Origin: a virus
IMG/VR virus record: IMGVR_UViG_3300034101_004588
Span: 62,001-126,000 of that record
Strand: one strand, 5' to 3'
Length of the DNA stretch: 64,000 nt
The notes under the pieces are model-generated. The model saw nothing but the letters and a program-made list of their open reading frames with translations, searched no databases and had not been told where the DNA came from. Both the position numbers and the translations under genes were made by a program. Shown here one piece after another: positions 1 through 64,000 of this stretch (position 1 is the stretch's first letter; each line of letters opens with the position of its first letter).

Positions 1-3000
1 ATTACAACTAATGGATTAGGTATTAACACAGCAAATCCAAATCAACCTTTAACAGTAGTTGGAAATGCTTCTGCTACAGGAGTTCTTACTGTTGATTCAA
101 ATATTAATACAAACGGTACTATTAATATAGCAGATGTTAATTTATACAGATCTGCAGCAGATACTCTTAAAACTGATGATAATTTAGTAGTAGGAGTGTT
201 AGCTACTAATGCTTCTTCAGATAGTTTGATAGTTGAAAATAGTGGTAAATTAGAAAAAAGATCAACTAATAGACAAATTTGGAATACCAATGCTCAATTG
301 CTGTCAGGTATTTTAATAAATTCTTACGTACCTAAAGCGGGAAATAATGGAGCTTTGAGTAATAGCGTTATTTATGAAAATGATTCTAACATAGGTGTTA
401 ACACAATAACTCCTCAAAATAAATTAACCGTAAAAGCAGCTACTGACAATACTACGGATTATCCTATTAGAGTTAATAATAGCGCAGATAATTATGCGTT
501 TGTAGTAGGTGCTTATGGAGCTTCAAATAGAGGAGGAAGTTCTCAAAACATAGATTATACTTTAGATGTAGGAAAAGATTTAATTGTTAAAAACAACAAT
601 ACAGATTCTTTAGTTGTTAAGTCTGGTGGTAATGTTGGTATAGGTACAGTAACCCCTAACAACAAATTGACTGTTATAGGAGGAATAAGTGCAGTTGGAA
701 ATTTAACAGTAGACGGAGATGTGATTTTAGGTTCTGATGCAGTTGATACTATAACCTTTAATGGAGGCCCTGTTAATTTTCCTAATGCTACTAGTAGTTC
801 TGATGCTATTGTTATAGGTTCTGATTCTCGAATTATTAGATCTACTACAAATACTCTTTCAACTAATTCAGATTTAATATTAGGACCTTTATCAACTAAT
901 TCTTCTACTAATAGTGTAGTTGTAGAAAGTAGTAATACATTAAGAAAAAGAAATATCAATCCTAGAGTTTGGGATACTACAGGTACTTTCTTAACCGGAT
1001 CTTCAAATTTTACAACAAATTATATTCCTAAAGCTACTAATTCAGCTGCTTTGGCTAACAGTCAAATATTTGATAATAATACTAATGTAGGTATAGGTAC
1101 TACAACTCCTAATCAAAAATTAACTGTCAATGGAGCTATTAGTTCTAACTCTTTTATAGATAGTAATACTCAATTTAGAGGTCAAGATAATGATACCTTT
1201 TTGGTTCCTTCTTATTCTTGGTCTGGAGATCAAAACACTGGAATGTGTCGACTAGCTGCAGATACTATTGGATTTTCTACAGCTGGAAATGAAAGAGTTA
1301 GAATATCATCAACTGGTAGTGTCGGAATAAGTGCAACTTCTTTTAGAAGCGGAGAAAGATTAATTGTTAGAGATAATAACACTAACGTTTCTTTTACTAA
1401 TGGATCAAATACTAAAGGTAATCTTTTAACTTTGGAAGGAAATAGTAATGAAGGTATATCTATTTTAACCCCTAATACTAATTCTGGTTGGTTGTTATTT
1501 GGAGATCCGGAAGACAATGATGTAGGTGCTTTAGAATATAGACATTCAGATAATACTTTAAGAATAACTGTAGGTGGAACTGAGAGATTTATTTTAGATT
1601 CTACGGGTAAGTTAAGCGTAGGAACTAGTAGTACCGCTTATGGATTAAATGTAGTTGGAGAAGCTTTAATAGATGATATTTTATTTGGTAATACTTGGGG
1701 TTCTGATAATATTCAAATAGGTCAAAACACTTTAGTAAGAAATTTACAAAAAGCAGGAACAACTGCAGCAACCAGGGCAGACGATAATATAGCTATTGGC
1801 CGTTATGCTTTATCTGGATTAGAAACAGGTAAACATAATATTGGTTTAGGGCAGTACAGTTTACAATATTCAACTTCAGCAGAAAATGATATTGCTATAG
1901 GATATCAAGCCGCAAGACATTATAATAAAACAGCTGGGTCTGCATCTGTTGTAGGATATAACGTAATAGTAGGACCTTATGCAATGCGTTATCATAACGG
2001 AAGATACAACGTAGCTATAGGAGCTGTGTCTTTGGGGGGTTCTAGCGGCACTGGAGCGCAATCTACTTCTGGATTTAATACTGGATCATTTAATAATGTA
2101 ATAGGTATAGAAGCTGGTACTAACATAACAACTGGAGATTATAATTTATGTTTAGGTTATCGAGCTGGATATAATTTAACAACTGGAAATAACAATGTTC
2201 TTTTAGGTAATGATGTGAGAGCAAATGATCCGACCGGATTTGCTCAATTAAGAATAGGTTGTGGATCTGCTTTACGTTGGATAGATGGTAATAGTTTAGG
2301 AAATGTTGCTATAGGAGGTAATACTTTACCTCTTAGTGAAGCTCAATTGTATCTAAGAAATACAACTACTATAACCAATGCTTTAGTAGTAGATTCAGAT
2401 TCGAGTGCTTCTACAAATGTACAATTTAGAAATAATAACGGAACTACTAATTACGGAGAAATCAATTTAGCATCTACTGCAGCATCATTTAATATCAGAT
2501 CAGTTGGTTCTACTCCTATTAATTTACAAACTGGTGGATCTAATAGTCGTTTAACTATAACTAACACCGGAAATGTTGGTATTGGTGTAACTACACCTGG
2601 ACAACTTTTAACAGTAAATGGAGCAATTAGTGCTAACGGAACATTTATAGCCAATACTTCTGTAACTGCTCCTAGAATGATAATGAATGTTGCCGGAGCA
2701 ACACCTGCTGACCTTACAAGTACAACTCATCCATTACAAATAGGTACTTCTGGAAGTATTATGGTTTTTAATGGAACCGATATACAATCAAGAAGTGGTT
2801 CTACGGCTGCTGGATTAAATCTTAACACAGCTGGAGGAGGAGTAAACTTAGGAAATTCAAGTAGCCAGGTTGTTGTAAATGGAAGATTGGCAATAGTTGG
2901 TGGTTCTGATGTAACCTTATCTAGTACTGCGCATTCATTTCGAATTGGTCTGGATAACGCAGAAAATTTGGCAATAGATGCAAATGAAATCCAAGCAAGA

Positions 3001-3819
3001 AATAATGGAGTGGCTAGTACTTTAAACTTAAATGCCGAAGGAGGTGATGTTGCTTTTGATGGTACTTCTAAATTAACATTTGGTTCTACAACTGGTGATA
3101 AACTTAATTTGTGGGCTGCTCAATATGGTATGGGAGTTGCTGGTAATGATTTTCAATTATATTCCGGTAATAGATTTAGTTTTAGGGACGGTGCTTATAA
3201 TGGCACTATTTTAGCAAATGTAAGAGGAAATGGAGAAATCTTAGCTAGACAGACTATAAGAGCCGGTGTAACGGATCTTTCTAACACTGCTACAGATAAT
3301 ACTACATATCAAACAGGAGAACATTTAGTTTTTGCTTATGGAGGAACTGCTACAGACTATACATATATATGTGGAAGAAATGTGGTAGATACCAACAGAA
3401 CAATTCAATCTGTAGTTGCTAATGATGAAAAGTTTAGAGTATTAGCAACTGGTATAATAGGAGCAAAATCCGGAACGATATCTGTATTATCAGATATAAG
3501 AAGAAAACAAGATATTACAGATGCTACATCACAATGGGAAGATATTAAAAATATAAAATTAGTAAATTATAGATATAAAAAAGATGTAGAAAAAGATCCT
3601 TCAACTCCAAAATTTTTAGGAGTTATAGCTCAACAAGTAGAAGCGATTTCTCCTGGTTTGGTTTTTGATGATTATCATTCTTTGGTAGACGGAACACCAG
3701 AAAAAAATGTAAAAATTTCTATAATATATCTTAAAGCGGTCAAAGCCCTTCAAGAAGCCATGGCTCGTATAGAAAATTTAGAAGCTAAAGTACAGGCTTT
3801 AGAATCTGTCAATAGTTGA
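1..3819 (+). CDS. Tail fibre / receptor-binding protein with C-terminal S74 intramolecular chaperone (5' partial)
   Basis: The frame is open from the first base, so the N-terminus lies outside the window and at least 1272 residues are present. The last ~110 residues form a Peptidase_S74 (endosialidase-type) chaperone: the SDIRRKQDI motif starts it, GVIAQQVEAISP follows, and a coiled coil ends the protein. In this family the domain trimerises the fibre and then cuts itself off at the serine of the SD(I/R) motif. The body is rich in Gly, Asn, Thr and Ser and carries at least five copies of a motif like NVGIGTTTPNQKLTVNG, typical of fibre shafts. A region around 1780-2200 is rich in NIAIG/NVAIG-type short repeats. 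A lysis cassette follows. The likely role is adsorption, with repeats setting fibre length or host range. Confidence 0.85.
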   Translation: MTTNGLGINTANPNQPLTVVGNASATGVLTVDSNINTNGTINIADVNLYRSAADTLKTDDNLVVGVLATNASSDSLIVENSGKLEKRSTNRQIWNTNAQLLSGILINSYVPKAGNNGALSNSVIYENDSNIGVNTITPQNKLTVKAATDNTTDYPIRVNNSADNYAFVVGAYGASNRGGSSQNIDYTLDVGKDLIVKNNNTDSLVVKSGGNVGIGTVTPNNKLTVIGGISAVGNLTVDGDVILGSDAVDTITFNGGPVNFPNATSSSDAIVIGSDSRIIRSTTNTLSTNSDLILGPLSTNSSTNSVVVESSNTLRKRNINPRVWDTTGTFLTGSSNFTTNYIPKATNSAALANSQIFDNNTNVGIGTTTPNQKLTVNGAISSNSFIDSNTQFRGQDNDTFLVPSYSWSGDQNTGMCRLAADTIGFSTAGNERVRISSTGSVGISATSFRSGERLIVRDNNTNVSFTNGSNTKGNLLTLEGNSNEGISILTPNTNSGWLLFGDPEDNDVGALEYRHSDNTLRITVGGTERFILDSTGKLSVGTSSTAYGLNVVGEALIDDILFGNTWGSDNIQIGQNTLVRNLQKAGTTAATRADDNIAIGRYALSGLETGKHNIGLGQYSLQYSTSAENDIAIGYQAARHYNKTAGSASVVGYNVIVGPYAMRYHNGRYNVAIGAVSLGGSSGTGAQSTSGFNTGSFNNVIGIEAGTNITTGDYNLCLGYRAGYNLTTGNNNVLLGNDVRANDPTGFAQLRIGCGSALRWIDGNSLGNVAIGGNTLPLSEAQLYLRNTTTITNALVVDSDSSASTNVQFRNNNGTTNYGEINLASTAASFNIRSVGSTPINLQTGGSNSRLTITNTGNVGIGVTTPGQLLTVNGAISANGTFIANTSVTAPRMIMNVAGATPADLTSTTHPLQIGTSGSIMVFNGTDIQSRSGSTAAGLNLNTAGGGVNLGNSSSQVVVNGRLAIVGGSDVTLSSTAHSFRIGLDNAENLAIDANEIQARNNGVASTLNLNAEGGDVAFDGTSKLTFGSTTGDKLNLWAAQYGMGVAGNDFQLYSGNRFSFRDGAYNGTILANVRGNGEILARQTIRAGVTDLSNTATDNTTYQTGEHLVFAYGGTATDYTYICGRNVVDTNRTIQSVVANDEKFRVLATGIIGAKSGTISVLSDIRRKQDITDATSQWEDIKNIKLVNYRYKKDVEKDPSTPKFLGVIAQQVEAISPGLVFDDYHSLVDGTPEKNVKISIIYLKAVKALQEAMARIENLEAKVQALESVNS
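232..432 (+). repeat. Fibre module repeat, copy A
   Basis: This in-frame module of about 67 codons encodes VEN-S-KLEKR, then an (I/V)W-T segment, YVPKAGNNGALSNS, and ends in a TPQNKLTV motif. It matches copy B at 922-1128 in order and spacing. The two are diverged protein-level repeats within the fibre gene. Confidence 0.7.
922..1128 (+). repeat. Fibre module repeat, copy B
   Basis: This in-frame module of about 69 codons encodes VESSNTLRKR, VWDT, YIPKATNSAALANS and ends in GIGTTTPNQKLTV. It is the counterpart of copy A, about 690 bases downstream. It suggests shaft growth by internal duplication. Confidence 0.7.
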
Positions 3820-3850
3820 ATTTAGGTTTTTTATTGTAAATAATAAAAAT

Positions 3851-4045
3851 ATGGAACAAGAAAATCAAAATACATCAGAAAATTCTGAAATTCCTGCATC
3901 TACTTTTGATAGGCAATATGCAGAAATTTTAATTAAAAGATTAGAAACTCAACGCAATTCAGCCTTTAATCAAATTGCTATGTTAGAAGCAGAGCTAATT
4001 AAAGCTCAATCTTATATACAAGAATTGCAAAAAGACAAAAAATAA
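3851..4045 (+). CDS. Small coiled-coil protein of unknown function
   Basis: This 64-residue acidic protein has a polar N-terminus and a helical C-terminal half (RLETQRNSAFNQIAMLEAE) with a heptad-like pattern that suggests a short coiled coil. It lies 31 bases after the fibre gene and before the lysis cassette. Position suggests a fibre-associated or assembly role, but I do not recognise the family. A weak promoter-like sequence (TTGAAT, 15 nt, TAAATA) lies at 3816-3842, eight bases before the start. Confidence 0.6.
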   Translation: MEQENQNTSENSEIPASTFDRQYAEILIKRLETQRNSAFNQIAMLEAELIKAQSYIQELQKDKK

Positions 4046-4065
4046 AAAGAATATAGATATTTTTA

Positions 4066-4074
4066 GATAAATAT
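4066..4074 (+). promoter_or_regulatory. Putative late promoter (GATAAATAT)
   Basis: GATAAATAT lies four bases before the start of the lipoprotein gene. It resembles the T4 late promoter TATAAATA, and the same 9-mer precedes the sheath, tube and acidic late genes on the other strand. It would drive the lysis cassette late. Confidence 0.45.
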
Positions 4075-4078
4075 CTAT

Positions 4079-4348
4079 ATGAATAAACTTTTAATATTAA
4101 CAGTTTTTTTGACCGGATGTGTTTGTTTAAATCCAGCACATAAAAAAACTGCTCCTCCTATTGCTAATACAGGAGAGGTTATTGAGTCTTTAGAAAAGAC
4201 TAAAACCGAATTGGAAAAAGCTGGTGAATCTAATACTGTTGTCGGTGACAAAGTAGATAAAGCATTAACCTTGGCTGAAAGACTTGAAATTCTTTTAGAA
4301 CAAATTGAAGAAACTAGTTCTAAAAATGTAAAGGAACCAATAAAATGA
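4079..4348 (+). CDS. Small lipoprotein, outer-membrane spanin candidate
   Basis: This 89-residue protein starts with a short hydrophobic signal and a lipobox (LTGC, Cys14), so it is probably a diacylated lipoprotein. The rest is polar and helical (residues ~35-80), without a second membrane segment. It opens a cassette with two membrane proteins and an endolysin and overlaps the next gene by 4 bases. In Gram-negative phages, small lipoproteins in this place are o-spanins (Rz1-like) that help disrupt the outer membrane after the wall is degraded. This role is inferred from context. An alternative is a superinfection-exclusion lipoprotein. Confidence 0.6.
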   Translation: MNKLLILTVFLTGCVCLNPAHKKTAPPIANTGEVIESLEKTKTELEKAGESNTVVGDKVDKALTLAERLEILLEQIEETSSKNVKEPIK

Positions 4349-4860
4349 AAAAATTAATTCCCTTAATCATATTATTAACATTAAGCACTACAAGTTTTGG
4401 TCAGTTTTGGAAACCGAAACCAAAAGCAACACCTAAACCTGCACCTGTAGCTGTTGAAAAGTCTAAAACCCCTGTTCAAGATGCTAAATTAATTATTAAA
4501 GAATTAAAAAATGAATTAAATGTAGCAAAGACTGAAAATACTAAATTAAAAGACAATTTATCAAAAGCAAAAGAAGAGGTAAACAATAGTTTTATACAAA
4601 TAGATAAATTAAAAAAAGATATCAACACATTAAAAGAATGGGGTGTTATCCAACAAGCAGAAGCTCAAAAATGGTTAGAGAAATATAACAATGCAGTCAA
4701 AAGATATCATAGATTAAAATGGATTGCCGCTTTAGTAGCCGCTGCAGCTGGTGTGTTATTAGGTATGCAATTTATGAACTTAGTTCCACTGCCATATAAC
4801 TTTTTAGTACCGATTGGTGCTGCTGGTTTATTTGGTACTATAGTTTGGATTTTCTTATAA
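4345..4860 (+). CDS. Membrane protein with signal, coiled coil and C-terminal membrane segments (spanin- or holin-like)
   Basis: This 171-residue protein begins with a cleavable-looking signal or membrane anchor (LIPLIILLTLSTTSFGQ). A Lys/Pro/Ala-rich linker follows, then a long coiled coil at residues ~50-110. The C-terminus holds two hydrophobic stretches (~128-150 and ~153-171). A sequence reading AAGGA lies shortly before the ATG. It overlaps the lipoprotein gene (ATGA) and the next gene (TAATG). A periplasmic coiled coil next to a lipoprotein gene fits an inner-membrane spanin partner, but the second membrane region at the C-terminus is unusual for one, so a holin or membrane-organising role is also possible. 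Confidence 0.6.
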   Translation: MKKLIPLIILLTLSTTSFGQFWKPKPKATPKPAPVAVEKSKTPVQDAKLIIKELKNELNVAKTENTKLKDNLSKAKEEVNNSFIQIDKLKKDINTLKEWGVIQQAEAQKWLEKYNNAVKRYHRLKWIAALVAAAAGVLLGMQFMNLVPLPYNFLVPIGAAGLFGTIVWIFL

Positions 4861-5333
4861 TGATTACGGGAATTAATAATGCTATTAAAAGTGCCTTGGC
4901 TTTCTTAAGCAGCAGTAAAACTCCACCAAATACTTCCATTGCTATGAGAGAAGCAATGAAAAAAGAAAATCACTTTGCTTCCAAAAAGTTTTTTATAGCG
5001 GTAACATCATTTGTTGGTCTTTTATTTTTTTATTTTAGCAGTGTAAGTGTATTGTTTTTTCTTCCTCCAGATAATAGAGAAATAGTTGCTGGTTATGTAA
5101 CCATTTTTACCAAAACAATTGAAGTTTTGGCAATTATAATTGCAGCTTATTTAGGAGTTCAAGCGGCAGTAGATTTAAAATATAATAGTAGTTCTAACCA
5201 GTCATATGATATGTCTAAAAGTATAGAGCAGATAGATGAAAAGGTTATTACTGAACAAACTATAAAGTATGCTGAGATCTATAAAGACGATCCATCTTAT
5301 GCTCCTATAGATTGGGCTATGAGTTACGAATGA
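4860..5333 (+). CDS. Holin-like membrane protein
   Basis: Start chosen at the ATG that overlaps the upstream stop (TAATG); an in-frame ATG 15 bases earlier is possible. The 157-residue product has a polar N-terminus and two clear membrane segments (~residues 44-70 and 80-107 by eye) separated by a short PPDNRE loop. A soluble, charged C-terminal tail follows. It lies directly before the endolysin gene. Two membrane segments with a charged tail and this position fit a holin, which would release the endolysin through the inner membrane. No family-specific motif is recognised. Confidence 0.6.
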   Translation: MITGINNAIKSALAFLSSSKTPPNTSIAMREAMKKENHFASKKFFIAVTSFVGLLFFYFSSVSVLFFLPPDNREIVAGYVTIFTKTIEVLAIIIAAYLGVQAAVDLKYNSSSNQSYDMSKSIEQIDEKVITEQTIKYAEIYKDDPSYAPIDWAMSYE

Positions 5334-5334
5334 T

Positions 5335-6033
5335 ATGAAAGAGCCATTAAAAAAAGGGAGTTTCGGAGAAGAAGTTAAACAGTGGCAACTTTTTTTACAA
5401 AGTGCTGGTTATAAGATTCCATATGTTGATGGTGCTTTTGGTCCGGAAACGGAAAGAGAAACATTAAAATTTCAAGCCAAAAACGGTTTAAAACCAGACG
5501 GAATAGTTGGACCTAAAACTTGGAATTTTGTAACTGCCGTAAGCAATAATACACCTTTGTCAGAAAAATGGCCTAAACAAAATTTTACATCTATGGTTAA
5601 TTTTTATGGTCCGGTTGGAGAAAATCAAACTAGACTAGAATTGCCATATAAACTAAAAATTGCATGGGATAAGGGTACTACATTAACTAAAATTACATGC
5701 CATCAAAAAGTAGCTAAATCATTATACACTATATTTGAAAACACTTTAAATACCTACGGAGAAAAAGAAATAACAAAACTAAGATTAGATGTATTTGGTG
5801 GTTGTTTAAATGTTCGTAAAATGCGGGGAGGTTCTGCATGGTCTATTCATTCATGGGGAGCTGCAATAGATTTAGATCCGGATAACAATCAATTAAAATG
5901 GGGCAAAGATAAAGCTTCTTTTGGTAAAAAAGAATATAATGAATTTTGGAACATTGTTCAATCAGAAGGATGGATAAGTTTAGGAAAAGCTAGAAACTAT
6001 GATTGGATGCATTTCCAAGCAGCTTTACTTTAA
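5335..6033 (+). CDS. Endolysin: peptidoglycan-binding domain plus M15-type peptidase
   Basis: Residues ~5-68 are a PG_binding_1 domain (KGSFGEEVKQWQLFL, VDGAFGPETE, GIVGPKTWNF). Residues ~85-232 are an M15-type zinc peptidase: the HxxGxAxD motif is at His172-Asp179 (HSWGAAID), and the third metal ligand His226 is in DWMHF. M15 enzymes cut D-Ala- or L-Ala-linked bonds in peptidoglycan stems. The protein has no signal sequence, so it would need the upstream holin-like protein to reach the wall. It is the wall-degrading step of lysis. The spike protein gp5 in this window carries the same catalytic motif. Confidence 0.88.
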   Translation: MKEPLKKGSFGEEVKQWQLFLQSAGYKIPYVDGAFGPETERETLKFQAKNGLKPDGIVGPKTWNFVTAVSNNTPLSEKWPKQNFTSMVNFYGPVGENQTRLELPYKLKIAWDKGTTLTKITCHQKVAKSLYTIFENTLNTYGEKEITKLRLDVFGGCLNVRKMRGGSAWSIHSWGAAIDLDPDNNQLKWGKDKASFGKKEYNEFWNIVQSEGWISLGKARNYDWMHFQAALL

Positions 6034-6374
6034 TGAGTCTGACAAATATATATAACAATCAAGTTAAAGGAAAACAAAGTGTATCTAATCTCAGTTTCGG
6101 AAGTAAATTTCCTTTTATAGAAAGAGACCCTAAATTTAAAAAATTAGAAACTGATGTTTTTAGTAAATTGATAGATATTTCTGAAAAAGATAACAAAGAA
6201 AGAAATGTTGTTATTAATACAAATAATAATATTAATTTACAAAATTATTCTTTTGAAGATGCTATTAGGGAATTAAGTAATTTTTATAAAAAGGCTCCGC
6301 AACTTCTTATTCTAATTATTTTCAACCTTGTATTTGTCAAGAGCTTTTATCAAAAATTCTTTCTCTTCTCCTGA
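6033..6374 (+). CDS. Hypothetical protein at the end of the lysis cassette
   Basis: Start chosen at the ATG that overlaps the endolysin stop (TAATG); the frame extends 30 bases upstream but that would overlap the lysin. The 113-residue product is polar and Asn-rich to residue ~85 and ends in a hydrophobic stretch (LLILIIFNLVFV). Its last 63 bases overlap the 3' end of the convergent gene at 6312-6797, so the hydrophobic tail may be a forced product of antisense coding. Family not recognised. Confidence 0.45.
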   Translation: MSLTNIYNNQVKGKQSVSNLSFGSKFPFIERDPKFKKLETDVFSKLIDISEKDNKERNVVINTNNNINLQNYSFEDAIRELSNFYKKAPQLLILIIFNLVFVKSFYQKFFLFS

Positions 6375-6797
6375 TAAATTTAAACAATTGTAAGATTTAT
6401 AAAACCCTTCTGTTTTATTAAATGTATTAAAAGATTCAAAAGAATTTTTATAATTCTTTAAAAATAAACGTTTTATACTTTTTACAATTTTTTCTTTATT
6501 TAAAAAATAAGATTCCCACGGCATATTATTTTCTAAAAAATTTAACACTATCAAACCTTTAAAATGTAATGTTTTATATTTTTCTTTAAAGGTTTTTATT
6601 TCTTCTAAAACTTTTTTTTCTATAAAATATTTTAAAGTTTTTTCTGTGCCTTTAATTTGACTTTCTTTTATCAGACCCCACTCATTTAAGTAATCTACAA
6701 TATCTGGCATTATAGAATTTAAATAAATATTAAAATTTAATATTAAAATCCTATTTTTTAAATCTATTTGCAAATAATCAGTTTTTGGCTTATTCAC
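6312..6797 (-). CDS. Hypothetical protein
   Basis: This 161-residue Lys/Leu/Phe-rich protein has no recognised motif. It appears all-helical apart from a short strand-like N-terminus (NRILILNFNIYL). It is the last gene of a four-gene minus-strand operon and overlaps the upstream zinc-knuckle gene by 8 bases. Its 3' end overlaps the convergent gene after the endolysin. Confidence 0.6.
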   Translation of the reverse strand: MNKPKTDYLQIDLKNRILILNFNIYLNSIMPDIVDYLNEWGLIKESQIKGTEKTLKYFIEKKVLEEIKTFKEKYKTLHFKGLIVLNFLENNMPWESYFLNKEKIVKSIKRLFLKNYKNSFESFNTFNKTEGFYKSYNCLNLSGEEKEFLIKALDKYKVENN

Positions 6798-7335
6798 CGT
6801 TAGAGGACATTATAGCATCTACTATAATTTCTTCCACTAATTCCGGTGGTAGCTGATAATTGGCTTTTTCTACTATATCTTTAATATTTTTTAAATTTTT
6901 TGATATGTTTTGTTTATGCTCTATGACCTGGATTAACTGCTCTTTATCTAAATTTTTATAAGTGGGTTTTTCCTGTAATTGTAAAGTTTCTAAAAGTGGT
7001 TCTCCGAATCGCGAAATAATAGAAACAACTCTTTTATAAAATCTATCTAAAGGAGAAGAATATACTAGATCTTCTTTTATTTTTAATTTTTCTAAAAGAT
7101 AATTTAAAATAACACATTTTTCAGTTTGTTCTTGAACTCTATTTAAAAATTCTACCCCTCTTATATGTTGTTTACCGTAAGGATTAAACAAACACCCACC
7201 ACCCAAATATTTAGACCCGCAGTATATACATTTTTCTGGGTCTCCCATAATAACGTGAGTATTGGTAGGAGAAAATAAACAAGGTCTTCCATAACTGTAA
7301 GACCCGCAATATATACAACTGTGACGTTTGCTCAT
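6790..7335 (-). CDS. Double zinc-knuckle protein
   Basis: The 181-residue protein begins with two copies of one metal-binding unit. Copy one is CIYCGSYSYGRPCLF with a His 9-11 residues later. Copy two is CIYCGSKYLGGGCLF followed by GKQH. Each gives three Cys and one His, so two CCCH zinc knuckles are likely within residues ~7-58. The rest is helical and acidic, including LQLQEKPTYKNLDKEQL. Such knuckles often bind nucleic acid or protein. It overlaps the nuclease gene upstream by 4 bases, so it may act with it. Function unknown. Confidence 0.7.
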   Translation of the reverse strand: MSKRHSCIYCGSYSYGRPCLFSPTNTHVIMGDPEKCIYCGSKYLGGGCLFNPYGKQHIRGVEFLNRVQEQTEKCVILNYLLEKLKIKEDLVYSSPLDRFYKRVVSIISRFGEPLLETLQLQEKPTYKNLDKEQLIQVIEHKQNISKNLKNIKDIVEKANYQLPPELVEEIIVDAIMSSNGE

Positions 7336-7823
7336 GGGGATATTAAATAATCTTTGTTATTAGATAAAAAAGATTCTGCTTCTTCTATTATATACTTATT
7401 TTTATAGATCATTTTATTGTCAGAATTGTCAGTTTTTGGTAATAATAAGAAATCATAAACTACATATACACCTTTGTTATTGATTTTAAAAAACAATAAC
7501 CAATGGGGTTTTTGTGTACTGGAAGCTTGTTTTATCCATTCATCTAACAATTTATTTTTACCAGAATATAAAGAATGAAAAGCAAAATCTTGATAAGATT
7601 TACATTCTATAGAAAAATGAGACAGAAAAGAAGGCACTATAACATCTCCATCTGCCAATAATTTTTGTTCATTAGTTAATGATTGATATCTACTTGCATT
7701 TAAACCACCTACAAATGCTCCAGAATTAGGTACTCTTTGAAAATTTGATCCAAATACTTTTGATAAAATACTACAAATTTGTCTTTCAAAATTTTTGCCT
7801 TTTATTTTACTTTTATTACCCAT
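7332..7823 (-). CDS. PD-(D/E)XK nuclease, Holliday-junction-resolvase-like
   Basis: The 163-residue protein has a basic N-terminus (KSKIKGKNFERQI) with Glu13 in the first helix, then a GDVIVP strand with Asp60 and an IECK motif with Glu73 and Lys75. This E-D-ExK layout is that of PD-(D/E)XK nucleases such as archaeal Hjc and related phage resolvases. It is shorter than RecB-like exonucleases. The expected role is cutting branched DNA or specific duplex DNA with Mg2+. T4 uses the unrelated endonuclease VII (gp49), so this could be a replacement. Specific substrate is inference. Confidence 0.65.
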   Translation of the reverse strand: MGNKSKIKGKNFERQICSILSKVFGSNFQRVPNSGAFVGGLNASRYQSLTNEQKLLADGDVIVPSFLSHFSIECKSYQDFAFHSLYSGKNKLLDEWIKQASSTQKPHWLLFFKINNKGVYVVYDFLLLPKTDNSDNKMIYKNKYIIEEAESFLSNNKDYLISP

Positions 7824-8065
7824 TATTTTTTCTTTCTTCTTTTTTTAATTTTGTATTTTCTTTTTTTACCGGTTATTGTTTCTGGGAAATTACGGCGATA
7901 AATTCCTAAACCAAAAATATTTCTGTTATCTCCCGGAGCATATTTATCTCCACTTTTAATATCGCCAGGAGGATTATATATTGGAGTTTCTGGAATTCCT
8001 AAAGCTCCATCTCCTACAGAAGTATCTTCTAATATAGAAATTATAAATTGTTGAAATTTATTCAT
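7823..8065 (-). CDS. Small basic-tailed hypothetical protein
   Basis: This 80-residue protein has a helical N-terminus (FQQFIISILED), a Gly/Pro-rich middle with GDGALGIPETPIYNPPGD, and a strongly basic C-terminus made of Lys and Arg. A late-promoter-like sequence lies 21 bases upstream, which suggests late expression and perhaps a virion or DNA-packaging role. I do not recognise the family. Confidence 0.55.
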   Translation of the reverse strand: MNKFQQFIISILEDTSVGDGALGIPETPIYNPPGDIKSGDKYAPGDNRNIFGLGIYRRNFPETITGKKRKYKIKKRRKKK

Positions 8066-8078
8066 AAATGGTTATAAT
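8051..8078 (+). promoter_or_regulatory. Sigma70-like promoter upstream of uvsY
   Basis: TTGAAA (8051-8056), 16 nt, TATAAT (8073-8078). The -10 box ends 14 bases before the uvsY start. It overlaps the 5' end of the divergent gene. It is one of ten promoter-like sites in the window with the same 16-nt spacer. Confidence 0.6.
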
Positions 8079-8086
8079 CTTACTTA

Positions 8087-8095
8087 ATACTTATG
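8087..8095 (-). promoter_or_regulatory. Putative late promoter (CATAAGTAT)
   Basis: Read on the minus strand, CATAAGTAT lies 21 bases before the start of the small gene ending at 8065. The same 9-mer precedes the genes starting at 36239 (+) and 49174 (-). It overlaps the uvsY start codon on the other strand. Confidence 0.4.
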
Positions 8096-8494
8096 GATAA
8101 AGTTTTTACAGATTATAAAAATGAAATATCTAACGATGTTAAAGTTGATGAAATTAATCTTTTACAGAAACAATTACAACTTCCCACTATTAAACATAAA
8201 TGGGCAGCCAGACAAATAGAACAAAAAAGACACCGAAATAATCTTTATAAAAAGAAAAAAGAAATTAAAGCAGCTACTTTGATAAAATTAGAAAAAGAAG
8301 GTATTCCACCTGGTATGCCTAAAAAAAGTATAACAGAAAAAATAGAATCTTCAGAAATAATGGAACAAATTAATGAAGAAATAGAACACACAGATTTGTT
8401 GATAGAATATTTAGAAAAGGTGGAAAATATTTTAAAAACTATGACCTATGATATGAAAAATATCATAGATATTAATAAACTAGAAACCACATGA
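8093..8494 (+). CDS. uvsY: UvsY-like recombination mediator
   Basis: The 133-residue protein matches T4 UvsY (137 residues) in size. It has a similar make-up: an N-terminal acidic segment, then a basic helical region (KHKWAARQIEQKRHRN) and a long helical C-terminal half. The next gene is uvsW, and uvsY and uvsW are also neighbours in T4. UvsY is a hexameric mediator that loads UvsX on gp32-coated single-stranded DNA. Both UvsX and gp32 are encoded in this window. Identity rests on synteny, size and pattern rather than on a catalytic motif. Confidence 0.65.
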   Translation: MDKVFTDYKNEISNDVKVDEINLLQKQLQLPTIKHKWAARQIEQKRHRNNLYKKKKEIKAATLIKLEKEGIPPGMPKKSITEKIESSEIMEQINEEIEHTDLLIEYLEKVENILKTMTYDMKNIIDINKLETT

Positions 8495-9915
8495 TAGAAA
8501 TAAATTTTAATGGAAAATCTAAAAGTTTATTACAAATAAGCGGTGATATTATAATCATTTCTTTGATTAGAGAATATTTTTCAATACCAAATCCAGCTTA
8601 TAGATCAAACACTTCTTATGTATCTTCCCGTTTATATAGTATCACACCTTCTGGAAAGTTTGAAATAGGTTTATTAGGTGAAGTAATAAAGTTTTTAACA
8701 GAAAAAAACTATTCGTTTAAAGTAAATGAAGATGTTAAAAAAGCTTATAAACCAGGCATTCTTCCAAAAAATTTAACAGAATTAAAAATAGAGTACAGAG
8801 ATTATCAAAAAAAGGCTATAGTATCTAGTATATTACAAGGAAGAGGCGTTGTGGTTTTACCTACAGCTAGTGGAAAAACCTTAGTTATGGCAGGTTTAAT
8901 AGAAACCTTAAGAGAAAATATAAACAATAAAAATGCCTTAACATTAGTTTTAGTGCCTTCTATACAATTAATAGAACAAACCTATAAAGACTTTATAGAT
9001 TATGGTTTAAAAAATGTTACAAAATGGTCTGGCAATAACAAACCAGATCCATCAGCTAATATTATTATAGCTGGAACCCAAATATTATTAAGCAAACAAA
9101 CAGATTTATCAATATTAGCAAATGTAGATATTTTTTTATGTGATGAATGCCACGGTATCCGTAAAGGAAATAATATTAATAAAATTTTTAATTATATTCC
9201 AACCTTATACAAATACGGTTTTACAGGCACAATGCCTCCTTCAAAAATAGATCAATGGAACATAATTGGTAAATTTGGTCCAGTTAACTACGAAGAAAAA
9301 ACTATTACTTTAAAAAAACAAACCTATGTATCTAATTTTCGTATAGTAATTTTAAAAATAATTCATCAAAACATGCCAAAAGTTTTTATGAATTATTCAA
9401 AACCAGCACAGGTTTATCAAGAAGAGCTAGAATTTTTAATAAATAATGAAAGGCGCAATTTAGTTATATCTAATTTAGCTTTAAAATTAGATCAAAACAC
9501 TTTAATAATGGTTGACAGAATTAATCATGGTTTAATATTAGAAAAATTACTATATAATTTAAATGATTTGAACAAATCTATTTATTTTATCAGGGGTTCT
9601 ACAGATATAGAAGAAAGAGAACAAATAAGAGAACTATTGAATAATAGTAGTTCTTCTATTATCATAGCTATATCAAAAATATTTAGTACCGGTATTAATA
9701 TTCCAAATTTACATAATATAATATTCGGATCTGCGGGTAAAGCTAAAATTAAAATAATGCAATCTATAGGTAGAGCATTAAGACTGCATCCGACTAAAAA
9801 AATAGCTACTATATTTGACATTGCAGATAATACAAAATACGGCAAAGTACATCTCCAAGAACGAAAAAAACTTTATGAAAATGAAAAATATGAATATCAA
9901 GAAAAAGAAATTTAA
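8491..9915 (+). CDS. uvsW: UvsW-like ATP-dependent DNA helicase
   Basis: This is a superfamily 2 helicase of 474 residues. Motif I is PTASGKT at residues 124-130, motif II is DECH at 218-221, motif III is TGTMPP, and motif VI is QSIGRALR. The Q-tip YRDYQKKA lies ahead of motif I. T4 UvsW unwinds branched DNA and R-loops and helps switch from origin-dependent to recombination-dependent replication. The gene overlaps uvsY by 4 bases, and its 3' end overlaps the gp55 start region. Confidence 0.88.
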   Translation: MIEINFNGKSKSLLQISGDIIIISLIREYFSIPNPAYRSNTSYVSSRLYSITPSGKFEIGLLGEVIKFLTEKNYSFKVNEDVKKAYKPGILPKNLTELKIEYRDYQKKAIVSSILQGRGVVVLPTASGKTLVMAGLIETLRENINNKNALTLVLVPSIQLIEQTYKDFIDYGLKNVTKWSGNNKPDPSANIIIAGTQILLSKQTDLSILANVDIFLCDECHGIRKGNNINKIFNYIPTLYKYGFTGTMPPSKIDQWNIIGKFGPVNYEEKTITLKKQTYVSNFRIVILKIIHQNMPKVFMNYSKPAQVYQEELEFLINNERRNLVISNLALKLDQNTLIMVDRINHGLILEKLLYNLNDLNKSIYFIRGSTDIEEREQIRELLNNSSSSIIIAISKIFSTGINIPNLHNIIFGSAGKAKIKIMQSIGRALRLHPTKKIATIFDIADNTKYGKVHLQERKKLYENEKYEYQEKEI

Positions 9916-10552
9916 CAAAGAATTTAAAGATGAAATTGAAGAAGATCCTTTAGAGGAAATTATATATGAAGATGAGGACGACTTAGAAATAAGAGGTCCA
10001 TTAGCTTCTTTATTAGACAATGAAGAAGATATTTTAGGTGAAGAGCAAGATTCTTTAGAAGAAGAAGAAGAGGACGAAGAGGAAGTAAAAGAAGTTGTAG
10101 TTGATCTTGTTAAAATTAAAAAAGCCAGTAAAGAAAAGTATTATGTAGATCCTAAACAGTTTGATGAAGAAATAGTTAAATATTATGATTCTGGGCATAT
10201 GTCAGATGAATTGGCTTTGATGGTGAGCAAGATAGCTAATAAATTGAGCTACGCTCCCAATTTTATTAACTATACATACAGAGAAGAAATGGTTGGAGAT
10301 GGTATCATAAGAATGTTTAAAGCCTTGACTTCAAAAAAATATGACAGAGTCAAGGGAACTAATCCATTTTCTTACTTTACGCGTATAGCATTTAATGCTT
10401 TTCGTAACCGTATTAAAAGAGAAAAACATATGAGAGAGACCCATGAAAAATATCAAAGAGAGTTTATGATTATGTCTGATGGGTATAACAATTTATTAAA
10501 AAACAATCAAATAAGAATCATGAAAGAAAGAGAAAGAAAATTTCATGAATAA
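9875..10552 (+). CDS. gp55: Late-transcription sigma factor gp55 with acidic N-terminal extension
   Basis: The core resembles T4 gp55 (185 residues): FINYTYREEMVGDGI, then NPFSYFTRIAFNAFRNRIKRE. In T4 gp55 this is the minimal sigma-2-like part that reads the TATAAATA late promoter. Several ATGs compete (9875, 9881, 9890), all inside the uvsW 3' end and none with a clear ribosome binding site. The product is about 220-225 residues. Residues ~15-75 are very acidic, with runs of Glu and Asp, which T4 gp55 lacks. The C-terminus ends in a basic RKFHE and shows no hydrophobic clamp-binding tail like the LDFLYE of T4 gp55. Confidence 0.8.
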   Translation: MKMKNMNIKKKKFNKEFKDEIEEDPLEEIIYEDEDDLEIRGPLASLLDNEEDILGEEQDSLEEEEEDEEEVKEVVVDLVKIKKASKEKYYVDPKQFDEEIVKYYDSGHMSDELALMVSKIANKLSYAPNFINYTYREEMVGDGIIRMFKALTSKKYDRVKGTNPFSYFTRIAFNAFRNRIKREKHMRETHEKYQREFMIMSDGYNNLLKNNQIRIMKERERKFHE

Positions 10553-11597
10553 AATAAACAGTGTAGAAATAGGTTGTTTTTCAGATATACACATAGGATT
10601 AGCTCAAGACAACCCATTATGGCATGATGAAATATTAAAAATAGGAAAATGGGCATCAAATTTATATAAACAACAAAATATAACTGAAATAGTTATACCC
10701 GGAGACATTTTTCATAATCGATCAGAAATTTCTGTAAAAACTCTTTCTATAGCAAAAGAATTTTTTTCTTATTTTAAAGATTTCAAAGTTTATATTTTAG
10801 TAGGCAACCACGATGCCTATTTTAAAGATCGGAGTGACGTAAATTCTGTATCTTTGTTAGATGGTTGGTCAAATATAGTAGTAGTTGATAAAACTCCTAA
10901 AATATTTGAAACCAATTTTAATAAAAAAATATCTTTAGTTCCGTGGGGAGTAGATGTAGAAAATATTCCTCAAAGTGATATATGTTTTGGTCATTTTGAA
11001 ATTAATAGTTTTTACATGAATTCTTATAAAGTTTGTGATAAAGGAGAAGATTCTCAAAATCTTTTATCAAAAAGTCCTTTTATTATATCTGGACATTTTC
11101 ATCGTAAAGAAATCAGAGAGTATTCTAATGGTCAAATATTATATGTAGGAAGTCCATACCAACAAAATTTTGGAGATGCAGGAGACGAAAGAGGAATTTA
11201 TATTTTAAATTTAAAAGACAATTCTTATAGATTTTATAAAAATAACATTTCTCCTAAACACATAAAAATTAGTATTCAAAAATTAATTGAAAAAAAGATA
11301 GATGCAAATTTTTTAAAAGAAAATGTCTCAAACAATTTAATAAGTCTCAATGTAGACACGATTATAGACCCTCAAAACATTTCTCTACTATCAAATAAAA
11401 TACAAAAATTATCTCCTAAACTTTTTCGTATAGATTATAAAGAAGGTTCTAAATCATTAATAACAACCCAAAATTTTAACATAGATTCGGTTAATATGTT
11501 GCAAAATATTGAAGATTTTGTATTATCTTTAAATATAGACCATAAACCAAATTTATTAGAATATCTAACAAATTTATACAATAAAAATTTAAAATGA
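10545..11597 (+). CDS. gp47: gp47-like recombination exonuclease subunit (Mre11/SbcD family)
   Basis: This calcineurin-type phosphoesterase has 350 residues (T4 gp47 has 339). Metal-binding motifs are FSDIHIG (Asp14, His16), GDIFHNR (Asp54), GNHD (87-90) and SGHFHRKE. With gp46 it forms the Rad50/Mre11-like nuclease that processes DNA ends for recombination-dependent replication. In T4, genes 47 and 46 are close neighbours; here gp46 lies 8.1 kb downstream behind a glycan island. It overlaps gp55 by 8 bases. Confidence 0.9.
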   Translation: MNKINSVEIGCFSDIHIGLAQDNPLWHDEILKIGKWASNLYKQQNITEIVIPGDIFHNRSEISVKTLSIAKEFFSYFKDFKVYILVGNHDAYFKDRSDVNSVSLLDGWSNIVVVDKTPKIFETNFNKKISLVPWGVDVENIPQSDICFGHFEINSFYMNSYKVCDKGEDSQNLLSKSPFIISGHFHRKEIREYSNGQILYVGSPYQQNFGDAGDERGIYILNLKDNSYRFYKNNISPKHIKISIQKLIEKKIDANFLKENVSNNLISLNVDTIIDPQNISLLSNKIQKLSPKLFRIDYKEGSKSLITTQNFNIDSVNMLQNIEDFVLSLNIDHKPNLLEYLTNLYNKNLK

Positions 11598-12310
11598 AAA
11601 CAGAAATAGGAATAGGAATATTAGACTTATATACACCAGAAGCTTTAGAAAACTGTTTAAAATCAGTTCCAGAAGGTATATATACAACCATAGTAGGTAA
11701 AGATACTAATCAAGAAAATTTATCCGTATCTGCCCTTAAAAATTTATTAATACACGATTTTAGGAAAAAAGGTTTAAAATACTTTTTTTTGGTACATTCA
11801 AATCAAATATTTCCGGATTCAGAAATATTTGAAAGAATTGTTAGAAGAGCAGCCGTTTTTGGAACTTGGTTTTTAACAGGCCCTTCAGACAAAAATATAG
11901 AAACAGAAGACGATAAAGGTAACATTTTAAAAATTAGCACAGAATTAAACACCGAATTTTTATTTTTATTTTATGGTATTGTTAATAACAATAAATTTTT
12001 TGATGAAAGGTTTTATGCTACTAAAAATCTAGATGTTTTAGATTATATTATCAAACTAAGAAGCCTGAATCTTTATTTACCAGAAAATTATTATGCTACT
12101 ATTACAGAAAATATAAACAAAACTGTTACTTCTTTTTCTTATATTAAAGATGCTCCAGAACATATTAAAGAAAAAACAGTACAAATTTCTTATGGTTATT
12201 TTTACCACAAATACAAATACATTCCAGGTCAAAATGATCCTCAGAATAAATCTCAAGAAGAATTAACAAATCAATTAGAATATCTTCAAAAAAATTATGC
12301 AAAAACCTAA
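11594..12310 (+). CDS. GT2-like glycosyltransferase paralogue with degenerate catalytic motif
   Basis: The 238-residue protein resembles the next two genes in layout (GIGI-L start, CLKSVP, then a strand followed by DSEIFE). Where they have the metal-binding EDD motif, this one reads HSN (residues 68-70), so it is probably inactive as a metal-dependent transferase. It may be a structural partner or a decaying copy. It overlaps gp47 by 4 bases and the next gene by 14. It is the first gene of the island. Confidence 0.6.
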   Translation: MKTEIGIGILDLYTPEALENCLKSVPEGIYTTIVGKDTNQENLSVSALKNLLIHDFRKKGLKYFFLVHSNQIFPDSEIFERIVRRAAVFGTWFLTGPSDKNIETEDDKGNILKISTELNTEFLFLFYGIVNNNKFFDERFYATKNLDVLDYIIKLRSLNLYLPENYYATITENINKTVTSFSYIKDAPEHIKEKTVQISYGYFYHKYKYIPGQNDPQNKSQEELTNQLEYLQKNYAKT

Positions 12311-13106
12311 AACAGGCTTAGGAATTATAACATGCAATAGAGAAAATTTTTTAATTAAATGTTTAAAATCTATACCTCTAGAAAAACTAGATGTTATAAC
12401 AATAGTAAATGATGGTAACCCTTTGTCTTTTGAAATTTACGATAAAGACATACACTTAATCCAACATACCACTAATAAAAACGTAGGAGAAAGCAAAAAT
12501 GATGCTATGACATTTTTGTTAGATTCTGGTTGTGATTATATTTTTACCATGGAAGATGATATAATCATTAAAGATTCAGAAATTTTTAACAAATATATAG
12601 AAGCAAGTAAAATCACAGGATTACAACATTTTAATTTTGGGTTTTCTCAAAGAGAAAATTTAGACCAAAATTTAAAACCTATATTTAGAAAAATTATTGA
12701 TTATGGTAAAACTAAAATAGTTTTAACAAAACATATCCTAGGAGCTTTTACCTTTTACACACGTAAAACTTTACAAAATATAGGGTTACACCATTTAGAA
12801 TTTAATAAAGGACATGGTGATCATTTAGAATTAACCTATCGTGCTGGATTGTATGGACATACAACACCTTTTTGGTGGTTTGCAGATTTATATGATAGTT
12901 GGAATATGATAGAAAACCAAAGCAATTTTACAACAGATTCAGTAGTTAGAGATCCACAAACATTTATGCAAAATTTTAATGAAGCTCGTTCTATTTTTAA
13001 AAGATTGCACGGTTTTGATATATACCAAATACCAGACCCAGACGAAAAAACCATCATTGAAATTTTAAAACAAATTAAAAATAAAAATGGAATTTGTACC
13101 AAATAA
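12297..13106 (+). CDS. Glycosyltransferase family 2-like
   Basis: The 269-residue protein has a GT-A fold start (GLGIITCNRENFLIKCLKSI), a VNDG nucleotide-binding strand, NVGESKNDA, and the metal-binding motif MEDD (EDD 86-88). An FWWF-type motif near residue 190 may sit in the acceptor site. It should move a sugar from a nucleotide sugar to an unknown acceptor. It has no membrane segment. It overlaps both neighbours, which suggests translational coupling. Donor and acceptor cannot be told from sequence. Confidence 0.8.
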   Translation: MQKPKTGLGIITCNRENFLIKCLKSIPLEKLDVITIVNDGNPLSFEIYDKDIHLIQHTTNKNVGESKNDAMTFLLDSGCDYIFTMEDDIIIKDSEIFNKYIEASKITGLQHFNFGFSQRENLDQNLKPIFRKIIDYGKTKIVLTKHILGAFTFYTRKTLQNIGLHHLEFNKGHGDHLELTYRAGLYGHTTPFWWFADLYDSWNMIENQSNFTTDSVVRDPQTFMQNFNEARSIFKRLHGFDIYQIPDPDEKTIIEILKQIKNKNGICTK

Positions 13107-13896
13107 AATAGGAGTAGGCATTGTCACCTATAACTCAGAAAATTATTTTAAAAAATTATATCAAAGTATAGATAAAAATTATTTAAATGAATTGGTAGTT
13201 GTTAATGGTGGTGAAAATTATAAAGAAAAATATGATTGTGATTGGGTACAACATAATAAAAATCAATATCCAGCTCAATGCCGAAATGATTGTATAGGAT
13301 TTTTACTTGCTAGAAAATGTGAACATATTTTTCTTATAGAAGATGATATGATCATTAAAAATTCCAATATTTTTAATGAATATGTTAAAGCTTATAAAGA
13401 AAGTGGTTTAAAGTATTTTTCTTTTGTAAGTACAAGCCCAGATGCAGGTGAACCGAGCAAAAGAAACCCAAGAATAGTGATAGAATATAAAAATAATGTA
13501 AAAATATCCTTATACAGAAATATGTGTAATGAATTTACATATCATCACAATACAACTTTTGATATTAATGGTTTTTATGATCCAGATCCATTAATTCGCA
13601 ATGCTTTTGATGTAGATATGGCTTATAGAGAAAGCCAAATAGGACAATGGACCCCACCTTTTTGGTGGTTTCCTGATATATTTAATTCTGATGAATACAT
13701 AGAAAATAATCCAGAAGCACTTAGTCGATTACAAAATGCAAGACCAGATGGTTCAAGAGAAGAGGTTATTATGAAAACCTGGGAATATTTTTATAACAAA
13801 CATAAAAAATATGTTCAACAAATTCCAGATACCTCATTACAAGACACTTTAAAAAGATTAAAAGATATAAATCATGAATTTAGCAATAGGAATTAA
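13087..13896 (+). CDS. Glycosyltransferase family 2-like, paralogue of upstream gene
   Basis: The 269-residue protein is the same length as its upstream neighbour and shares its layout: GVGIVTYNSENYFKKLYQSI, VVNGG, CRNDCIGFLLAR, and IEDD (EDD 85-87). The PPFWWFPD motif matches the TPFWWFAD of the neighbour. The pair, with the degenerate copy before them, form a three-gene tandem family. Differences in the middle part suggest different substrates. Confidence 0.8.
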   Translation: MEFVPNKIGVGIVTYNSENYFKKLYQSIDKNYLNELVVVNGGENYKEKYDCDWVQHNKNQYPAQCRNDCIGFLLARKCEHIFLIEDDMIIKNSNIFNEYVKAYKESGLKYFSFVSTSPDAGEPSKRNPRIVIEYKNNVKISLYRNMCNEFTYHHNTTFDINGFYDPDPLIRNAFDVDMAYRESQIGQWTPPFWWFPDIFNSDEYIENNPEALSRLQNARPDGSREEVIMKTWEYFYNKHKKYVQQIPDTSLQDTLKRLKDINHEFSNRN

Positions 13897-14653
13897 TATA
13901 TTTTCAGAATATAAAAGACAAACCCTAGCAATAGAGGTTTTAAAAAAAGTAACAAACAAATATAAAGAAATAAAACTATATAATATTACATTTAAAGACG
14001 AACCAAACCAAGATGGATTTATTCATTTACCTTTATTGAAAAGAAATTGTCAAAATGTATTACCTTCTTCTTTGAAGAAGAAACCAATAGTTAAAGATTT
14101 TTTTGAAATTTTAGAAAATGTAGATTGTGATTATTTTTTGTTTATTAATAGTGATATTTTTTTAACAGATAAATGTTTAAAATTAATTTTTAAACAAGAA
14201 TATGATTCTTATATTTTTTCTCGTATAGATACGTATGATATTAATAGTATTTCAGATCCTATAATTCCAATGCGTATGGAAATAGCTGGGTTTGATGCTT
14301 GGTGTATTAAAAAAAGTTGGTGGATAAAAAACAAAGACAAATTTCCAGATTACATATATGCTGAACCTTTATGGGATATACATTACGCTTTAACCCTTTA
14401 TTATAATAGTCATTGTTTTATGGGGAATAAAGATTATTATATAGCCCATATTAAACATCCTTTACAATGGAATGATGAATCTTTGGAAAGCAAATATAAT
14501 GCACAATTTTGGGAAAGTTCACCTTTTCATAAAATATGGCATGATTATGTATACAAAACCTTAATTAATCGCCAGCCGCAAGGTCAATTTTTATATCCAT
14601 TACCCAATGAAACAGAATTAGAAGAAAAATTATTAAAAAATGCAATTAAATAG
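13874..14653 (+). CDS. Putative GT-A glycosyltransferase
   Basis: The 259-residue protein has a GT-A-like layout: a GINIF strand, then CDYFLFINSDIFL with an NSD (92-94) in the place of the DxD metal motif. A C-terminal half contains AGFDAWCIKKSWW and AEPLWDIHYALTLYY. These look like the acceptor-site elements of nucleotide-sugar transferases. It overlaps both neighbours. It is not clearly in a named family. Confidence 0.6.
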   Translation: MNLAIGINIFSEYKRQTLAIEVLKKVTNKYKEIKLYNITFKDEPNQDGFIHLPLLKRNCQNVLPSSLKKKPIVKDFFEILENVDCDYFLFINSDIFLTDKCLKLIFKQEYDSYIFSRIDTYDINSISDPIIPMRMEIAGFDAWCIKKSWWIKNKDKFPDYIYAEPLWDIHYALTLYYNSHCFMGNKDYYIAHIKHPLQWNDESLESKYNAQFWESSPFHKIWHDYVYKTLINRQPQGQFLYPLPNETELEEKLLKNAIK

Positions 14654-15290
14654 CTTCTATAATAAAATATATATAATTCACTACAAACCTTTAATTGATA
14701 GAAAAGATTATTTGTTAAATAAATTAAATCAGTTTAATTTGAATTCTTTAGTAGAATGGGTTGATCAATTTGATCCTAAAATATATTCTAAAAATGTTTT
14801 CAATTTACACAATAGAATAATGGCAGCCAATGAGGCTCATTGTTATTGTTATGAACAACAATTAAAAAATAATTATCAAAATATTTTAATATTAGAAGAT
14901 GATGTGGATTTTGAAAATTTAAATATAATTTCTTATTTAAATAAAGCAGCAGAAGATTTTATTAAATTAGATGGAGATATAGCTTTTTTGGGTACTTGTT
15001 GCGGTTTAACTGTTCGTAATATTAATGATTCTCAATTATTATATTATGACCCAAATTATGGTTCCCGGTCTACTGGAGCCTATATAGTCAATATAAGATG
15101 CACTTTAAAAATATTAGAATGTAGTAAATTAAATTGTCATGCAGTTGATAGAATATTAGGTGTTTTAATACCTATAATAAACATAAGATGTCTGTGGGCT
15201 GGATTGCCTTTAAAACAAGGTTCTGAAACAGGCAAATATAAAAGTAGTATCGTAGAAATAAGGGATCAAAAAGGTAATTACCCATTATGA
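14640..15290 (+). CDS. Glycosyltransferase family 25-like
   Basis: The 216-residue protein looks like GT25 lipooligosaccharide galactosyltransferases (LgtB/LpsA type): a KIYIIHYKPLIDRKDYL start, ANEAHCYCYEQ, and ILEDDVDF (EDD 86-88), followed by GAYIVN. GT25 enzymes usually transfer galactose or glucose to a growing oligosaccharide. It overlaps both neighbours. The donor is inferred only from the family. Confidence 0.75.
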   Translation: MQLNSFYNKIYIIHYKPLIDRKDYLLNKLNQFNLNSLVEWVDQFDPKIYSKNVFNLHNRIMAANEAHCYCYEQQLKNNYQNILILEDDVDFENLNIISYLNKAAEDFIKLDGDIAFLGTCCGLTVRNINDSQLLYYDPNYGSRSTGAYIVNIRCTLKILECSKLNCHAVDRILGVLIPIINIRCLWAGLPLKQGSETGKYKSSIVEIRDQKGNYPL

Positions 15291-15997
15291 AACTGTACAC
15301 AGTTTTTACAGAATCTCATCGTTCTTTTTTCGAAAATTATTTTTTTAAAACATTGCCTTTTGAGCCGCGTTTAGAATTAAGGATTTTATTTAAACCTCAA
15401 ATATGTAGTGGAGAATTTTTAAGTAAAGGTTGGAATCAAACGATGGCTTATAAAGTAGATTGTTTTATACAAGCTGCAAAAGAAACTCCAGATAATGAAA
15501 TTTTTATGTTTTCTGACCCTGATATTCAATTTTTTAAACCTTTTTATGATGATATATTAAACCATATGCGAAATTATGAAGCAGTTTTTCAAAATGATTA
15601 TTTTGGGGGTATTAATACAGGCTTTTTTGCTATGAGATCAAATCCAAATATTCGAGGATTTTTAAATACAGTTAAACATAATTTAGCAAATTTTAATGAA
15701 GAACAACATGCTTTTAATTCTTTAGTACAACATTTTGATAAATTACCTAAAATAAAATTTAATTGGAAAAAATTACCTTTAGAATATTGGACGTATGGGG
15801 AAAAAGTAAAAGAATTGGATACAAATCCAGTTACATACAGTATATGGAACGGTGATAAAACCTTTGATATACCTGATAATATTATTATGCATCATGCTAA
15901 TTGGACGAAAACTTTTTACCAAAAAAAAGAAATATTAGATTTAGTCAGAAAAAAACATTGCCTTAAAAATAAAGTAACAAAATTATTTGATATATGA
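15287..15997 (+). CDS. Nucleotide-diphospho-sugar transferase-like protein, copy 1
   Basis: The 236-residue protein has TVFTESH at the start, SGEFLSKGWNQTM, and MFSDPDIQFFKPF, where DPD (77-79) fits the DxD metal motif. INTGFFAMRSNP follows, as in the nucleotide-diphospho-sugar transferase group (GT77-like). The next gene is a clear paralogue. The two overlap by 4 bases. Confidence 0.7.
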   Translation: MKLYTVFTESHRSFFENYFFKTLPFEPRLELRILFKPQICSGEFLSKGWNQTMAYKVDCFIQAAKETPDNEIFMFSDPDIQFFKPFYDDILNHMRNYEAVFQNDYFGGINTGFFAMRSNPNIRGFLNTVKHNLANFNEEQHAFNSLVQHFDKLPKIKFNWKKLPLEYWTYGEKVKELDTNPVTYSIWNGDKTFDIPDNIIMHHANWTKTFYQKKEILDLVRKKHCLKNKVTKLFDI

Positions 15998-16647
15998 AAA
16001 TTAAACATTATACCTTTTTTACAGATTCTCATAAAGTTTTTTTAAAATACTTTTTAAATACATTTCCGTTTGATCCGGATATAGATTTAAACATTCGTTA
16101 TATGCCTCAGGAATGTGAATCTGGAGAGTTTGTTTCAGAAGGATGGAATAATACCATGAAACGAAAAGTTCAATATATTTTAGACAGTTTAAAAGAAATG
16201 GATGACAACGATATTTTTATCCATACAGATGCCGATATAGTTTTTATTAAACCTTACAAAAAAATTTTATTAGAAGAATTAGGAGATGCAGATTTAATAT
16301 TTCAATCAGATATTGGTACAGCTTGTATGGGAGTTTTTGCTTGTAAAGTTAATGACAGAACTAAATCTTTATTTAATAAATTATACAATGATTTAAGTAA
16401 ACATTACCATGATCAAGAAGGCATAAATCACATAATTCGCAATAAAGACCATCACCCAGATTTAAAAATTAGATTATTTTCTTACAAATTTTTTAACCAT
16501 GGCTTTTTAGGCAAACATTATGAAGAACAAAATGATGATGTTATTTTTCCACAAGACATGGTTTTGTTACATGCCAATTTTACAGTCGGTATTGAAAGAA
16601 AAGTAAAACTAATTCAATTAGCTTTACAGCGGTTTAATTTAAAATGA
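15994..16647 (+). CDS. Nucleotide-diphospho-sugar transferase-like protein, copy 2
   Basis: The 217-residue paralogue of the upstream gene shares TFFTDSHKVFLKYF, SGEFVSEGWNNTM and a DxD motif in HTDADIVFIKPY (DAD 79-81). CMGVFACKVN matches the TGFFAMRSN of copy 1. Both end in a HANFT/HANWT motif near the C-terminus. Tandem duplication followed by divergence suggests two related sugar additions. Confidence 0.7.
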   Translation: MKIKHYTFFTDSHKVFLKYFLNTFPFDPDIDLNIRYMPQECESGEFVSEGWNNTMKRKVQYILDSLKEMDDNDIFIHTDADIVFIKPYKKILLEELGDADLIFQSDIGTACMGVFACKVNDRTKSLFNKLYNDLSKHYHDQEGINHIIRNKDHHPDLKIRLFSYKFFNHGFLGKHYEEQNDDVIFPQDMVLLHANFTVGIERKVKLIQLALQRFNLK

Positions 16648-17531
16648 ATTTATTTGAAAAATATTATACTATAGAAAGTAATAATCCTCCGTATCCTTTT
16701 TATCATGAAGGGGACGATTTGGAAAAATATTTTATAAATTTTTATTTTAAAAACAAACAAGAGTTTGATAAAACCGGGTATGAATTTATACCAGTAAGAT
16801 GGACTATTATATATAATGAATCAGGACATTTAATACCCCAACTGCAACAAGATTTATATTCTTTAGATTCTAATAAAAAATATTTTACTATATCACAACA
16901 TGATGATGCACCACATCAAGTATTACCTCCTAATACTTTAAATTTTGCAGCCGGAGGCAATATGAGCAACACTATTCCTATACCTTTAATATGCAGTCCT
17001 ATTAAAAAACAATTAAAAAATGAAAAAGACATTTATTGTAGCTTTGTTGGAAGTGTATCACAAAATTTAGGAGGATTTTCTACTATAGCTCATCAGATAC
17101 GCATGCGTATGCTAGAGACTTTAGTTGAAAATTCAAATTATATATTAAAACCCAAATATTGGTCTCATGAAATAAACGAAAATAGGCAAGAATTATTTTT
17201 AAATTTAACCTCAAGAAGTAAATTTACCTTATGTCCAAGAGGATATGGGGCATCTAGTTTTCGATTGTATGAAGCTATGCAATTAAACAGTATTCCGGTT
17301 TATATATATTATAAACAACCCTATTTACCTTTTTCAGAAAAAATAAAATGGGATGAAATATGTGTTTTAATAGAGCATGAAGATACATTTAATTTAGATG
17401 AAAAATTAAAAAATATAACAGAAGATACACAAAAACAAATGCTTTTAAAAATAAACCAAGTGTATAAAGAATATTTTACTTTAGAAAAAATGTGTGAAAA
17501 TATATTAAAAAAATTACAAAATTATGTTTAA
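16644..17531 (+). CDS. Exostosin-like (GT47) glycosyltransferase
   Basis: The 295-residue protein has the GT47 exostosin signature. CSFVGSVS is followed by a RMRMLETL helix, then FTLCPRGYGASSFRLYEAM (Cys197 on), SIPVYI and a helix ending LEKMCENIL. GT47 is an inverting GT-B family that adds glucuronic acid, xylose or galactose in other organisms. It overlaps both neighbours. Its presence beside GT-A enzymes suggests a glycan with several sugars. Confidence 0.75.
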   Translation: MNLFEKYYTIESNNPPYPFYHEGDDLEKYFINFYFKNKQEFDKTGYEFIPVRWTIIYNESGHLIPQLQQDLYSLDSNKKYFTISQHDDAPHQVLPPNTLNFAAGGNMSNTIPIPLICSPIKKQLKNEKDIYCSFVGSVSQNLGGFSTIAHQIRMRMLETLVENSNYILKPKYWSHEINENRQELFLNLTSRSKFTLCPRGYGASSFRLYEAMQLNSIPVYIYYKQPYLPFSEKIKWDEICVLIEHEDTFNLDEKLKNITEDTQKQMLLKINQVYKEYFTLEKMCENILKKLQNYV

Positions 17532-18201
17532 AAAATGTGCTATATGTTTTTCTGGACAAGTTAGAACAGCAGAAAGATCTTCAGTTAAAGACAATTTAGA
17601 AATAAATTTAATAGAACCTTTATTAAGAGAAGGTTATCAAATTTATTATTTTGCATGTGCAGAAAGATATTACGGCAATTATATATGGCATGGTTTTAAA
17701 GAAGCAGAAGATAAAAATTATTGGGGTTATGATATAGATTTATATGACGCAAGATTGGGTCCGGGAGTCAAAGGAGGATCTTTTAATGTAATGAATCAAT
17801 GGAAAAAATGCCAAGAAGTAGCTTTTTTAAAACAGCGTTTTGAAAAGGAAAATAATTTAAAATTTGATTTAGTGTTTCGAATTCGTCCGGATATGGTATT
17901 ACAAAATAAATTAGAATATTCTTCTTTAGATTTAACAAAATATAATATACCCAATCACGACAATTGGTATGGATATAATGATAGAGCAGGCGCTGGCAAT
18001 AGTAAAAATATGGATTATTATATGATAAATTTTGTGAACAACATAGAAAAATACTTTAAAAAAGATGGAATAATTTTTCATTCTGAAACATTATTAAAAC
18101 ATCATTTAGATCAAAAAAATATAGAAATAAACCGTCCAAATTTTAATGTTTTATTTGAAAGAGAAGAAGGAACAGATTATGGCAATATCTACTTTAATTG
18201 A
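17524..18201 (+). CDS. Putative glycosyltransferase with FRIRPD motif
   Basis: The 225-residue protein starts ICFSGQVRT and has FRIRPDMV at 118-125, a pattern found in a poorly known family of glycosyltransferase-like proteins of phages, giant viruses and bacterial polysaccharide loci. HSETLLKHHL near the C-terminus may be the acceptor or catalytic region. It overlaps the upstream gene by 8 bases and the next gene's start by 23. Family assignment is from pattern memory only. Confidence 0.55.
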   Translation: MFKKCAICFSGQVRTAERSSVKDNLEINLIEPLLREGYQIYYFACAERYYGNYIWHGFKEAEDKNYWGYDIDLYDARLGPGVKGGSFNVMNQWKKCQEVAFLKQRFEKENNLKFDLVFRIRPDMVLQNKLEYSSLDLTKYNIPNHDNWYGYNDRAGAGNSKNMDYYMINFVNNIEKYFKKDGIIFHSETLLKHHLDQKNIEINRPNFNVLFEREEGTDYGNIYFN

Positions 18202-18772
18202 TTTGACTCTTAACGAAGGCAAAGATTCTTCACAACATTACATTACACTTTTTGCTTTGATATTATCTTTAAAAGCAAAAAACGTATTAGAATTAGGTGT
18301 AAGAAACGGCAATACAACTAAACCTTTTCTATTGGGATTGGATTATGTAAAAGGTAATTTGACTAGCGTAGATATAGAAGATAACCCTTATCTTAGAAAT
18401 AAATTAAAAGATTTTACAAACTGGAATTTTATAGTGTCTGATTCCATAAAATTTTTAGAATCTGTAAAACCTGGAACAATTTATGATTTAGTATTTGTAG
18501 ATGATTGGCATGATGGATTGCATGTCAAAAAACAATTAGAATTGATAGAAAAAATGATTACACCTTCTTCATTAGTTGTATTACATGATTGTATGTGCTT
18601 AAACACCCAACCAAATTATCATTATTATCAGGATAAAGAAGGAGAGTTTGCCAATGGCGGACCTTGGAGAGCTATTAAAGAATTAGACAAATCTGTTTGG
18701 GAATATGTTACAATTCCAGTTAATAACGGATTGACTATTTTACGCAAATTAGGAGAAGAATTGGTTTTTTAA
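18179..18772 (+). CDS. Class I SAM-dependent methyltransferase
   Basis: Start chosen at the ATG preceded by GAAGGA with a good spacing; the open frame runs 33 bases further upstream. The 197-residue protein has motif I LELGVRNGNT (from residue 37), the acidic loop VDIEDNPY, and FVDDWHDG (106-113), as in the Methyltransf_24 / sugar O-methyltransferase group. In a glycan island it probably methylates a sugar or the nucleotide-linked intermediate. A DNA or protein substrate cannot be excluded. It ends at the first base of the next start (TAATG). Confidence 0.7.
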   Translation: MAISTLIDLTLNEGKDSSQHYITLFALILSLKAKNVLELGVRNGNTTKPFLLGLDYVKGNLTSVDIEDNPYLRNKLKDFTNWNFIVSDSIKFLESVKPGTIYDLVFVDDWHDGLHVKKQLELIEKMITPSSLVVLHDCMCLNTQPNYHYYQDKEGEFANGGPWRAIKELDKSVWEYVTIPVNNGLTILRKLGEELVF

Positions 18773-19692
18773 TGTTATACGATTTCTTTAAAAAAGACAA
18801 ATATCTTGTAGGAGATATTGAATTCGGAGGTTTCGGGGCAATGTATGCCCGCAGAAAATTTATTTTACAATTATCTCAAGCTTTTAATCGTACACCAATT
18901 TTTAGATTTAAACATTACGTGTACGATGATCCCTTTGAATCTTTTCCAGTAGATTTAAACACTTTAAAACAAAAAAATATTAACGAAATTAAAATTTTTG
19001 ATTACACTGAAAACGAAGAGCAAGCAGTTTATTTTGATTTTAATAGTTATTGGAATTCACCAAACATGATTAAATATCAAAATCGGGCACCAAAAAATGC
19101 AGATTATTTAAAATATTCTGGATATTTATATGATCAATTAAAAATCAATCAAGAATACACAGATTTGATAGATAAAAAAATACAAGAAATAAAAGAAAAG
19201 TTTAATATTAAAAATTTTAATTCAGTTATTGGAGTACATTTGCGCCGCGGTGATAAAATAGTAGAAATACCATATCTTTCAGAAAAAACTGTTTTCGATT
19301 TAGTAGATAAATTAAAAACAGAAGACAATATTAAAGATTGTGCTATTTTTATAACTAGTGATGAATTACAATACATAGAAGAAATTATTGAGAAATATCC
19401 TCAATATAATTTTATATACGATAAAGAAGAACCCAGATATGGTTCACAACACATGTCAAATCTTCAATTAGTTGCTTCTCATCCTTTTTTAAAAAAACAA
19501 GAAACCTTAACCTTTATGAAAAATGTAGAAATTCTAAAACAATGCGCTTATGTTATAGGACCTCATGGAGCGCAAATGAGTAAAATTGCCGGCGCTATTA
19601 ATTCATATCATAACAATTCTAAAAAATTATTTTTAATCAATTCAGAAACAGATAAACTAGAAGAAATGGGAGCCACCACTGCTTCTTGTTGA
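18772..19692 (+). CDS. Fucosyltransferase-like GT-B glycosyltransferase
   Basis: The 306-residue protein carries GVHLRRGDK at 154-162. This resembles the HxRRxD motif of alpha-1,6-fucosyltransferases and O-fucosyltransferases (FUT8/NodZ type), which bind GDP-fucose. IFITSDEL and VIGPHGAQMSK in the second domain fit a GT-B nucleotide-binding half. It is the last gene of the glycan island. GDP-fucose use is inferred from the motif. The start shares one base with the upstream stop. Confidence 0.55.
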   Translation: MLYDFFKKDKYLVGDIEFGGFGAMYARRKFILQLSQAFNRTPIFRFKHYVYDDPFESFPVDLNTLKQKNINEIKIFDYTENEEQAVYFDFNSYWNSPNMIKYQNRAPKNADYLKYSGYLYDQLKINQEYTDLIDKKIQEIKEKFNIKNFNSVIGVHLRRGDKIVEIPYLSEKTVFDLVDKLKTEDNIKDCAIFITSDELQYIEEIIEKYPQYNFIYDKEEPRYGSQHMSNLQLVASHPFLKKQETLTFMKNVEILKQCAYVIGPHGAQMSKIAGAINSYHNNSKKLFLINSETDKLEEMGATTASC

Positions 19693-19716
19693 AGTTATTT
19701 TAAATAAAACTATAAT
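19689..19716 (+). promoter_or_regulatory. Sigma70-like promoter upstream of gp46
   Basis: TTGAAG (19689-19694), 16 nt, TATAAT (19711-19716). The -10 box ends eight bases before the GTG start, so the transcript would begin at or just before the start codon. It separates the glycan island from the replication block. Confidence 0.65.
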
Positions 19717-19724
19717 AAATTAAG

Positions 19725-21515
19725 GTGAGAAGAATAGTATTTAATAAAATACATATACAAAATTTTCTATCAATAGGTGAAGTCCCGGTTATTATAAATT
19801 TTAATAAAGGTATTTCATTAATAACAGGGAATAATAAAGATAAAGATAGTAAAAATGGTTGTGGAAAGACAGCTATATTAGATGCGTTTTATTGGAGCTT
19901 GTTCGGAGAAACCATCAGAGATCTTAAAAAAGAAAAAATAATTCACAATCAAACTTCTAAAAATTGTTTAGTAGTTTTAGATTTTGAAATTATATCTAAT
20001 AATGAAATTAATAGATATAAAATATCTAGAACCTTAAATCCTAATACAGTCAGTATTTTTCAAGATGATCAAGACATTACTTTATCTTCCATACCCAAAA
20101 ATGACGAATTTATAAAAGAATTAATAGGAGCTAATGAAGAGGTTTTTAAAAATGTTATTTTGATGTCTTTAGACAATACATTACCTTTCATGGCACAAAA
20201 AAAGGTAGATAAAAGAAAGTTTGTAGAAGGAATATTACAGCTTAATATTTTTAGTGATATGCTTTTAGAAATAAGAGCAGATTACAATGAAACTAAAAAA
20301 GAATACGAAATAATATCTTCAAAATTTTTAGAAAAACAAAAATATTATCAAATACAAGAAAATCAACAAAACAAACAAGAGGAAATTAAAAACAATAAAA
20401 TAACAGAATTAAAAAATAAAATAATAAACAATAATAACCATATCAAAAATTTAGAAAAATCAAACATTTCTTTGGAAGACATTCAAAATAAAATACTTAC
20501 AACTGAAAAAAGTATAGAAAAATTAGAAAAAGAGAAAGAAAATGTTAATAAAAAAATATCTAACCAAATTAATTTACAGACTAATACACAACAGCTTATT
20601 AAAGAATTACAATCTCAAAAACAACAATTTTTAAATAAAAATGGTATTTGTCCTACATGCAAACAAAAAATGTCAGAGTTATCTGAACATGAAATAAACG
20701 AACATTCTAAAATTATTAGTGATAAAATAGAAATTAGTAAAAAAGAACTCAACTCGATCGAAGAAAATAAAAACAAAGAACAAAATTTAGAAAATAAAAT
20801 TTCTGAAAAAATAAAAGAATTTAAGAACTCTTTAAAAAATTATTACACAGAATCAACTAACATTTCCAACAGAGACAAAGAAATTTTATCTTTACAAGAA
20901 AGAAATGAGGAATACTTAAAAAATATAAAAGAACTAGAGAATCAACAAGATGAATATACAGAAATTTTGAATAATCTTAAAATAGAAATAAATGAAACAG
21001 AAAATTTTCTTAAGGAACTTCAAAAAAAATTACAGATACTAGAAACTGCTAAATTTGTGGTTTCTGAAGAAGGGGTTAAAACTTCTATTATACATAAAAT
21101 GTTAGCACTGTTAAACCAAAAATTTAATTTGTATCTCCAATGGTTAGAAGCCCCATGTCAAGGAATTTTTAGCGAAACCTTTGAAGAAACCTTAATAAAT
21201 GAACACAAAAAAGAATGTTCTTATTTTAATTTTAGTAGTGGAGAAAGAAAAAGAATAGATTTAGCCATACTTTTTATGTTTCAAGATTTATTAAAAGATC
21301 AAAACGGGGTATGTTATTCTGTGAATATGTATGATGAATTATTTGATTCAGCGTTAGACGAAAACGGAATTAATAAAGTATTAGAAATATTAAAATCTAA
21401 AGAGGATTGCAGTGTTTACATTATTTCTCACAATAAAAATACACAGAAAATAGAGTTTGATAATGTTATAAATTTAGAAAAAAAAGACGGTAAAACAAGC
21501 CTTTTACTTGAATAA
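19725..21515 (+). CDS. gp46: gp46-like recombination ATPase subunit (Rad50/SbcC family)
   Basis: The 596-residue protein (T4 gp46 has 560) starts at GTG. The N-terminal Walker A lies in KNGCGKTAI. A long coiled coil runs through the middle and is split by a zinc hook CPTC (Cys309, Cys312). The C-terminal half has the signature FSSGERKRIDLA and a Walker B MYDELFDSALDE. It pairs with gp47 to resect DNA ends. Gp47 lies upstream, beyond the glycan island. Confidence 0.9.
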   Translation: MRRIVFNKIHIQNFLSIGEVPVIINFNKGISLITGNNKDKDSKNGCGKTAILDAFYWSLFGETIRDLKKEKIIHNQTSKNCLVVLDFEIISNNEINRYKISRTLNPNTVSIFQDDQDITLSSIPKNDEFIKELIGANEEVFKNVILMSLDNTLPFMAQKKVDKRKFVEGILQLNIFSDMLLEIRADYNETKKEYEIISSKFLEKQKYYQIQENQQNKQEEIKNNKITELKNKIINNNNHIKNLEKSNISLEDIQNKILTTEKSIEKLEKEKENVNKKISNQINLQTNTQQLIKELQSQKQQFLNKNGICPTCKQKMSELSEHEINEHSKIISDKIEISKKELNSIEENKNKEQNLENKISEKIKEFKNSLKNYYTESTNISNRDKEILSLQERNEEYLKNIKELENQQDEYTEILNNLKIEINETENFLKELQKKLQILETAKFVVSEEGVKTSIIHKMLALLNQKFNLYLQWLEAPCQGIFSETFEETLINEHKKECSYFNFSSGERKRIDLAILFMFQDLLKDQNGVCYSVNMYDELFDSALDENGINKVLEILKSKEDCSVYIISHNKNTQKIEFDNVINLEKKDGKTSLLLE

Positions 21516-21535
21516 TTTAACAATTCAGTTAAATT
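21508..21535 (+). promoter_or_regulatory. Sigma70-like promoter upstream of queE
   Basis: TTGAAT (21508-21513), 16 nt, TAAATT (21530-21535), nine bases before the queE ATG. The -10 box matches the consensus at four of six positions. The -35 box overlaps the gp46 stop region. Confidence 0.45.
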
Positions 21536-21544
21536 TAACATAAT

Positions 21545-22297
21545 ATGAGCGAAGAACAATATCTTTATTTAAGTGACGATAAAGTTTTCTATACAATAGA
21601 AGGGGAAGGAGAGCATGTCGGCAAACCTTCAGTTTTTATGAGATTGGCCATGTGCAATTTGACATGCAATGCCTGGGCTTCAGAAGATTCTCCACATGGT
21701 TGTGATTCTTTTGTTTCTTGGTCAGTTAAAAATAAAATGTCTTTTGATGAAATTTTTGAGATGATGGAAAAAAATAATTACATCACACATTTAGAAAACA
21801 AAGCAATTCTTAAGCTCACTGGTGGTGAACCTCTTATTCAACAAAAACAACTTTTAAAATTTATAAGAGCATTTGTAGAAAAATACGGTTTTACACCAGT
21901 TATAGATTTTGAAACTAATGCAACTTTATTACCAGATCCAAAATGGATTACAACATGGGGTGCAACTTTTACTACGTCTCCTAAATTAACCACAAATGGA
22001 GATCCAGAAGAAAAGACATATAAACCAGAAGTATTAAAGTGGCATGTATTTAATTATTCTGGTTTTAAATTTGTTATTACTTCAGACAGAGACATTGAAG
22101 AAATTTGGCGGAAATATGTAGAAGACAAGGAAGGTATAAATGTTCCTTTAAATCGTATTTGGTTCATGCCATGTTGCGGTTCTAGACAAGAACATGCAGA
22201 TAATGCTGCTGCAGTAGCGGAATACGCAAAAGCTATGCATGTAAATTTTTCGCCTAGATTACAATTGGTAATTTGGGATAAAGCTTTGAAAGTTTAA
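21545..22297 (+). CDS. queE: QueE: 7-carboxy-7-deazaguanine synthase (radical SAM)
   Basis: The 250-residue protein has the QueE start FYTIEGEGEHVGKPSVFMRL, then CNLTC and later CDSF, the LTGGEPL motif (91-97), DFETNAT, and SPKLT. QueE turns CPH4 into 7-carboxy-7-deazaguanine (CDG), the core of queuosine and of modified DNA bases. The three cluster Cys appear to be Cys37, Cys41 and Cys53. In most QueE proteins the last gap is two residues; here it is eleven. It works with FolE2, QueD and a DpdA-like enzyme encoded nearby. Confidence 0.85.
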   Translation: MSEEQYLYLSDDKVFYTIEGEGEHVGKPSVFMRLAMCNLTCNAWASEDSPHGCDSFVSWSVKNKMSFDEIFEMMEKNNYITHLENKAILKLTGGEPLIQQKQLLKFIRAFVEKYGFTPVIDFETNATLLPDPKWITTWGATFTTSPKLTTNGDPEEKTYKPEVLKWHVFNYSGFKFVITSDRDIEEIWRKYVEDKEGINVPLNRIWFMPCCGSRQEHADNAAAVAEYAKAMHVNFSPRLQLVIWDKALKV

Positions 22298-22300
22298 AAT

Positions 22301-23608
22301 ATGGCAATAAAAATTAAAAACTCTAACAATCAACCTAATCAAGCAGTTTTTCAGTATAGTCAAGTTTCTACAGGTTTACCAATGGCTCCAATGGGGATGC
22401 CTTCTAATTTACCTATTCATTATTCCTACGTTACATCTAAACCAGTATATATACCACCCCCACCACCTATAGAAATGGCTGAAGCTCATCTGCCTAGAGT
22501 CTTGAATTATTTTGCAGATTATGGTGGTTGTGGGCATTGGAGAATGATCTGGCCTGAATTTTTATTAAATTTCGGACAAAAGTTAGTTTCTTCCGGAATG
22601 ACGCAGATGATTTTAGATATTAGATTTTATTCAACTTTAAAAGCTGTAAGATTTCAAAGACAGGCAACACCTCATCAAAATGCTTTTATTAAAGAATTAC
22701 AAAAAATCAGACAGCAAACCAAATTGCGTTTAATCTATGAAATAGATGATATTGTTTTTAAAGATGATATTCCAGATTACAACAGATGTAAAGATGCATT
22801 TGTAGATCAAACTATTGTAGATAGTATTTTAGAAATAATGTCAGCAATGGATGAAATAACAGTTACCTGTGATTACATGAAACAATACTATATTAATAAA
22901 ACAGGTAACAAAAATATTACAAAAATACCCAATTATGCACCAAAATTTTGGTTAGACAGATATTATGATCAAGAAAAAATACAAAAGAATTTTGAAAAAA
23001 ATAAAAAGAGACCAAGAATATTATATGCCGGATCTGGTACTCATGTTGATGTATTAAATAGAACAGGTTTTAATGATGATTTCCATCATGTAGTTGATTC
23101 CATTATTAAAGCTCGTAAAAAGTTTAAATTTGTATGGAAAGGGTGTTATCCATTAGCAGTTAAACAATTTATAGAAAATGGAGAAATGGAGTATTTAGAT
23201 TGGTCGCCTTTACCCAGCTATCCTCAAGGTTTAGTTGATGCTAATTGTAATGTTACCTTTGCTTCATTAACTGATAACGTGTTTAACAGATCAAAAAGCA
23301 ATATCAAAATGATAGAAGCAGGAGCATTGGGTTTACCAGGAGCTTATCAAGATATGTGTACTTATGAAGAGGCTCCTGTAAGATTTAAAAGCGGAGATGA
23401 TTTAATAGATCAATTAGAATACATTACTTCGGATGTTTCTCGTTATATGAGATTATCAAAACAAGCCAGAGAGTTTACAGAGAAATTATGGTTAGAAGAT
23501 CATTTAGATGAATATCTAGCCATGTATTTAACTCCGTGGGGATCAAAAGAAAGAAAAGAAATGAGTCCTCTTTTAATTGATAATAACCCCGACCAGAATA
23601 TAAATTGA
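22301..23608 (+). CDS. GT4-like glycosyltransferase
   Basis: The 435-residue protein has a low-complexity N-terminus with a YIPPPPPIE run. A GT-B-like body follows: LPRVLNYFADYGGCGHWRM, YEIDDIVF, ITVTCDYMKQYY, then PRILYAGSGTHVDVL, and IKMIEAGALGLPGAY as the nucleotide-sugar-binding loop. Proteins like this occur in marine T4-like phages. It lies between queE and the DNA polymerase, away from the island, so it may act on DNA or on a virion protein. That is inference. Confidence 0.75.
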   Translation: MAIKIKNSNNQPNQAVFQYSQVSTGLPMAPMGMPSNLPIHYSYVTSKPVYIPPPPPIEMAEAHLPRVLNYFADYGGCGHWRMIWPEFLLNFGQKLVSSGMTQMILDIRFYSTLKAVRFQRQATPHQNAFIKELQKIRQQTKLRLIYEIDDIVFKDDIPDYNRCKDAFVDQTIVDSILEIMSAMDEITVTCDYMKQYYINKTGNKNITKIPNYAPKFWLDRYYDQEKIQKNFEKNKKRPRILYAGSGTHVDVLNRTGFNDDFHHVVDSIIKARKKFKFVWKGCYPLAVKQFIENGEMEYLDWSPLPSYPQGLVDANCNVTFASLTDNVFNRSKSNIKMIEAGALGLPGAYQDMCTYEEAPVRFKSGDDLIDQLEYITSDVSRYMRLSKQAREFTEKLWLEDHLDEYLAMYLTPWGSKERKEMSPLLIDNNPDQNIN

Positions 23609-23632
23609 TTAATTTATTTAAAATCGTATAAT
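23605..23632 (+). promoter_or_regulatory. Sigma70-like promoter upstream of DNA polymerase
   Basis: TTGATT (23605-23610), 16 nt, TATAAT (23627-23632), seven bases before the ATG. A start about seven bases after the -10 box would give a leaderless gp43 transcript. Confidence 0.7.
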
Positions 23633-23639
23633 ATAAAAC

Positions 23640-26201
23640 ATGGCTTGGCGTAATGTTTTTTATGATAATCGTAGTCAGTCGATTCATTTATGGACATGGG
23701 ACGAGAATGGTAATCGCCAGAAATTGATCTCGTCTTATGAACCTAACATTTATATAGAATCTAATAATGGTGAAGATGGTGTATCTATTTTTAATACACC
23801 TTTAAAAAAGATAACTTTTAAAAATCAATTTGAAAGAAATAAATTTGTTAATGAGACACCAATTAAACGTTTGTTTAATAATTTGTCTTGTGAGCAAGAT
23901 TTCTTATTAAGCACTTTTAAAGATGAAGTAAATAAAGACAATTTTGGTAAATATCCTTTAAAAATATATTTTTTAGATATTGAAACCTATAGTCCAAATG
24001 CATTTCCAGTACCAGAAAAAGCAGAAGATCCTATAAATCTTATAACTTTATATGACACTTTATCAAAAAAATATTACACTTGGGGCACAAAAAAATATCA
24101 AAATCAATCAGAAGATGTAGTTTATTTTTATTGTAAAAGTGAAACTACTTTATTAGAAAACTTTTTAAATTTTTTTGAAAAAGATCATCCAGATATTTTA
24201 AGCTCTTGGAATGGTGAAGGATTTGATATACCTTACATAATAAATCGTATTAAAAACATATTAGGCGATGAAGAAAGTAATAGACTGTCTCCAGTACAAA
24301 ACATTTTTTACAGAGAAAATGTAGCTTTAAATAAATTCGGCAAGGTTATTAATAGATATTATATAAGAGGTTTAAGTTGTGTTGACTACATGGAATTGTA
24401 CAAAACCTTTTCTAGAGGAGATAGAGAATCCTATTCTTTAGGATATATAGGACAGTATGAATTGGGAGAGAGTAAAATAGATTATGGAACAATGTCTTTA
24501 CATGAATTAGCAGATAAAGATTGGCAAAAATTTGTAGATTATAACATACAAGACGTAAAATTATTAGTAAAATTAGAAAGTAAATTAAAATTTTTAAAAT
24601 TGATCAGAACTTTATCTTATAAAGGATTTATACCATTTGAACAGTCTTTAGGTAAAGTTTCCATGATTACAGGAGCTGTTGCCCATCAGGCATATAAACA
24701 AGGATATATTATTCCAACATTTAAAAATGATATTGTCAGAGAAGCTTATGAGGGCGGTTATGTGCATGAACCAGAAAGAGGTTTAAGTAAAGCTGTAGTT
24801 GGATATGATGCAAACAGTCTATATCCAAACACTATAATTTCATTAAATCTTTCTCCGGAAACCAAAATAGGTAAAATAGTAAAAATAGAAAACGACGAAT
24901 ATTTTATTAAACTTAATAATGAAAAATTAATATCTTTGCATAAAGAAAAATTTCAGAAACTAGTAGAAAAAGAAAAATTATCAATTTCAAAAGCAAATGT
25001 GTTGTATACTCAAAAATTTAAAGGAGTAATACCCAATTTGATTGATAGGTTATATCAAGAAAGAGTAGAAACCCGTAAAGAGATGTTAGCAAAAGAAAGA
25101 GAATATAAGAAGACCAAAGACATCTCAATTAAAGCTCAAATTGAAAGTTTAGATACACTACAAAACGTATTTAAGTTGACTTTAAATTCTATATATGGTG
25201 TATTTGCACAAAAATTTTCACCATTGTTTGATATTGACCATTCTGCAAGTATTACATTAACAGGCCAAGCAGTTGTTAAACAAGCCTCTGAAATTGTCTA
25301 TCAACAAGCAATTTCTCAGAATGTAAACTGTACTAAAGAAGACATTTACAAATATGGAGACACAGATAGTTGTTATTTTTCTGTATTACCGATATTAAAC
25401 CATTTTAATTTAAATTTATTAAGTGACAATGAAATTAATAAAGATGCTTATAGTCTTATAGAAAAATTAGGAGAACATTTAAACGAAAAAATTACAGAAT
25501 GGGCAAAAAAAGAATTGCATTCAACAGATCCTCGATTTGTTTTTAAAAGAGAATCTATATGTGATGTAGCTTTGTTCATGGAGAAAAAAAGATATATTCT
25601 TCATGTTTTAGACAAAGAAGGAGTTGCAACTAATAAATTTAAATATGTTGGTGTGGAAATAGCTCGTTCTACTATGTCAGAATCAGTCAAAAAAATTATT
25701 AAAAAGATTATAGAATCTGCAATGTTATACAATGACAGAAAAAAATCTAATAATTTATTGCAAGAAGGATATGAAGAATTTAAAAAACTAAGCATAGAAG
25801 ACTTAGCGTTTAGATGTAAAATATCTGATTATGAAAAATACGAATCAAAAATAAAAGAAGATGGAACTTTAGGCAAAGGAACACCTATTCATATTAAAAG
25901 TGCAATTCTTTTTAATAAAATGTTAAAAAAACTTAATATAGACACAGTTTATATGTCTATAGGAAGTGGAACTAAAATTAAATACTTTTATGCAGCTAAA
26001 AATTTATATAATTATAAATCAATGGCTTTTTTAGATGTTTATCCCAAAGAACTTGAAGAAATTATAAAAATTGATTATAAAATGATGTTTAGTAAATTAG
26101 TAGAACCACCTATAAAAAGGCTTTATGAAAGTATAGGATGGCCTCCACCGACAATTGAATCAGAAACTCAAACAGATTTATTTGATTTGTTTGCAATTTA
26201 G
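23640..26201 (+). CDS. gp43: Family B DNA polymerase gp43
   Basis: The 853-residue replicative polymerase (T4 gp43 has 898) has the 3'-5' exonuclease motif FLDIETYS (~110-117), SSWNGEGFDIPYI (Exo II), polymerase motif A YDANSLYPNT (389-398), motif B KLTLNSIYG, and motif C YGDTDS (572-577). The C-terminus ends TDLFDLFAI, a likely tail for binding the gp45 clamp. It is a single uninterrupted gene. Confidence 0.97.
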   Translation: MAWRNVFYDNRSQSIHLWTWDENGNRQKLISSYEPNIYIESNNGEDGVSIFNTPLKKITFKNQFERNKFVNETPIKRLFNNLSCEQDFLLSTFKDEVNKDNFGKYPLKIYFLDIETYSPNAFPVPEKAEDPINLITLYDTLSKKYYTWGTKKYQNQSEDVVYFYCKSETTLLENFLNFFEKDHPDILSSWNGEGFDIPYIINRIKNILGDEESNRLSPVQNIFYRENVALNKFGKVINRYYIRGLSCVDYMELYKTFSRGDRESYSLGYIGQYELGESKIDYGTMSLHELADKDWQKFVDYNIQDVKLLVKLESKLKFLKLIRTLSYKGFIPFEQSLGKVSMITGAVAHQAYKQGYIIPTFKNDIVREAYEGGYVHEPERGLSKAVVGYDANSLYPNTIISLNLSPETKIGKIVKIENDEYFIKLNNEKLISLHKEKFQKLVEKEKLSISKANVLYTQKFKGVIPNLIDRLYQERVETRKEMLAKEREYKKTKDISIKAQIESLDTLQNVFKLTLNSIYGVFAQKFSPLFDIDHSASITLTGQAVVKQASEIVYQQAISQNVNCTKEDIYKYGDTDSCYFSVLPILNHFNLNLLSDNEINKDAYSLIEKLGEHLNEKITEWAKKELHSTDPRFVFKRESICDVALFMEKKRYILHVLDKEGVATNKFKYVGVEIARSTMSESVKKIIKKIIESAMLYNDRKKSNNLLQEGYEEFKKLSIEDLAFRCKISDYEKYESKIKEDGTLGKGTPIHIKSAILFNKMLKKLNIDTVYMSIGSGTKIKYFYAAKNLYNYKSMAFLDVYPKELEEIIKIDYKMMFSKLVEPPIKRLYESIGWPPPTIESETQTDLFDLFAI

Positions 26202-26209
26202 AATATATT
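26182..26209 (+). promoter_or_regulatory. Sigma70-like promoter upstream of dpdA-like gene
   Basis: TTGATT (26182-26187), 16 nt, TATATT (26204-26209), six bases before the ATG. The -35 box lies in the last codons of gp43. Confidence 0.6.
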
Positions 26210-26215
26210 TTTAAT

Positions 26216-27076
26216 ATGAAAATTTCTCATGAAGCTCCTTTATGTTTAATGGAAACATTAAGACCTTTGGTGGACTATGATTATTGCTTAGTACATTTGT
26301 TAGATGATCCAAATGTAGGAGAAGAATACCTACAATACTTTTTAAATTCAAGAACTATAAACCCAAACAGAGAAATTATATTGGATAACAGCATTTATGA
26401 ATTAGGAGAAGCTTATAATTCAGAAAGATATGCTTATTGGATCACACAAATAAATCCTACGCATTATATTATTCCGGATGTTTTTGGAGATGCGGAAAAA
26501 ACTATAGAAAGTTTAGAAAATTGGTACAAAAATTACGGCAAAGAGCTTAAAAAATATAAAACTATAGGTGTTTTACAAGGTTCAAATTATAAAGATTTTA
26601 AAAAATGCTATCAAAAAATACAAAAAAAAGTAGATAAAATAGCAATAAGTTTTGGGTATCCCTATTTTATAAATTTTTGTGAAGAAATTTTAGGATTTTT
26701 AGATTCAGATTGGAGGGATCCCCAGGAAAATTACAGGGCCATTTGTTATGGACATGGCAGACATTTTTTAATCAACGATCTTTTAAAAGACGATATCATA
26801 GATAAAAATAAACCGCACCATCTTTTGGGATGTGGAATTCCTCAAGAATTTTCCAATTACGCATGGAAAAATTATGATTTTATTGAATCTTTAGACACTT
26901 CTCATCCAATTTTAACCGGTCTTGATGAGGTAAAATATGATGAAGAAAATGTATCTTTTTATAAACCTTATTATAAAATGATTGAAAAATTTGAAAACAA
27001 GTTTGATCAAAAACAAATAAAAACAGCTTTAGAAAATGTCAAATACTTTAGATCTCGTATATGTCAGTTGAATTAA
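26216..27076 (+). CDS. dpdA: DpdA-like DNA-guanine transglycosylase (TGT superfamily)
   Basis: The 286-residue protein has a TIM-barrel layout like tRNA-guanine transglycosylases: IILDNSIYELGEA with Asp57, YIIPDVFGD with Asp88, IGVLQGS, IAISFGYPY, HLLGCGIPQEF (202-212), and SLDTSHPI with Asp227 as a candidate nucleophile. It lacks the Cys-rich zinc site of tRNA enzymes. Phage proteins of this kind (DpdA) exchange guanine in DNA for a 7-deazaguanine. The presence of QueE, QueD and FolE2 in the same block supports this. A tRNA substrate is less likely but not ruled out. Confidence 0.7.
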   Translation: MKISHEAPLCLMETLRPLVDYDYCLVHLLDDPNVGEEYLQYFLNSRTINPNREIILDNSIYELGEAYNSERYAYWITQINPTHYIIPDVFGDAEKTIESLENWYKNYGKELKKYKTIGVLQGSNYKDFKKCYQKIQKKVDKIAISFGYPYFINFCEEILGFLDSDWRDPQENYRAICYGHGRHFLINDLLKDDIIDKNKPHHLLGCGIPQEFSNYAWKNYDFIESLDTSHPILTGLDEVKYDEENVSFYKPYYKMIEKFENKFDQKQIKTALENVKYFRSRICQLN

Positions 27077-27711
27077 TATCCATAACCAAACCAGAAATAG
27101 AAGGAATAAATTCTGCAGAAGATTTAATAACCTATTGTGCCAGAGTTAGTAATCCAGATAATCAATTAAATGTTTCTACTAGTTCAAACTTGTTAAAGTA
27201 TCTTATAAAGCATAAACATTGGAGCCCGTTTGAAATGGTTTCAATGTGCGTAAAAATAAAAACCAGCAGAGCTATAGCAGCTCAAATATTACGCCATAGA
27301 AGTTTTAGCTTTCAAGAATTCAGCCAACGATATTCAACAGCAACTGAATTAGAAGAATTACATTTTAGAAAACAAGGTAAAACCAACCGTCAAGTAGGAG
27401 ATGAAGAATTTCCATTAACACAACATTGGGATACTCTTGTACATATTAAAGAAGCTCAAAGAAAGTGTTTAGAAGTTTATAATGAACTTATTAAATGTGG
27501 AGTTGCAAGAGAATGTGCTCGTATGGTTCTTCCTTTAAATACAAGTACAACATTATATATGTCGGGTACTATAAGATCATGGATACATTATTTAGATCTT
27601 AGAACCTCAAAAGACACTCAAAAAGAACATCAAATAATAGCCAATGATATTAAAAAAATTTTTATAGAAAAATTTCCAGCAATTTCTGAGGCTTTGTATG
27701 TTGACAAATAA
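27061..27711 (+). CDS. thyX: Flavin-dependent thymidylate synthase ThyX
   Basis: The 216-residue protein has the ThyX signature RHRxxSxxxxSxR at residues 78-90 (RHRSFSFQEFSQR), with HWSPFEMV before it and RMVLPLNTSTTLYMSG after. ThyX makes dTMP from dUMP with FAD, NADPH and methylene-tetrahydrofolate. It overlaps the DpdA-like gene by 16 bases. In T4 the unrelated ThyA (td) is used, so this is a replacement, common in marine phages. Confidence 0.95.
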   Translation: MSVELISITKPEIEGINSAEDLITYCARVSNPDNQLNVSTSSNLLKYLIKHKHWSPFEMVSMCVKIKTSRAIAAQILRHRSFSFQEFSQRYSTATELEELHFRKQGKTNRQVGDEEFPLTQHWDTLVHIKEAQRKCLEVYNELIKCGVARECARMVLPLNTSTTLYMSGTIRSWIHYLDLRTSKDTQKEHQIIANDIKKIFIEKFPAISEALYVDK

Positions 27712-27728
27712 CTCTTATTGTATATAAT
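27701..27728 (+). promoter_or_regulatory. Sigma70-like promoter with consensus boxes
   Basis: TTGACA (27701-27706), 16 nt, TATAAT (27723-27728). Both boxes match the bacterial consensus fully. The -10 box ends seven bases before the ATG at 27736. It would serve the small gene, uvsX and queD. Confidence 0.75.
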
Positions 27729-27735
27729 ATAAAAT

Positions 27736-28146
27736 ATGAATGAAGAAAACAAAAATAACGTTGTAGTTTTTTTAGACTACGTAGGCAGAACCATCCTCGG
27801 TGAAAAAGTAGAAAATAAAAATGAAAATTTAATTTGTGTAAAAAACCCAGTTATTTTGCATGTAGTTCCAGTTGATCAAGGTGGACGCATGTCAATTCAA
27901 TTGTTACCTCTATTTTTTAGAGAATTTTTGGCAGAAAAAACTGGTGACGTAGTTTTTAATTACAACAAAAATACTATTGTTGAAACAGATATTGAAGCTT
28001 TAGATTTTAGATTATTAGCACAATATTCCCAACTTTTTAATAAAAATAATATATTTGTTCCGCCTAATGCCGGTAATATCATCACTCCAGATCAAACTGC
28101 ATCTGCTCAACCTTCTCCTGGTGTAGTCAAATTGTTTGATGAATAA
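27736..28146 (+). CDS. Conserved hypothetical protein upstream of uvsX
   Basis: The 136-residue protein starts with a strand-rich segment (VVVFLDYVGRTILGEKV, then LICVKNPVILHVVP) that could form a small Sm-like barrel. A disordered Pro/Gln/Thr-rich linker follows. It ends in VVKLFDE, a hydrophobic-acidic tail of the kind that binds sliding clamps. It has the strongest promoter seen in the window and lies just before uvsX, which suggests an early or middle role in replication or recombination. The family is not recognised. Confidence 0.65.
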   Translation: MNEENKNNVVVFLDYVGRTILGEKVENKNENLICVKNPVILHVVPVDQGGRMSIQLLPLFFREFLAEKTGDVVFNYNKNTIVETDIEALDFRLLAQYSQLFNKNNIFVPPNAGNIITPDQTASAQPSPGVVKLFDE

Positions 28147-28149
28147 TTT

Positions 28150-29277
28150 ATGGCTAAAAACAAATTGTTAGATACAGAAGTCGTAGAAGCTTTTAAAGTT
28201 TTAGATGATTTAAATCCGGATGCGGCTTTTCTAAATGAAAATACTTTGTCTCAAGTTGATTCTTGGATAGACACTGGATGCTTAGCTTTAAATACTATTA
28301 TTAGCGGTTCCTTATATAAAGGAATACCTTCAGGCAGAATAATTGGTTTTAGTGGTCCACAAGCTTGTGGTAAAACTTATATTATTAATAAGATAATAGC
28401 AAATGCTCAAAAAGCTGGAAGGCATGCGGTAGTATTTGACACAGAAAATGCAGTAGATAAAGATACAGCAGAAGCATTAGGATGTGATCCTTCTAAGATT
28501 AAATATTGTCCGATTGAAACAGTCGAACAATGTCGAAATCAAGTTTCTGCTTTTTTAGATTCTGTAATAGAAAAGGGATTAAAAGGAAAATTTATTATAG
28601 CTATTGATTCTTTAGGCAATTTAGTTTCAACTAAAGAAATGAATGATGTAGCCGCAGGTAAAGAAGCAATGGACATGGGAACTAGAGCTAAAGGTTTAAA
28701 AAGCATGTTAAGAGTATTGACTCTTAAGGCAGCAAAAGCAGATGTTCCTGTAATTTTTTCTAATCACATTTATGCAAATCCTGGAGATATGTATCCTTCG
28801 TTGGTTAAACAACAGTCTGGAGGATCAGGTCCTCTGTACCTAGCTTCAGTTTTAGTACAAATGGCAGTTAAAAATGAAAAATCATCCGGAGGTCAAAATT
28901 CTCATAAAGATGCTATAGAAGATGTTTCACCTATTGCTAAAGATATTAACGGAGTAACATTAAGAGCTTTAACCATTAAAAACCGATTTGCTCCACCGTA
29001 TTTAGAAACAGAAATGTATTTAAACTTTAAATCTGGTTTAGCAAAATATTCAGGTTTACTAGAAATGGCTTTGGGTTATAATATTGTGATTCAAAACGGA
29101 CCTACTTTTGCTTTGCCAGATGGAACTAAATTAGGTTATTATAAAAATTGGCGTAATGATGAAACTATATGGGAAACTAAAATTTTACCAGAATTAGAAA
29201 AAAAGCTTAAAACAGAATTAACCTATAAAAAAGAAATTAACAATTTCAATGATGTTTCAATCGACGAAAATAATTGA
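28150..29277 (+). CDS. uvsX: UvsX recombinase (RecA family)
   Basis: The 375-residue protein (T4 UvsX has 391) has Walker A GPQACGKT at 69-76, VFDTENAVD, the Walker B IIAIDSLGNL and a QQSGGSG loop. It catalyses strand exchange with UvsY and gp32. It starts four bases after the upstream gene and overlaps queD by about 29 bases at its end. Confidence 0.95.
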   Translation: MAKNKLLDTEVVEAFKVLDDLNPDAAFLNENTLSQVDSWIDTGCLALNTIISGSLYKGIPSGRIIGFSGPQACGKTYIINKIIANAQKAGRHAVVFDTENAVDKDTAEALGCDPSKIKYCPIETVEQCRNQVSAFLDSVIEKGLKGKFIIAIDSLGNLVSTKEMNDVAAGKEAMDMGTRAKGLKSMLRVLTLKAAKADVPVIFSNHIYANPGDMYPSLVKQQSGGSGPLYLASVLVQMAVKNEKSSGGQNSHKDAIEDVSPIAKDINGVTLRALTIKNRFAPPYLETEMYLNFKSGLAKYSGLLEMALGYNIVIQNGPTFALPDGTKLGYYKNWRNDETIWETKILPELEKKLKTELTYKKEINNFNDVSIDENN

Positions 29278-29686
29278 ACTAGGTTCATGTGCTTTTAGAC
29301 AATGGAAAGCAGAAAATACTCATTGTAAATATGTACATGGTTATCGTTTAATGGCTAAATTTTGGTTTGGCTGTTCTGAACTAGATAATAAAAATTGGGT
29401 TGTTAATTTTGGTGGTTTAAAAGAGGTTAAAAAAGTTTTACAAAATCAATTTGATCATACTCTTTGCATAGCTCAAGACGATCCGTTATTGAATATGTTT
29501 AAAGAATTAAACGAATCGAATGGCTGTCAGCTTCGTATTATGGATGGAGTTGGTATAGAAAAAACAGCAGAATGGTGTTTTAAAACAGTTAATCCCATGA
29601 TTAAAGAAATGTCTAATAATCGCTGCTGGTTGGAAAAAGTAGAAGTTTGGGAACATGATTTAAATTCTGCAATTTACAAAGAGTAA
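29249..29686 (+). CDS. queD: QueD-like 6-carboxytetrahydropterin synthase, divergent
   Basis: The 145-residue protein has the QueD/PTPS layout: catalytic Cys26 and His30 in HCKYVHGYR, FDHTLC with Asp69-His70, and VWEH with Glu135-His136. QueD makes CPH4 from dihydroneopterin triphosphate. The first zinc His (usually in a SAAH motif) is replaced by FRQW, and HGH is HGY, so metal binding may differ. Two adjacent ATGs (29249, 29252) are possible starts. It overlaps uvsX. Confidence 0.8.
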   Translation: MMFQSTKIIELGSCAFRQWKAENTHCKYVHGYRLMAKFWFGCSELDNKNWVVNFGGLKEVKKVLQNQFDHTLCIAQDDPLLNMFKELNESNGCQLRIMDGVGIEKTAEWCFKTVNPMIKEMSNNRCWLEKVEVWEHDLNSAIYKE

Positions 29687-29689
29687 ATT

Positions 29690-29717
29690 TTGATTTTTAT
29701 AAAATTTTTGCTATAAT
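29690..29717 (+). promoter_or_regulatory. Sigma70-like promoter upstream of gp41
   Basis: TTGATT (29690-29695), 16 nt, TATAAT (29712-29717), six bases before the GTG start of gp41. Confidence 0.7.
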
Positions 29718-29723
29718 ATAGTA

Positions 29724-31106
29724 GTGAAATCTTTGTCTTTAGATTATCAACTTTTTGAAAAAGTTATAATATATAATGCTATTTTTGATAATTCTTATCT
29801 TGATTCTATAATCAATTATATCAAACCGTCTTATTTTTTAGACGCTAATATTAAAAAATTGTTTGAAAGTTTAATAGAATATTATAAACAACACAATAAG
29901 AGTCCAAATGTTACAGAATTAAAAATACATTTATCTACTCAAGATAAACGCAATGCTTTAAAAGAGGTTTTATTATCTTTTCAGCATATAGATAAAAAAT
30001 ATGACAAAGAGGTATTATTATCAAATACAGAAAAGTTTTTAAAAGAGAAAACCATATATGATACAGTTTTAAAGACATCTGTAGATATACAAACGGGAAC
30101 TATAGATCCAGGAAAAATTTTAGAAGAATTTGAACAAGCTTGTAGTATATCTTTAGTAGATTCCTACGGTTTTGATTATTTAGAATCCATAGATTCTCAT
30201 TGTGAAGATTTACAAAAAGTATTCAAGACCTTGCCTACCAAATGGAAATGGTTGGATGATAAAATAGGTGGGGGTTTAATGGCAGAAGGTAGAGCTTTAT
30301 ATGTATTTTATGGTGCAACAAATGTAGGTAAATCTATTTTTCTCGGAAATCTTGCCACGAACATTTTAAGTCAAAATAAAAGTGTAGTTCTTATATCATT
30401 AGAAATGCCAGAACAGATATATGCCAAACGAATTAGTGCTCAATTATCCCAAATTCCTTTTAATGATTTACCTCATCAAATTACTCCTTTGAAGAGTTTT
30501 TTAGGTGAATATAAATTAAAACACAAAGATGCGAAACTTATTATTAAAGAGTTTCCACCCAAATCTGTATCTCCTAGTCATATAAGATCTTACTTAGAAA
30601 AATTAAAAAGAAGACACGTTAATCCGGATGTTATTATAGTAGATTATATAAATTTGTTAGCACCACCAGAAAGAGGTTTAAATTCGTATGAATCTGTAAA
30701 ACAAATTACAGAGTCACTAAGAGCATTGTCTTATTATTTTAATTGCCCAGTAGTATCAGCAACACAAATCAATAGATCTGGATATGATCAAGCTAATCCT
30801 GGACTAGAATCGACTAGTGAATCCATGGGACTAGCTCATACAGCAGACGCTCAGATATCGATTTGGACAGAAGAAGAAGATTTTGAATTAGGCATTATAC
30901 ACATGGGTATAACCAAAAACCGTTTTGGTCCGAGGGAATGTTCAACAGTTTTGGAAATAGATTATCCTACATTAGCTCTTAAAGATCCTGATGATGTTTC
31001 AAAAAGCTTTACTGTAAAAAGAAACCATCTTCCTGGTAGTCTACAAAATAATATATCAGATACTTTAAAGACTATCGAGAGTATAGGGGAAGCGGTTGAA
31101 GAATAA
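29724..31106 (+). CDS. gp41: Replicative DNA helicase gp41 (DnaB family)
   Basis: The 460-residue protein (T4 gp41 has 475) begins with GTG. Its N-terminal helical domain spans ~1-150. The RecA-like domain has Walker A GATNVGKS at 197-204, VVLISLEMPE, and IIVDYINLL as Walker B, then SATQINRSG. It unwinds DNA ahead of the polymerase. The primase gp61 and clamp loader gp44/gp62 are not in this window. Confidence 0.93.
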   Translation: MKSLSLDYQLFEKVIIYNAIFDNSYLDSIINYIKPSYFLDANIKKLFESLIEYYKQHNKSPNVTELKIHLSTQDKRNALKEVLLSFQHIDKKYDKEVLLSNTEKFLKEKTIYDTVLKTSVDIQTGTIDPGKILEEFEQACSISLVDSYGFDYLESIDSHCEDLQKVFKTLPTKWKWLDDKIGGGLMAEGRALYVFYGATNVGKSIFLGNLATNILSQNKSVVLISLEMPEQIYAKRISAQLSQIPFNDLPHQITPLKSFLGEYKLKHKDAKLIIKEFPPKSVSPSHIRSYLEKLKRRHVNPDVIIVDYINLLAPPERGLNSYESVKQITESLRALSYYFNCPVVSATQINRSGYDQANPGLESTSESMGLAHTADAQISIWTEEEDFELGIIHMGITKNRFGPRECSTVLEIDYPTLALKDPDDVSKSFTVKRNHLPGSLQNNISDTLKTIESIGEAVEE

Positions 31107-31123
31107 CCCTTTATGATTAAATA
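31096..31123 (+). promoter_or_regulatory. Sigma70-like promoter upstream of DHH gene
   Basis: TTGAAG (31096-31101), 16 nt, TAAATA (31118-31123), six bases before the ATG. The -10 box is weaker than in the other members of the family. Confidence 0.45.
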
Positions 31124-31129
31124 TAAGAT

Positions 31130-32017
31130 ATGCACACAAAAACATATCAAGTATTTACCCATAAAGATTTTGATGGGGCTGTAAGCTTGTTGGTTTTTTT
31201 GTGGGCTCGTTCTAAATCTCCAGTACATTTTCAAGAACTTAATAATTTAAATGTAACTGAAAAATTAAACCAATACGCCAATAATACAGCTAACCCTTTT
31301 CCAACTTTAGTATTGGATTTTGCACTTAGACCTGAATTTAAAAATTGTGATCAATCTCATTTTACATTTATAGATCACCACAAATCATCTGAAAATTATT
31401 TAAATACATTTAAAAATTGTAAGGTTTTATACAAAGAATTTTCGTCTAATGCCCGTTGGATGTATAAACTTTTTGAAAAAGATTTAACTCATCTTACTCA
31501 ATCTCAAAAGTATCTTATAGCTTTGGCAGATGATTTTGATTGTTATAAATTACAATTACCACATTCTTATGATTTAAACATATTATTTTGGTCTGAATAT
31601 CGACAAGAGTTTGGAAGATTCATTAAAGATTTTAAAGAAGGTTTTAAAAATTTTTCATCTAGTCAAATTAAAAGAATAGAATCTATTAAAAAGGCAGCAA
31701 AAGCAGAAGCTCAAAAAATTCAAAAGTTTGAAGGAACTATTAAAATAGGTGATACAAATAAATACACTGTAGCAGCCTTAACAGACAATACCACTAATTT
31801 AGTAATGGATGAAATTATAAATGAATATAATCCAGAATTATTCTTTTTTATTAATACTAAATCAGAAAAAGTAAGTTTAAGACAATCTAGAAACAATCCT
31901 ATAGATTTAGGAGCATTTGCAGAAAAAATATGTGAAGGCGGAGGGCATTTTCATTCTGCAGGTGGTAAAATAACGCCTTTATTTTTAGAAATAACTAAAA
32001 ATTTAAAACCTTTATGA
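31130..32017 (+). CDS. DHH-family phosphoesterase (nanoRNase / RecJ-like)
   Basis: The 295-residue protein has HKDFDGA (His11, Asp13, Asp15), LDFA, FIDHH with the DHH triad at 82-84, ADDFD, and a C-terminal GGGHFHSAGG (DHHA1). Members cut short RNA or single-stranded DNA, or pAp, with Mn2+. Its length is close to NrnA-type enzymes and much shorter than RecJ. It follows the replicative helicase, so DNA end trimming, primer removal or nucleotide salvage are all plausible. Confidence 0.8.
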   Translation: MHTKTYQVFTHKDFDGAVSLLVFLWARSKSPVHFQELNNLNVTEKLNQYANNTANPFPTLVLDFALRPEFKNCDQSHFTFIDHHKSSENYLNTFKNCKVLYKEFSSNARWMYKLFEKDLTHLTQSQKYLIALADDFDCYKLQLPHSYDLNILFWSEYRQEFGRFIKDFKEGFKNFSSSQIKRIESIKKAAKAEAQKIQKFEGTIKIGDTNKYTVAALTDNTTNLVMDEIINEYNPELFFFINTKSEKVSLRQSRNNPIDLGAFAEKICEGGGHFHSAGGKITPLFLEITKNLKPL

Positions 32018-32316
32018 TTATTACATCAACCCATCAGTTAGAAAATTTAGTTAATCCTACTATGGGATTAGATGAAAAAGAATTTGAAGAAATAACATTA
32101 AAATTTGGATCTTTTGTATGTATAGCCAAAAACAAAAAAATGAATTTTTTAAATTTTTTAAAATTTATAATCATAGATAAAAAAACTCAAAAAATATATG
32201 CAGAATTACTTGGAGAATCTAATTTTCAGCTTATAATAAGAACATATTTAACTAGTACACCTAACTTCTATAAAAAAATATTCCGATCCAAACACAACCT
32301 TAAAAAACCTCTTTGA
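32014..32316 (+). CDS. Hypothetical protein
   Basis: The 100-residue protein has a short acidic segment (LDEKEFEEITLKFG), a hydrophobic-basic middle and a strongly basic C-terminus (KKIFRSKHNLKK). It overlaps the genes on both sides by 4 bases. In T4 the gene before 59 and 32 is gp33, but no similarity to gp33 is visible. Family not recognised. Confidence 0.55.
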   Translation: MIITSTHQLENLVNPTMGLDEKEFEEITLKFGSFVCIAKNKKMNFLNFLKFIIIDKKTQKIYAELLGESNFQLIIRTYLTSTPNFYKKIFRSKHNLKKPL

Positions 32317-32990
32317 AAATTTCAACCATAGAACAAAACATTTACAACTGTTATTTAAAAGCATTGCGCAAAGGACAACCTTGGCAACCAAGAAAAAATT
32401 TTGACAATATTGATGATAAAACCGCAATATGTCTTTTTAAAATTAAAAATTTTTTATTAAAGTTTAAACACATTCCTTGGGATGATTATTTCAATGCTTA
32501 TTATTACGTTTATCCAGAAGATAAACTTCCGCCTTTAAATTTTTTTACGACTAGAAAAGCTATAAAGTGTTACAATCTTTTTAAAACATCACAAGAAAAT
32601 CAATCTCCTGATTTACAGTTAGATTCAATAAAAGATGGTTTGAAATTTATAGCTCTGTTTTGTTTGCAAAATAATTTGCCGTTAGAAAACTATTTTAAAC
32701 ATAAATCTTGCAGTATGCCAACTTGGTCGCAACATTATAGAGAGAATAAAGTTAATATTTATAGCTTATTGGCTTTGGACAATTTAAATGAATTTTACAA
32801 GCTATCAGAAGAAGAAAAAAATTATTGGGCTCCTAACCTTTTAAACAATTTAGAAGCGTTTAAAACCCGTTTACATAATTGTAAATCAAAACCAACAATT
32901 TTAGAAATGGTAGCTCGCATTAAAAAATTTGTCAATACAGAGTTGACAAAACACAAAATAGATATTAATATTAAACAACAAACCTTATGA
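32313..32990 (+). CDS. Hypothetical protein in the gp59 position
   Basis: The 225-residue, mostly helical and aromatic-rich protein starts with TTG, overlapping the upstream stop as TTGA; there is no in-frame ATG until past residue 130, so the TTG is needed. It lies directly before gp32. In T4 that position holds gp59 (217 residues), which loads gp41 on gp32-coated forks. Size and position fit, but I see no clear residue-level match, so the role is only a suggestion. Confidence 0.5.
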   Translation: MKISTIEQNIYNCYLKALRKGQPWQPRKNFDNIDDKTAICLFKIKNFLLKFKHIPWDDYFNAYYYVYPEDKLPPLNFFTTRKAIKCYNLFKTSQENQSPDLQLDSIKDGLKFIALFCLQNNLPLENYFKHKSCSMPTWSQHYRENKVNIYSLLALDNLNEFYKLSEEEKNYWAPNLLNNLEAFKTRLHNCKSKPTILEMVARIKKFVNTELTKHKIDINIKQQTL

Positions 32991-33838
32991 ATAAATATAC
33001 CTCAACCTTATTTGAATCCATTAAAGAAGCCTTAAACAAAAAAAATAACACAGAAAGCGGTTTTAGAGATTTCATGAAATTGGAAATCGGTAAAACTTAT
33101 GTAGTTCGCTTTATTCCAAATATTGAAGCACCGGAAAGAACTTTCTTCCACTATTACCATCACTTGTGGAAAAGTGCTATTACTAATCAAAATGTATCAG
33201 TTTTATGTCCGGCAACTTACGGAGAAAGATGCCCTATTGATGAATATAGAGCCAAGATTTACCGCACTAACAACGAAGCAGAGATTAAAAGAATTCAACC
33301 TATTAGACGTAATGAAAATTGGTTGGCTAATGTTTATGTTATTAAAGACCCTACAACACCAGAAAATGAAGGACAGATTAAAATTATACGCTTTGGTAAA
33401 CAACTTAACAAAATTGTTACCGATGCAATAAGCGGTGATGAATCAGAAGAGTTTGGTGCTCGTATTTTTGATTTATCAGAAAAGGGATGTAATTTAAAGA
33501 TTAAAGTCGAAGAAAATGAAGGAGGTTATCCAACCTATGTTGCTTCTCGTTTTATGGCAGCTTCTAAAATAGAAGGATTAGAAAATGAGAATGAAATTTA
33601 TAGTGCATTTAAACCTATGGATACCATATTTGAACACAAATCATATGATGCTATTAAAAAGGATTTAAATGTTCACTTTTTAGGACAAGAAGAAACAGAA
33701 GAACCTAAACAAGAAGAGGAAGAATATGTTTCTCCTAAACAAGAAAATGTACAACCAGCAATTGAATCCTCTTCAGAAAATAGTAGTGAAGATTTCAACG
33801 CTGATGATAAAATTCAAGAAATTCTTAAAGATTTGTAA
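32987..33838 (+). CDS. gp32: Single-stranded DNA-binding protein gp32
   Basis: The 283-residue protein (T4 gp32 has 301) has a basic N-terminus for cooperativity, an OB-fold core (KTYVVRFIPN, FFHYYHHLW), and a long acidic C-terminus ending in DDKIQEILKDL. The zinc site appears incomplete: His58/59, Cys74 and Cys82 are present, but the last Cys of the CPxC pair is Asp85 (CPID). It coats single-stranded DNA and contacts UvsX, UvsY and gp43. Confidence 0.9.
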   Translation: MNKYTSTLFESIKEALNKKNNTESGFRDFMKLEIGKTYVVRFIPNIEAPERTFFHYYHHLWKSAITNQNVSVLCPATYGERCPIDEYRAKIYRTNNEAEIKRIQPIRRNENWLANVYVIKDPTTPENEGQIKIIRFGKQLNKIVTDAISGDESEEFGARIFDLSEKGCNLKIKVEENEGGYPTYVASRFMAASKIEGLENENEIYSAFKPMDTIFEHKSYDAIKKDLNVHFLGQEETEEPKQEEEEYVSPKQENVQPAIESSSENSSEDFNADDKIQEILKDL

Positions 33839-33842
33839 TTTT

Positions 33843-34685
33843 ATGCCTAGAATAAAAACCAATAATGATATACCAGACATCCAAAACACTTTGGATGGAT
33901 TTCCTAAGAAATACATTCCTAAAGTAGGATCTCGCAATATTGTAGTACCTATTGAAATAGTTAGAAGAGATGGATCTGTTAATCCTTCTAAAGCAGTTAT
34001 CAGTATGTATACAGATTTAACACCAGAAGTTAAAGGTACTAATATGAGCAGGTATAGAATATTAGTTGAAGAGGTCTTAGCTAATAAAACACATCGTATA
34101 GATGAAGTTATGAAAACTTTATTAGATGAATGTAAAGACCGTCTTAAGTCTAACAATGCTTATGTCAAAATTAAATTTGACTACTTTGTAATGAAAGAAG
34201 CTCCAGTTTCTAAAGTTAAATCTCATATGGATTATAAAGGATCTTTAGAGGGAAGATTAATTAATGGAGAGAAAAGATATTATCTACATGCAAATGTTTT
34301 ATATGCTTCTTTATGCCCATGCTCTAAAGAAATCAGTGATTATGGTGCACATAATCAACAGTCTTATGCCGATGTTACAGTTGAATTGTCAGATGTCGGC
34401 ACCAAAGATAATGTTTATTGGTTTGAAGAGATTGTAGAAGCTGTAGAACGCAGTTGTTCAGCTCCTATAGTAAATGCTTTGAAACGAGTAGATGAAGCTT
34501 ATCAAACTGAATTAATGTATGAAAATCCAGTATTTGTTGAAGACATGGTAAGAAAAGTTGCTGTAGAACTTGATAAAGATTTGGATAAAAGAATTAATGA
34601 TTATCTAGTAATAGTTAATCATTATGAAAGTATTCACAGTTCAGTTGCAGTGAGTGTTATTAACGCTGGAAGAGATTTAAAATAA
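33843..34685 (+). CDS. folE2: GTP cyclohydrolase I, FolE2 type
   Basis: Start chosen at the ATG shortly after the gp32 stop; the frame stays open into gp32 but that part is a shadow. The 280-residue protein has the FolE2 motif SLCPCSKEIS (Cys158, Cys160) and GAHNQQS (168-174). FolE2 makes dihydroneopterin triphosphate from GTP, the first step of the 7-deazaguanine and folate pathways. In this genome QueD, QueE and a DpdA-like enzyme can use its product. FolE2 is not homologous to FolE in sequence and tolerates low zinc. Confidence 0.93.
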   Translation: MPRIKTNNDIPDIQNTLDGFPKKYIPKVGSRNIVVPIEIVRRDGSVNPSKAVISMYTDLTPEVKGTNMSRYRILVEEVLANKTHRIDEVMKTLLDECKDRLKSNNAYVKIKFDYFVMKEAPVSKVKSHMDYKGSLEGRLINGEKRYYLHANVLYASLCPCSKEISDYGAHNQQSYADVTVELSDVGTKDNVYWFEEIVEAVERSCSAPIVNALKRVDEAYQTELMYENPVFVEDMVRKVAVELDKDLDKRINDYLVIVNHYESIHSSVAVSVINAGRDLK

Positions 34686-34686
34686 T

Positions 34687-35130
34687 ATGAATAAAACTGA
34701 TGTTATAGAAGCGGCTTTATTAGCTAAAATGGTAGGCACAGAACTTAATAAAGTAGATAAATCTTTTATGGATAGACCTAACATTCCAGCCAATAAAATT
34801 AATATCAATCAGTTTATATCTCAATCAAATTTAACATCTCCTTCAAAAAGAAAAATATCTCCAGCTTATTTATCAGAAGCAGAAGTACAAAATTTAGTAC
34901 CAGAACCTGTTTCACAATTACCTAATTTAATAACAGAACCGGCACCAGTACAACCATTAGCCAATATTAATCCAATTCAACAAAAGGTTTTGGTTAATAA
35001 TGATTATAATATAGTAGAAGATATCCAAGAGATAAAAAGTGTTTTAATTAAAATTAACAACAATCTACAAAAGATTTCTGGCATGGCTGGTAAATTGTTT
35101 TGTGGTTTAAATAACAAAACAAATGGATAA
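34687..35130 (+). CDS. Hypothetical protein with Pro-rich linker
   Basis: The 147-residue protein has a helical N-terminus (IEAALLAKMVGTEL), a Pro/Gln-rich linker (~65-105, including VPEPVSQLPN), and a C-terminal helix (IVEDIQEIKSVLIKINNNL). It sits two bases after folE2 and overlaps gp45 by 8. Function unknown. Position suggests a replication-associated adaptor. Confidence 0.55.
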   Translation: MNKTDVIEAALLAKMVGTELNKVDKSFMDRPNIPANKININQFISQSNLTSPSKRKISPAYLSEAEVQNLVPEPVSQLPNLITEPAPVQPLANINPIQQKVLVNNDYNIVEDIQEIKSVLIKINNNLQKISGMAGKLFCGLNNKTNG

Positions 35131-35878
35131 CAACCTAAAGTTATCTAAAAATCTTTTAGAAAACTTTTTACGCCCTATTAACAGGTTGACTGAAAGTTGC
35201 GTTTTAAAATTAGATAAAACTCGAATTTACAGTGTTTGTTCTTCATCAGACAACACAGTAATATTATATGTCAATTGTGGTTTAAAAGAAGAAGTAAAAG
35301 ATCAATTAAGGTTTAACATAATTAATATTAAAAAATTTTTATCCGGTTTAGAATGTTTAGAAACTTCAGAAAACGGCGATATAAACATACAATACCATCA
35401 GAATTATATAAAATGTGAATCCTCAGGAAATCAAAATAAAACGTTTTTTAAATATTATCTAGTTGATGATAGTATTGTTAAAGAAGCACCAGTTAATTTG
35501 GAAAAAATAGCAAAATTAAAATTTGATACAGAATTTACTATAAATTTAGAAAATATTAAAAAAATAATGTCTGGATATGCATTTGCAACAGATGTATCTA
35601 AGATATATTTTTATTCAGACAATAGCTCCGTTTATGCTGAGATAAATGATCAAACATTACAAAATGTAGATAATATAACATTAAAAATATCAAATTCTTT
35701 TGAAGGAGAACCTATCAACAATCCTCTTCCAGTAAATATAGAAATCTTTAAAAATTTAACACTTACTAAAAACGGAATTAAGGTTAAAATTAACAATCAA
35801 TATAAAGTTTTAATATTTCAAAATTTAAACAACGAAAATATAGAAGCTAAATACATAGTTTCTGCCCTTGTTAAATGA
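35123..35878 (+). CDS. gp45: Sliding clamp gp45
   Basis: The 251-residue, beta-rich protein (T4 gp45 has 228) fits the T4 clamp fold: a FLRPINRLTESCVLKL start, INIKKFLSGLECL, a central linker, and a second repeat with INLENIKKIMSGYAFA. It encircles DNA as a trimer and tethers gp43. In T4 it also activates late transcription through gp33 and gp55. The clamp loader is not in this window. Confidence 0.85.
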   Translation: MDNNLKLSKNLLENFLRPINRLTESCVLKLDKTRIYSVCSSSDNTVILYVNCGLKEEVKDQLRFNIINIKKFLSGLECLETSENGDINIQYHQNYIKCESSGNQNKTFFKYYLVDDSIVKEAPVNLEKIAKLKFDTEFTINLENIKKIMSGYAFATDVSKIYFYSDNSSVYAEINDQTLQNVDNITLKISNSFEGEPINNPLPVNIEIFKNLTLTKNGIKVKINNQYKVLIFQNLNNENIEAKYIVSALVK

Positions 35879-35895
35879 ATTTAAAAGGATAAAAT
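35868..35895 (+). promoter_or_regulatory. Sigma70-like promoter at the end of gp45
   Basis: TTGTTA (35868-35873), 16 nt, TAAAAT (35890-35895), ten bases before the ATG at 35906. A TATAAATA sequence (35897-35904) also lies one base before the start codon, so late use is possible. Confidence 0.4.
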
Positions 35896-35905
35896 ATATA
35901 AATAT

Positions 35906-36226
35906 ATGGCTAAAAACAAAATAACCACGTTAAGCTATTTCTTAAAAAGATTAAGAGATAGCGGATATGTAACAGACAAATTGTTTACAGATTACGGAAA
36001 ACATGATCCAAGATCATGGACAGTAGTCATAGATCCAAGAGTTGCTTCCGTACTTGTTACTTGTTATAACAATCACAATGAACTTGGCGAAGAGTATTTT
36101 GAAATATATGACGGTGGACAGTTTGTACCAGATAATTTTAAGATTAAAACTTCTTCTATAGAGGTTTTAATAGAGTATTTGGTAAAATTTGGAATTAACA
36201 ATAAATCCTTAACTTATAAAGATTAA
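35906..36226 (+). CDS. Small conserved-looking hypothetical protein
   Basis: The 106-residue protein has a mixed alpha-beta pattern: TLSYFLKRLRDSGYV, then WTVVIDPRVASVLVTCY, EYFEIYDGGQF, and a C-terminal helix. I believe similar small proteins occur in marine T4-like phages next to gp45, but no function is known to me. It follows gp45 by 27 bases. Confidence 0.6.
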   Translation: MAKNKITTLSYFLKRLRDSGYVTDKLFTDYGKHDPRSWTVVIDPRVASVLVTCYNNHNELGEEYFEIYDGGQFVPDNFKIKTSSIEVLIEYLVKFGINNKSLTYKD

Positions 36227-36227
36227 A

Positions 36228-36236
36228 CATAAGTAT
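36228..36236 (+). promoter_or_regulatory. Putative late promoter (CATAAGTAT)
   Basis: CATAAGTAT lies two bases before the ATG at 36239. The same 9-mer precedes genes at 8065 (-) and 49174 (-). It may mark the border between the replication block and late genes. Confidence 0.4.
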
Positions 36237-36238
36237 GT

Positions 36239-36631
36239 ATGTCGTTCAAATCTGTGAATAAAAAAAAGAAAATCATACAGCATTCAGAATCTTTTGTCCC
36301 TAATTTATCTGGAATATCACCAAAACCTTTGGATAAAGAATACATAAAACAAAAAATAGAAGAATCTTTGAATAATGAAGAACTTCAAAAAAGCTTAGAT
36401 AAGTGGTTAAAAGAAAATGAAAATCGCCATAAAATTGTATTAAGAGATTTAAATTTATTAAAATCAATTATAACTGAATATTTAGAAGGATTTTTATTGA
36501 TAGGTTATAATTTAGAAGGAGAAAGAGTTATTTTACAAAATTATTCTTCTCCTAAGGATAGAGACGCTTTAATGGAATTTTTAAAAAACGTATTTATTCA
36601 ACAACAAAGTAATAATTTATTAGATAATTAG
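36239..36631 (+). CDS. Hypothetical protein
   Basis: The 130-residue protein has a basic N-terminus (NKKKKIIQ), an acidic-basic helical centre (EESLNNEELQKSLDKWL), and an alpha-beta C-terminal part (LLIGYNLEGERVIL). No known motif. A late-promoter-like site sits at its start. Virion-associated or regulatory roles are both possible. Confidence 0.55.
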   Translation: MSFKSVNKKKKIIQHSESFVPNLSGISPKPLDKEYIKQKIEESLNNEELQKSLDKWLKENENRHKIVLRDLNLLKSIITEYLEGFLLIGYNLEGERVILQNYSSPKDRDALMEFLKNVFIQQQSNNLLDN

Positions 36632-36636
36632 TAAAT

Positions 36637-37473
36637 ATGGCTATACAAGGACAAGATCAAGAATGTTGCGATAGACCGTTATTTACTAACATACAACTTC
36701 CTAGTCCCACTGCATCAGACATTACAGCTTTTTTATGTGATGTTCTAGCAGCTTCAAGATCTGAAAATCCAGATCCGGTAATTAGACCAGCTGTTCCTTT
36801 TAATGAAAGTGTTGTATGGCATTCTTTAACAGGTCAAGTTGATGTCGGAGATCCTAGGATTTCTAATGGTTTTATTTTTAGACAAATGTATGATACTTTT
36901 ATTAAAAGAGCAGAATTACAAATAGAAGTATTGCAAGCAGGTGGGTGTCAAATTATAGATAATTGTATTTGTGGTACGGATGATATACCTATAGTTAAAT
37001 TAGAAAGAACTTGTACGGATGAAGAAGCTAAAGAGCTTTTAAAACCTATAACTTTTAATGAAATTGAAACTTTTGTAACAGATTTGTGGAATAAAAAAAT
37101 AAAAGAAACCGCAAATGATTTTGTAGATTATTTAAGAAAAAATTACATAAGCAAAGGTTGGGAAGCTCACTTATATCAATACAAAGAAGTTCCAGTTTTT
37201 TATGTAGAATTAAGAGATCCTACTAAACTTTTACCAAACGGTAAAACAAATCCTTCAAAATATAAATTTTATAGATATTATAGTGATTCCAAACAATATG
37301 TTTCAGAAGGTTTAGGTGTTTCTATAAAATATAAAACTAGCTTTTTGTCAGATGCTAGTTTAGACGATTGGCAAAATGAAAATAGTAGATTAGCCATGCA
37401 AAATCTAATGAATAGTTTGGCAGCTCCTATATGGCCTCAAAAATCTATTTTTAGTTCAAAAGTTTCTTTTTAA
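36637..37473 (+). CDS. Putative virion structural protein
   Basis: The 278-residue protein has a Cys-containing N-terminus (QDQECCDRPLF), a helical segment (GFIFRQMYDTFIKRAELQIEVL), CQIIDNCICG, and a strand-rich C-terminal part with KFYRYYSDSKQYVSEGL. It converges with the spike gene and overlaps it by 4 bases. It has no enzyme motif. A virion or baseplate role is inferred from location. Confidence 0.5.
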   Translation: MAIQGQDQECCDRPLFTNIQLPSPTASDITAFLCDVLAASRSENPDPVIRPAVPFNESVVWHSLTGQVDVGDPRISNGFIFRQMYDTFIKRAELQIEVLQAGGCQIIDNCICGTDDIPIVKLERTCTDEEAKELLKPITFNEIETFVTDLWNKKIKETANDFVDYLRKNYISKGWEAHLYQYKEVPVFYVELRDPTKLLPNGKTNPSKYKFYRYYSDSKQYVSEGLGVSIKYKTSFLSDASLDDWQNENSRLAMQNLMNSLAAPIWPQKSIFSSKVSF

Positions 37474-40400
37474 CAATCTATTCCAAGATCTTGGAATAAT
37501 TTTCTGTTAACTATTAAAGGCTCAACATTTCCATCTGGAGTGTATGTAAATTTAATATTAGGATTATTCAATCTAATATTATTAAACCCTGGTACTAATT
37601 TAGTTAACCCGAAAGAATTAAGATTACCAAATCTAGGAGGTCCTCCTCCAGTATTTGGCGTTCCAAAACCAAAACCACCACCACCACAACCTGCCAATGT
37701 TTTAGGTCCTCCATCAGGAGCAGTACCATTTTTTCTTGCTGGTGTAGGAACCGGATTAGCATTAACTCTACTACCAGCTAAACCTGCGTCATCATCATAA
37801 TAGGTTCCTCGAGGTTGAGTAAAATCATGATGGTGATCTTGAGGGGTTTGATTATGATTATGTCTCCAATTCCATATAAATCCCCAAGACACTCCAGGAC
37901 CAGCTGCATTTAAACATCCTCCAAAATAAATACCAGTTGCTACAGGTTCTATAACTGAGTTCAGGGTGATGGTTTCTAAAACATCCATAACCGCTTTGAC
38001 AATATTAGTAGGCATAATTATAGCACCTAAAAATGCATAATGAGTTACAGCGGTTCTAAAAAGATTTAAAACATTTATAGCTTGTGCAGGACCTACCGCC
38101 CAGTTTGCTTGTGGTACTCTTTGATCCGGTGTACCAGATCCAGAAGTTTGAACCCTTTGACCAACTGTGTTAATGTATTTGACTGATAATTCACCATCCA
38201 TTCCTAAACCACCTTTAATAACAGCATCTCCAGCAACACTAAAACCTCCTTTAATTATAGTTTGTGGAGTATATATTTGTACACTTCCCTTTCCAGATCT
38301 GTCATCAGCTTCTAAAGTTAAAGATTTTCCTTTAACTATTGTTTTATTTTTTGAGCTTAATACGACTTCTCCTTCAGAACCAACTACATTAACTCCACCA
38401 CCAGTTATTGAAATTTTGCCTTTAGTTACCATGTCTAGACCTGGAGATCCGGAAACTATTTTTACTTTATTACCTCCTTTTAAAACTATATTACCTCCAG
38501 GAAATTGATCTGGTTCAGAATGTACCATTCTTTCATGATTTTTTCCACCTCTCATAACATAGGTTGGAGTATTTTTTCCATCAACAAATCCGCCCATATC
38601 TGTGTTATGACCTGCTTGTGTATAAGCTTCAGCATCATTTGTGGTTAATCCAGCATTAATAACAAAATCTTTAGCTGCAGCCATAGTTATAGTACCACCA
38701 GCACCCATACGAGTTTCTGCTTCTTGAATTTTTGTAGAATTTTTTGCCATTTCTTCTCCAGCTTTTTTATTAGCATCTTCTATGGGTTTTTGTGGAGAAG
38801 GAATCATTCCATCTTTACAACCTTCATTACCACAGGTTCCGTCTTTAAGCAAAGTTTTGGCTGGAACTATAGATAAAAAAGGCACTAATAAAAGAGAAGT
38901 AACAAAAGATAAAAATTCTATTGCATATGAACCCCAAGGTAAATCCCATTTTTTAATAAAATTCCAAAATCTTTTTGCTAGATTTTTTGCTGCGTCTGAT
39001 ACGTATGTTGTTGAACATATTGGACAAGGTACCATATCTCCTTTAGGTGCATTATTTTTGATCTCTTCTAATTTTTTATTGTGAGTAGATTTGATCATGT
39101 TGTTTATCTCTTCAGCTGCTTTTCTACGTTCATCCGGGTTAGTACCTAAACCAGCTCTCAAAGTAATATCACCGTCTGTTCCTTGTTCTATAAAACCACC
39201 AGACCATAAATTCATTGGACCAACAGAATTAAGAAACATATCTCCTCTAGCATTAACACTAGCATTAGTTGGACTTGCCAGGCTTATAGATTCCGCTAAA
39301 AAAGCATCTGCTCCTTGATCACTAGTTAGTCTTATAAAAGTTTTTTCTGGAGGTTGAGATGATGTTCTTGCCGCATATCCTATAGAAATTTGTCCACCAG
39401 GAGCAGCCATACTAGTTGTTTGATTTATTTGATTTTGATTAACTCTTTCTACAGTTGAACTGTCTGGGCCATTTGCAGTTTGTAAAAAATTCTGCATAGC
39501 ACTAGGTTCTGGGGCACAGGCAAAATATATAGGCTTTTGTACATCTCCATTTAAAAAGAAAACAAACACTTTTGCTCCGGGTTGAGGCAAAGCAAACATT
39601 CCATTGCCATGATTTAAACTATTAGGGTAAGGTGGTGTTCCTGCAAAATTTAAAGATCCATAAGTTCTTCCGTCACCAGCAGAAGCAAACCCTTTTGAAT
39701 CTTCTATTAAGTTATTTTTACCAACAGAAGCAAATTCTTCTGTTGCAGAAGGTCCTGGTGGCACTTGTCCATATTTTGATAATTGTTGTCTAACCTCTCC
39801 TGCACTTCTTCCTATAGTTGATTCTCTGCCTAATATTTCAAAAGTTACATTATTTTGAGTATTGTTAATATTATACTGAGAAGTTGGTACATATACATCA
39901 ATTGCATTTTGATTTTGATTTCCGTGATTATCTGCTATTATATAAACAAAATTAGTTGAAGTATCTCTTATAACCGTGCCATAAGGTAGATTAGCAGTGC
40001 CTCCTTCTCTTGCTCTAGCTACTACACCTGGAGTTAAATTTTGAGCAAAAGCTGATTTACCATTATTTGTATTAACATCTTGAGTTTCATCTCCTTGATT
40101 GCCAATTACTCCTTTGCCTAAACTATAATTAAAAACTGTAGTAGTAAAAGTGCCTTGAGGTACATATTCTGTTTTTGCTGGTTCTTGAGCATATAAATCT
40201 TTTCCAGCAACCATAGTATCTGCCCCTTCTACCCCAGCAGTTCTAGCTGGAGATTGACTTGGAGGATCTTCTAAGCTACCTGCTAATCCAGAAGGAGCTA
40301 CTCCTTTAGAACCATTTGCAAAAGCCTGGCTAACGTCTGAATTTGATAATCCGTTGTAAGTCCAAAAGCGACCACCTCCTAATTGATTTCCCACTAAATC

Positions 40401-41069
40401 TAAATGTAAACCTGAACCACCACTCATTCCATAACCTATACCCGTATTCCCTAAAGAAGCCCAATATTGAACAAAGGGTGCTAATTCACTTCCAGATAAA
40501 AGTTTTCCGTCTTTTTCTATATAAACATCTGCTGCTAATCCACCATCATGTCTTCCAGTATTAGAAACTTGTTCTCTGTCCGGATTTTGTGTACCAGAAT
40601 AAATAATAACTTTAGCATCTTTTCCATACACTTTTGTCGCTGCATCTGATAAATTGTTTACTAATTCATCTGCAACTGGCAAATTTCGATTTGTACCAGA
40701 ACCATAAGCGTAATTAACATTTGGTCTACTTGCTCCGGTTGTTTTTCCGGAAAATGTTCTTAAAGGATTTGAACTGGTAGATCCTGTGCCAGGATTAAAT
40801 AAAGCAGAAGTACCTCCACCAAAAACCGGAGCAGCACATTCAGACCAGGGTAAAACTGTTTTTAAATGTATTAACAATTCTGGACTAAAGGCTCCTAAAG
40901 TGTCTATATGACTAAAACTAAAATCTTTTAATTCTGAATTCCAACCACTATATATAGTGTTAGAAAGATAAGGAATAAAAACTTGTACTCTTCCTCTATT
41001 TTCTGGATCGTTATTATTAACTACTATTCCTAAATGATTACCGTAAACTTTTTTTAATTTTTTTGCCAT
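37470..41069 (-). CDS. gp5: gp5-like central spike / hub with embedded M15-type peptidase
   Basis: The 1199-residue protein is twice T4 gp5 (575). Residues ~8-80 are the gp5 OB fold (GIVVNNNDPENRGRVQVFIPYL). In place of the T4 lysozyme domain it has a peptidase-like domain with HDGGLAAD (His174-Asp181) and GLHLDL (His222), an M15-type zinc site. A second beta-domain (~320-430) and another OB-like part (KVFVFFLNGDVQKPIYF) follow. A Cys-pair insertion holds a hydrophobic stretch, and a repetitive beta-helix (GGNIVLKGGNKVKI and similar) comes next. Near the C-terminus is a His-rich segment with DHHHDF, then Gly-rich sequence. The spike pierces the envelope and cuts peptidoglycan during entry. 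Confidence 0.85.
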   Translation of the reverse strand: MAKKLKKVYGNHLGIVVNNNDPENRGRVQVFIPYLSNTIYSGWNSELKDFSFSHIDTLGAFSPELLIHLKTVLPWSECAAPVFGGGTSALFNPGTGSTSSNPLRTFSGKTTGASRPNVNYAYGSGTNRNLPVADELVNNLSDAATKVYGKDAKVIIYSGTQNPDREQVSNTGRHDGGLAADVYIEKDGKLLSGSELAPFVQYWASLGNTGIGYGMSGGSGLHLDLVGNQLGGGRFWTYNGLSNSDVSQAFANGSKGVAPSGLAGSLEDPPSQSPARTAGVEGADTMVAGKDLYAQEPAKTEYVPQGTFTTTVFNYSLGKGVIGNQGDETQDVNTNNGKSAFAQNLTPGVVARAREGGTANLPYGTVIRDTSTNFVYIIADNHGNQNQNAIDVYVPTSQYNINNTQNNVTFEILGRESTIGRSAGEVRQQLSKYGQVPPGPSATEEFASVGKNNLIEDSKGFASAGDGRTYGSLNFAGTPPYPNSLNHGNGMFALPQPGAKVFVFFLNGDVQKPIYFACAPEPSAMQNFLQTANGPDSSTVERVNQNQINQTTSMAAPGGQISIGYAARTSSQPPEKTFIRLTSDQGADAFLAESISLASPTNASVNARGDMFLNSVGPMNLWSGGFIEQGTDGDITLRAGLGTNPDERRKAAEEINNMIKSTHNKKLEEIKNNAPKGDMVPCPICSTTYVSDAAKNLAKRFWNFIKKWDLPWGSYAIEFLSFVTSLLLVPFLSIVPAKTLLKDGTCGNEGCKDGMIPSPQKPIEDANKKAGEEMAKNSTKIQEAETRMGAGGTITMAAAKDFVINAGLTTNDAEAYTQAGHNTDMGGFVDGKNTPTYVMRGGKNHERMVHSEPDQFPGGNIVLKGGNKVKIVSGSPGLDMVTKGKISITGGGVNVVGSEGEVVLSSKNKTIVKGKSLTLEADDRSGKGSVQIYTPQTIIKGGFSVAGDAVIKGGLGMDGELSVKYINTVGQRVQTSGSGTPDQRVPQANWAVGPAQAINVLNLFRTAVTHYAFLGAIIMPTNIVKAVMDVLETITLNSVIEPVATGIYFGGCLNAAGPGVSWGFIWNWRHNHNQTPQDHHHDFTQPRGTYYDDDAGLAGSRVNANPVPTPARKNGTAPDGGPKTLAGCGGGGFGFGTPNTGGGPPRFGNLNSFGLTKLVPGFNNIRLNNPNIKFTYTPDGNVEPLIVNRKLFQDLGIDC

Positions 41070-41070
41070 A

Positions 41071-42792
41071 TTATATAGTTATATTTGCTATTGATGTTCT
41101 TAAATTAAAAAATTTGTCATCAATATCTGTTTGTAATTTATTTAAATTATTACCTACATTGTCAGTAAAAAATCCTTGAACATCCTGATATATTCTAGGT
41201 CCAATTATAGCTGGAGTTGAAGGTATAAAAGCTAAAGGGGCTGGCAATTGATCTCCAAAACGAGTCATAATTTCAGATATGATAGGTAACGCTCCTGCTT
41301 GAGGCATAAATTGATTTACCAAACCAGCCACAATATTCCCTTGCAGATAATTTAAAACATAAGAATATCCATAATTACCTAACATATCTGCCAAAAATCC
41401 GTTGGGATCACTGCCAATTTGATTTACAGTATCTATAACTTGTTGAACTTCTGGTGGAATAAATTGCTGTAAAAAAGAAAAAGGATTTGCTAAAGCATTA
41501 CTACCTATATTAACAAAGTTTTGAACTATATTTAAGAAATCAAAAAAAGATCCATTTTGTCCGAATATACCAGAAATAAAATTAATATCATCCAAAATAA
41601 CTTGTATAGTAGCCAATATTAAGCACAATAAATCTAAAGGTATAATCTTTTCTATTAAACTTAAAATTAATTGTTGTATCTGCACCATAATTCCATTAAT
41701 AAATGCATAAAATTCTTGTATAGCCCTAACAACTCCTTGATAAACTTCATTAATTAAAATTTGAAAAGCGGTTACTACTCTATTAATAAAGCTAACGACT
41801 TGTTGCAAAGCTCCAAAAGCTAAAGCTGGTAAAGCCAAATATGCTCTAGACCTAATTAAATTTAAATAATTTTCTAATTCTTCTGTAAATTTAGGATGAA
41901 TTTTATTTAAAGCTTGTTCTACTAATGAAGGAGTTTGTCTTTGTGGTCCGGTAACTGGATTATTTTCAACTCTAGTAGAATTTGCTACTGTGGTTGTACC
42001 TGCATTGCCAAAATCTTTAAAAAAACCACTTTGATAAGCTGGAGTTTTTTTAAAAATTGATTCTAATCCTTTAAAAATATAACCCTTTATTGCTTGGTTT
42101 CCTTTTAACCACATATAATATAATATATCCCCATTAATAACCACACTTGATTCATTTTTAATTGGATTATTGGCAGCAGTAATAGTTGCTCCTAAAGCTC
42201 CGCTTCCATTTTTTAAAACATATAACCAAGCTGCTAAGTAATTGTAATTGTCTGGTGTTGTTATATAAGTTCTGAATGCTAATAAATCATTTGAATCAAA
42301 TCCAATTTCAGAAGCCATTTTGTCTATGTCTACTACTTGATCTTTTCCCGGAGTTAATAATTTGGTTTTGTCTCCTGGAGATATTTTAGAAACAGTTTTA
42401 GCTGGATCTTGCCTTGGACTATAAGCTTCAGAAGTTGGATCATTTGGATTAGCGTCTCCTGTACCGTTTACTAATTCATTTAACCAATCTGGATAAGAAG
42501 CATCCGTAGGACTTACACTAGGTGTAGAAGCAGAAGATGTTGCTCCTGTAGTAGCTCCAGCTGGTGCTCCTATTGTATCTGGTGTTACAGAAACTGATAC
42601 AGCTGGACCACCAGAATAAACAGAATAAACAGAACCAGTATCTAATGGTGAAACTGGTAAATTATTTTGTTCCGGAACAGGTTGCCTTGTTCTAGAATCA
42701 ACTATTTGTAAAGTATTTGGATCTGTTGTAAAATATGTATCTGGAGCCGCTGGAGGTCCTTCATACGGAGTGATTTGATTTTCATTGCCCAT
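41071..42792 (-). CDS. Large virion structural protein next to gp5
   Basis: The 573-residue protein has a Pro/Thr/Ser-rich N-terminus (~1-130), a middle domain (~150-250), and a long hydrophobic-amphipathic helical region (~300-480, including LLCLILATIQVILDD). It lies one base after the gp5 gene on the same strand. Similar proteins occur beside gp5 in marine T4-like phages, to my recollection. A baseplate role is likely; the specific role is unknown. Confidence 0.55.
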   Translation of the reverse strand: MGNENQITPYEGPPAAPDTYFTTDPNTLQIVDSRTRQPVPEQNNLPVSPLDTGSVYSVYSGGPAVSVSVTPDTIGAPAGATTGATSSASTPSVSPTDASYPDWLNELVNGTGDANPNDPTSEAYSPRQDPAKTVSKISPGDKTKLLTPGKDQVVDIDKMASEIGFDSNDLLAFRTYITTPDNYNYLAAWLYVLKNGSGALGATITAANNPIKNESSVVINGDILYYMWLKGNQAIKGYIFKGLESIFKKTPAYQSGFFKDFGNAGTTTVANSTRVENNPVTGPQRQTPSLVEQALNKIHPKFTEELENYLNLIRSRAYLALPALAFGALQQVVSFINRVVTAFQILINEVYQGVVRAIQEFYAFINGIMVQIQQLILSLIEKIIPLDLLCLILATIQVILDDINFISGIFGQNGSFFDFLNIVQNFVNIGSNALANPFSFLQQFIPPEVQQVIDTVNQIGSDPNGFLADMLGNYGYSYVLNYLQGNIVAGLVNQFMPQAGALPIISEIMTRFGDQLPAPLAFIPSTPAIIGPRIYQDVQGFFTDNVGNNLNKLQTDIDDKFFNLRTSIANITI

Positions 42793-42847
42793 AATTTAAT
42801 CGTGTATTTTTTCTTTTATAAAATATTATATTAAATAACTTATTCAT

Positions 42848-43471
42848 ATGACCCTAAAATACCCTCCCATAGGCATTGCTGGAGCAGCCCGTAGTGGTAA
42901 AGATACTTTATGTCAACTATTGATATACTTATTTCAAAAACATAATATAGAATCATATAGACAATCAATGGCGGGGGATATTATTCGTAAAGATTTGGAA
43001 GAATCTTTTATTAAAAAAATACAACCTTATTCATTTTTTACAGAAGACTTAAAAGAAAAGGAAATTTTAAGACCAATTATGGTTGAATATGGTAGATTAT
43101 TAAGAAAAACAACAGAAGGTAGATATTTTATAGAAAAAGCTCAAAATATTATTTTAGAAAATAATTCTAAAATAGCTATTATACCTGATATAAGATATGC
43201 AGAATATAAAAAAGATGAATTGTTTTGGATCAAAAACGAAATAAAAGGATATTTAATTTTTATCAAAAAAGAAAGTAATAATGACGCTAATGTTTTTGAA
43301 CAAATGAATAATAAAATTTTAGAAAAAAATGCAGATTTTGTATTAGAATGGCCAGTTTTAGGGGATTTGAAAGAAAATTTAGAGGAATATGAACAATATG
43401 CGTCAAAAATTGTAGATATATATACAAAGAATCACCATTTACCTATAGGACACCTTTCAGCTCTTAAATAG
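42848..43471 (+). CDS. gp1: Deoxynucleoside monophosphate kinase, gp1-like
   Basis: The 207-residue P-loop protein has GIAGAARSGKDTLCQ near the N-terminus (Walker A), a LRPIMVEYGRLLRK segment, and IIPDIRYAEY. This is the layout of T4 dNMP kinase gp1 (241 residues), which phosphorylates dGMP, dTMP and modified dCMP. It stands alone on the + strand within the minus-strand virion block and overlaps the convergent gene by 40 bases. The substrate range cannot be told from sequence. Confidence 0.65.
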   Translation: MTLKYPPIGIAGAARSGKDTLCQLLIYLFQKHNIESYRQSMAGDIIRKDLEESFIKKIQPYSFFTEDLKEKEILRPIMVEYGRLLRKTTEGRYFIEKAQNIILENNSKIAIIPDIRYAEYKKDELFWIKNEIKGYLIFIKKESNNDANVFEQMNNKILEKNADFVLEWPVLGDLKENLEEYEQYASKIVDIYTKNHHLPIGHLSALK

Positions 43472-43746
43472 GTTTTAACCGCCATATAACATCCACATTT
43501 TTGACATCTTTGCCGAGCTTTGTCAAAAAAAGGACAAGATTCACATATATTTAATCTTTTAGTTGCTTCTTCCCCATCAACCTTTAAAGGGTTTCCTTGT
43601 AAAACACTAGAAGCATTATTATATACACTACCAGCAACATTTTTTAACATCTGAGCACTTGATGGGTATGAAGTATTTTTCTTAGATGACATTAATTGTT
43701 GTATTTTAGTTTGTTGTAATCTTCTTTTTAAAAAATTTTTATCCAT
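43432..43746 (-). CDS. Small Cys-rich zinc protein
   Basis: The 104-residue protein has a basic helical N-terminus and a C-terminal zinc-type site: CESCPFF, CQKCGC and ERCPIGKW, six Cys in ~35 residues. Proteins ending in CPIGKW occur in T4-like phages, to my recollection. It lies two bases after the hub gene, which suggests late expression and a virion or assembly role. It overlaps the convergent kinase gene. Confidence 0.6.
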   Translation of the reverse strand: MDKNFLKRRLQQTKIQQLMSSKKNTSYPSSAQMLKNVAGSVYNNASSVLQGNPLKVDGEEATKRLNICESCPFFDKARQRCQKCGCYMAVKTYLRAERCPIGKW

Positions 43747-43747
43747 A

Positions 43748-45373
43748 TTAAATTGTGTCTTCTCCTTTTACTTTCCATAGAGGAACTGCAGAGTCTACTT
43801 TAGTAGCAACTACATCTGTTAAATAGGTTTGAGGACTAAAATAATGGGTTACTTTAATCATCAACCATTGTCCTAAAAATCTGTCATCAAAATAATTTGA
43901 ATGAGCAGAATCTTTTCTAGTAACATATAAAAATCTACCAGGTGCTCTTAAAGTTAAACCTGGACCTCTAAAATACAAAGCTTCGTTTAAAAATAATAAA
44001 TCTTTTAACATATGTACTAAAGGAGTATGAGACGCAGCAAAAGGTTGTGTTGAACCGAAATAATTTTCCATCGATAATCCTTTAAATTTGGTTTGATTAA
44101 TATTATAAAGTATTTGTCCTTTGTTGCTCTGTTGAAAATTAAATAAACCAGCTTTAGCAGTTTCTTCCATTTTAGACAAAACATTTTCTGCTTTGTTGAG
44201 ACTCATGTATATATTATAAGAACCTGTGGAAAAATCATAACTGTGTACTGCTTTGTTATTTATTAAATTATCATCCATTGCAGTCATTGGAACAAATTTA
44301 TAATTGGAAATTTTAGAAGCTTTACCAGACATGAAATTTTTTACCAAATCACTTTTACCTTCGTAGGACCGAGCTTTGTTTATGGTACCAAGTAAACCAT
44401 CATCCAATACTAATTTCTCCACTTGTTCATTTTCTGAAGAAGAAAACAAAGTCTTCAATGAGCGTAACTTCCACCTTTTATCTTCTGTATGTCTACCCAA
44501 AGTTAAAAATATTGGACTATCATCCCCGCCTTTACAGTAATCTAAAATATAATCCATATCATCTAAAACTGTATTGTTAGCTGGAGAAGTATAAATTATA
44601 CTAGAACCATCAACTGATGGATATTGTAATATTTTTTCTAAAGAAGGGTTTTGATTTACATTCAAAGTTCCCAATTCCCAATTTTGATCATCAAAACTAT
44701 TCAGTTTTATTGTAGGATTTGCAATATTTGACGGAACGCCTGTAAATCCTACTTTGGTAGGAGTTCCTAAACCTACTCCATTTAAATCAAAATTATTATT
44801 AGAAGCAGTATCTATAACAGAAGCAAGAGCTACATTGGCATTCATTGCTTTTTGAGAATCTGGTAACAACCAAGCTGGTGTATTAGAAAATATTTTAGAA
44901 GCAGGACCGTGAGTTGAAGTAGACCATGAAATGTTTCTTTCTGAAAATATTTGATACCTTTCATCATAAAAATAATATTTTCTTATTTTTCTAATGGCTG
45001 AATCTGTTGGAAGGTCTTCTATATCATAAATAACACAATCAAAATTCATTTCCCATTTATCTTTAGGCAAAGATTCTGGTCCTATAGTATAAATTCTTAT
45101 ATTAAGTTTATTTCTTCCATCCGTTCGAAACACAAATAAAGGATTTCTCCCATTAGGTTCGTCTCTTGTTGGAGGAACCCCTCTTTCTATAACTTCATAA
45201 TCACTTTGAATAGTTATATAACCTTTTACATTCCAATTCATTAAAGACTCCTCTATTACTAATTCTCTTACAGTTTTAAAGGGAACGTAAAAAGGAGCTT
45301 TAATACTAGGATTGAACATAGTAAGTTCAATTTCGTATCTTTGATCTTCTATTTGAAAAACGGAATCTAGCAT
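43748..45373 (-). CDS. gp27: Baseplate hub protein, gp27-like
   Basis: The 541-residue protein has a strand-rich N-terminal part (FKTVRELVIEESLMNW, VKGYITIQSDYEVI) and a C-terminal domain typical of hub proteins: RGPGLTLRAPGRFLYV, LGQWLMIKVTHYFSP, then LTDVVATK. This layout resembles T4 gp27 (391 residues) and the gpD family. It would hold the gp5 spike. The gp5 gene lies downstream in the same block. It overlaps the tube-like gene by 7 bases. Confidence 0.65.
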   Translation of the reverse strand: MLDSVFQIEDQRYEIELTMFNPSIKAPFYVPFKTVRELVIEESLMNWNVKGYITIQSDYEVIERGVPPTRDEPNGRNPLFVFRTDGRNKLNIRIYTIGPESLPKDKWEMNFDCVIYDIEDLPTDSAIRKIRKYYFYDERYQIFSERNISWSTSTHGPASKIFSNTPAWLLPDSQKAMNANVALASVIDTASNNNFDLNGVGLGTPTKVGFTGVPSNIANPTIKLNSFDDQNWELGTLNVNQNPSLEKILQYPSVDGSSIIYTSPANNTVLDDMDYILDYCKGGDDSPIFLTLGRHTEDKRWKLRSLKTLFSSSENEQVEKLVLDDGLLGTINKARSYEGKSDLVKNFMSGKASKISNYKFVPMTAMDDNLINNKAVHSYDFSTGSYNIYMSLNKAENVLSKMEETAKAGLFNFQQSNKGQILYNINQTKFKGLSMENYFGSTQPFAASHTPLVHMLKDLLFLNEALYFRGPGLTLRAPGRFLYVTRKDSAHSNYFDDRFLGQWLMIKVTHYFSPQTYLTDVVATKVDSAVPLWKVKGEDTI

Positions 45374-45978
45374 ACGTTACATATATTACAATCATTAACA
45401 TTAGTAATCATTTTAATTTCTAATTGATTAAAAATAAAAGAAGCATTGCAAGTAATTTCTGAAGGATCTTGATAATTAAAATTAATTTCAGATAAACCTG
45501 TAATAAAAGCATTTGTATATTCAAAATTAATGATTTTATTATTATATTCATCTAAACCAAAAACATTTAACATAGTAACATAATCTGATGTTGGATTAGA
45601 TAGTAATTGACTTTCTGGTTCTCTTGTGTTTAATAAAGAAGTAGATTTTTTTGAATCATTAAAAAGATTTAACCAATACCATAAAATATAGTAGTTATGA
45701 TATCCATTATCTATTAAAAATCTTAAATTGAGTGGTGGATAAGGTGGACGAGCTTTTGAACTAACCTGATAATTTTGACCATCAAAAGGAATTGTTATAG
45801 GAGGAACTGAAATGTTAGGTACAGGAGATCCAAAAACTGTAAATTCTATTTTATCTTCTTTAAATTCTTTAGATAAAATAGTATCCAAAAATTGTCTATT
45901 TTGCCTTATAACTTTAGGCAAATTAAAAACAAATAAAAATTTATCACTTCTTGATCTGTTTAAAGCTGATTGATTCAT
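45367..45978 (-). CDS. Tube-fold tail or hub protein
   Basis: The 203-residue protein has KFLFVFNLPKVIR, IEFTVFGSPVPNISVPPITIPF, then PPYPPLNLRFLIDNGY with YYILWYWLNLF. This resembles tail-tube-like folds (gp19/gp54-type). It sits between terminase and the hub protein and may be a tube-initiator layer. It ends in an unusual Cys-rich tail (CNICNVC). Family assignment is from pattern only. Confidence 0.5.
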   Translation of the reverse strand: MNQSALNRSRSDKFLFVFNLPKVIRQNRQFLDTILSKEFKEDKIEFTVFGSPVPNISVPPITIPFDGQNYQVSSKARPPYPPLNLRFLIDNGYHNYYILWYWLNLFNDSKKSTSLLNTREPESQLLSNPTSDYVTMLNVFGLDEYNNKIINFEYTNAFITGLSEINFNYQDPSEITCNASFIFNQLEIKMITNVNDCNICNVC

Positions 45979-45981
45979 AAA

Positions 45982-47796
45982 CTAAAATAATATAATAGGA
46001 CTATTATTGTCTTCTTTTAAAAACTTATCATCTTTTACAGCTTTTTGATCCAGTAATTGATCTGATTTTTTACCCCATTGATTAAGCCAAGACATTAAAT
46101 TTTGAGCTTCTAGATCCAAATCAAGAGTTTCTAAAGATTTATCTCCTACAAAAAATAAAGGATCTTTAGAAGAATTAATTTTCTTATAAATGGTAGACGA
46201 TCCGGAAAATAATGGACTTTTTTTAATTATATCATTATTGTCATTTAAAGGTCTCATTTCTAAAGGTTTACCTTGATCGTCTGTTTCTGTTATATAAAAA
46301 TATCTTTCTGCTATCGTAGGATCTAAAATAAACAAAGCCCAAATTAAAGCAAACACTCGATCATCCAAATCATTTTTAGTTCTTTTACTATAGGTTAAAT
46401 TTGGATGTCTTACGAATGTAGCAATCTCTAATAAAGTGTCTAAATCATAAAATTTTACAGCTTTTAAACTATTGGTCCAGTAACGAAAATTATTAATTCC
46501 TTTATACTTTGTATTAGTATGATTATGTATACCCAGTCTAGCATCATTTTTATAATGTTTGCTCATACCGTCTAATTGATAAGAAACAACATTTTCATAA
46601 TCATGCGTTCTGACCAAAACATCTAAAACTTGTTGTCCAGCATTATTATTTTCTACTAACACTGGAGGACGTCCCCAATCATTTAAAATACCCATTAAAC
46701 GGGTACCAAATAAATAAGGATTAATAGAATTGTTTGCATAAACGGCTACTTGTTCTATGTTTTTTAAATCTGTAACATCTAATATTTGTACAGTAGAATT
46801 TGTTCTTCCTATACCTTCCCCTACATCAACTCCTACAACATAAAAATGATTTTCTTTAGGTAATTCATATATCTTATAATGTCCATCTTCCATTACTAAA
46901 ACAGGTTCTTTACATTGTGCCTTTAAACCTTCCATTAAAGCTGAATCTAAAACACTTTTTCCGGATACATGAAATTCATTTCCAAATTCTTGATCAAAAT
47001 CCTCTTGAGATCCTAATTGTGCTATGGTACTTTTTTTCCAATCATCATCCCTTCCAGGCACTTCCCACCAATCAACTCTTTCTAAATTCCAAGAACTGTT
47101 TTCTTTTTGTGATTCTTCATACAATTCATAAAATTTATTATCAGTACCATTTGGAGTGCTAATAACTATAATTTGGGATTTTTTAGAAGAAGAAATAATA
47201 GGTATAGCACTTTTCCACAATTCCATCATAATTTCATTCGGACAATGTGCCATTTCATCTATTAAAAGAAGATTACTAGTTGAACCTCTTGGACCAGCTG
47301 ATGAGGTAGTACTTACTTGTATAGCAGATCCATTAGCTAATTCAAATCCGTTTTTTCTCCATGACTTAACACTAGGCTTTAAATAAATAGCCAATTCTTC
47401 AAAAGCCATTTTAATACGAGAAAATATTTCAACAGCAGTCTCTGCTTTATTGGCTACTATAGTAATTCTTTTATCATCAAAAAAACAAGTTAACCATAAA
47501 GCATATATTGTAATTGTAGTAGTTTTTCCACTTTGTCTACTTGCTAAAACAACATTAAATCGTTCCGCTTTAAAGGCTTTCAATAATCTTTTTTGATATT
47601 TGTATAATTCTATTTTTCTCTTTCCTTCATCTAGAGTTTTGATAAAAAAATGATTTTCAGCAAAGTGTAATATACTTTTTTTACAAAGTTTTAAATCTTC
47701 CAACATCTCGTCGGTCCATTTAAAAGTTGCGTTAGTTCTTAACAGATTCTCATTACCTTTATAAAAAGAACCGTCAACTAAAAAATCATTAGACAT
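45982..47796 (-). CDS. gp17: Terminase large subunit gp17
   Basis: The 604-residue packaging motor (T4 gp17 has 610) has Walker A SRQSGKT (86-92), Walker B LLLIDE (176-181), and a C-terminal nuclease domain with GVDVGEG, PVLVENNN and DLDDRVFALIWA. It cuts concatemeric DNA and pumps it into the prohead. The small subunit gp16 is not seen in this window. The gene lies among baseplate genes rather than directly before gp18. Confidence 0.95.
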   Translation of the reverse strand: MSNDFLVDGSFYKGNENLLRTNATFKWTDEMLEDLKLCKKSILHFAENHFFIKTLDEGKRKIELYKYQKRLLKAFKAERFNVVLASRQSGKTTTITIYALWLTCFFDDKRITIVANKAETAVEIFSRIKMAFEELAIYLKPSVKSWRKNGFELANGSAIQVSTTSSAGPRGSTSNLLLIDEMAHCPNEIMMELWKSAIPIISSSKKSQIIVISTPNGTDNKFYELYEESQKENSSWNLERVDWWEVPGRDDDWKKSTIAQLGSQEDFDQEFGNEFHVSGKSVLDSALMEGLKAQCKEPVLVMEDGHYKIYELPKENHFYVVGVDVGEGIGRTNSTVQILDVTDLKNIEQVAVYANNSINPYLFGTRLMGILNDWGRPPVLVENNNAGQQVLDVLVRTHDYENVVSYQLDGMSKHYKNDARLGIHNHTNTKYKGINNFRYWTNSLKAVKFYDLDTLLEIATFVRHPNLTYSKRTKNDLDDRVFALIWALFILDPTIAERYFYITETDDQGKPLEMRPLNDNNDIIKKSPLFSGSSTIYKKINSSKDPLFFVGDKSLETLDLDLEAQNLMSWLNQWGKKSDQLLDQKAVKDDKFLKEDNNSPIILF

Positions 47797-47801
47797 ATAA
47801 T

Positions 47802-48155
47802 TTAAGTGTTTTGTTTATCTAATTCTTGTAATACTAAAGATACATAGTCAGGTTTTAGTATTTTAAGAGTAGTCCCGGGCTCTGGCATAATCACTGGATT
47901 TTCTAATTGATTATATAAAAATATAACCCACCACAAATTCATATTTCCATAAAATTTAAAAGACATATTATACCAATTATCCGATTCTGTAGTTGTATAA
48001 GATATTTCTGCTTCACTATCAGAAGAAGGAAAAATGTTAATATTTTTTAATAAATTATAAAAATATTGTCCGTTAGAATCAGAATAAACATTGAAATAAT
48101 TTTCATAAGAAAAAACATTTAATCTGTCTAATTCATTTATATCATTTCTTTTCAT
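47802..48155 (-). CDS. gp53: Baseplate wedge gp53-like protein
   Basis: The 117-residue protein is shorter than T4 gp53 (196). The C-terminal part (SDNWYNMSFKFYGNMNLWWV, then LYNQLENPVIMPEPGTTLKI) is a LysM-like pattern seen in gp53-type wedge proteins: a Trp/Tyr-rich helix, N-P turn and PGTTLKI end. It lies between gp48-like and gp17. In T4, gp53 joins wedges into the baseplate ring. Confidence 0.6.
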   Translation of the reverse strand: MKRNDINELDRLNVFSYENYFNVYSDSNGQYFYNLLKNINIFPSSDSEAEISYTTTESDNWYNMSFKFYGNMNLWWVIFLYNQLENPVIMPEPGTTLKILKPDYVSLVLQELDKQNT

Positions 48156-48160
48156 ACTGA

Positions 48161-49174
48161 TTAAGGTTCTCTTGGAGTAAATGTAGATCTGGCAGGATCT
48201 GATACTATTTCAACCTTTTTCCCTCCCATAGTTGCCAAGAAAATATTAGAGCTTTGAGGAATTAATTCTTTTAGTGATATACTAACTCTATAAGCTTCTG
48301 GAACTAAAATTTCAGCTCCAACATTAACAATTTCTTTTAAAGATCTAGTGGTTCCTATGCTGTCTACTTTATAATTAGATACATAAGCTAAAGGCATATA
48401 CACACCTCCTCCACCTAAAGTTTCCACCGTGTATACTTTGGGTGGAATAAAGGTTACTAAAGAAGTGCGAGTTTTTAAATTTTGAAAAGCGAATAAAGTT
48501 ACAAAGGCGTAATTTTGAAAAGCGCTTTGCACACTTATGGTATTATATAAAGGAAAGCTTATAGTAACAGTTTGTTTTTCTGTACTATCATATGACATTA
48601 TAGGTTCATAACCTATACCAGGAGTGACAACTCCAACTCCTGCGGCTGCTATCATACCAGCCATTTGTCCTAATAAACTACTATTTTGTCCCCCTGTAGC
48701 TGCTTTTTTAATAGCATCAAAAACTCCTTCTTGATCTTTCCATTGATTTGTAATATCTCTTAAATTGCTTCCATCGTTTAATAAATGAGGAAATACATAA
48801 GAAAAACAATTTGACCTATCCGTACTAACTTTATACAAAGCCATGTAAGGATCTAATTTTTGTCCAGCAGTTGCCAAATTATTTAAAGAATCTTGCACAT
48901 AACCAAATGCATTATAAGCATTGGAAGCCCATTGGCCTAATTCTATTTCATATTCAGTTAGACGTATTCTTGGTACTTCATCAGCTAATCCGTAATTTTT
49001 CCAATCATATTTGTCTACTATATTAATAATTCCTCCACCGTTTCTATTAAGAACTACTCTATCTTGATTTATCCCTAATTTATCAGGCTTTGAACCAACT
49101 GTAAAAGACCCCCCTCCAAAGTGGCTTTGGACGGCATTTGTAGTTGTAGGATTATTAACAGTGTTATTAGCCAT
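48161..49174 (-). CDS. gp48: Baseplate tail-tube cap, gp48-like
   Basis: The 337-residue protein (T4 gp48 has 364) has EVPRIRLTEYEIELGQ, a helical region with Ala/Gly-rich GQMAGMIAAAGVGVV, YEPIMSYDSTEKQTVTISFPLYNT, and YRVSISLKELIPQS near the end. The last motif and the position beside the tape-measure gene fit gp48. It would start the tail tube on the baseplate. Assignment is by pattern and synteny. Confidence 0.6.
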   Translation of the reverse strand: MANNTVNNPTTTNAVQSHFGGGSFTVGSKPDKLGINQDRVVLNRNGGGIINIVDKYDWKNYGLADEVPRIRLTEYEIELGQWASNAYNAFGYVQDSLNNLATAGQKLDPYMALYKVSTDRSNCFSYVFPHLLNDGSNLRDITNQWKDQEGVFDAIKKAATGGQNSSLLGQMAGMIAAAGVGVVTPGIGYEPIMSYDSTEKQTVTISFPLYNTISVQSAFQNYAFVTLFAFQNLKTRTSLVTFIPPKVYTVETLGGGGVYMPLAYVSNYKVDSIGTTRSLKEIVNVGAEILVPEAYRVSISLKELIPQSSNIFLATMGGKKVEIVSDPARSTFTPREP

Positions 49175-49183
49175 AATTCTTTT

Positions 49184-49192
49184 ATACTTATG
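49184..49192 (-). promoter_or_regulatory. Putative late promoter (CATAAGTAT)
   Basis: Read on the minus strand, CATAAGTAT lies nine bases before the gp48-like start. It overlaps the 3' end of the tape-measure gene. Confidence 0.45.
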
Positions 49193-52001
49193 AGCTTATC
49201 CATTGATCACGGGTCAATCTTATATGATCTCGATCCGGTAACATAGATAATGAATTTTTATTATTGTTTTGAGTAATTTGATTGCTATTAGCTACATTTA
49301 CAATCATAGGCTCTGCAAATTTTTGTTCTAATAGTCTAGTTAATCTATCCATAGAATTGTTTTTAACCATTAAATTTACTGCTTCTTTTATAGATTTTAA
49401 TTCTTGATCTAAAAAACCATTTTTTTGAAAGGCCATTACAGTATCATTAGGATTTAAAGAAAATTTAGTACCAGTACGAGGTTCGTATATAAATCGATCT
49501 TGATTTGAAATAATGTCATCTACAGGTACTGTTTGAGATCTTTGAGATGCTTCTTTTTGTTGTTTAATTCTATCTTTTCTTCTTTGTACAGAAGCTTCGG
49601 CTTCTTCTCTAGAAATTCTTCCTGAGGTTTCTATATTTTCTTCGTTTCCGTTTTGTTTTAAAAATTCATCTTGTTTATATTTAATTAACAATAAATCTTC
49701 TTGCGTTTCTTCTATATATTTTTTTAATTCTAATTTTTTATTTTGACGCATTCTTTGTTCTTCTTGATCTAAAGAATCTTTTGTTTGTTCTAATAAACGC
49801 AATTCTTCTTCTAACATTTTTCTTTTATCTATTATTTCTCGAGCATTTGTTTTACTACTTTCAAATTCTTCTTCGCTTTTAAATTCTACTGCTTCTTCTT
49901 TTAATTTTTGAAGTCTTGCAGATTCTTTAGGAGCTTTGATTTCTTGTTCTGGTCCAGTATAATCTGGAATTGACAGTATCTCTTCGTAATTATCATAACC
50001 GAATAATCCCGCTACAAAACTTCTAATACCAAAACCTTCTGGAAATATTTTGACTACATTTTTAAACATCATTCTTTTTAAATTATCCAGTAACTTAGTT
50101 AAAGAAAATGTTGTTTGACCAGTTTCTGGATTAGTTTCTTGAGCATTCATAAATGAAAGAATTATTCCAGCAAAAGATCCTAAGATCGGCATTTCATTCA
50201 TTAATGAAAGTCCTTCTTTTACATTACCAGCTACTAATGCTCCTATACCTTCACTAAATTTTATCAAACCTCCAATGACCGGTGTTTTAGTTAAAAATTC
50301 ATAAATAGCAGATCCCCAATTTTTAAATACATTTAATTTTGCTTCTGTTTTATTTTCTGTTCCTGCTGTTTGGTAATCTAAAATTGCATTTAAAGCTGCA
50401 GCTCCTAAAGTTAAAGGTAATGCAACAGGAGCAGCTGGTGTGTATGCTAAAAGATTAGCTAATCCTCCAATTAGATCTATAGTACCTCCAACAGGATCAT
50501 TATCTCTAAAGCGACTATAAGCATAACCAAAGCTAATTAAACTACCAATTAACGGAAGAGCCTTAAGAGTAACTATAGATACACCTTTTAAAACACTACC
50601 AGCAGCTCTTAATAAAAACCCCTTAGCTCCTGCTCCACCAGCAACTAAAGTACCTCCTACAGCACCACCACCTCCTTTTGTAAAAGATTGAAATATTTCA
50701 TCTATAGAATTAGTCAACAATTCTCCTAGAGTTGAAAACATTCTTCCAGCAAATCCCGCTACTCTAGCTCCTAAGTTAATACCACCAGTAAATAAAAATT
50801 TACTTAATCCGGTTATAGAACCCCTCAAAGAATCAAAAGTAGTTGCCCAGTCTTTACCGAAACGTTCTTCTATATATTTTCTAATTTCTGGCCAATAAAA
50901 ACCAGCTAAAACTCCTAATCCTCCGATAGCGGCTATGGCTCCTGGAATTATTATTGCTATTTTTCCTAATAAACTTTCTGTTAATCCACTAACTAAACCT
51001 TCAAAAAAACCTTGTTTAACACTTGAATCTTGAGGTCTTTCATTTTCATTTTCTAAAGATTCTTCCGAAATTTCTTTTATATCTTCTAAAGATTTTTTAA
51101 CTGGATCTAAATGTAATCCAAAGGCATTATCCAATTTATCAGTTAATTCTAACAAAAACCTTTTACCGTCATCTGAAAAAGTTATTAGGTTTTCTTTAGG
51201 TCCTAATGTAGCTTGTTCTCCAGCTAACTCTTCTTCTTGTATTTGTTTTGTATTTAAAGGTAATAATAAACTTTCAGAAATAGGTTCAAAGGTTTTAAAA
51301 ATTAAATTTTCTAAATTCCCTAAAAAGTCAATTTTTTCTGGTTGATCTTGAATTGTTTCTTGAGGTTGATCTTTTATTACAGGTTCTAATTCTATTATTT
51401 GAGGAGCTGGTAAAAGAGGTTGGGGTATCTGTAAATTTTTAAAAGCGCTTTGTAAATTTATAAAACCTTCTTTTAAATAAGAAATAAAATCAAAGGAATC
51501 AAAATATTTTTTTAATAAATCATTTAAATAAAGTTTTGTTTCATTGGTAAAAGAAACATTAAGATTATCAATTTTTTGTAAACTAGTTTCGTTATTAAAT
51601 TGTTGATTTTGATTTAAATTGTTAAAATTGTTTTGAAATTGATTAATAAAATCGTTTAAATTTGGACTGTCTGTGTAACTTGGTTGGTTTGGTTTATTGT
51701 TTAAATTTTCTTCTTGTTTGTTATTTGTTATTTGAACTTCGTTTATTTTTTTATTTAAACTTTTTATTTTTTTACTAGTTTCATCTATTTCTTTAGAAAT
51801 AGATTCTACACTTGATACAAATTTGGGTAGTTTATTTAAGAGGGGATTTAAAAAATTATCTTTAAAATTTTGTCTTAGAGAATCAACATTTTGAGATTGA
51901 TCTCCAATTAACAATTTAATTAAAAATTCATCCCATTTTACGGGTTCTCCTACTAGAGCAAATTTTTGCAGAATATTTTCTAATTCTTGCGCTGTTACCA
52001 T
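49188..52001 (-). CDS. gp29: Tail tape-measure / baseplate hub protein, gp29-like
   Basis: The 937-residue protein (T4 gp29 has 590) has coiled-coil and Gln/Asn-rich N-terminal parts, with NNLNQNQQFNN near residue 130. A hydrophobic central region follows (~345-560) with several Gly/Ala/Ile-rich stretches such as IAIIIPGAIAAIGGLGVLAG. A second coiled coil (~680-820) is very Glu/Lys/Gln-rich. This layout is that of tape-measure proteins, which set tail length. The larger size suggests a longer tail than T4, but that is inference. Confidence 0.75.
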   Translation of the reverse strand: MVTAQELENILQKFALVGEPVKWDEFLIKLLIGDQSQNVDSLRQNFKDNFLNPLLNKLPKFVSSVESISKEIDETSKKIKSLNKKINEVQITNNKQEENLNNKPNQPSYTDSPNLNDFINQFQNNFNNLNQNQQFNNETSLQKIDNLNVSFTNETKLYLNDLLKKYFDSFDFISYLKEGFINLQSAFKNLQIPQPLLPAPQIIELEPVIKDQPQETIQDQPEKIDFLGNLENLIFKTFEPISESLLLPLNTKQIQEEELAGEQATLGPKENLITFSDDGKRFLLELTDKLDNAFGLHLDPVKKSLEDIKEISEESLENENERPQDSSVKQGFFEGLVSGLTESLLGKIAIIIPGAIAAIGGLGVLAGFYWPEIRKYIEERFGKDWATTFDSLRGSITGLSKFLFTGGINLGARVAGFAGRMFSTLGELLTNSIDEIFQSFTKGGGGAVGGTLVAGGAGAKGFLLRAAGSVLKGVSIVTLKALPLIGSLISFGYAYSRFRDNDPVGGTIDLIGGLANLLAYTPAAPVALPLTLGAAALNAILDYQTAGTENKTEAKLNVFKNWGSAIYEFLTKTPVIGGLIKFSEGIGALVAGNVKEGLSLMNEMPILGSFAGIILSFMNAQETNPETGQTTFSLTKLLDNLKRMMFKNVVKIFPEGFGIRSFVAGLFGYDNYEEILSIPDYTGPEQEIKAPKESARLQKLKEEAVEFKSEEEFESSKTNAREIIDKRKMLEEELRLLEQTKDSLDQEEQRMRQNKKLELKKYIEETQEDLLLIKYKQDEFLKQNGNEENIETSGRISREEAEASVQRRKDRIKQQKEASQRSQTVPVDDIISNQDRFIYEPRTGTKFSLNPNDTVMAFQKNGFLDQELKSIKEAVNLMVKNNSMDRLTRLLEQKFAEPMIVNVANSNQITQNNNKNSLSMLPDRDHIRLTRDQWISS

Positions 52002-52005
52002 AATA

Positions 52006-52014
52006 ATATTTATG
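52006..52014 (-). promoter_or_regulatory. Putative late promoter (CATAAATAT)
   Basis: Read on the minus strand, CATAAATAT lies four bases before the tape-measure start, in the 31-base gap after the gp26/gp51-like gene. Confidence 0.4.
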
Positions 52015-52032
52015 GTAAGAAGTAAGTTTGAA

Positions 52033-52845
52033 TTACATCAAAAATAACAAATTATCTATAGTCAGTACCTTAGCTAATTTATTCTCACTGTGTTTTACTG
52101 TCAAAAATTTATCTAAATTCTGACGCCATTCAGATACCTTTTCTAAAACTTTTTGAATTATATCTGCTGTCAATTTTTCTGTAACTTTAATTCTTTGTTT
52201 TGGTGTTAATGTATCTAAATTTATTTCTGTATTTCCGAATCGAATATAAGATATGTATTTTGAAATTTCTCCAATGAAAGCATCAGATACTATAGATCCA
52301 ATTTCATTTACATTTTTAATATCATCTGCTTTTTTGTAATTTTTGTACAGCTCTTCTTCATACTCTAATTCCAATTTTATAATTGGTACAGATATTTTAA
52401 TTTCCAAATCTATATTATTTTTAATCTCTTTTAATATAAATTCTGTGGGATGATTATAATTGCTTATGTTATTTATAATTTTTTGTAAATCAATTACTTC
52501 TGTAATGATTGGATTGTCTTGAAAAATTACATTTAACTTTGAAGAAATTTTACTTCTTAAATATAAACCTACAATAATTTTATCAAATATAGTTAATTGA
52601 TCTATATTAAATGATTGGATTAATAAATTCTCTTTTAAAATGGTATAAAACAATTTAGTAAAAGCTACTTTATACAAAGATGTATCTGTTATTGATTGTA
52701 TTAATTCTTTTTGTTGTTTAGCATTAATTTCTTTAAATTCTAAAACTTGTGGAGTTGAAAAGATAGGTACTGAAACTGTAAAATTGTTCGATAAATTAGA
52801 AAGAGCTTCTAATGCTGTATCAAAATTGGTTGAAGTGTTTTCCAT
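52033..52845 (-). CDS. Baseplate hub assembly protein, gp26/gp51-like, copy 2
   Basis: The 270-residue protein has QVLEFKEINAKQQKELIQSI near the N-terminus, then IDQLTIFDKIIVGLYLRSKI. This F-K-E-x-N-K-Q-Q-K / (L/F)(D/E)-(I/F)-(L/A)-LR-S pattern is that of the T4 gp26/gp51 baseplate family. The upstream gene is a paralogue. A helical, charged C-terminal part follows. Which T4 protein it matches cannot be decided from sequence alone. It lies before the tape-measure gene. Confidence 0.55.
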   Translation of the reverse strand: MENTSTNFDTALEALSNLSNNFTVSVPIFSTPQVLEFKEINAKQQKELIQSITDTSLYKVAFTKLFYTILKENLLIQSFNIDQLTIFDKIIVGLYLRSKISSKLNVIFQDNPIITEVIDLQKIINNISNYNHPTEFILKEIKNNIDLEIKISVPIIKLELEYEEELYKNYKKADDIKNVNEIGSIVSDAFIGEISKYISYIRFGNTEINLDTLTPKQRIKVTEKLTADIIQKVLEKVSEWRQNLDKFLTVKHSENKLAKVLTIDNLLFLM

Positions 52846-52862
52846 TTTATAAATTAATTACT

Positions 52863-53825
52863 TTAAATCTGACCAAATTCACGGGCTAAATCTGATACCG
52901 CATCCGAAAAAGAAGCCTCATTGGGTTGTTGTTCATTTTGTTTGTGTTTAGTAAGTAAATTAATATAATTTTGTTTTTCTAAAGGTGTCATTTTATTAAT
53001 AGATTCTAAATCAAACCCTTTACTTATTAAAAATACATTTTCTGCTTGTAAATTTGTAAGGTTATTTGCATATAATAAACGTATTAAATCCTGAATAGAA
53101 TCATTATATAAATTAAGTTTATATTCATTTAAATATGCCATATTGTCAAATAACGATATAGTAGTGGTTTCATTTAAAAAAGAAAAAATTTGGGTTTGTA
53201 GTATATTTTTAATTGAAACCGGCAATTTACCAAAAATAATTTCTTTTTGTTCTTTTGTATATTTTGTAAAATTTATTTCTGTTTTATTAATATATAATAT
53301 TTTTACAAATTCATATAAAGTATCATTGATCTTTTCATAAACATTTTCTTGTTTACTTTTTATAAAATTATTTAGGGAATTTATGTTAGGCCAATCAATA
53401 TGAATTTCTACATCCTTTTCTTTAATAATATTATATTTTTCTATTATCATAGAAATATTATAAACACTTGACATTAAATTTGATAAATTGATTTCTATTT
53501 TTATTTTTTTATTTTTTTGCGTTTTTTCGTCTAATTCTTTAGACTCCATATACATTTCTAAAACATTCCCAATGGAGACTGAGCGTAAATGTATTGCAAA
53601 CATTAAAAATTCTATACAATTTAAATCATATAAAGAATTTTTTTCTTTAAGAACTTGTTTAAAAATTTCTATTAAGGTTTGATTATAATCTTTTCTATAC
53701 TCTTCTGTCGGAGGTAAAGAAGCATTTATCTTAGTTAATATTTCTTGACATTTACAATTTAATTCTTTAAAATTTAAAACAGTTTTAGTAAATGGAAATT
53801 GAATAGACCAATGATATAAATCCAT
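52863..53825 (-). CDS. Baseplate hub assembly protein, gp26/gp51-like, copy 1
   Basis: The 320-residue protein shares with the next gene a VLNFKELNCKCQEIL start and a LNCIEFLMFAIHLRSVSIGNV segment. It is longer and has a C-terminal tail (LLTKHKQNEQQPNEASFSD). T4 gp26 and gp51 are hub parts or assembly factors. The tandem pair suggests that both roles are kept here as sister genes. Confidence 0.55.
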   Translation of the reverse strand: MDLYHWSIQFPFTKTVLNFKELNCKCQEILTKINASLPPTEEYRKDYNQTLIEIFKQVLKEKNSLYDLNCIEFLMFAIHLRSVSIGNVLEMYMESKELDEKTQKNKKIKIEINLSNLMSSVYNISMIIEKYNIIKEKDVEIHIDWPNINSLNNFIKSKQENVYEKINDTLYEFVKILYINKTEINFTKYTKEQKEIIFGKLPVSIKNILQTQIFSFLNETTTISLFDNMAYLNEYKLNLYNDSIQDLIRLLYANNLTNLQAENVFLISKGFDLESINKMTPLEKQNYINLLTKHKQNEQQPNEASFSDAVSDLAREFGQI

Positions 53826-53843
53826 AATCTATTATATAAAATC

Positions 53844-54566
53844 TTAAGCAAATGTCCCTGGAGTATTGTTTGTGATAAAAGGTTCAGCTTTGGAAGGAGA
53901 TACAACATAATAACCATCATAAGCAAAATCTACAGCTGTATATTTCATATCATCCGTCATATAAGAATACTGTTCTCCGGAAAAACCAATAGGTACTACA
54001 TTATAAAATCTTAAAATTTTGCGTATAATCATAGATTTTCCTTCTCCGGTTTTAGCTAACATACACACATCACAGTAACTTGCTTTTGTATTTTTAGCAC
54101 TTCCTCGTGGTCTAGCAACTAAACCGTTATAGCTAGCAGCAACTAACCAAGGTCGAATAATTAAATCTAAAAAAGAAGCATTTGTTTCTAAAAATGTTAT
54201 TTTTAAAGGAAGATATTTTTGTCGAGTATTGGATGTAGTAGGAGATTGATATCCTCCATAGTCTAAACCGTTATGTTTTGCGTCGAACGCATCTCCAGGC
54301 AAATCAACCTGTCGCGCAAAAACACAACCCATACTAGATGTTTGCAAGGCAGAATCTATAAGATACCGCACAGAGCCATTGCTTATCATCCAACCAGAAG
54401 AACCAAAATAAGATTCTTTTTGTCTTAAGGTTTCTTCAATGCCATTCCATAATACACCCACATCATTAAGATCAAAGTACATAAACCACTGACTAGCCAT
54501 AGCAAGACCAGTAGGCCATTGACCTAAAAGGTTTAAATACTTACTGTATGGAGAAGATTCTGCCAT
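53844..54566 (-). CDS. Tail-tube-like protein, possible gp54-type initiator or second tube protein
   Basis: The 240-residue protein has a helical N-terminus, FARQVDLPGDAF, LPLKITFLETNASFLDLIIRPWL, and CDVCMLAK with FYNVVPIGFSGEQYSY. LPLKITFLETN with an R-P-W-L is a tube-fold pattern. It follows the major tube gene, so it may be a tube-initiator (gp54-like) or a second tube-type layer. Assignment is tentative. Confidence 0.55.
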   Translation of the reverse strand: MAESSPYSKYLNLLGQWPTGLAMASQWFMYFDLNDVGVLWNGIEETLRQKESYFGSSGWMISNGSVRYLIDSALQTSSMGCVFARQVDLPGDAFDAKHNGLDYGGYQSPTTSNTRQKYLPLKITFLETNASFLDLIIRPWLVAASYNGLVARPRGSAKNTKASYCDVCMLAKTGEGKSMIIRKILRFYNVVPIGFSGEQYSYMTDDMKYTAVDFAYDGYYVVSPSKAEPFITNNTPGTFA

Positions 54567-54570
54567 AACA

Positions 54571-54579
54571 ATACTTATT
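54571..54579 (-). promoter_or_regulatory. Putative late promoter (AATAAGTAT)
   Basis: Read on the minus strand, AATAAGTAT lies four bases before the start of the tube-like gene at 54566. It differs from the CATAAGTAT form in the first base only. Confidence 0.35.
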
Positions 54580-54594
54580 ATGGCTGCGATTAAA

Positions 54595-55137
54595 TTATGA
54601 AGTTAAGCGCCAGTATTGATAAGCTATAGTGGCTTGAATTTCTGATATTTCACCAGCTGAAGTAATGTTTAATTGCATTTCTCCAACCGTGACACAGTAG
54701 CAACCATAAAGAGTATAAGTTCTGATTATACCGCCTTGTTTATCTAATAAAGACAATACTGCAATATTGGATGAAGTATTGTTTGGTATACTGTATTCAC
54801 CTGTACTGTTAATATCATTAAAGGTTGAATATGTCCAGTCTTCCAATTTACGTCTTATAGATAAGTTTTGAGGTACTCTGAAAGTAACATTCCATCCAGC
54901 ACTATTAGGATACTGAGCAGCACCAGGAACATTGAATTGCAATCCCATAAATGGAACTGGAATATTGTTAATTGCTCTTTGCGGAAGAGTTGTTGATGTT
55001 GCGTATAGTAATTCATCTTGAGTAAATCTAGTTCCTCCTAATTGAGTAATTCTAAATAGATTTTGTCTGAAGAAATCGTTTCTTGCTGCTGCATCATAAA
55101 AATTCATGATGCCCAATGAGTTAAAGAGTGTTGCCAT
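54595..55137 (-). CDS. gp19: Major tail tube protein gp19
   Basis: The 180-residue protein (T4 gp19 has 163) follows the sheath gene, as in T4. It has NIPVPFMGLQFNVPG, WNVTFRVPQNLSIRRKLEDW, and a C-terminal strand region with YTLYGCYCVTVGEMQLNIT and ATIAYQYWRL. This is the tube-fold layout with the F-x-G or F-V-P loops and a final strand pair. It forms the rigid inner tube of the tail. Confidence 0.8.
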   Translation of the reverse strand: MATLFNSLGIMNFYDAAARNDFFRQNLFRITQLGGTRFTQDELLYATSTTLPQRAINNIPVPFMGLQFNVPGAAQYPNSAGWNVTFRVPQNLSIRRKLEDWTYSTFNDINSTGEYSIPNNTSSNIAVLSLLDKQGGIIRTYTLYGCYCVTVGEMQLNITSAGEISEIQATIAYQYWRLTS

Positions 55138-55145
55138 ATGTATTA

Positions 55146-55154
55146 ATATTTATC
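55146..55154 (-). promoter_or_regulatory. Putative late promoter (GATAAATAT)
   Basis: Read on the minus strand, GATAAATAT lies eight bases before the gp19 start, in the short gap after gp18. Confidence 0.5.
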
Positions 55155-55155
55155 C

Positions 55156-57702
55156 TTAGTTTTCAAATAATTCATCTAAATCAACACCAGAACTTGTAGC
55201 AATGAAATCTACTAATATAAATTCTGCAGTTCTTACTGGTTGTATATAGATAGCGACTCTTAATTCATTGTTATCAATGGATTGAGGAGTATTGTTTCTT
55301 TCGTCGCATATGATTTTGTAATCTATTAAACCTTCATTGATTCTAGCGTTTTCAAAAAGAGGTGTTAATGAAGCTACCACTCTTTGACGAGTTAGATCTG
55401 TGTTGGGTTCAAAAACAAATGGACGTAAGGTTTGAACTGTTTGTTTTTCGAGATGCAAGAACAATAATCTTACATTCAATCTATCAAAAGCAGAAGGTCT
55501 ACGTAAGAAGGTTTTCTGTCCGAATATAGCTGTTCCGTCTGCAGGGAAATAAGCTATAGGATTGAAAGAGCTTCTGTACAACATATCTCTTTGTCTTTGT
55601 GTTGGGTTAATTGCAAGTGAATCTGCACCTCCTCTTGAAATCAATCCATAATTAAATCCGGCTGGAGCTGTCCATGGTTGATTTATTCTAGCAGTACTTA
55701 AAAATTGTTTTGCTGCTTTTGTTGAAGGTGGCAACCAAACAAATTCATTAGCAAACACATTGTCGATAACTTTAAACCAGTTAGCATAAACAGCCATATA
55801 ACTACTAGCAATGCCCTCAAATTGAGTTGCTAATGGTCTGAATATGTCTGTTGCATATATGTATGCTTTTCTTGAATTTGTTGGTTTATTTCCGTTGACA
55901 AATATATATCTTAAAGGATCTGCAATAAATACGTGATTTTTCTTTTGATTTGCAAAAGCTCTGAATTTATTTGCAACTTCTTGATATTCATCTCTTAGTA
56001 AATTACCATTTTCAATTAAAACTCTTTCTTTTGGTTTTAATTTTAATGTATCCATCTTAACTGGATAAGAATCATCAAATATTTGTTGATTTGGGTCAAA
56101 ATTATAATCTCTATATCTTTGTTGAGATCCTACATAAATGCTACCTAAACCAGCTTCAACACTAACATCTATGTCTAGATTTTCATTTTCATTAGTGTCA
56201 AATAATTTAAATACTTGTTCTAATTTGCCGGGTACATATCCAATTACTTTTTGAATATTTTGATAGTAAGGAGCATATCTTCCAAAGGAATATAAAGCTT
56301 TGGCTGTATCTGCCATTCTAACAGTTTTGATGGGTCTTCCGTTTATATCAATCCAATCTTGAGAATTTGATATAGCAGGATTTATTAACAAGTCTATTTT
56401 TGAATTACCGTTACGATTTACTCTATTTTCCAAAGAGAAATTAGTTGCTGGGCCACCATTTGGATTGTTTTGTGTTCTATTAACATACAACGACCCAACA
56501 TAAGATTCTCTAGTAGCATAACTTAAAGTTATTGTATCTTGGTTGTATAAAGATTTATTTAAACGGAAGACCATCAGTTTTAATGAATCATTAAATGAGT
56601 CATCAGAGAAATCATATCCAGGAAATCTAGCTACTTGTTCTGAAATACTAGCTCTATCTACAGATGAAAAGTCTTGAGTTAGAGTAAATGCTAATCTAGA
56701 ACTTGGGATTTCTGTAAATGTCTGTAACGAATTGCCAGCAGAGGTAACCGTATAAATAGAACGAATTTCTTGGAAGTTTGTATCTGGACTATCGTCTGAA
56801 TTATCCATTAAACCTAAATAGAACCCTTCAAACAGTTCATTAACTCCTGTTTTGTCTGCATTAATTGCTATAATTCCAGCATATCCTCTGTCGTCTACGC
56901 TATCGAATTCTAAAGAAGAACTAAGATTATTCCAATAAGAATAACCCAAAGAAACTCCACCTGTTAATTGATATACATTTGTAATATTAGCAGTTGACAA
57001 CAAGAAAGCTGCATTTGAACCATTATAAACTGAGAAATTTTCTACAGAAGGTCTTAAAAAGCTATCTAAGAAAACGCTAGATAAAACAAATACTGATGAA
57101 GTTGCTAAGCTTACTGAGCTTAAAGTATTAACACTAATATTTTGATTTACAGCTATTGACGTTAAAGTTGCATATGAAATCGCATATGAAGATCCAGCTT
57201 CTACAAAAGAAGTGTTTTGGCTGGAAGATAAAGTTGAAGACCAATTAGTATAACCTTCTTGAATTTCTTCATACTTTTGATTTGAAATTAAAATTGATTT
57301 AGGGGGTAATATTCTATATTCTGTAGACTCTGAATATGTTGGTTTGTTATGCAGTACAGGGAAAAATAAAGCACTATACTCATCTGCATAACCTTCTCCA
57401 TAACCAGAACCATAAGGAATTCTGGTAGTATAAATGTCTATAGGACCTCCAGCAGTAACTAAATCTCTAACTCCATAGTAAAAATAACGTTCTGCGTCAT
57501 TAGTAGGGGTTCCATACACATTAACAAACTGAGACAGGTTTCTAACTCTGACCATTTCTTCTGTTGGTCCTTGATTTGCAAAACCTGCAATTAAAGCGGT
57601 TGGTCTGTCTGTTATAACTTGACTTGTAGGTCTTAGTTCAGACTCTGTAATTTGAATGCCAGGGGATTGTATTCTTCTAGGTGATGTAGTTACTCGTGCC
57701 AT
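55156..57702 (-). CDS. gp18: Tail sheath protein gp18
   Basis: The 848-residue protein (T4 gp18 has 659) starts with SPGIQITESELRP, the common N-terminal motif of sheath proteins, then PTALIAGFANQGP. The C-terminal part has FNPIAYFPADGTAIFGQKTF, RPSAFDRLNVRLLFLHLEK, and FVFEPNTDLTRQRV, all characteristic of phage sheaths. The extra length lies in the middle, probably in surface-exposed domains. The contractile sheath marks a myovirus. Confidence 0.95.
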   Translation of the reverse strand: MARVTTSPRRIQSPGIQITESELRPTSQVITDRPTALIAGFANQGPTEEMVRVRNLSQFVNVYGTPTNDAERYFYYGVRDLVTAGGPIDIYTTRIPYGSGYGEGYADEYSALFFPVLHNKPTYSESTEYRILPPKSILISNQKYEEIQEGYTNWSSTLSSSQNTSFVEAGSSYAISYATLTSIAVNQNISVNTLSSVSLATSSVFVLSSVFLDSFLRPSVENFSVYNGSNAAFLLSTANITNVYQLTGGVSLGYSYWNNLSSSLEFDSVDDRGYAGIIAINADKTGVNELFEGFYLGLMDNSDDSPDTNFQEIRSIYTVTSAGNSLQTFTEIPSSRLAFTLTQDFSSVDRASISEQVARFPGYDFSDDSFNDSLKLMVFRLNKSLYNQDTITLSYATRESYVGSLYVNRTQNNPNGGPATNFSLENRVNRNGNSKIDLLINPAISNSQDWIDINGRPIKTVRMADTAKALYSFGRYAPYYQNIQKVIGYVPGKLEQVFKLFDTNENENLDIDVSVEAGLGSIYVGSQQRYRDYNFDPNQQIFDDSYPVKMDTLKLKPKERVLIENGNLLRDEYQEVANKFRAFANQKKNHVFIADPLRYIFVNGNKPTNSRKAYIYATDIFRPLATQFEGIASSYMAVYANWFKVIDNVFANEFVWLPPSTKAAKQFLSTARINQPWTAPAGFNYGLISRGGADSLAINPTQRQRDMLYRSSFNPIAYFPADGTAIFGQKTFLRRPSAFDRLNVRLLFLHLEKQTVQTLRPFVFEPNTDLTRQRVVASLTPLFENARINEGLIDYKIICDERNNTPQSIDNNELRVAIYIQPVRTAEFILVDFIATSSGVDLDELFEN

Positions 57703-57716
57703 ATTTTTATTCTCAA

Positions 57717-57725
57717 ATATTTATC
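57717..57725 (-). promoter_or_regulatory. Putative late promoter (GATAAATAT)
   Basis: Read on the minus strand, GATAAATAT lies 14 bases before the gp18 start. It is in the 87-base divergent region between gp18 and the small gene at 57790; I see no other clear signal there. Confidence 0.55.
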
Positions 57726-57789
57726 CTTTTCAAGACCAGGATTGAAAAAATATTTTAAATAATGTTCAAAAGAGTAAATATATAATAAT

Positions 57790-58095
57790 ATGAACAAATA
57801 CGATCAAGTTTATAATGAATATGCTTCTTCTATAGATCCTAATTTAATAAGAGCAGCTATAACAGATACAATAAATAAAACACAAGCGCCAGCAAATGCT
57901 AAAGAGGCTTTAAATAAAATTTTTAAAACAAATGATGCTACAGAAGATACTAACAAAGACTCTAATATTATTAAAGATGAAGACAAAAAAGAGTTAGAAA
58001 AAGCTTTAGAAACTATTCAAAAAATTTTAAACCCTTCTAAATCTCCTTCAAGTCCAATTTCAACATCAATTACATCGCAAAGTCCCAAAATGTAA
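57790..58095 (+). CDS. Hypothetical protein upstream of phoH
   Basis: The 101-residue protein has a helical N-terminal half (PNLIRAAITDTINK, AKEALNKIF), an acidic middle and a Ser/Pro-rich C-terminus. No known motif. It lies six bases before phoH and may be co-expressed with it. It opens the + strand block that is divergent from gp18. Confidence 0.5.
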   Translation: MNKYDQVYNEYASSIDPNLIRAAITDTINKTQAPANAKEALNKIFKTNDATEDTNKDSNIIKDEDKKELEKALETIQKILNPSKSPSSPISTSITSQSPKM

Positions 58096-58101
58096 TTTAA
58101 C

Positions 58102-58881
58102 ATGGGAAAAAAAATTAATAAAAAAAATAAAAATTCTTTTGAAATTTCAAAAGATAATTCTCCTTATGTATATCAAAGAGAAAAAGTTGCTTTTGAATAT
58201 ATTATAAAAGAATTACCCTGGACTGAAAATCAAAAAAAATTAATAGAACTCATTTTAGATAAAAATACAAAATGTGTTTTTATTGACGGTCCAGCAGGTT
58301 CAAGCAAAACTTTAACAGCGGTATATTGTGCTTTGACTTTATTAAAGATTAAAAAAATATCTGATATAATTTTTGTAAGAAGTGCAGTGGAGAGTGCTGA
58401 TAGTAAAATAGGATATTTGCCAGGTAACATAGATGAAAAATTTGAAGCTTATATGGCTCCTTTTATGGAAAAGTTAGAAGAGTTATTAGACAAAGCAGCT
58501 TTAAATAGATTAAGGCATGATGAAAGATTTAGTGCAACCCCTGTCAATTATATTAGAGGTCTTCATTGGGCTTCTAAATGTGTTATAGTTGATGAATGCC
58601 AAAATATTACCTTTAGAGAATTAATTACAACCATAACACGTATGGGTGAATTTTCTAAAATTATTTTTTGTGGTGATCCAATGCAATCAGATTTAACAGA
58701 AAATAAATCTGGAGGTTTTGCTAAAATATGTGATATATTTTCAGATGAAGAGTCTCAAAAATTTGGTATCCATAGATTTCAATTTACAGAAGAAGATATA
58801 TTAAGATCCGAATTTACTAAATTCGTTATAAAAAAATTAGCAAAAGAAAAAGATACTTGGAAACCTAAGACAACTAAGTAA
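58102..58881 (+). CDS. phoH: PhoH-family P-loop ATPase
   Basis: The 259-residue protein has Walker A GPAGSSKT at 63-70 and Walker B IVDECQN, then FCGDPMQSDL, as in PhoH proteins. Most PhoH proteins have GxGK in the P-loop, so the SSK variant is a small departure. PhoH is common in marine T4-like phages. It is often called phosphate-regulated, but its function in phages is not settled. RNA handling is one proposal. Confidence 0.9.
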   Translation: MGKKINKKNKNSFEISKDNSPYVYQREKVAFEYIIKELPWTENQKKLIELILDKNTKCVFIDGPAGSSKTLTAVYCALTLLKIKKISDIIFVRSAVESADSKIGYLPGNIDEKFEAYMAPFMEKLEELLDKAALNRLRHDERFSATPVNYIRGLHWASKCVIVDECQNITFRELITTITRMGEFSKIIFCGDPMQSDLTENKSGGFAKICDIFSDEESQKFGIHRFQFTEEDILRSEFTKFVIKKLAKEKDTWKPKTTK

Positions 58882-58888
58882 TTATTAC

Positions 58889-59071
58889 ATGAACAATTCT
58901 CCTCAATACCAATCCGTTACTAACCGTCCTATAGGTTGCACTTTTTGCGGTGCAACAGTTAACGGAAGAATAGTAGAAAAAAAAGTTCCTCAAATAGAAC
59001 AAACCATTAAAGAAATACATTGGATTTGTAATAGATGTGGTAATTTAGTAAGAGTTGGCCGTCAAGCGTAA
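58889..59071 (+). CDS. Small zinc-ribbon protein
   Basis: The 60-residue protein has two Cys pairs, CTFC and CNRC, about 28 residues apart, so it is a single zinc ribbon. Such ribbons bind nucleic acid or protein partners. It lies between phoH and a small unknown gene. It is too small for a confident role. Confidence 0.6.
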   Translation: MNNSPQYQSVTNRPIGCTFCGATVNGRIVEKKVPQIEQTIKEIHWICNRCGNLVRVGRQA

Positions 59072-59072
59072 C

Positions 59073-59483
59073 ATGAAATTGGAAAAGGTTATTAATGAGA
59101 CTTTGACTTCTATATGGTCACCAAAACAATATCAAGCAACGAGCATGGCTCCAAGAAAAGATTTTGCACCTCTTAACACTCAAGACGGATACAACTATCC
59201 TTATCAGACCCAATCACCTTTACCAACACCAGATGTTCCTTCAAATAAAACAGCAAATATACCTTGGCCTTTACAAACCATAGATGATGATCTCGCGGAT
59301 AGTTATGTTTATTTATTAGCAGCTGGACAAAAAATTCAAACTGCTATAAAAAATAATCCTTCTCTTTCCAAACAGCAAAAGTTAAAAATGAAGGTGTTGT
59401 TAAAAAATTGTAAGTCAGCTCTCAATCTAATTAAAAAAATAGGATTCAATATAAAACCTATTATAGATCTTAATCAGAAATAA
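59073..59483 (+). CDS. Hypothetical protein
   Basis: Start chosen at the ATG two bases after the upstream stop; a TTG 18 bases earlier would overlap the zinc-ribbon gene. The 136-residue protein has a Pro/Gln-rich middle (YPYQTQSPLPTPDVPSN) and a C-terminal helical pair (~80-130). No known motif. The Pro-rich part suggests a scaffold or virion link, but this is weak. Confidence 0.5.
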   Translation: MKLEKVINETLTSIWSPKQYQATSMAPRKDFAPLNTQDGYNYPYQTQSPLPTPDVPSNKTANIPWPLQTIDDDLADSYVYLLAAGQKIQTAIKNNPSLSKQQKLKMKVLLKNCKSALNLIKKIGFNIKPIIDLNQK

Positions 59484-59523
59484 TTTTCTTGCTTTTCCTT
59501 GTAAAATCAGGAAAAATTTATAA

Positions 59524-59925
59524 ATGATAAATTTTATAAAATCTACGTCTGTAGTTATATTTGTATCTGCTTTAGCAGGTTTAAGCGGTTACTTGTTAGG
59601 GTTCAATTTTTTGGGAATTTTTATATTGTTTTTTGTAATGCAATATATTCTTCTGAGCTTCATTAAAGAATGGATTGTTTCCTATTATCAAGAACAAACA
59701 CGACAAAAGCAATTAGACAAATTAGAAAACCTATCTACTATTTTAGAATGTGCTTATTGTCAAACACCAAACATTATGACGTTTGTTCCGGATCAAAATG
59801 AAAAATTAAATTTTGTTTGTGAAAAATGTCTTAAAAATAATTCTGTTAATTTGCAGTTTATAGTAGCTAGAACCACCGAACCCTTAGATTTGATTGCTCA
59901 AGACATAGAACAAGTCGAAAAATAA
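59524..59925 (+). CDS. Membrane protein with cytoplasmic zinc ribbon
   Basis: The 133-residue protein has two membrane segments (~8-25 and 28-48), then a Gln/Lys-rich helix, and a C-terminal zinc ribbon with CAYC and CEKC. An anchored zinc ribbon is unusual for a phage protein. It might recruit a partner to the membrane. A weak hairpin (TTTTCCT, 9-nt loop, AGGAAAA) lies before it at 59493-59515. Confidence 0.55.
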   Translation: MINFIKSTSVVIFVSALAGLSGYLLGFNFLGIFILFFVMQYILLSFIKEWIVSYYQEQTRQKQLDKLENLSTILECAYCQTPNIMTFVPDQNEKLNFVCEKCLKNNSVNLQFIVARTTEPLDLIAQDIEQVEK

Positions 59926-59927
59926 TT

Positions 59928-60227
59928 ATGAATACCGAAGTTAAAAATAACATAGTAACACCAAATATAAACAACAAAGACATTTTCCAAGAATCTATGG
60001 AGCTATCTCGTTGGATAGCTTTATATGAAGCGGTTAATCTTATTGCAGATGCCGCAGAAGATAAAAATATACCTTTTGAAAAGGTTGAAATAAAACCTTT
60101 AGATGTCAGAGATTATATTGATAAAGTTGAAGACATCATTAACAGAGATGTTCTCAAAGAGATTTATGGTATAAATGTTTGTAAATTGAAAGAAGATAAC
60201 TTAGAGACAGAAATTTACAAGTATTAA
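59928..60227 (+). CDS. Hypothetical protein
   Basis: The 99-residue, mostly helical acidic protein has SRWIALYEAVNLIADAAED and DVRDYIDKVEDIINR. No known motif. It starts two bases after the membrane zinc-ribbon gene and ends in a 4-base overlap with the convergent neck gene. Confidence 0.5.
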   Translation: MNTEVKNNIVTPNINNKDIFQESMELSRWIALYEAVNLIADAAEDKNIPFEKVEIKPLDVRDYIDKVEDIINRDVLKEIYGINVCKLKEDNLETEIYKY

Positions 60228-60862
60228 TAATCTCCATACACCAACGGATTGGAACATGGATTTTTATCATAATCAAAATTATTAACAGCTAATTGATCTG
60301 CTAAAGAATTGCTCTCCTCTGCAGTTTCAACAGAAGTGTTACCATCACCAGGTCCAGGACTACCTGGTTCATAACTGTAATCATAACGCTTAGCTTTAAA
60401 AAACCAAACATAATGCCCACCTAAAGGATTGATTTGAAATTCATCTATAACCTCTGTTAATTCATAGATAGTAGGACCTCTTTTTGGGTAGTTTAAACGA
60501 TCTATACCAAATTCAGTTAATTTCATTAAATCTCCAGCTTTAGGTTCGGCTGATACACCAAACACTTTAGTAAAATTGTCTGGATGTATTATGCCATTAA
60601 GATCACTATCTGCTATTATACCAAATTTTGACAATAGATATGAATCATTATTAAGATTTAACAAAACTGTAAGTTTTTGCGGGAGAGCATATCCAGAAGC
60701 TACGTTTTCTCCATAGGTAAAATTAAAACTAGAAAGAGTTGCTAGATTAGTATAAAAGTCAATTTCTTGACCGTAGATATTAATTTGTTCTTTTAACCAA
60801 TTATCAAAGTTTTGGCGTTCGTTTAAATTAGTATTTTTATTTAAATATCTTAAAGTTTCCAT
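60224..60862 (-). CDS. gp14: Neck protein, gp14-like
   Basis: The 212-residue protein (T4 gp14 has 256) has a GQEIDFYTNL strand, LLSKFGIIADSDLNGIIHPDNF, AEPKAGDLMKL, FQINPLGGHYVWFFKAKRYDYSYE. The I-x-F-Y / SKFGI / P-x-x-GDL / YDYSYEPG pattern is that of T4 gp14-type neck proteins, which with gp13 close the head-tail joint. It converges on the upstream + strand gene. Confidence 0.6.
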   Translation of the reverse strand: METLRYLNKNTNLNERQNFDNWLKEQINIYGQEIDFYTNLATLSSFNFTYGENVASGYALPQKLTVLLNLNNDSYLLSKFGIIADSDLNGIIHPDNFTKVFGVSAEPKAGDLMKLTEFGIDRLNYPKRGPTIYELTEVIDEFQINPLGGHYVWFFKAKRYDYSYEPGSPGPGDGNTSVETAEESNSLADQLAVNNFDYDKNPCSNPLVYGDY

Positions 60863-60864
60863 AA

Positions 60865-61185
60865 TTAAGGGTTATAAGTTACATAATAGTTATCATAATT
60901 CTTATGTAACTTAATGTTAGTTCTATTTAAAGATTTTGTAAAAGAAGGTTTGTTTTCTTTGTCTAAATTCAAATTATAAGTTTTTGCTAATTGCTCTGCT
61001 TTTAATTTATTTATTTTAATTTTTTGTGGTCTTTTATTTTTTAAAATTTTATCAACCAAAGGATCTTCTTTTCTTACACTTTTTGAATAAGGAACCCAAT
61101 TTAAATGTTTACGGGTCTGTGAACGGTTTTGAGATTGTTGGTGTTCTCTAGTATTTCGGGTTTTATAAAAATTAGAAAAAGACAT
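60865..61185 (-). CDS. Small basic hypothetical protein
   Basis: The 106-residue protein is basic and polar with Gln/Arg/Ser-rich N-terminal part (REHQQSQNRSQTRKH) and NKRPQKIKINKLKAEQLAK. It has no motif I know. It lies two bases before the neck gene and downstream of a strong terminator, with a variant late-promoter-like sequence (CCTAAATAT at 61191-61199) five bases upstream. A virion or DNA-binding role is possible. Confidence 0.5.
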   Translation of the reverse strand: MSFSNFYKTRNTREHQQSQNRSQTRKHLNWVPYSKSVRKEDPLVDKILKNKRPQKIKINKLKAEQLAKTYNLNLDKENKPSFTKSLNRTNIKLHKNYDNYYVTYNP

Positions 61186-61200
61186 ATATTATATTTAGGC

Positions 61201-61232
61201 AAAAAAAAACTCCGCTTGCGGCGGAGTTTTTT
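61201..61232 (-). terminator. Strong rho-independent terminator, probably bidirectional
   Basis: A perfect 7-bp GC-rich stem (ACTCCGC / GCGGAGT, 61209-61215 and 61221-61227) with a 5-base loop has an A tract before it and a T tract after it, so it can end transcription both ways. It lies after the acidic late gene (61250-62038) and before the small basic gene. It is the clearest terminator in the window. Confidence 0.85.
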
Positions 61233-61249
61233 GTTTTAATTCAATTTTA

Positions 61250-62038
61250 TTATTTGTTATTGAACAGATCTCCTACTTTAACGGCATCTACTTTATTATC
61301 TTTGCCGGTTAAAGAATGACCTGCTGATTCTGGTTGTTTTTCTAATGTACCAGTACGAGCTTTACCTCCAGCTGCTGCGTCTGCTTTTTTCTTTTCTACT
61401 TTGAAAGCAGATACTTTATTGTCTGTTTTGCACATACCTGCTGACAATTTTTCTGAATCAACTAAGGCATGTCCTTTAACTTCTGCGTCTACAGCTTCTT
61501 TAACTTCTTCTTCTTCTTCTTCTGAACCCATTTCTTCTTCTGAATCCATTTCTTCTGATTCGTCAGAATCTGCTTCATCTAACATTTTTTCTAAAGCTGA
61601 TACAGCTGATTTGAGATGATCTAATACTGATGCTAAATCTCCTTCATCTTCGCTTTCTTCATCTTCTTCTGTTTCTACTTCTAGATCGCTATTCATTTCA
61701 ATTGGAGTTGAATCCATTTGTGAATCTAAGCTATCCATATCATTAGGATTAGCAGACCATGAAAAATTATCTTCTTTTAAAATTTTATTATAAAGAGCAT
61801 CAAAAGGATTTGTTGCTTCTACTTTAGTTGAAACCTTAGTTGGTTCTGATTCAACTGAATTATCTTTATCTTCTTTAGGATCTTCTAAACCTTCAACATT
61901 TTCTGTTGGGTCTGAAGGTTTTACTTCACTTGTTGGTCCTTCAAAAGTTTTTCCAGGAGTTACTGCACCGGTAACTACACCTGATGATAAAACGTTTTCG
62001 TTGATTAGTTGAGCGTATTTTTCTGCTAATGGGTCCAT
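61250..62038 (-). CDS. Acidic late protein, possible prohead scaffold or core protein
   Basis: Start chosen at the ATG (62036-62038), which lies 18 bases after a late-promoter-like site; a TTG 30 bases upstream would swallow that site. The 262-residue protein starts DPLAEKYAQLINENVL. It has an acidic Ser/Glu/Asp-rich middle (~95-180, with runs of Glu) and a Lys/Ala/Gly-rich C-terminus. Acidic, low-complexity proteins near neck genes are often prohead core or scaffold proteins. This is inference; no family is recognised. Confidence 0.6.
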   Translation of the reverse strand: MDPLAEKYAQLINENVLSSGVVTGAVTPGKTFEGPTSEVKPSDPTENVEGLEDPKEDKDNSVESEPTKVSTKVEATNPFDALYNKILKEDNFSWSANPNDMDSLDSQMDSTPIEMNSDLEVETEEDEESEDEGDLASVLDHLKSAVSALEKMLDEADSDESEEMDSEEEMGSEEEEEEVKEAVDAEVKGHALVDSEKLSAGMCKTDNKVSAFKVEKKKADAAAGGKARTGTLEKQPESAGHSLTGKDNKVDAVKVGDLFNNK

Positions 62039-62056
62039 AATGTTTTGTATCTTGAT

Positions 62057-62065
62057 ATATTTATC
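62057..62065 (-). promoter_or_regulatory. Putative late promoter (GATAAATAT)
   Basis: Read on the minus strand, GATAAATAT lies 18 bases before the ATG of the acidic late gene. This spacing leaves room for a short leader. Together with the terminator downstream it makes a single-gene late unit. Confidence 0.5.
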
Positions 62066-62081
62066 CAATTAATGCCCACTT

Positions 62082-62885
62082 TCAATAATTTTTATTTAAA
62101 AGCTCTTCAGCTTCTCTTTTAACATTAAGGGTTTCTAACATCTGAAAATCGTTTTTATCTCCTATCCATACAATATGAGTATTATCAACGTCAAAACCTG
62201 TATTTTTTTCTATTATCAAACGGTATATCCAAAGTTGTAGGCTATATTTAATATGATCACAATAAGGCAAATGAGATATAGGTTCTAAGAAATGCTCGTC
62301 TCTGGGATTATTTTTTAAAATGGATTTATTAGTCTTATAATCAAAAATTTCTAACTTTTTGGTTTTTCTGTTCAATGACAAATTATCTATCGTGCCGCAT
62401 ATTAAATTTTTTGGATCTCCAACAACAAATTCGGATTTAATTAAAAAATAATTTTTCTTATACCATTTATAAAAATTTAAAAAGTTTTTAATAAGATGAG
62501 CTACTTCAGTATAATATTGACTGGTCAAATCTAAACTATTATTATTTTTTAAAAAGGTTTGTAAAGCTTCTTTATCTAAAACGTTTTGTTTTCTTTCTAT
62601 ATAATTTTCTGCAAAAAGGTGAAACTCTGAACCTTTATGAGAAGAATAATCTCGCTTAAAATCCCATAAAGCTAATACTTCATCAACTCTTAATCCATCC
62701 CTTTCAGAAATTATTCCAGCCATTTTTTCTCGAGGAAATTCTGGTGAATGATTTTTTAATAAACCGGTAACTGAACATTTAGCGTCTTTATTACCTATTT
62801 TGTAGGTATGATTTTTACTATAAAAAATTACGTCTTTAAAAGACTCTTCCAAAGTTATTAAATCTTCTACATTAAAACTTGACAT
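62082..62885 (-). CDS. RecB/Cas4-like PD-(D/E)XK nuclease
   Basis: The 267-residue protein has His83 and His89 in SHKGSEFH, then Glu152, GTIDNL with Asp167, FDYKTNKS with Asp182 and Lys184, and QLWIY (Gln217, Tyr221). This H-E-D-DxK-QxxxY order is that of RecB/Cas4-type exonucleases. No Fe-S cluster Cys set is evident. It may process DNA ends in recombination or packaging, or degrade host DNA. It lies between the acidic late gene and the MGMFD gene. Confidence 0.75.
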   Translation of the reverse strand: MSSFNVEDLITLEESFKDVIFYSKNHTYKIGNKDAKCSVTGLLKNHSPEFPREKMAGIISERDGLRVDEVLALWDFKRDYSSHKGSEFHLFAENYIERKQNVLDKEALQTFLKNNNSLDLTSQYYTEVAHLIKNFLNFYKWYKKNYFLIKSEFVVGDPKNLICGTIDNLSLNRKTKKLEIFDYKTNKSILKNNPRDEHFLEPISHLPYCDHIKYSLQLWIYRLIIEKNTGFDVDNTHIVWIGDKNDFQMLETLNVKREAEELLNKNY

Positions 62886-63484
62886 TAAAGATATCTTACT
62901 ACAAAATTTTGTAGTTTTCCAGTAAATTGATGAATTTTATATACGAATTTGTAAATTATATTGCGCCTAATATAACGAACAATTTTAGTGTTTAAAAAAT
63001 ATTTGTTATACCAAAGCTTTGACTGCTCTTCGTATTTTTTAAAAATTTCTTGAGTTCTATGGTAATGTTCTGTAGTATCTTCTATACTTTGGTCGATCAA
63101 TTCCATAGAAGACAATTTACCATCTATAAATTTAGCTTCGTAATCTAAATTAATTGTAGTTTCTTTAACATTATTTTTTTCATCTTTTGAATGTATTACT
63201 TCATAGAAATAAAAAACTATTTTACCATGAAAGTTTTCGTTAATATTTTCTGAGCTGGTTTCTTTTAAATACCCTTTAAGAAACATTTCATCATTATCTT
63301 CCCATTCATACGTACATTTTTTTCTTAATAGATCTCCATCTTCTGTAATGGTATAAACTTTCATCAAATTTTCTAAAGATTTGGTTTGGAGTTCCAATTC
63401 ATAGACATCAAAGACTCCTAAGTCTAAAATGTCTTTGGTCACTGGCAACGGGTGGTTGCAAATTATATTATCAAACATTCCCAT
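62885..63484 (-). CDS. Phage hypothetical protein of the MGMFD type
   Basis: The 199-residue protein starts MGMFDNIICNHPLPV, the conserved start of a widespread phage protein family of unknown role. Further family-like parts are FDVYELELQTKSLENLMKVY and ITEDGDLL. The C-terminal half is helical and basic. It overlaps the nuclease by one base and the small gene upstream by 14. Confidence 0.65.
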   Translation of the reverse strand: MGMFDNIICNHPLPVTKDILDLGVFDVYELELQTKSLENLMKVYTITEDGDLLRKKCTYEWEDNDEMFLKGYLKETSSENINENFHGKIVFYFYEVIHSKDEKNNVKETTINLDYEAKFIDGKLSSMELIDQSIEDTTEHYHRTQEIFKKYEEQSKLWYNKYFLNTKIVRYIRRNIIYKFVYKIHQFTGKLQNFVVRYL

Positions 63485-63755
63485 ATTTTAAAGCTTCCTC
63501 TATAAGATTTACAATGATATCATTCACAGTTTTATTTTTTTCTAAAGACTCTTCAACTAAAAATTCAAAAATTTGTTTAGGCCATGAAGACGTATCTAGA
63601 TCAATGGTTACCCAAGGTTTAATAACAATATTTTTATTTTCATCAACATCTATTGATAATTTTTGTTGAGGTTTCCAACCCAGTTCTTGTATTTCTTCTT
63701 CTGAAAATTCTATATACAATTCTTTTTTTTCTTTAACTGTTTTGTATTTTTGCAT
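63471..63755 (-). CDS. Small AbrB/antitoxin-like protein
   Basis: The 94-residue protein has KELYIEFSEEEIQELGW, KLSIDVDENKNIVIKPW, then a C-terminal helix pair. The E-E-I-x-E-L-x-W followed by L-x-I-x-x-D-E-x-x-x-I-V-I-K-P pattern resembles the AbrB/MazE swapped-hairpin fold, often DNA-binding. Here it is not beside a toxin. It may be an early regulator. A 16-nt-spacer promoter lies before it. Confidence 0.55.
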   Translation of the reverse strand: MQKYKTVKEKKELYIEFSEEEIQELGWKPQQKLSIDVDENKNIVIKPWVTIDLDTSSWPKQIFEFLVEESLEKNKTVNDIIVNLIEEALKYGNV

Positions 63756-63761
63756 TTTTTA

Positions 63762-63789
63762 AAGATAAATTGTTTTTTTAACTTATCAA
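63762..63789 (-). promoter_or_regulatory. Sigma70-like promoter on the minus strand
   Basis: Read on the minus strand: TTGATA (63789-63784), 16 nt, TATCTT (63767-63762), six bases before the ATG at 63755. It has the same layout as the nine + strand sites. It would drive the AbrB-like gene, the MGMFD gene and the nuclease. Confidence 0.5.
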
Positions 63790-63806
63790 CAGTTTTTTAA
63801 ATGTTT

Positions 63807-64000
63807 TTAGGTTTTACTGTTGTTTTCATTATATAATTTTAAATATTTTGAATCTTTGTTGTAATATTCTTTTAAAGATAAAAATTTATCTGGAAGTTGT
63901 TTGTAAATTTCTGGTTTGTTGTAAGGAAACGGATACCATTTTTTATCTCTATAAGTTGCCCAATAAGATAATAAATAAGCGTTTGCTTTTTGAATATATT
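63807..64000 (-). CDS. C-terminal fragment of a gene running out of the window
   Basis: On the minus strand a frame is open from the window edge to a TAA at 63807-63809, giving at least 63 residues. The visible part contains LLSYWATYRDKKWYPFPYNK and ends NENNSKT. It is rich in Tyr and Lys, as other genes here. Family not recognised. It is in the same direction as the neighbouring genes. Confidence 0.55.
   Translation of the reverse strand, partial: YIQKANAYLLSYWATYRDKKWYPFPYNKPEIYKQLPDKFLSLKEYYNKDSKYLKLYNENNSKT

Follow-up and report, generated by a model that had tools for sequence, protein, structure and literature searches.

Phage gene sets comprising FolE, QueD, QueE, QueC and DpdA are established to yield dPreQ0 and protection from restriction (PMC6884629). 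In Campylobacter phages of the CP220 group, heavy dADG replacing dG was reported (PMC6884629); no DpdA was found in the dADG-rich Campylobacter phages and a DpdA-independent route was considered for them (Hutinet 2019, PMC6884629). T4-like environmental genomes tied to Bacteroidetes and carrying scattered que genes were described earlier as well (PMC7198788).

The stretch of DNA analysed here (the window, 64,000 nucleotides) corresponds to bases 62001-126000 of the 210,956-base IMG/VR virus record IMGVR_UViG_3300034101_004588. Translations as well as Pfam/PHROG searches revealed a T4-like phage with gp46, gp47, PolB, UvsX, gp41, gp32 and gp45-like genes. The closest isolate counterparts of its terminase share only about 36% identity. 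Megablast of the window against phages gave no match. The G+C content is 30.9%. Start codons are preceded by A/T-rich leaders without a Shine-Dalgarno motif and Flavobacterium phages are found among the relatives; because of these two features a Bacteroidota host is likely.

Table 1. 7-Deazaguanine genes and their neighbours. Positions are those of the window; those marked G000:C1 are given in the numbering of the whole record.
Feature	Position	Strand	Evidence
gp46-like recombination/repair ATPase, upstream of queE	19725..21515	+	translation; conserved order
QueE-like 7-carboxy-7-deazaguanine synthase, radical SAM	21545..22297	+	phrog_2076 5.9e-39; PDB 4njg QueE 5.6e-7
Glycosyltransferase, between queE and DNA polymerase	22301..23608	+	translation; kept in 37/80 related loci
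Family B DNA polymerase (gp43), directly upstream of dpdA	23640..26201	+	translation; PolB-DpdA adjacency in related loci
DpdA-like putative base-exchange transglycosylase, predicted TGT fold, zinc-less, CP220/immuto type	26216..27076	+	predicted structure, homologues, catalytic Asp
ThyX thymidylate synthase	27061..27711	+	TIGR02170 7.5e-52; 16-bp overlap with dpdA stop
UvsX recombinase	28150..29277	+	phrog_97 2e-59; 3' end overlaps queD by 29 bp
QueD variant (FRQW...HC...HGY)	29249..29686	+	phrog_2389 2.3e-34; PF01242 2e-17; 7v0f CPH4 synthase 1e-4
gp41-like replicative helicase	29724..31106	+	translation; conserved order
gp32-like ssDNA-binding protein, directly upstream of folE2	32987..33838	+	PF08804 4.9e-18
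FolE2 GTP cyclohydrolase	33843..34685	+	PF02649 5.8e-66
gp45-like sliding clamp	35123..35878	+	first reading, conserved position; no Pfam/PHROG family match
DUF366	53543-54115 (G000:C1)		PF04017 2e-20
Class-II glutamine amidotransferase (GATase), N-terminal Cys	54118-54768 (G000:C1)		PF13522
Glycosyltransferase beside QueC	54770-55480 (G000:C1)		
QueC, outside the window	55465-56163 (G000:C1)	-	PF06508 3e-58
Second QueD, canonical, HGH motif	133267-133815 (G000:C1)	-	

The initial annotation had proposed a linear route from GTP to a 7-deazaguanine through FolE2, QueD, QueE and a DpdA-like transglycosylase. All four genes are intact at the positions then given and family profiles bore out the QueE, QueD and FolE2 calls, but these genes do not form a complete set: QueC is needed too and lies outside the window. 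With QueC included, the preQ0 pathway genes (FolE2, QueD, QueE, QueC) are all encoded in this 211-kb record. Among the phage's own ORFs no homologue of QueF or of the formyltransferase was found, so that preQ0, ADG or archaeosine (G+) is the predicted base and preQ1-type products are unlikely. The FolE2 start is most likely at 33843, 5 bp past the gp32 stop, within an ORF open from 33726. QueE carries cysteines 37, 41 and 53 in a variant spacing (CX3CX11C); the triad is kept in 15-16 of the 16 aligned sequences, and the scores against TIGR03963 and TIGR04508 are below cutoff.

In the window QueD, two of the three canonical zinc histidines are replaced, and this altered metal site is an observation that counts against base exchange in DNA. 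Comparison with 21 distinct relatives revealed HGY instead of HGH in all of them as in the window protein, and FRQW in place of the first zinc histidine in most. An extra histidine precedes the catalytic cysteine in most sequences and one more follows the terminal glutamate. Isolates carry the HGY variant between QueC and FolE, which marks it as a functioning subfamily or a shared specialisation rather than local decay.

Comparison with described systems revealed several partial likenesses. Flavobacterium phage vB_FspM_immuto (Immutovirus) has a DpdA homologue, an HGY-variant QueD and homologues of QueC, QueE, a FolE-type enzyme, the kinase and the PRTase. Unlike the present phage, it is of the PolA type, groups most of these genes in one region, encodes QueF, a formyltransferase and FolE instead of FolE2, and showed no DUF366 match nor, in the region examined, a stand-alone GATase. 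CP220 (Campylobacter, Firehammervirus) encodes a homologue of the 26216 protein (gp056) as well as QueD, QueC and FolE, but its DpdA gene is placed amid structural genes with the kinase as neighbour, no GATase stands beside QueC and there is no DUF366 match. The dG+ system of Escherichia phage 9g (DpdA1, Gat-QueC) shares the FolE, QueD, QueE and QueC chemistry and a QueC-associated class-II GATase, which is fused to QueC in 9g whereas the two are separate genes in the present phage. Vibrio phage nt-1 (Straboviridae; DpdA2) is T4-type and has a stand-alone GATase directly after QueC, but its genes form a compact cluster, its DpdA2 is of another family and its QueD is not closely related. The Far-T4 Bacteroidetes environmental genomes are likewise T4-like, at about 32% GC, with scattered queF, queE, queD and GTP cyclohydrolase genes; the part of that account used here names no DpdA, GATase or DUF366 and treats the genes as queuosine biosynthesis (PMC7198788).

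The protein encoded at 26216 gave a weak profile match to TIGR00449 (0.003) and a match to phrog_19058 (function unknown). Searching the PDB by sequence, with the protein or its profile, returned nothing; only the fold search gave matches. An AlphaFold (AF2) model from 45 sequences (pLDDT 92, pTM 0.90) predicted an eight-stranded barrel, and the best 50 Foldseek matches listed from the PDB were all TGT (top match 6e-8, probability 1.00). D57 and D227, invariant in 45/45 sequences, take the positions of the two TGT catalytic aspartates and correspond to LDSGAF and SCDSSS of 9g. The CxCxxC...H zinc site of tRNA-TGTs was absent in a motif check and there was no Pfam match to PF01702 (TGT). The DpdA-like call thus held, and neither a tRNA-TGT nor an unrelated barrel emerged: fold and motifs mark it as a zinc-less TGT-fold enzyme that is not a tRNA-TGT. 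The tblastn search with this protein matched 24 isolate records. Its nearest named relatives are the immuto protein annotated as 'DNA guanine transglycosylase' (DpdA; 39-42% identical) and a gene of CP220, gp056 (35-39%; 35% over 98% of the length, E 2e-31), which puts it in the subfamily of that CP220 protein. By tblastn, hypothetical proteins of Campylobacter CP220-type phages showed 28-35% identity and some Bacillus phages a partial match of 27%. Cui et al. (2023; cited in PMC13329287) reportedly named a DpdA3 subfamily with complete guanine replacement, so the membership of CP220 in this DpdA family is probably not new. The alignment of the family with 9g DpdA1 by hhalign covered only the first catalytic motif and was not significant; membership in DpdA therefore rests on fold, residues and context. 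As to context, dozens of contigs link the family with QueC, QueF, FolE and QueD.

The genes had been described as lying singly among gp46, gp43, uvsX, gp41 and gp45, as if tied to replication timing. Their single, dispersed positions among gp46, gp43, uvsX, gp41, gp32 and gp45 were confirmed and the same order recurs in related phages, across dozens of IMG/VR contigs. Homologues of the DpdA protein occur on 122 IMG/VR stretches, 80 of which were kept for comparison; 61 of the 80 DpdA loci show a T4-like context. Counting annotated genes only, adjacent pairs were PolB-DpdA (46 loci), gp32-FolE/FolE2 (19), UvsX-QueD (12) and gp46-QueE (10). The DpdA relatives are 36-47% identical to the window protein, which indicates that the arrangement is old. 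On the 3' side of DpdA follows either ThyX, or formyltransferase-kinase-QueF, or the kinase alone; ThyX occupies this place in 16 loci, none of which has the formyltransferase. Other phages with the same DpdA subfamily carry a compact operon (FolE-DpdA-formyltransferase-kinase-QueF-QueC-GATase), so dispersal characterises this T4-like lineage and the pathway does not require it. Common descent accounts for the gene order as well as replication timing does. The que genes lie on one strand at -29 to +37 bp from their neighbours, distances that fit co-transcription with the replisome genes, and their fixed single slots between T4-type replisome genes suggest that they are probably co-transcribed. 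A promoter scan gave 113 hits, not above the 108 in shuffles, and terminators numbered 7 versus 5.

Two GATase queries (one further weak match was set aside) located the GATase directly after QueC or at most one gene away in 35/35 phage loci, and in KVP40-type phages it stands beside QueC as in nt-1. In one related phage the trio QueC-GATase-glycosyltransferase was relocated into the UvsX-gp41 slot. The QueC-GATase pair is present also in QueF-type clusters. This weakens the idea that a GATase means archaeosine. Read most simply, the stand-alone GATase would provide QueC with ammonia from glutamine, as a split form of Gat-QueC, and this role is the more probable one.

DUF366 was found in 6 of 27 related phage records. 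Five of the six have the block gp61-QueC-(GATase, glycosyltransferase)-DUF366-gp62; in the sixth, DUF366 is still beside gp62 while QueC has moved away, so in phages position alone does not prove a link to QueC. The link is stronger in bacteria than in phages: 57 of 63 bacterial loci (mostly Gastranaerophilales) have DUF366 adjacent to QueC or QueE. In 54 of these a QueC gene on the same strand immediately precedes it and in the other three (WS1, Armatimonadota) QueE adjoins; Bdellovibrionales and Deltaproteobacteria are among the loci linked to QueC. Scanning genomes with the phage alignment returned no match, and a bacterial copy as query gave matches. The DUF366 gene of 'Microcystis phage MaAM05' was rejected as phage evidence; it is identical to the Vampirovibrio one. 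Replacement of QueD or QueF by DUF366 was ruled out, as 16 DUF366 genomes contain QueD (16/16) and TGT (16/16), and QueF in 10/16; FolE is rare (1/16) and FolE2 common (14/16) in them, which may reflect taxonomy. DUF366 shares its fold with biotin/lipoate ligases, as shown by matches to 2ddz (TM 0.9) and next to BPL/LplA (about 1e-6), and its invariant D and K coincide in the alignment with the ligase D...K pair. That it acts on a carboxylate intermediate is a tempting speculation. The fuller proposal, for and against which we see the balance as even, is that DUF366 (PF04017) would be a 7-deazaguanine-metabolic enzyme of biotin/lipoate-ligase fold acting next to QueC, plausibly on CDG or its adenylate; queuosine-making bacteria would use it, and T4-like phages would have taken it up, along with the QueC-partner GATase, to modify DNA. 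A literature search found no paper tying DUF366 to deazaguanines.

These observations are best explained by base exchange that modifies the DNA, a reading that we hold with high confidence. FolE2, QueD and QueE, then QueC, would convert GTP to the 7-deazaguanine base, with the GATase probably feeding ammonia to QueC. The DpdA-type enzyme would then swap guanine in phage DNA for the 7-deazaguanine (putatively preQ0, ADG or archaeosine), most likely after or during replication, with the que genes probably transcribed along with the replisome genes. The degree of replacement may be judged from relatives, CP220 being from the group reported to replace dG. The modified DNA may be protected from host nucleases. 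Palindrome counts showed mild avoidance and no clear loss of restriction-site avoidance, which at most counts slightly against base exchange.

It is unlikely that the 26216 enzyme acts instead on nucleotides or nucleosides, that an AAA_28-type kinase phosphorylates and that the polymerase inserts the modified dGTP, giving complete replacement. An AAA_28 kinase (dNK/thymidylate-kinase-like) occurs with the DpdA family in 56/80 loci and in CP220 and immuto, the present phage has two members, and the 26216 enzyme is compact and without the TGT zinc motif, all of which would suit such a route. However, TGT-fold enzymes exchange bases in polymers, and loci of the ThyX subtype lack the kinase beside dpdA. 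The route was proposed for Campylobacter phages (PMC6884629), but Hutinet 2019 offered it for phages without a detected DpdA.

That the que genes raise queuosine precursors for tRNA while the DNA stays unmodified appears quite improbable. The record encodes 19 tRNAs including all four with GUN anticodons (Asp, Asn, His, Tyr), the queuosine acceptors, and both tRNA and DNA roles are discussed for que genes of T4-like Bacteroidetes viruses (PMC7198788). Against it, no later queuosine enzymes were recognised in the portion of the record scanned by profile, DpdA travels with que genes in every subtype, and the PF01702 match and CxCxxC motif are missing from the 26216 protein. Finally, the altered QueD zinc site and some T4-like relatives, fragments of about 100 kb, that show DpdA and QueF but no QueC could suggest that most pathway genes are relics and that the phage uses host preQ0 or makes no use of the pathway, which is very improbable given that all ORFs are intact, that the radical-SAM cysteines of QueE are conserved and that the QueD variant is itself conserved (HGY 21/21), has other conserved histidines and in isolates neighbours QueC or FolE.

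Phages are already known to use such a pathway; the fixed slots between replication genes across a lineage were not found in the literature surveyed, nor were the alternating blocks next to DpdA, the split GATase and the DUF366 link. Base exchange in this phage would add a widespread T4-like lineage to those with 7-deazaguanine DNA modification, one where the pathway is threaded through the replisome genes and the tailoring genes beside DpdA are exchanged as blocks. Two candidate partners previously unassigned to the pathway emerge, the stand-alone GATase accompanying QueC and DUF366, and the bacterial linkage to QueC offers a first testable role for DUF366, a structurally solved family of unknown function.

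The stand-alone class-II glutamine amidotransferase (GATase) was found with QueC in all 35 phage loci and also in Vibrio nt-1/KVP40. The available text of the published accounts does not mention it as a member of the pathway. The neighbouring glycosyltransferase stays with QueC and the GATase even where the block occupies another slot, as in the related phage L121, and might act on the modified base.

The phage DUF366 gene lies close to QueC/GATase in its own record, and QueC or QueE directly adjoined the bacterial DUF366 genes in 57 of 63 loci. The gene linkage predicts that DUF366 is a family tied to 7-deazaguanine. The DUF366 of "Microcystis phage MaAM05" (MW495066.1) was rejected as evidence from a phage, being 100% identical to that of Vampirovibrio; with this gene, glyS and fabI, the record resembles a piece of a bacterial genome (Vampirovibrio).

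The QueD encoded in the window belongs to a phage subfamily; the second, canonical QueD had no clear counterpart in the related records searched. The record contains 19 tRNA genes, including all four with queuosine-accepting GUN anticodons. A DHH-family phosphoesterase was found behind gp41 in 16 of the 80 related loci (IMG/VR stretches with relatives of the DpdA-like transglycosylase). In the gp47-gp46 interval (window 11594-19692) some ten genes, glycosyltransferase-like or related, are inserted in a row.

Both AAA_28 kinases are homologous to the DpdA-associated kinase seen in 56 of these 80 loci and in phage CP220. The IMPDH/GMP-reductase-like gene and the phosphoribosyltransferase possibly salvage the guanine freed by base exchange.

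Coordinates of the features (G000:C1, whole record; L005, L008 and L009, stretches of it)
Feature	Position	Strand	Remark
DUF366 (PF04017)	G000:C1:53543-54115 = L005 13543-14115	-	biotin/lipoate-ligase fold
GATase	G000:C1:54118-54768 = L005 14118-14768	-	QueC companion
Glycosyltransferase (PF13712)	G000:C1:54770-55480; L121 counterpart 10946-11692		neighbour of QueC and GATase
QueD variant	window 29249-29686		HGY/FRQW replacing zinc histidines
Second QueD	G000:C1:133267-133815		canonical; adjoins phosphoribosyltransferase
Phosphoribosyltransferase	G000:C1:132819-133289		homologue in phage immuto cluster
IMPDH/GMP-reductase-like	G000:C1:127259-128281		
AAA_28 kinases (two)	G000:C1:16535-17146; G000:C1:58624-59262		thymidylate/deoxynucleoside-kinase-like
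DHH-family phosphoesterase	window 31130-32017		after gp41
GUN-anticodon tRNAs	L008 2594-2676, 13041-13117, 14686-14758; L009 18216-18290		Tyr, Asp, His, Asn
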